Source of the DNA: Patescibacteria group bacterium
GTDB lineage: Bacteria > Patescibacteriota > Minisyncoccia > UBA9983
DNA length: 15,058 nt
Direction of reading: 5' to 3'
Assembly: GCA_018827845.1 (NCBI GenBank)
Contig: JAHJXC010000045.1
Location: forward strand, 1 to 15,058
In this document: piece by piece, positions 1 through 15,058 of the stretch
Layout of the letters: every line of letters starts with the position of its first letter
Position numbering within the stretch: position 1 is the stretch's first letter
The notes under the pieces: model-generated
What the model saw: only the letters and a program-made list of their open reading frames with translations
The model's database searches: none
What the model was told of the DNA's origin: nothing
Program-made: the position numbers and the translations under genes

Positions 1-908
1 ATGGAAATTCTTTGCAAAAAATAGACGGGCAATGGAAAGTTGGCAGTCCAACGCCCGGAGCGCAAAATTCTGCGTCGACGTCCGACGTCGACGTTCCCGC
101 TCAGCAGCAATCGACAACGGTTGTCGATTGGCCGACTGAACCGCAGATATACGCCAATGCAGGAGAAGATAGAAATGCGGTTGCCGGAGCTGATATTAAA
201 TTTTCCGGCCGGGCGCTTGGTTTGCAAAAAGAGCCGTTGGAAAACGCCAGATATTTATGGAGTTTCGGCGATGGTGCCGGAGCAGAGAGCCAAAATGTTT
301 TGCATACTTATCATTATCCCGGAGACTATATAGTTGTTTTGAATGTAAGTTCCGGCAAATATTCTGCATCCGACAGATTATTAGTAAAAGTTTTGGAAAA
401 TAATTTAAAAATTATTGAGGCCAATGAAAATTATATAAAATTGCACAATGGCTCAAAATTTGATTTGGATATTTCCTCTTGGTTTTTGCGGGCAAATAGC
501 AAACTTTTTAAATTTCCTGAAAGCACCTTAATTAAATCAAGCGCTGATTTGTCTATACCATCCTCAATTTCCGGCATTAATGTAAATAATAATCAGACAG
601 TTGATCTTTTATATCCAAACGCTTCAATAGCATATTCATATTCCCCGACTCCAAATATTGAATACCCGGTGTCTAACATTGCTGTCGCAGAACCAAAACC
701 GACAACCGTTGTCGATTCCAGTCCAGAGGTAAAAGATGCCGGAAACTCGGCTTCTGACAACGAAGAAAATACTCAACAGACTGCAAGTGTTATCAGTGTT
801 GGCCAAAATAATTCTTGGGGACTTAAAAAATGGCTGGCAATAATTTTAGGAATTGGCATTATTGCCGGCGCTGGCCTTCTCATCATACGCCGCCAGAGTT
901 CTGTCTAA
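1..908 (+). CDS. PKD / lamin-tail-domain surface protein, C-terminal part (5' truncated)
   Basis: The reading frame is open from base 3, so the start lies upstream; the TTG at 12 is only an internal codon. The first visible residues (GNSLQKIDGQWKVGSPTPGAQN) look like the last strand of a lamin-tail domain (LTD). Next come an Asp/Gln/Thr-rich linker and a PKD domain, recognisable from YLWSFGDG, the downstream HTYHYPGDYIVVLNV and the end at about KVLE (base 410). A second, weaker LTD-like region follows (IIEANENYIKLHNGSKFDLDISSW), then a low-complexity linker. The end is a hydrophobic segment (WLAIILGIGIIAGAGLLII) followed by RR, which suggests a C-terminal membrane anchor with the domains outside. 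PKD and LTD modules are common in surface proteins; an adhesive or structural role is inference. Three palindromes lie in its linkers. The last 63 bases overlap the convergent gene on the other strand. Confidence 0.85.
   Translation, partial: GNSLQKIDGQWKVGSPTPGAQNSASTSDVDVPAQQQSTTVVDWPTEPQIYANAGEDRNAVAGADIKFSGRALGLQKEPLENARYLWSFGDGAGAESQNVLHTYHYPGDYIVVLNVSSGKYSASDRLLVKVLENNLKIIEANENYIKLHNGSKFDLDISSWFLRANSKLFKFPESTLIKSSADLSIPSSISGINVNNNQTVDLLYPNASIAYSYSPTPNIEYPVSNIAVAEPKPTTVVDSSPEVKDAGNSASDNEENTQQTASVISVGQNNSWGLKKWLAIILGIGIIAGAGLLIIRRQSSV
73..93. repeat. Odd-centre palindrome in surface-protein linker
   Basis: Perfect inverted repeat with 10-base arms (CGTCGACGTC and its reverse complement) around one unpaired C at 83. 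It encodes Ser/Asp/Val-rich residues in the linker between the lamin-tail end and the PKD domain. It is GC-rich compared with its surroundings. Confidence 0.85.
108..130. repeat. Odd-centre palindrome, copy 1 of TTVVD element
   Basis: Perfect inverted repeat with 11-base arms (CAATCGACAAC) around one unpaired G at 119, encoding TTVVD in the linker just before the PKD domain. Its core recurs at 700-714. Confidence 0.85.
700..714. repeat. Odd-centre palindrome, copy 2 of TTVVD element
   Basis: Seven-base arms (CGACAAC) flank one unpaired C at 707. The core matches the element at 108-130 apart from the centre base and is read in the same frame, again giving TTVVD. It sits in the second linker of the same surface protein, so the two copies bracket the folded domains. 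Confidence 0.8.
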
Positions 909-1940
909 CATCTTTTCAAAAGAGAATTCTTTGAGGATTTTTTGTTTGGCGTTTTGGGCAATGTTTTGAGTAAATTTTTTGTCTTCAATTAATTTTTTAA
1001 TGGCATCTGCTATTTCGTCTGGATTGGCGGGATTTATTAATAATCCGGTCTTTTCATTTTCTATAATTTCTGGAATACCGCCGACATTTGTTGCAATCAT
1101 TGGAATTTCTGCTAAACCGGCTTCAAGTAGAACATAAGGCAAACCTTCTTTAAGCGAGGGCAAAACAAAAATATCAAAATTTTTAAGATATCTTGCTGCA
1201 TCTGGTATATCGCTGATAATATTAAATTTTATGTCCGGAAATTTTTTTTCTGCCTCTCTGAGATATTCATGCCCCTTATTTTTTACGGCTTCACCGATGG
1301 TGCCGACAGTAAATTCTTTTTCCGTTCTTTCGCGAAAATCGTATTCCTCCGGCTTTATTCCGTTATGAATGGCAATCATTTTTTTTGCCGGAGCGATTTT
1401 GTTTTTTATGGCACTTTGATAATCATATTCTGAAACGCAGATTATTTTATCGTAAAAAAGACAGGTTATTTTACTGAAAAATTTTATTAAAGCGATTTGC
1501 CATATCGGCCTGACTTCATTAAATGTCCAGCCGTGGATGGTGAAAATTGATTGTATTAAGTATTTTGTATTAAGTATTTTGTATATTGCGATTGCGACTC
1601 CGGCAATTCCGCCGGCTTTGGCGCTGGAAACGTGGACTATGTTCGGTTTTGTTTTATATAAAATAGAAAGAATTTCAAAAAAGGCAAGAATGTCTTTGAA
1701 GATGTTTACATTTCGCTGAAAACCTTTAATTTCAAAATAGGGAACCCCGGCCTTTTTAAGTTTTTGTGCCAATGGGCCGGTTTCACCAGCAGCCACCATT
1801 GGCCTAAACCCTGCCTTGCCGGCAGGCAGGCTTGTTTGGGGCAGATTAGTTGCCAGATCATACACATACTTGCTTGCCCCTGCCCAAACAGATTTTGTTA
1901 TTATATATAGAATCCTTGTTTTATTTGATTTTTTAGCCAT
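846..1940 (-). CDS. GT4-family glycosyltransferase
   Basis: A 364-residue GT-B-fold enzyme expected to transfer a sugar from an NDP-sugar in the cytoplasm during surface-glycan synthesis. The N-terminal domain has the GT4-like opening ILYIITKSVWAGASKYVYDLA and the HGW motif (136-138). The C-terminal domain has GTIGEAVKNKGHEYL, then PSLKEGLPYVLLEAGLAEIP with the E-x7-E pair E265/E273 that contacts the donor nucleotide in GT4 enzymes, then GGIPEII and NEKTGLL. Donor and acceptor cannot be told. It starts at ATG 1940, only 8 bases from an extended -10 box, with no Shine-Dalgarno. It is divergent from the GT4 gene at 1965 and convergent with the surface-protein gene, overlapping it by 63 bases. 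Two in-frame repeat elements interrupt it: SLPAGKAG at residues 37-44 and a 14-base tandem repeat at residues 119-130. Confidence 0.9.
   Translation of the reverse strand: MAKKSNKTRILYIITKSVWAGASKYVYDLATNLPQTSLPAGKAGFRPMVAAGETGPLAQKLKKAGVPYFEIKGFQRNVNIFKDILAFFEILSILYKTKPNIVHVSSAKAGGIAGVAIAIYKILNTKYLIQSIFTIHGWTFNEVRPIWQIALIKFFSKITCLFYDKIICVSEYDYQSAIKNKIAPAKKMIAIHNGIKPEEYDFRERTEKEFTVGTIGEAVKNKGHEYLREAEKKFPDIKFNIISDIPDAARYLKNFDIFVLPSLKEGLPYVLLEAGLAEIPMIATNVGGIPEIIENEKTGLLINPANPDEIADAIKKLIEDKKFTQNIAQNAKQKILKEFSFEKMLDRTLAAYDEKASAGNNANS
1551..1584 (-). repeat. 14-base (two-heptad) tandem repeat inside GT4 gene
   Basis: On the plus strand the unit TTGTATTAAGTATT occurs at 1551-1564 and 1565-1578, followed by a partial copy to 1584. 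On the coding strand this reads as alternating AAATACT and TAATACA heptads. It encodes residues 119-130 (IYKILNTKYLIQ), just before the beta strand leading to the HGW motif. Confidence 0.85.
1810..1830. repeat. GC-rich bulged palindrome encoding LPAGKAG
   Basis: The arms CCTGCC and GGCAGG flank a perfect TGCCGGCA core, with a single bulged T at 1816. It is strongly GC-rich in an AT-rich gene. It encodes SLPAGKAG (residues 37-44) between the first helix of the GT4 fold and the next strand, where related enzymes usually have only a short loop. I recall the same peptide insert from many Patescibacteria proteins; that needs a database check. Confidence 0.85.
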
Positions 1941-1964
1941 TTTATTATATTATAACACCTAACT
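1941..1964. promoter_or_regulatory. Compact divergent promoter, both transcripts probably leaderless
   Basis: This 24-base gap separates two divergent start codons. On the minus strand, bases 1957-1949 read TGTTATAAT, an extended -10 (TGn-TATAAT), with 8 bases between the box and ATG 1940. On the plus strand, TATAAC at 1951-1956 also lies 8 bases from ATG 1965. With initiation about 7 bases after the -10, either transcript would begin at or next to its start codon. Neither gene has a Shine-Dalgarno, and no convincing -35 box was found. The minus-strand promoter is the stronger call. Confidence 0.6.
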
Positions 1965-3074
1965 ATGAGAAAAATACTCATTTTTTCAATTGCTTATTAT
2001 CCTCTTGTTGGAGGTGCGGAAGTGGCTGTTAAAGAGATTACGAATCGCTTGCCAGCCTTAGGCTGGGACATGATAACTCTTCGGCTTGATAAAAAATTAT
2101 TGAAATTTGAGAAAGTCGGCAATATTAATATTTATCGGGTCAGCGGGCCGAAATTATTTTTTCCGATTACTGCCTGTATTAAAGCAACACAATTACACAA
2201 AAAAAATAAATATGATGCTATTTGGTCTATAATGGCTGCTTATGCCGGTTTTGCTGCTTTGTTTTTTAAGTTAAGTCATCCAAAAATTCCGTTTTTGCTA
2301 ACGCTTCAAGAAGGAGACTCTGAAGAGCATATATTGAAGCGAGTGGGCATTTTTTATCCTTTATGGAAGAAAATTTTTGGAAAAGCGGATTATATTCAAG
2401 CAATAAGCAGTTATCTTGCTGATTTTGGAAAGAAGTACGGCGCCAAGTGTCCAGTGGATGTAATTCCGAATGGAGTAGATGTATATAAATTTCAAAATCC
2501 AAATGACAAATTACAAATAAATTTCAAGTTACCAAATGACAAATTGTTGATTACGACTTCACGGTTGGTGAAAAAAAACGCAATTGATGATGCAATAAAA
2601 GCTTTGCAGTATTTGCCGGGAAATATAAAGTTTTTGATTCTTGGTACCGGACCACTAGAGTCAAAACTTAAACTACAAACTACAAACTACAAACTACAAA
2701 CTAGAACGAAGTTCTTGGGTTATATTGATCACAGCGAAATACCAAAATATCTAGCAATAGCAGATATCTTTATTCGCCCTTCTCTTTCCGAGGGTATGGG
2801 GAATTCTTTTATTGAAGCCATGGCTGCTGGTATTCCGGTTATTGCCACATCTGTCGGCGGGATACCAGATTTTTTAAAGGATGGCGAAACCGGTCTATTT
2901 TGCGAAGTCCATAACCCCCAAAGCATTTCTGAAAAAGTAAAAATATTATTAGAAAATCAGGAATTAAGAAATAAAATTATAATTAATGCTAAAGAAATGG
3001 CTGTAAAAAATTACGACTGGGATTTAATTGCAGAAAAAATGAAAAATATTTTTGAAAAATTATGCGTATCTTGA
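1965..3074 (+). CDS. GT4-family glycosyltransferase
   Basis: A 369-residue GT-B glycosyltransferase. The N-terminal domain opens with ILIFSIAYYPLVGGAEVAV, the usual acceptor-side glycine loop (GGAE, 16-19). After VIPNGVDVYKF (167-176) the C-terminal domain has TTSRLVKKNAIDDAI, LGTGPLE, the DIFIRPSLSEGMGNSFIEAMAAG block with the E-x7-E pair E276/E284, then VGGIPDFL and DGETGLF. It probably adds one sugar to a lipid-linked or surface glycan; specificity is unknown. It starts at ATG 1965 directly after a divergent promoter, with no Shine-Dalgarno, and overlaps the next gene by 13 bases. Heptanucleotide repeat stretches are read in-frame at residues 175-194 (just after the NGVD motif) and 236-247 (after GTGPLESKL). 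The second has five 7-base units, so gain or loss of one would shift the frame. Confidence 0.9.
   Translation: MRKILIFSIAYYPLVGGAEVAVKEITNRLPALGWDMITLRLDKKLLKFEKVGNINIYRVSGPKLFFPITACIKATQLHKKNKYDAIWSIMAAYAGFAALFFKLSHPKIPFLLTLQEGDSEEHILKRVGIFYPLWKKIFGKADYIQAISSYLADFGKKYGAKCPVDVIPNGVDVYKFQNPNDKLQINFKLPNDKLLITTSRLVKKNAIDDAIKALQYLPGNIKFLILGTGPLESKLKLQTTNYKLQTRTKFLGYIDHSEIPKYLAIADIFIRPSLSEGMGNSFIEAMAAGIPVIATSVGGIPDFLKDGETGLFCEVHNPQSISEKVKILLENQELRNKIIINAKEMAVKNYDWDLIAEKMKNIFEKLCVS
2487..2545 (+). repeat. Degenerate heptanucleotide array with 33-base direct repeat
   Basis: Five consecutive 7-base units, each starting AAA (AAATTTC, AAAATCC, AAATGAC, AAATTAC, AAATAAA), run from 2487 to 2521. The 14-base string CCAAATGACAAATT occurs at 2499-2512 and again at 2532-2545. 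The two copies are 33 bases (11 codons) apart, so both encode PNDKL. The stretch lies right after the NGVDVYKF motif of the GT4 enzyme. Confidence 0.8.
2670..2704 (+). repeat. Five-unit heptanucleotide tandem repeat (AAACTAC)
   Basis: Four exact copies of AAACTAC (2670, 2677, 2684, 2691) and a fifth ending in G (2698-2704) lie inside the GT4 reading frame, encoding KLQTTNYKLQT. Seven is not a multiple of three, so a change of one or two units would frameshift the gene; three units would be in-frame. As present, the array keeps the frame open. Confidence 0.95.
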
Positions 3075-4067
3075 TTGCAACAGGGATTTATCCGCCTGAT
3101 ATCGGCGGGCCGGCGACTTACGCAAAAAATCTCGCAGATGAATTTTTAAGGCGAGGATGTGGCGTTAAGGTTATTACCTATAGCATAGAGAAGAAATTGC
3201 CCTTAGGTATCAGGCATTTCGTTTATTTTTTGAAAACAATTTTTAATTTTCGAAAAACAAGCGTGATAATTGCCCTAGATACTTTTAGTGTCGGTCTGCC
3301 ATCGGTTTTAGCCGCAAAAATATTTAGAAAAAAAAAATATTATTCGCACCGGCGGAGATTTCTTGTGGGAAAATTATATTGAAAGCACGGGCAATTTGAT
3401 AACGCTTAATGAATTCTATGCCAATATGCCGAAATTGTCGTTAAAACAAAAAATTATTTTTTTTCTTTCAAAATTTGTTTTAAAAAATTGCACAGCGCTT
3501 GTGTTTAGCAGCGAATGGCAGAAAAATATTTTTGAGAAGAATTATGGATTGGATTCCAAAAAATCTTTTATTATTGAAAATTTTTATGGCGAGAAAATTG
3601 CAAGCATTAAGCCACGGGAGAAAAATTTTATTTTTGCAGGCAGATTGATAAAACTGAAAAATTTGGAAATGTTAAAGGATGCGTTCAAGGAAGCGTCAAA
3701 AAAAGATAAAGGCATAAAACTTGAAATTGTGGAAAATTTACCGCATGAAAATCTAATCAAAAAAATCCAGAAAAGTTACGCAATAATCTTGCCCTCCTTG
3801 TCGGAAATCAGCCCTAATTTTATTTTGGAGGCCATAAGCGCGAACAAGCCTTTTATTATGACAAAAGAAACAGGATTGTATGAAAAATTAAAAAACACAG
3901 GAATTTTTATTAACCCAATGGATAAAGAGGATATTAAAGCCAAAGTTTTATTTCTTGATAAAGAGAAAAATTATTATGAATATAAGAATAGAATCGCGAA
4001 TTTTAATTTTACTCATTCTTGGCAGGAGATTGCCGATGAATTTTTAGAGGTTTATAAAAAATTATGA
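3062..4067 (+). pseudogene. GT4-family glycosyltransferase, frameshifted at a 10-A tract
   Basis: Two reading frames together make one GT4 enzyme of about 335 residues. The first (3062-3382) has the N-terminal glycine loop in ILIATGIYPPDIGGPATYAKNLA and runs into AAKIFRKKK before going off-frame. The second (frame open before the TTG at 3363, ending 4067) continues with IIRTGGDFLWENYIE, then FIFAGRLIKLKNLEML and PSLSEISPNFILEAI with an intact E-x7-E. The join falls at ten consecutive A (3328-3337); nine A would read R-K-K-N-I-I-R-T-G-G-D and restore a single frame. Nothing else looks decayed, so this may be a recent mutation, a sequencing or assembly error, or a frame restored by RNA polymerase or ribosome slippage. 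It overlaps both neighbours (13 and 4 bases), implying one transcript. Called broken only as the sequence stands. Confidence 0.8.
3328..3337 (+). repeat. Run of ten A at the frameshift site
   Basis: A homopolymer of ten A sits exactly where the GT4 reading frame changes from that of 3062 to that of 3363. Long A tracts are prone to replication slippage, to transcriptional slippage and to sequencing error. One A fewer rejoins the two halves. Confidence 0.85.
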
Positions 4068-5227
4068 AAATATTAAGCATAGGCACAGATAAAAATTTGT
4101 TTTACGAAAATTCTGAAGTGAGGCAGAGGATGATTGAATATGGAAATTTGGTTGAGGAACTACATATAATCATGTTTGCAACACAAAAATCCGAAATCCG
4201 AAGCACGAAATCCGAAACAAATTCCAAAATCAAAATTTCAAACAATACTTTTGTTTATCCGACTAATTCAGGAAGCAGGTGGTTCTATGTCTGGGACGCC
4301 ATAAAAATCGGGGAGGAAATAATTGGAAATTGGAAATTGAAAATTGAAAATTCGCTGGTAACAGCACAAGATCCTTTTGAATGCGGTCTTGTTGGCTATA
4401 GGATAGCCAAAAAGTTGAAGTTGCCTCTGCAGTTGCAAATTCATACCGATTTTCTCTCTCCATATTTTGTTCAACATTCAATGTTGAACAGGTTAAGGGT
4501 AAGGATTGCAAAATTTTTAATTCCCCGCGCCACTTGCATTCGGGTCGTTTCTGAACGAATCAAAAAATCAATACTGGGGAGGTTGAACCTCCACGGGGAG
4601 GTTCAACCTCCAATAATTGTTCTGCCGGTTTTTGTAGATGCGAAAAAAATTCAAGAAGCCCCAACTCGAATAGACTTGCACCAAAAATATCCGCAATTTA
4701 ATTTTATAATCCTTATGGCCTCGCGGTTAACTAAGGAAAAAAATATCGGATTGGCTATGAAAGCCGTGAAAGATCTTGTTAAAAAATATCCCAAAATAGG
4801 CTTAGTTATTGTTGGAGACGGCCCGGAAGAAAAAAAGCTCAAAGCTCAAAGCTTAAAGCTCAAAGCTAATGTAATTTTTGAGCCTTGGACAGATGATTTG
4901 ATTTCTTACTACAAAACTTGCGATGTATTTTTACTCACCTCAAATTACGAAGGATATGGCAGGACGGTTGTTGAAGCATTGGCAAGCGGCTCTCTTGTGA
5001 TAATGACTGATGTGGGAGTGGCAGGAGATATTGCCAAGGACGGATATAACAGCTTAATTGTGCCAGTAGGAGATAAAATCGGCCTGGAGCGGGCGATTGA
5101 GAAAATGATAAACGATAAGGCTCTCCATGCAAAACTTTCTCTTTCGTCAGAGAATTTAATTTACAAAATGCTGTCAAAAAGAGAATATTTAGAGCAATTA
5201 AAAAAATCTTGGGAAGCTTATTTATGA
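4064..5227 (+). CDS. GT4-family glycosyltransferase
   Basis: A 387-residue GT-B enzyme. The N-terminal half includes TAQDPFECGLVGYRIAK and LQIHTDF, typical of GT4 enzymes in which this His lies near the donor site. The C-terminal half has ILMASRLTKEKNIGLAM, IVGDGPEEKKL, VFLLTSNYEGYGRTVVEALASGSLVIMTDVG (E-x7-E pair E297/E305) and DGYNSLIVPVGD. It is expected to act in the cytoplasm on surface glycan; donor unknown. Its ATG overlaps the upstream stop (ATGA, 4064-4067), and its own stop overlaps the next ATG in the same way, so translation is probably coupled. It carries five separate in-frame repeat elements, at residues 42-51, 87-96, 135-143, 171-183 and 257-269. Most lie between predicted secondary-structure elements, so the extra residues are probably surface loops. 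It is the most element-rich gene in the window. Confidence 0.9.
   Translation: MKILSIGTDKNLFYENSEVRQRMIEYGNLVEELHIIMFATQKSEIRSTKSETNSKIKISNNTFVYPTNSGSRWFYVWDAIKIGEEIIGNWKLKIENSLVTAQDPFECGLVGYRIAKKLKLPLQLQIHTDFLSPYFVQHSMLNRLRVRIAKFLIPRATCIRVVSERIKKSILGRLNLHGEVQPPIIVLPVFVDAKKIQEAPTRIDLHQKYPQFNFIILMASRLTKEKNIGLAMKAVKDLVKKYPKIGLVIVGDGPEEKKLKAQSLKLKANVIFEPWTDDLISYYKTCDVFLLTSNYEGYGRTVVEALASGSLVIMTDVGVAGDIAKDGYNSLIVPVGDKIGLERAIEKMINDKALHAKLSLSSENLIYKMLSKREYLEQLKKSWEAYL
4187..4214 (+). repeat. Four-unit heptanucleotide array (AAATCCG)
   Basis: Units at 4187, 4194 and 4208 are exactly AAATCCG; the unit at 4201 is AAGCACG. They are read in-frame as part of QKSEIRSTKSETNS, between two strands of the N-terminal GT4 domain. 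Confidence 0.85.
4322..4349 (+). repeat. Four-unit heptanucleotide array (ATTGGAA/ATTGAAA)
   Basis: Two ATTGGAA units (4322, 4329) are followed by two ATTGAAA units (4336, 4343). In a shifted phase these are AAATTGG and AAATTGA. The array encodes IGNWKLKIEN, just before the strand LVTAQDPF. Confidence 0.9.
4468..4490. repeat. Odd-centre palindrome in GT4 gene
   Basis: Perfect inverted repeat with 11-base arms (TGTTCAACATT) around one unpaired C at 4479. It has the same size and plan as the element at 108-130 but a different sequence. It encodes FVQHSMLNR. Confidence 0.9.
4576..4611 (+). repeat. Duplicated 17-base palindromic element
   Basis: The string GGGGAGGTTGAACCTCC occurs at 4576-4592 and 4595-4611, separated by AC. 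Each copy contains a perfect palindrome with 7-base arms (GGAGGTT) around a single G. The pair is read in-frame as GRLNLHGEVQPP, between the helix RIKKSIL and the strand IIVLPVFVD of the GT4 enzyme. Confidence 0.95.
4834..4868 (+). repeat. Five-unit heptanucleotide tandem repeat (AAAGCTC)
   Basis: Units at 4834, 4841 and 4855 are AAAGCTC; those at 4848 and 4862 are AAAGCTT and AAAGCTA. They encode KKLKAQSLKLKA after VGDGPEE. This is the same position in the GT4 fold as the unrelated AAACTAC array at 2670-2704 in a neighbouring gene. Confidence 0.95.
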
Positions 5228-6291
5228 GATTCTTAATTATTACTCAAAAAGTTGATGAAAATGATGATATTTTAGGATTTTTTCATCGTTGGATTGAAGA
5301 GTTTGCTAAACATTGCGAGAACGTGATTGTGGTTTGCCTCCAGAAAGAAGAATATGATTTACCTGCAAATGTTAAGGTTTTGTCGCTTGGTAAAGAAAAA
5401 GGAAAATCAAGATTAAAATATATTTTTAATTTCTACAAATATATCTGGCAAGAACGCAAAAATTATGACGCTGTTTTTGTGCATATGAACCAGGAATATG
5501 TTTTACTCGGTGGATTATTTTGGAAATTTTTCGGCAAAAAAATTTTCATGTGGAGAAATCATGGAAGGGGAAATATTTTTACGAGAATCGCAATAATATT
5601 TTCTGACAAGGTTTTTTGCACTTCAAAATATTCTTATACCGCCAAGTTTAAAAAAACAGAAATTATGCCAGTGGGAATAGATACAGAAAAATTCTTCGCC
5701 AAAGGCGGATCCGCCTCGGGCGAGAAAATTCAAAATTCAATTCTTTCATTGGGCAGGATTTCGCCGATAAAAAATACGCATGTTTTGATTGAAGCGTTGC
5801 GGCTGCTTGATGAAAAGGGCGTTGATTTTATCGCTAATATATACGGCAATGCGCCTAAAAGGGATTTAGAATATTATAAGAAGATAAGAAAATTTGGCGA
5901 GGGTCTGGAGAAAAAAAGAAAATTATTTTTCCACAAAGGTATTCCAAACCCTAAAACCCCAGAAATTTATAGCAAGCATCAGTTTTTTATTAATTTGACA
6001 CCCGAGGGCAGTTTTGATAAAACGATACTTGAAGCCATGGCGTGTAGAATTCTGGTCATTTATTCCAACAAGTTCTTGAAAGGAAAAATCTCTGATATTC
6101 TTTTGGTAAACCAAAATGACCCCATCAATCTTGCTCAAAAGATTGAATTTTTATTCAATCAAAAGAAAGCGTTTTTTGATGAAATAGGCAAAAAGGGAGA
6201 AATATATGTTATAGAAAATCATTCCCTGTCTCTTTTAATGGAGAAACTTATGAGCGTAATCACAAAAAAGTGTTATAGATACGCGGATTGA
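5224..6291 (+). CDS. GT4-like glycosyltransferase
   Basis: A 355-residue GT-B protein counted from ATG 5224. An in-frame TTG at 5209 is possible, but ATG 5224 overlaps the upstream stop as ATGA, like other genes here, and gives the usual N-terminus RFLIITQKVDENDDILGFFHRW. The N-terminal domain has IFMWRNHGRG, in the position of the donor-side loop. After IMPVGIDTEKFF the C-terminal domain has LSLGRISPIKNTHVLIEAL and INLTPEGSFDKTILEAMACRI. The spacing between the two Glu residues (E261, E270) is eight rather than seven, matching a GT4 subgroup recognised by GSxDKxxLEAMA. The function is sugar transfer in surface-glycan assembly, with substrates unknown. A 14-base palindrome is inserted at residues 160-164. 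This is the last gene before the promoter at 6296. Confidence 0.85.
   Translation: MRFLIITQKVDENDDILGFFHRWIEEFAKHCENVIVVCLQKEEYDLPANVKVLSLGKEKGKSRLKYIFNFYKYIWQERKNYDAVFVHMNQEYVLLGGLFWKFFGKKIFMWRNHGRGNIFTRIAIIFSDKVFCTSKYSYTAKFKKTEIMPVGIDTEKFFAKGGSASGEKIQNSILSLGRISPIKNTHVLIEALRLLDEKGVDFIANIYGNAPKRDLEYYKKIRKFGEGLEKKRKLFFHKGIPNPKTPEIYSKHQFFINLTPEGSFDKTILEAMACRILVIYSNKFLKGKISDILLVNQNDPINLAQKIEFLFNQKKAFFDEIGKKGEIYVIENHSLSLLMEKLMSVITKKCYRYAD
5703..5716. repeat. Perfect 14-base GC-rich palindrome in GT4 gene
   Basis: AGGCGGATCCGCCT is an even palindrome encoding part of AKGGSASGEK, directly after GIDTEKFF. That position is equivalent to the site of the heptad array at 2487-2545 in the GT4 gene at 1965. 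I recall GGSASG inserts from other Patescibacteria proteins. Confidence 0.75.
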
Positions 6292-6295
6292 TTTA

Positions 6296-6324
6296 TTGCA
6301 ATATAGGAAAAAGTGTGGTATATT
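6296..6324 (+). promoter_or_regulatory. Sigma70-type promoter for the aminosugar gene group
   Basis: In the 57-base gap 6292-6348, a -35-like TTGCAA (6296-6301) lies 17 bases upstream of TATATT (6319-6324), which is preceded by TGG and so forms an extended -10. Initiation would fall near 6331. A weak ribosome site, AAGGA at 6341-6345, lies only 3 bases before ATG 6349. This is the only same-strand gap long enough for a normal promoter, so a new transcription unit may start here. Confidence 0.6.
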
Positions 6325-6348
6325 TTTAAATATTAGCATTAAGGAATT

Positions 6349-7269
6349 ATGGATTATACAATGCAACCCTCGACAATTCTTATAACAGGAGGTCTCGGTT
6401 TTATTTTTTCGCATGTAACGGAATATTTCGTCGCCAAGGGCTGGCGTGTTATTGTTATTGACAATCTCTCTGAAGGCAGCCACCCGGAAATTCTCAATAA
6501 TACGTTTACCCACTATAACTATGACGTAGCAAATTACGGCGTAATTGAACTCATACAAAAAGAAAATCCTGATTTTGTTGTTCACGCCGCGGCAAATAGC
6601 GACGTTGATCACTCTATCAAAAATCCCCAAGAAATATTCCAAAAAAATATATTAGGGACTTTGTTTGTATTTGAGGCTTGTCGCGTTATTCCTAATCTTA
6701 AAAAGTTTATATATGTTTCAACCGATGAAGTGTACGGGGAATGCGAGCATCGCAAGCGCGAAGATGAAATTATTTTTCCCAAAAATCCATATTCATGCTC
6801 CAAAGCGGCTGGGTCACTTTTACGGATGGCATATGATAACACATATTCAAATCTTAAAGATAAAACAGCGGAAACGAGATTCTGCAATGTATTTGGCCCT
6901 CGTCAAGATATTAGAAAAATAATGCCACTTATTAAAAAAAGTATTGAAGAAGGGCATTCAATACCGCTTCATTGTGAAGGGGTTGGCTATAGGGAGTATC
7001 TATATGTCAAAAATATACCTCCCGTAATAGAGTTAATTTTAAAAAAAGGGAATCGAAATTACAATTTGACTCTTAATGATGGATTTACTGTTAAGGGACT
7101 TGTGAAAAAAGCCGAGGAAATCACCAAGGGGAAAGTAAAAACACACCCTGCTCATCGGCCAGGAATGGACCTTAAGTATCAAATGGACAATACAAGAATC
7201 AAAGATCTTGGGTGGAAACCGCTCTATTCTTTTGAAGAAGGATTAAGGGAATATTTATGCGAAAAGTAA
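6349..7269 (+). CDS. RmlB-like NDP-sugar 4,6-dehydratase (extended SDR)
   Basis: A 306-residue extended short-chain dehydrogenase. Close matches to the dTDP-glucose 4,6-dehydratase pattern are the N-terminal Rossmann loop ITGGLGFIFSH, the adenosine-ribose Asp (D38 in IDNLSEGS), AANSDVDHSI (RmlB has AAxSHVDRSI), the catalytic trio T125-D126-E127 in VSTDEVYGE, the Y148-x3-K152 pair in PYSCSKAA, and the C-terminal HRPGMDLKYQMDNTRIKDLGWKP. The reaction would be NDP-hexose to NDP-4-keto-6-deoxyhexose. One oddity: the third glycine of G-x-x-G-x-x-G is Phe (F20). The AAGGA site is close to ATG 6349; ATG 6361 is an alternative start. It overlaps the downstream aminotransferase by 13 bases, a pairing typical of amino-deoxysugar pathways. 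Confidence 0.88.
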   Translation: MDYTMQPSTILITGGLGFIFSHVTEYFVAKGWRVIVIDNLSEGSHPEILNNTFTHYNYDVANYGVIELIQKENPDFVVHAAANSDVDHSIKNPQEIFQKNILGTLFVFEACRVIPNLKKFIYVSTDEVYGECEHRKREDEIIFPKNPYSCSKAAGSLLRMAYDNTYSNLKDKTAETRFCNVFGPRQDIRKIMPLIKKSIEEGHSIPLHCEGVGYREYLYVKNIPPVIELILKKGNRNYNLTLNDGFTVKGLVKKAEEITKGKVKTHPAHRPGMDLKYQMDNTRIKDLGWKPLYSFEEGLREYLCEK

Positions 7270-8306
7270 AATTATTTAAACCGTTTGTTAGCTGGCATGC
7301 GGTATGGAATACCGTGAAGGTTCTTCGGAGCGGACAGCTCGCCGAGGGGCCGCGGGTGAAGGAATTTGAAGAAAAATTTGGACAGAGGTTTGGTTTGTCG
7401 AACGTACTGGCTGTTAATTCTGGAACAACCGCGCTTGAACTTGCCTATGAGCTTGCGGGAATAAGTAAGGGCGATGAAGTGATTACCCCCGTACTCACCT
7501 GCACCGCAACTAATATCCCGCTTGCGCGCAGGGGGGCGAATATAGTGTTTGCCGATATTGAGCGCGATTTGAATATTAGCGTTGAGGATGTGAAAAAGAA
7601 AACCACTCCGCAAACAAGGGCGATTGTGTTTGTGCATTTTGGCGGAAATAATCGCGGGCTTCGCGAATTGATTGATTTCGCGCGCGAGAAAAATATCATT
7701 CTTATTGAAGACGCCGCGCAGGCGGTCGTTTCTGATTTCTGGGGCAAGGCGGATTTCACGTGCGTATCGCTTCAGGCAATCAAAACGCTTACGTCAGGAG
7801 ATGGCGGAATACTTGTTTGCAAGGACAATGCTCTTTATGATAAGGGGAAACGTCTTCGCTGGTTCGGATATGACAGAGAGAAAAAACAAAAATTTGGCGA
7901 CACTGATTTAGTTGAAGCGGGCTACAAATATCATATGAATGATGTGAGTGCCGCGATTGGACTTGGCAACTTCAAAGTGTTTGATAAAATTGCTGCTCAC
8001 CACAAAGATTTAATGAAAGCGTACCAAGAGGGCGGGATCGCGGCATATCCGTGGTTTGCGTTTGTCTTGACCGATAAGCGCGACGCATTGAAAGAGTATT
8101 TGAAAAAATATGGCATTGATTCGGGGATGCATCACTATCGAAACGATCAATACACGATTTTTGGAGGAAGGAAAAAGTTCTCCATGATGGATGAGTTGGA
8201 AAACAAATACCTTTTATTGCCTTTGCATATGGGAGTGAGTGTGGCTGACGCAAGAAAGATTTGCAAACTTGTACATAATTTTAATGAAGTACCAAAATCC
8301 AACTGA
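7257..8306 (+). CDS. DegT/DnrJ/EryC1/StrS-family sugar aminotransferase
   Basis: A 349-residue PLP enzyme (fold type I) that would aminate the keto-sugar made by the dehydratase next to it. Seen in order: GQLAEGPRVKEFEEKF, the phosphate-binding NSGTTALELA (54-63), DEVITPVLTCTATN, the PLP-ring Asp D152 and Gln155 in IEDAAQA, the Schiff-base lysine K176 in SLQAIKTLTSGDGG, and a C-terminal MHHYRNDQY that matches the usual substrate-loop His region. Whether it makes a 3-amino or 4-amino sugar cannot be told. It is slightly shorter than common members because the C-terminal domain is trimmed. AAGGG lies upstream of ATG 7257. Its DNA is more GC-rich than the GT4 genes upstream (33 G+C of 60 at 7321-7380, against 20 of 60 at 3661-3720), so a separate origin is possible. 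Confidence 0.9.
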   Translation: MRKVKLFKPFVSWHAVWNTVKVLRSGQLAEGPRVKEFEEKFGQRFGLSNVLAVNSGTTALELAYELAGISKGDEVITPVLTCTATNIPLARRGANIVFADIERDLNISVEDVKKKTTPQTRAIVFVHFGGNNRGLRELIDFAREKNIILIEDAAQAVVSDFWGKADFTCVSLQAIKTLTSGDGGILVCKDNALYDKGKRLRWFGYDREKKQKFGDTDLVEAGYKYHMNDVSAAIGLGNFKVFDKIAAHHKDLMKAYQEGGIAAYPWFAFVLTDKRDALKEYLKKYGIDSGMHHYRNDQYTIFGGRKKFSMMDELENKYLLLPLHMGVSVADARKICKLVHNFNEVPKSN

Positions 8307-8847
8307 AATAGAATCTTCGTATAGCGAGAATGATCTTGGCAAAACGCTCTATGATTTAGTTTTGAAATACAAGCCAAAAAAGATTGTGGAGTTCGGTGTT
8401 CTTTATGGCTATTCAACGGTTGCTATGGCAATGGCGCTTGATGAGATTGGCGAGGGGCATATCTACGCTAATGATCTTTTTGAAGATTACTCGTTTAAGC
8501 ATGCCACCATGCAAGAAGTGCAAGACAACATTAACCGTTACGGTCTTACGAAATATGTTACGTTGTCAAAAAATAATTTTGATGAATGGTTGGTACGGCC
8601 CGAGGACTTTGATTTTCTGCATATTGATGTGTCCAACAAGGGCGATACGATAGAGCATCTTTACGAATCAATAAAAGATCGGGTTGCGCGCGGGGCGGTT
8701 GTTGTTTTTGAGGGCGGGTCAGAGGAGCGTGATAATGTGGAATGGATGACTAAATACAAGGAGAAAAAAATCCGCGACACTAACGTCCCTTTTAAAATCA
8801 TTGACCCGCACTTTCCTTCATTATCAATAATTACAAAAGCAAAATGA
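8284..8847 (+). CDS. Class I SAM-dependent methyltransferase (possible sugar methyltransferase)
   Basis: A 187-residue protein with a Rossmann-type SAM site: motif I is VEFGVLYGYSTVAMAMAL, followed by GHIYANDLFED in the motif II position, and FDFLHIDVSNKGDTIEHLYESI with ARGAVVVFEGG as the later strands. This resembles methyltransferases of the Methyltransf_24/O-methyltransferase kind found in sugar-biosynthesis loci. I infer methylation of the nucleotide sugar or glycan, on N or O. ATG 8284 is chosen over the in-frame GTG at 8239 because the longer form adds residues with no match to the fold. With this start it overlaps the aminotransferase by 23 bases, and its stop shares ATGA with the next gene. 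No Shine-Dalgarno. Confidence 0.75.
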   Translation: MKYQNPTEIESSYSENDLGKTLYDLVLKYKPKKIVEFGVLYGYSTVAMAMALDEIGEGHIYANDLFEDYSFKHATMQEVQDNINRYGLTKYVTLSKNNFDEWLVRPEDFDFLHIDVSNKGDTIEHLYESIKDRVARGAVVVFEGGSEERDNVEWMTKYKEKKIRDTNVPFKIIDPHFPSLSIITKAK

Positions 8848-9656
8848 AGAAATTAGCAGTAGTGGCGACGGGGTGGCATTTTCCCCTTCACTTTTACCAA
8901 AAAATTGCAGAACAAAGGATTCCTAAAGGATGGGAAGTTGATTTATTTTGCGTCTCGCACCGCGATCCATCATATGCGTTGGAAGAGAAACAACAAGTAA
9001 TTATGAATCTTGGAGATTCTCGCCGCGAACGATACGATAAAATTTTATATAAAAAAATAGCAACAGTTGATGATATTAAATTACTTGGGTGGCACTATAC
9101 TTTAGAGCCGAATACTATTGGTGATTGGGGCAACACGAACCAGTGGCTTGAAAAAAATGATTACCGCGCGTATGATAAATTTCTTTTTACTCATGATGAT
9201 AATTTTATCTTAACCGACAAAATGTTTGAAGATATTTTGCCACAAGACGATTGGCTTATTCTAACTAACTCTACCGGCAACGCGCAAAGACGCTTGCGAC
9301 AATGGCTTCGTCTTCCAAAACCGTTTGCCGTGCGTGGTTCTTTTGAATTTTTTACGAAAGGGATTCTTGATATGATTGGCGGAAAATTCGACCTTTCCGA
9401 GACAACTCTTACTCGGGAAGGAAAATTTACCACATTGGGTTCTTTTACGGAACTAAGCGATTGGAATACCACGGTAACACCGCTTGCCAATCTCTTGAAA
9501 GAGAAAAATCTTTTAAGCAAAGTAAAATCTCTTTCTTCATATTATCGCATGAGCATTTATTGTTTTGAGGGAGAGAGAGGATATATTCATAAAACTGAAT
9601 TATCTAATACCAAAGAAGAAGAAAAAGGTTTAGACATAATTGAAAAACATGGTTAA
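8844..9656 (+). CDS. Uncharacterised GT-A-like protein with HDDN motif
   Basis: A 270-residue protein I cannot assign to a named family. It opens with a strand-helix unit (KKLAVVATGWHFPLHFYQKI) and DLFCVSHRDP, and has YDKFLFTHDDNFILTDKMFEDIL. HDDN (117-120) stands where GT-A glycosyltransferases carry the metal-binding DxD after a hydrophobic strand. RGSFEFFTKGILDMIGG (164-180) resembles the acceptor-side region of such enzymes. There is no membrane segment. It is coupled to the methyltransferase gene (ATGA, 8844-8847) and overlaps the next gene by 8 bases. Sugar transfer is inferred from the HDDN segment and the position in the locus; a sugar-modifying enzyme remains possible. Confidence 0.55.
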   Translation: MKKLAVVATGWHFPLHFYQKIAEQRIPKGWEVDLFCVSHRDPSYALEEKQQVIMNLGDSRRERYDKILYKKIATVDDIKLLGWHYTLEPNTIGDWGNTNQWLEKNDYRAYDKFLFTHDDNFILTDKMFEDILPQDDWLILTNSTGNAQRRLRQWLRLPKPFAVRGSFEFFTKGILDMIGGKFDLSETTLTREGKFTTLGSFTELSDWNTTVTPLANLLKEKNLLSKVKSLSSYYRMSIYCFEGERGYIHKTELSNTKEEEKGLDIIEKHG

Positions 9657-11007
9657 ATTTTTTAAAAATCATAAAATAGAATTTTTTATTTTTTTACTGG
9701 CTCTTCTTGCGAGGATATTATTGTTTTATATCAATCTTGAAGCGAATGGCGGAAATTTTGAGAATACCATACATGGCGGCGATTGGTATTTTGAAGTAAG
9801 CAAAAATTTATTTCTCGGCAACGGGTTTTCAATAGATGGACTTTCGCCAAGCCCTATACATGTGCCGCTATACCCGCTTTTTCTCGCGTTATCTCTTTGG
9901 TTTTTTGGAAGTTATAAGTTTGCCGTGGCGTCCCAAATAATCATTGGCGCCTTAATTCCGCTTATTGGCAGACGCGTATCCCTTAAACTAATTCCTTCTG
10001 AAAAAGTTGGTATTTGGGTCGGCATAGTTCTTGCACTCGAGCCGAGTTTTATTTTATTTTCATCTATTTTTATCACTGAAACATTGTTCATCTCTTTTTT
10101 TCTGTTGTTTGCGTTTTCTTTCATTTCATATCTTGAGAAGAACGACACAAGGTCGCTTCTCTTAAGCTCGTTTCTTTTGGGGATATCCGCGCTTACAAAG
10201 ACGGCAGTACAATTTTTCCCCGTCTTTTTGATCCCGCTTGCTTGGTGGTTTCTTCGCAAACGTCTTCCCTTAAAGAAGCTTGTTGTTCATGGCGCTTTAT
10301 TTATATCAATTTTCTTATTACTGCTTTCCCCTTGGGTTTACAGGAACTATAAAGAATTCGGTGTTCCCGGAATGACCATAATGCCTACTTTTAATTTTTA
10401 TGCGATTCTTGTGCCATCGGTTCTTGCGATAGAAAATAACACAGATTTCGCTTCAGGGCAGAAATCTTTTATAAACGACAGAGGGATAGACATGAAAACG
10501 CTTACTTTTGCGACCGCTCCCGAATTTAATAAAGAAGCATTAGATGTTGTAATTAAATATCCTGAAGCTCTTATGAAAGTTTTGGCTATAAATGCCTTGA
10601 CATTTTTTACGCACGATGGGATGCTTACCGTTCTTCAAAACGCCGGCATTACTCCCGAAGCATATCTTTCCAAGCCGGCAATTATGCTTTTATTGTCGTC
10701 GCCGATTGAATTTTTTAAAACGGTTTCAAAATATGCATCAACTTCTTTTATTCTGGTGCTGGTTATGCGTTTGTTTTGGGTACTACTTACCATATCTTTT
10801 TTAATAGGAAGTTTCATGCTTGCGCGCAAAAGAAAAATCACGGCCTCCATTGCTTTTGCTTTAGTTGCTGTCTTGTATTTTGCGATTACAACGCTCTCTA
10901 ATGGGCTTTCTGCGAATGCCAGGTTTCGAATGCCCGTAGACCCCATAATTCTCGCTTTAGCGGCTTATCCCTTTCTTGCATTTAAAAAAGACAATCTGGA
11001 TTTTTAA
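9649..11007 (+). CDS. PMT_2/GT39-like integral membrane glycosyltransferase (GT-C)
   Basis: A 452-residue polytopic membrane protein with about ten hydrophobic segments. The first is FFIFLLALLARILLFYI. It is followed by an outside loop with HGGDWYFEVSKNLFLGNGFS; the Asp (D45) matches the catalytic Asp that PMT/ArnT-type GT-C enzymes carry in their first external loop, and NLFLGNGFS is the usual continuation (NLLxGxGFS). The end has a short positively charged tail. Such enzymes take a sugar from a polyprenyl-phosphate donor and transfer it outside the cytoplasmic membrane to protein, lipid or glycan. A matching donor-making pair (GtrA-like and GtrB-like) lies at 13727-14840. ATG 9649 is preferred over TTG 9640; it overlaps the upstream gene by 8 bases. 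No Shine-Dalgarno. Confidence 0.82.
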   Translation: MVKFFKNHKIEFFIFLLALLARILLFYINLEANGGNFENTIHGGDWYFEVSKNLFLGNGFSIDGLSPSPIHVPLYPLFLALSLWFFGSYKFAVASQIIIGALIPLIGRRVSLKLIPSEKVGIWVGIVLALEPSFILFSSIFITETLFISFFLLFAFSFISYLEKNDTRSLLLSSFLLGISALTKTAVQFFPVFLIPLAWWFLRKRLPLKKLVVHGALFISIFLLLLSPWVYRNYKEFGVPGMTIMPTFNFYAILVPSVLAIENNTDFASGQKSFINDRGIDMKTLTFATAPEFNKEALDVVIKYPEALMKVLAINALTFFTHDGMLTVLQNAGITPEAYLSKPAIMLLLSSPIEFFKTVSKYASTSFILVLVMRLFWVLLTISFLIGSFMLARKRKITASIAFALVAVLYFAITTLSNGLSANARFRMPVDPIILALAAYPFLAFKKDNLDF

Positions 11008-11009
11008 AA

Positions 11010-12143
11010 ATGAAAATTATTTATATAACAAATGCGCGAATACCAACTGAAAAAGCACATGGTTTTCAAATAAGTAAAACATGCGAGAAATTTTCTGATT
11101 TTGGAAACGAAATTGAGTTATGGATTCCATATAGAAAAAATGACATAACAGATAATCTATTTGATTATTATGGAATAAGAAAGAATTTTAAAGTCAAAAA
11201 GATTTCCTGCTTAGATATAATCTTTTTGAGCCGTTATGTGGGCCCCTTTGCTTTTTACGCGCAGTCGCTCCTGTTTTCCATGAAGTTGTTTTTTGAAAAA
11301 GCAGAAAAAGACTCAATTATTTATAGCAGAGATATTCTTACTGTTTTAGTTTTTAGATTAAGAGGATTTGATGTTGTGTATAATGCGCACAATTGGTCTA
11401 AAAAAATGAAATGGTTTATGAAAATATTTTTGAATAAGGATTTAAAAATAGTCTGCAATTCAGAAGGAACAAGAAAACAAATTGCAAAAGACGGATTTAC
11501 TAATTCAATAGCAGTGCCCAATGGAGTTGATCTCGAGGACTTTGATAATTTAGAGGATAAATTTGAGATACGAAAAAATCTTGAATTGCCTGTTGATAAA
11601 AAAATAATAATGTATGTCGGGCATCTTTATGAGTGGAAGGGGGTGGATGTGGTGCTGGATTCCGCAAAGTTGTTTTGTGGCAAAAAAGATGTCATTTTCG
11701 TCATTATCGGAGGAGACGAAGAGGAAAGAAAAAAATACGTAACAAAAATAATAAATGAAAGTGTTAAAAACATGCTATTTTTGGGACATAAATTTAAAAA
11801 AGATATACCAATGTATTTAAAATCCGCTGATATTTTACTTTTGCCGAATATTGCAGTCACTAAAGAGTCTGTTAATTATACATCACCAATAAAAATGTTT
11901 GAGTATATGGCATCCGGGGTGCCAATAATTGCTTCAAATTTACCGTCAATTAGAGAGATATTAAACAAAAAAAACTCTTTTTTGGTGGAACCCAATAATC
12001 CAAAGGCCCTAGTCGGCGGGATAGAAAAACTTTTGAGTGATAATATTTTTGCAGAAAATATTGCCGGTAATGCAAAAAAAGATGTTAAAAAATATACATG
12101 GGACGAGTATGCTAAAAAGATTTTAAATTTTATAACAATTTAA
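11010..12143 (+). CDS. GT4-family glycosyltransferase
   Basis: A 377-residue GT-B enzyme. The N-terminus IIYITNARIPTEKAHGFQISKTCEKF is characteristic of a GT4 subgroup with an AHG(F/I)Q loop in place of GG. NAHNWS (125-130) is the donor-side loop, AVPNGVDLEDF ends the first domain, and the second has MYVGHLYEWKGVDVVL, FLGHKFKKDIPMYLKSADILLLPN and SPIKMFEYMASGVPIIASNLPSIREIL, with E298 in the usual C-terminal Glu position. It probably adds one sugar on the cytoplasmic face. It starts two bases after the GT-C stop and has no Shine-Dalgarno. Unlike the GT4 genes upstream of 6291, it contains no repeat elements: the loops equivalent to the insertion sites there are of normal length. Confidence 0.9.
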   Translation: MKIIYITNARIPTEKAHGFQISKTCEKFSDFGNEIELWIPYRKNDITDNLFDYYGIRKNFKVKKISCLDIIFLSRYVGPFAFYAQSLLFSMKLFFEKAEKDSIIYSRDILTVLVFRLRGFDVVYNAHNWSKKMKWFMKIFLNKDLKIVCNSEGTRKQIAKDGFTNSIAVPNGVDLEDFDNLEDKFEIRKNLELPVDKKIIMYVGHLYEWKGVDVVLDSAKLFCGKKDVIFVIIGGDEEERKKYVTKIINESVKNMLFLGHKFKKDIPMYLKSADILLLPNIAVTKESVNYTSPIKMFEYMASGVPIIASNLPSIREILNKKNSFLVEPNNPKALVGGIEKLLSDNIFAENIAGNAKKDVKKYTWDEYAKKILNFITI

Positions 12144-12769
12144 TGAATAAACGTTGCGTACAAGTTAATAAAGAACACTATTTTGGCGATAAATATAATC
12201 ATAAGGCAAGATGGTTAAGTTATTATTATCAGATAAAAGAAGTTATAAACTTAAAGCCGGCCAAAATTTTGGAAATCGGTACTGGGAACGGATTGGTTGC
12301 AAAATATCTGCGAGAGAGGAATTATAATTTAACCACCCTTGATTTGGACAAAGAATTAAAACCGGACATCACTGCCTCAGTGTTGAAGATGCCGGTTGAA
12401 GACAACAGTTTTGATTTAATTTTATGCGCCGAAGTTCTTGAGCATCTGCCTTTTGAAAATTTTTCGCAAGCGTTGGATGAAATAAAAAGAGTCGCAAAAA
12501 ATAATGTTATACTGTCTCTTCCCGACCATCGCCGCACGCTTCTTAATTTTACCGTCAAGTTCCCGTTCATTCGCCAGTTTAATATCTTCATAAAAATTCC
12601 CTCGTTCAAAAAACACAAATTTGACGGGCAGCATTATTGGGAGATAGGAAAGAGCGGATATTCCGTTTCTAAAATAAAGGAAAATATAAAGAAATCGGGA
12701 TTAAAAATTATAGATAATTTTGTGCCTTTTGACGCGCCATCAAATCATTATTTTATACTTGAAAAGTAA
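12143..12769 (+). CDS. Class I SAM-dependent methyltransferase (Methyltransf_11/25 type)
   Basis: A 208-residue methyltransferase. Motif I is KILEIGTGNGLVAKYL (41-56), followed by LTTLDLDKEL (acidic residue at the end of strand 2), ITASVLKMPVEDNSFDLILCAEVLEHLP (motifs II and III) and a C-terminal part with FDGQHYWEIGKSGYSVSKI, a pattern seen in small-molecule and sugar methyltransferases. The substrate is unknown; glycan or a lipid-linked intermediate is inferred from the neighbours. The ATG shares its A with the upstream stop (TAATG, 12141-12145), so translation is likely coupled. Its 3' end overlaps the convergent fucosyltransferase gene by 22 bases. Confidence 0.85.
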   Translation: MNKRCVQVNKEHYFGDKYNHKARWLSYYYQIKEVINLKPAKILEIGTGNGLVAKYLRERNYNLTTLDLDKELKPDITASVLKMPVEDNSFDLILCAEVLEHLPFENFSQALDEIKRVAKNNVILSLPDHRRTLLNFTVKFPFIRQFNIFIKIPSFKKHKFDGQHYWEIGKSGYSVSKIKENIKKSGLKIIDNFVPFDAPSNHYFILEK

Positions 12770-13692
12770 TTCATGACGCTGTATTTATTTTTGAAATAAT
12801 TGCTTTTGTTTTTGTAGTAATCCCAATCCATTTTTTCTTTTTGAAAAATAATATAGGGCTTATCTCCATAGTATGCGGCAAAATTGCCAAAACTGCTATT
12901 TGAACCAATAATAACATCGCAGAGCGACAGCGTGTACATATCTTCTATGGAATTTCCATTATTTATTTTTATTTTAAGTCCATTAAAAATTTTTTCTTCA
13001 ATGTGCCCGTCAGAAGTGATAATAAACAATGTTTCTTTTGGTGTTTTTTTATAATTGGCAAGATATTCGTTTAGAATTTCACGAATTCTTTCTTGAGATA
13101 CAAAATATTCTCCGCTTTTATATGTTTGATAGTCATTTTGCCGTATATGCACGCCGACAATATTTTTATATTTATTTTTTACCTCAGCAATACTTTTTTC
13201 CGCGTATAAAGTATATTTTTCTTTCGGCCTAAAATAATCGACAATTTCTTTTTTATATGTTTCAATTCCTGCGGGATTTCTAAAAAGCCAGCCCGTAAAA
13301 TACAACGTGTCATTATTGTTTTCTAATTTTGTCAATGAGGAGTTTTCTTCTGTTGGCGGCAAATAATATTTTTTATTGCCGGTATTTATTGATGAAATAA
13401 CCTGGTTTTTAAATAAAAATACAATAATTTTCGCATATATTTTATACACAAATCTCCAAAATTTTGTTTTGAAACTGCCTCTTCTTTTGTGATAGTTTTG
13501 AAAAGACCTAAAGAAAAGGAGATTGATAACCTTGTTTTTAATCGGGATATTAAAATACTGGCCGTATTCAAAAAAAGAATAGTTCTGGCAATCAAACCCC
13601 TTTTTTTGGCAGTAAGCGTATATACTGATAAAATTCCAAAGTTGATTAGCCAATTCTCCGCCGCCATGTTGCAAAATTATTATTTTTTTCAT
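12748..13692 (-). CDS. GT11-like alpha-1,2-fucosyltransferase
   Basis: A 314-residue protein resembling family GT11. The N-terminus IIILQHGGGELANQLWNFISIYAYCQKKG matches the usual GGLGNQ(M/L)FQYAxA opening. VGVHIRQNDY (179-188) matches the H-x-R-x-x-D donor-binding motif. LFIITSDGHIEEKIF and CDVIIGSNSSFGNFAAYYGDKP match the SD and SNSTFSWWA(A/S)-type blocks. The likely reaction is transfer of fucose from GDP-fucose; the acceptor is unknown. Other GT11-fold donors cannot be excluded, and no GDP-fucose genes are in the window. It is transcribed opposite to its neighbours, from a promoter within 13693-13726, and ends in a 22-base convergent overlap. It is notably AT-rich. Confidence 0.8.
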   Translation of the reverse strand: MKKIIILQHGGGELANQLWNFISIYAYCQKKGFDCQNYSFFEYGQYFNIPIKNKVINLLFFRSFQNYHKRRGSFKTKFWRFVYKIYAKIIVFLFKNQVISSINTGNKKYYLPPTEENSSLTKLENNNDTLYFTGWLFRNPAGIETYKKEIVDYFRPKEKYTLYAEKSIAEVKNKYKNIVGVHIRQNDYQTYKSGEYFVSQERIREILNEYLANYKKTPKETLFIITSDGHIEEKIFNGLKIKINNGNSIEDMYTLSLCDVIIGSNSSFGNFAAYYGDKPYIIFQKEKMDWDYYKNKSNYFKNKYSVMNYFSSIK

Positions 13693-13726
13693 AGATTTGC
13701 TATAATATATACTCTAGATTGTTAAT
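13693..13726. promoter_or_regulatory. Compact divergent promoter between fucosyltransferase and GtrA genes
   Basis: On the plus strand, TGC-TATAAT (13698-13706) is an extended -10. Initiation near 13713 would leave about 14 untranslated bases without a Shine-Dalgarno before ATG 13727. On the minus strand, TATTAT (13707-13702) lies 9 bases from ATG 13692 and could give a leaderless transcript; this one is weaker. No -35 was found for either. The layout repeats that at 1941-1964. Confidence 0.55.
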
Positions 13727-14128
13727 ATGAAAATATTTTCACGATTATTATTGGCGCGTTATATTTTTTCCGGTTTTTTGGCATTCACGACAAACTTGGT
13801 ATTGCTTTTTGTTTTTAAAAATTATCTTCATTGGTGGTATTTGACTGCTTCAACCCTAGCTTTCATAATTTCAGTTATTGTAAGTTTCATGGCGCAGAAG
13901 TTTATAACATTTCGCGACAAATCTACAAGCCGTGTGCCATATCAGATTACCCTCTATTTTATTATTGCATTGTTCAATGTGTTTGCAAATGGAGTTCTGA
14001 TGTTTTCTCTTGTTGACATAGCGCATATTCAGTATCTTCTATCGCAAGTTTTTTCTGCTGGCATGATTGCCATATGGAGTTTTGCGCTGTATCGTTTTGT
14101 CATATTCCCAAATGTTAAAATTCTTTAA
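13727..14128 (+). CDS. GtrA-family membrane protein (lipid-linked sugar flippase)
   Basis: A 133-residue protein with four predicted membrane helices (about 11-30, 36-58, 73-95 and 103-128), the size and layout of GtrA. YIFSGFLAFTTNLVLLFVF matches the family's (R/Y)(F/Y)xxVGxxxxxxN opening. SFMAQKFITF matches the conserved SFxxN(R/K)xxxF segment, and the end YRFVIF matches RxxVF. GtrA proteins are thought to move polyprenyl-phosphate-linked monosaccharides across the membrane. The next gene codes for a DPM1/GtrB-like transferase that would make such a lipid, the classic GtrA-GtrB pairing. It starts from a divergent promoter. Function in this cell is inferred. Confidence 0.85.
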   Translation: MKIFSRLLLARYIFSGFLAFTTNLVLLFVFKNYLHWWYLTASTLAFIISVIVSFMAQKFITFRDKSTSRVPYQITLYFIIALFNVFANGVLMFSLVDIAHIQYLLSQVFSAGMIAIWSFALYRFVIFPNVKIL

Positions 14129-14138
14129 ATAGCACAAG

Positions 14139-14840
14139 ATGAATATTCCCAAATTATCAATTATTATCCCATGTTATAACGAAGAACAGATGGTTGGAGT
14201 TGTAATAAAACGCCTGCTTGCCGTTCCTTTTTCAGGATGGACAACAGAAATAATCGCAGTTAACGATTGTTCAACAGACAGCACTGCTTCTGTTTTGGAT
14301 AGTTTTTCATCTGACATCAGAGTAATCAATCTTCCCAAAAATAGCGGGAAGGGCAGCGCGGTCAAAGAAGGAATAAAAGCGGCAACTGGAGATTTTGCCA
14401 TTATTCAAGACGCCGACCTTGAATGCCGGCCCGAGGAGATACCCGCATTATTAGATACGCTCAAAAATTTTACTCCAGGCGCAAAAGTTGTTATTATGGG
14501 ATCAAGGGAATTGCATAAAAAAAATCCCAAGAATCTGTTTTTATCTAGGATCGGATCTTTATCAATAACCAAACTGATAAATATTCTTTATGGCTCTTCT
14601 CTTACAGATGCGCTTATGTGCTATAAACTTTTTCCTAAATTCGCCTTTGGTTATTTCAGAGCCGGCGGTTTTGAGGCCGAGGTGCTTTTCTTGGCGCGCT
14701 TGCTTCAAGACGGCTATCGTATCGTAGAGGTGCCAGTATCTTATAATCCGCGAGGCAAGAAAGAGGGCAAGAAAATACGTTATCGGCATGGCATCAAAAT
14801 TATTTTTAAAATATTAACTTTCTGGATTACAAGACAATGA
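14139..14840 (+). CDS. GT2 polyprenyl-phosphate glycosyltransferase (DPM1/GtrB-like)
   Basis: A 233-residue GT-A enzyme. LSIIIPCYNEEQMVGVVI is the standard N-terminus; VNDCSTDST holds the nucleotide-binding Asp (D43); GKGSAVKEGIKAATGDFAIIQDADLE includes the metal-binding DAD (91-93). TDALMCYKLF and GFEAEVLFLARLLQDGYRIVEVPVSYNPRGKKEGKKI match the C-terminal blocks of dolichol-phosphate-mannose-synthase-like enzymes. It has no C-terminal membrane helices, unlike GtrB, so it is closer to the single-domain DPM1 form. It would transfer a hexose from an NDP donor to polyprenyl phosphate on the inner face of the membrane, supplying the GtrA flippase encoded 10 bases upstream. Its stop overlaps the next start (ATGA). 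Confidence 0.88.
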   Translation: MNIPKLSIIIPCYNEEQMVGVVIKRLLAVPFSGWTTEIIAVNDCSTDSTASVLDSFSSDIRVINLPKNSGKGSAVKEGIKAATGDFAIIQDADLECRPEEIPALLDTLKNFTPGAKVVIMGSRELHKKNPKNLFLSRIGSLSITKLINILYGSSLTDALMCYKLFPKFAFGYFRAGGFEAEVLFLARLLQDGYRIVEVPVSYNPRGKKEGKKIRYRHGIKIIFKILTFWITRQ

Positions 14841-15058
14841 ATAAAAACTTTAATAAATTATCCAGCGTGTCTTTTTTTTGTCCAGCTTATTATGATGAGA
14901 AAAATTTGCCGATTCTTATTCCTTACGTTGTTCAACTTTTAAAAGAAATAACAGATATATTTGAAATTATCATTATTCATGACGGCAGTCCGGATAAAAC
15001 AGGCGAAGTGGCAGATAGATTGGCGCGGGAGTTCTCGTATGTTCGTGTTATTCATAGA
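14837..15058 (+). CDS. GT2-family glycosyltransferase, N-terminal part (cut by window end)
   Basis: 74 codons are open from ATG 14837 to the window edge. The start overlaps the upstream stop as ATGA. LSSVSFFCPAYYDEKNLPILIPYVVQLL is a GT2 opening (the family usually has SVVIPxYNExxNL), and FEIIIIHDGSPDKTGEVADRLA matches the (D/N)DGSxDxT nucleotide-binding block, here with His in place of the first acid. The catalytic half lies beyond the window. The context suggests a polyprenyl-phosphate or chain-extending glycosyltransferase in the same transcript as the GtrA-like gene. Confidence 0.8.
   Translation, partial: MNKNFNKLSSVSFFCPAYYDEKNLPILIPYVVQLLKEITDIFEIIIIHDGSPDKTGEVADRLAREFSYVRVIHR

Follow-up and report, generated by a model that had tools for sequence, protein, structure and literature searches.

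Heptanucleotide tandem arrays of a narrow size class within glycosyltransferase and housekeeping genes of Patescibacteria

Results

The window, the whole stretch of 15,058 nt analysed here, covers positions 1-15,058 of the forward strand of contig JAHJXC010000045.1 from a Patescibacteria group bacterium (GCA_018827845.1). Its GT4-type glycosyltransferase (GT) genes include one on the minus strand (846..1940; PF00534, PF13439) and two on the plus strand, 1965..3074 (family GT-B; PF00534, E 1.6e-43) and 4064..5227 (family GT-A; PF00534, E 2e-36), and these Pfam matches agree with the original prediction of GT4-type hosts. Six period-7 sites had been proposed in the three genes, of which a lag scan and TRF recovered three as strong heptad arrays and one as a strong 14-nt array, the other two being degenerate. 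The strong heptad arrays, detected by TRF and the lag-7 scan on the plus strand, are a perfect AAACTAC array of 4.9 copies (2670..2703; residues 236-247 of the gene at 1965-3074), a hybrid array of two AATTGGA-type followed by two AATTGAA-type units (4321..4352; around residue 92 of the gene at 4064-5227) and 4.9 copies of AAAGCTC with one substitution (4834..4867; around residue 262). The 14-nt array (1551..1584, minus strand; TRF and lag scan) consists of 2.4 copies of two alternating heptads and lies inside the gene at 846-1940. Both degenerate arrays were found by TRF on the plus strand: an AAATCCG-like array with 75% matches (4187..4217; residues 43-57 of the gene at 4064-5227), and 2.7 copies at 2500..2518, around residue 180 of the gene at 1965-3074, the proposed site 2487-2521 being a weak mixture rather than a single array.

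At lag 7, three window arrays (2670-2703, 4321-4352 and 4834-4867) reached a score of at least 10, compared with 0.03 expected from 40 dinucleotide shuffles, and a period-14 scan added the array at 1551-1584. Of the periods from 4 to 30, the shuffles were exceeded by multiples of 7 and otherwise by a single 19-mer (4576-4612). The 19-mer was rejected as a tandem array, as it corresponds to an in-frame hairpin with 15-nt arms (4576..4612, plus strand; around residue 176 of the GT gene at 4064-5227) with a folding energy of -30.1 kcal/mol (z -5.7, fold of 4574-4612). Four GT genes (846-1940, 1965-3074, 4064-5227 and 5224-6291) together contained five lag-7 runs with a score of at least 9, a number reached by 0 of 500 synonymous-codon shufflings (mean 0.38, maximum 4) and 0 of 500 codon-order shufflings (mean 0.03, maximum 2). 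An excess over shuffled controls, set beforehand as the test, is thus present with both dinucleotide and codon shuffles.

Rickettsia palindromic elements are small repeats that are tolerated in frame within proteins; they are longer and palindromic, whereas the arrays described here are tandem heptamers. When three window arrays were folded as RNA, two were stemless and the AAAGCTC array formed a modest stem (-8.1 kcal/mol, z -2.7). Palindromic character of the Rickettsia type was not found in these three, and hairpins occur separately, as at 4576-4612. An Rfam search of the window yielded no family at its threshold, and a reading as an RNA family was set aside.

Relatives are rich in period-7 arrays, with no other period close in the stretches sampled. 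At score 12, period 7 ranked first in 2.69 Mb, with 97 coding arrays (18 for the next-best period) and 22 noncoding arrays (7 for the next-best); genes were called by a simple ORF script and the samples are biased towards GT clusters. At a score of at least 14, 35 arrays were present in 366 kb of GT clusters, while two other samples of 285 kb and 400 kb contained 8 and 5, respectively. In 100 kb of Escherichia coli, comprising two glycan loci, no period-7 array was detected. Coding and noncoding arrays were compared after removal of 16 that overlap ORF ends. Among arrays of at least 21 nt, 77 of 98 coding but only 6 of 19 noncoding ones measured 28-36 nt (Fisher p 1e-4 against the rest); the classes 21-27, 28-36, 37-48 and 49-57 nt held 18, 77, 2 and 1 coding and 10, 6, 3 and 0 noncoding arrays, respectively. 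By arithmetic from base counts, the 28-36 nt class occurs at 3.3 per 100 kb in coding and noncoding DNA alike, whereas coding DNA is poorer in the 21-27 nt class by a factor of about 7 and in the 37-48 nt class by a factor of about 19, figures for which the noncoding counts are small. Of the perfect arrays, none of 14 in noncoding DNA extended beyond 25 nt, and 27 of 49 in coding DNA were 28-35 nt long.

At the protein level, heptad-decoding peptides of at least 8 aa numbered 105 in 83 of 240 GT homologues (longest 11 aa), compared with 0 in shuffled or reversed proteins. All but two of those mapped fell on a few hot spots, GT-A residues 43-57, 90-92, 175-181 and 262-264 or GT-B residues 179-182 and 239-241, in site maps that exclude P0120 and P0156 (dropped for length); the window arrays of both plus-strand genes lie at such positions. 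In one predicted structure, the array at 2670-2703 forms a helix end and a loop (block pLDDT 95-96). Among homologues, a given variable segment repeatedly carries arrays, but of differing units. This supports the proposal that one period with changing units points to a generating process and not to ordinary conserved protein sequence. Neither a lack of excess nor conservation of the residues in orthologues was found outright; in one orthologue alignment minus-strand loci were left unturned, so that some orthologues are absent from it.

The clearest length steps were seen at GT-A 262, where the segment measured 14, 16, 21, 23, 28 or 30 aa in 117 of 120 proteins. Of the 27 nearest-neighbour pairs of unequal length at this site, 9 differed by 7 aa, compared with 1 of 84 elsewhere (p 8e-6), a control that counts gap runs rather than segment differences; differences of 2 aa were just as frequent, with 9 pairs. 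The remaining GT-A sites gave 7-aa differences in 4/58, 2/40 and 4/44. In GT-B, 7-aa gaps are also common off the array sites (27/181), and several of the 9/54 found at site 180 contain palindrome-like inserts or lack an array. At site 240, all 14 homologues with an array and 103 of 105 without one have a segment of 23 aa; with no net length change there, the array would have replaced native sequence, for which a slippage model needs both a +21 and a -21 nt step. Length steps of 7 and 14 aa were observed in protein-level comparisons: the last 254 residues of P0049 and P0050 are identical, and of two hot-spot segments the first differs by 14 aa and the second, which carries an array in P0050, by 7 aa. 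The array segment of P0031 is shorter than that of P0021 by exactly 7 aa.

AAA on the coding strand, proposed for nearly every unit, persists as a tendency, occurring in 49 of 79 coding arrays with a score of at least 14, with TTT in 19 of 79. Much of this bias can be due to stop avoidance, since, of 61 distinct units without a stop that were taken from proteins and coding DNA, 31% are also stop-free as the reverse complement, against 64% of composition-matched random units. Array starts are evenly distributed over the codon phases (30/25/24; coding arrays, score at least 14), in line with the idea that any frame is tolerated when the unit is stop-free. Where bases varied between copies (at least two copies of each base), the variants formed a single block in 20 of 27 columns, with 6.0 expected. 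The helical hydrophobic moment of used units (0.233) did not exceed that of composition-matched stop-free units (0.257, p 0.16), and selection for amphipathic helices is unsupported. A beta-like 7/3 periodicity was stronger for used units than for random ones (p 1.6e-8), probably as a result of base clustering within units.

The unit AAATCTC occurs at nine loci of the window's genome (G000), much as one unit is found at many loci in dispersed heptamer families of the STRR, TAACTGA or Geobacter type. Three copies of it were found in 15 of 379 genomes of the phylum; G000 alone gave 15 matches, which overlap, and the reversed control gave 0. With G000 excluded, 13 of 160 same-genome array pairs shared a unit compared with 101 of 6626 between-genome pairs, a value reached in 0 of 1000 permutations. 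The 18 arrays of G000 fall into 11 unit classes; they were partly found with an AAA-phased pattern, which inflates unit sharing in this genome. Of the 20 own-genome contigs examined, 8 were picked for pattern matches. Changing units had originally been set against the spread of one sequence, a contrast that these data do not support. Units tend to be used again within a genome, so local slippage would explain only part of the pattern.

Arrays are not specific to GT genes, although those in the window lie there: Pfam, applied to 10 of the 13 ORFs listed in the 2.69-Mb period survey, placed arrays also within aminoacyl-tRNA synthetase, rsmH-type and 5'-3' exonuclease genes, at those genes' own variable segments. 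Aminoacyl-tRNA synthetase genes are generally essential. In rsmH of related genomes, different units occupy one segment. Array-bearing segments of rsmH and gltX were not 7 aa longer than array-free ones, and 7 of 9 seven-aa differences in gltX were due to one protein with a palindrome-like insert.

Discussion

An excess of heptamers in bacteria is already published. In Mrazek (2007), as cited in PMC4692102 and PMC4679880, heptamers are the most abundant repeat class in most bacterial genomes, polymerase slippage over a 7-nt contact is the proposed origin, and coding regions are likeliest to hold units that are multiples of three. Compared with the long simple sequence repeats of these accounts, the Patescibacteria heptamers lead in coding DNA and are narrowly sized at about 28-36 nt. 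No named precedent had originally been given for coding-region arrays of changing unit in one locus; heptamer arrays in coding DNA as such have one in neuO of E. coli K1 (PMC3046976), in which N-terminal AAGACTC repeats of 2 to 93 copies form a highly variable on/off switch. Both systems have coding heptanucleotide repeats in a surface-glycan enzyme, three units giving one 7-residue cycle (PMC3046976); as far as that description goes, the Patescibacteria arrays differ in being internal, about 4.5 units long, of differing units and present in housekeeping genes too. Heptamer elements of four units, also within genes, are described for Geobacter metallireducens (PMC2700814), and dispersed heptamers for Beggiatoaceae (TAACTGA; PMC4679880) and Xanthomonas (GGGAATC; PMC4692102). 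The reuse of one heptamer at many loci, often in about four units, resembles such families, each of which, in the descriptions consulted, has a single named unit and mostly intergenic or regulatory readings, in contrast to the many units and narrow genic size seen here. Frame-locked heptamer arrays in Patescibacteria genes had no published account among the matches listed, which covered few subscription journals.

We consider it probable that the arrays are simple repeats which arise by multi-unit replication slippage or template switching and are limited by the reading frame in genes. In noncoding DNA, units could be added in any number; in genes, the frame would be preserved only where units are added in threes (21 nt, one 7-residue cycle). 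A surviving gene array would then be about 30-35 nt long, made up of a 7-nt seed, 21 added nt and a few nucleotides that match by chance, and the narrow coding size of 28-36 nt may reflect that 21 nt is the smallest frame-preserving step. Their persistence would be confined to segments that tolerate indels, for instance helix ends and loops, and would be possible in each of the three frames provided that the unit contains no coding-strand stop. Later slips would spread unit variants along the array at unchanged length, and point mutations would degrade it. Greater sharing of units within than between genomes would not be expected if local slippage started from random seeds, and the model leaves this reuse unexplained.

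Unit reuse and the distribution of AAATCTC would fit a dispersed element, with one or two self-copying heptamer families per genome reaching intergenic and, in frame, genic sites through insertion or ectopic template switching. Such an origin is possible but doubtful, as units are many per genome, rsmH carries differing units at one segment, the translated flanks of the G000 arrays appear unrelated in a by-eye comparison, and the search pattern inflates sharing in G000. It seems unlikely that a dedicated Patescibacteria copying process writes a genome-specific heptamer in three-unit blocks into tolerant sites, including those of housekeeping genes, and repeatedly overwrites native helix ends with frame-independent heptad segments. 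Phase variation, in which the arrays would serve, like those of neuO, as on/off contingency switches of GTs that work through frameshifts, might be expected from the higher array density in GT clusters and from one GT (G010, L044) that is broken at a shortened array. It is nevertheless improbable: the arrays are short and, within both GT families, internal, a homologue with 91% identity to the window protein has the peptides of arrays 2 and 3 in nearly the same form, and the presence of arrays in housekeeping genes, aminoacyl-tRNA synthetase genes among them, counts against switching. Moreover, 123 of 171 arrays are intact in long ORFs, by a criterion that favours intact genes and has L044 below its threshold; 6 were flagged as frameshift candidates and appear intergenic by eye, and 42 fit neither criterion. 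Maintenance by selection, whether on amphipathic heptads in the encoded peptide or on a nucleic-acid-binding site, could draw on the 7-residue cycle that a 7-nt array encodes in every frame and on the modelled helix end and loop, but is very improbable given the hydrophobic moments, the variable units, the arrays in noncoding DNA and the lack of an Rfam family at threshold in the window. That arrays mark recombination breakpoints of mosaic GTs is just as hard to credit, since a breakpoint lay within 10 residues of an array site in 1 of 12 mosaic pairs, namely the window protein and P0001, which diverge mainly up to residue 65, adjoining the array site at 43-57.

If slippage proceeds in frame-preserving steps, gain or loss of three heptamers at a time is a simple rule that can be tested, and it would explain how repeat units that do not fit the codon frame persist in genes, housekeeping genes among them. 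The bacterial preference for heptamers becomes testable through coding and noncoding size classes. The arrays flag indel-tolerant protein sites, and may be a measurable route to new protein segments.

Period-7 arrays in the window and in related genomes

A lag-7 scan of the window, contig C80 of its own genome G000 (558,660 bases, 95 contigs), detected three strong period-7 arrays where 0.03 were expected from 40 shuffles, and beside them a 14-nt repeat array at 1551-1584. The original prediction had listed six period-7 sites; these four were recovered, while 4187-4217 and 2500-2518 proved degenerate. An excess over codon-shuffled controls was seen as well, with 5 lag-7 runs in four glycosyltransferase (GT) genes of the window versus a mean of 0.38 after synonymous shuffling and at least five in none of 500 shuffles.

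Period-7 arrays are a habit of G000 and of related genomes. Around the GT clusters of the latter, 20 stretches (366 kb) contained 35 arrays that reached a lag-7 run score of 14, and any other period gave at most 3. At the same score, 80 named GT loci (1.29 Mb) held 47 period-7 arrays (next periods 5), 20 first-contig samples (285 kb) held 8, and 400 kb taken from G065, a genome in a single contig, held 5; GT clusters make up much of the DNA sampled for these counts. No period-7 arrays were found in two glycan loci (100 kb) of Escherichia coli K-12. When 2.69 Mb were divided with a simple ORF caller, period 7 led at score 12 in both coding (97 arrays, next period 18) and noncoding DNA (22, next period 7).

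Three copies of AAATCTC, a unit that recurs in G000, are present in 15 of 379 genomes of the phylum, with 15 overlapping matches in G000 itself. With G000 left out, arrays of the same genome had a unit in common in 13/160 pairs versus 101/6626 pairs between genomes. Local slippage by itself does not yield such sharing; a preference for particular units, or copying from one locus to another, may act in addition.

Array length and reading frame

After duplicates were dropped, 163 arrays remained, of which 117 lay within ORFs, 30 outside and 16 across ORF ends. Those of at least 21 nt were distributed over the classes 21-27, 28-36, 37-48 and 49-57 nt as 18/77/2/1 in coding and 10/6/3/0 in noncoding DNA. 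Set against the amount of coding (about 2.33 Mb) and noncoding DNA (about 0.18 Mb), 28-36-nt arrays had the same density in both (3.3 per 100 kb), and the shorter and longer classes were about 7 and 19 times rarer, respectively, in coding DNA, noncoding counts being small. Perfect arrays measured 28-35 nt in 27/49 coding cases, and all 14 perfect noncoding arrays ended at 25 nt or less. If arrays grow by whole heptamers, the coding size distribution is as predicted by selection on the frame, because only the addition of three units would preserve it within genes. One coding array alone exceeded 48 nt (53 nt, locus L233) and is consistent with the next frame-keeping class.

Unit turnover was analyzed in 93 arrays of at least 28 nt. 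Among 27 unit columns with two bases each present at least twice, 20 were split into single blocks (6.0 expected at random placement), and in columns with one odd copy this copy was terminal in 40/62 (27.5 expected). These patterns agree with the spread of a variant unit through an array whose length stays constant, together with decay at the ends.

Array sites in glycosyltransferases

A stop-free heptamer array encodes a 7-residue cycle and is therefore detectable in protein sequences. Among 240 listed homologues of the GT4-type genes at 4064-5227 (+; GT-A) and 1965-3074 (+; GT-B), including the window's own protein P0121, 83 contained 105 decodable heptad arrays (longest 11 aa), and shuffled or reversed versions contained none. 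All but two of the mapped arrays fell into four spots of GT-A (residues 43-57, 90-92, 175-181 and 262-264; 17, 6, 9 and 30 arrays) and two of GT-B (179-182 and 239-241; 26 and 14). Segments at these spots grade from perfect to decayed; at GT-A residue 262, some heptad peptide matched with at most 4 mismatches over 11 aa in 83/120 homologues, compared with 5/120 segments after shuffling and between 0 and 17 of 120 for each of four controls taken from other segments. When the protein encoded at 1965-3074 was modelled with AlphaFold2 (mean pLDDT 89), residues 236-247 formed a helix end and loop (block pLDDT 95-96), and residues 175-185 covered the last part of a short helix plus a loop (block pLDDT 81 and 69).

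The GT-A 262 segment measured 14, 16, 21, 23, 28 or 30 aa in 117/120 homologues, and unequal nearest-neighbour pairs differed by exactly 7 aa in 9/27 cases versus 1/84 gap runs in other parts of these proteins. The nine pairs derive from about six proteins whose length is unusual, and differences of 2 aa are equally frequent. P0049 and P0050 are identical over their last 254 residues and differ by 14 and 7 aa in two hot-spot segments, the second of which carries an array in P0050; compared with P0021, exactly 7 aa of the array segment are missing from P0031. Against a general 7-aa rule, however, count the other three GT-A sites (7-aa steps in 4/58, 2/40 and 4/44 unequal pairs), the frequent 7-aa gaps of GT-B away from array sites (27/181), the 23-aa segment at GT-B site 240 with or without an array, and the tRNA synthetase gene gltX, where most 7-aa differences are due to one palindrome-like insert. 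A palindrome-like peptide insert was seen in the gltX protein P0309.

Short in-frame palindromic inserts occur in adjoining GT genes of the window (1808-1830, 4576-4612, 5700-5722), and similar ones at the same GT site in loci L044 and L244. L044 (G010:C52) contains a GT gene that is interrupted at a shortened AAAGCTG array, the sole out-of-frame array seen. The breaks in the homologues of 4064-5227 in L244 (G083:C6) and L246 (G047:C9) are caused by, or adjoin, palindromic repeats situated at or close to the hot spot near residue 176. A further GT gene of the window (3062-4067) is split into two overlapping ORFs beside a ten-A run (3328-3337), through homopolymer frameshift, assembly error or decay.

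Arrays in housekeeping genes

AAATCTC arrays of G000 lie inside a glutamyl-type tRNA synthetase (gltX), a MraW-type methylase (rsmH), a 5'-3' exonuclease and ORFs named cysS and metG by eye alone; ORFs named valS and thrS, likewise by eye alone, carry arrays of other units. Contig C19 of G000 has two AAATCTC arrays (384-414 and 3547-3577) in opposite orientation, 3.1 kb apart and both in ORFs. Hosts in relatives include a Mur ligase, three further tRNA synthetases, a type IV leader peptidase, a peptidyl-tRNA hydrolase and one GT. Among 30 rsmH orthologues, four besides G000 have an array of a different unit in the same segment, two of only 17-18 nt; among 30 of gltX, one (L297) does, and three have arrays elsewhere. 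Decodable arrays are present in 5 of 120 gltX homologues, the G000 protein among them, and in each case occupy residues 313-324.

Discussion

Among the long simple repeats of bacteria, heptamers were described as the most frequent class, and a 7-nt polymerase contact was proposed for them (Mrazek 2007, as cited in PMC4692102 and PMC4679880); a later survey reports 4-11 nt repeats as normally or weakly over-represented (PMC4060949). Coding-DNA heptamers are described as a switch in neuO (PMC3046976), and genome-specific heptamer families in Geobacter (PMC2700814) and Beggiatoaceae (PMC4679880). The gene arrays of these Patescibacteria are classed here among the heptanucleotide repeats.
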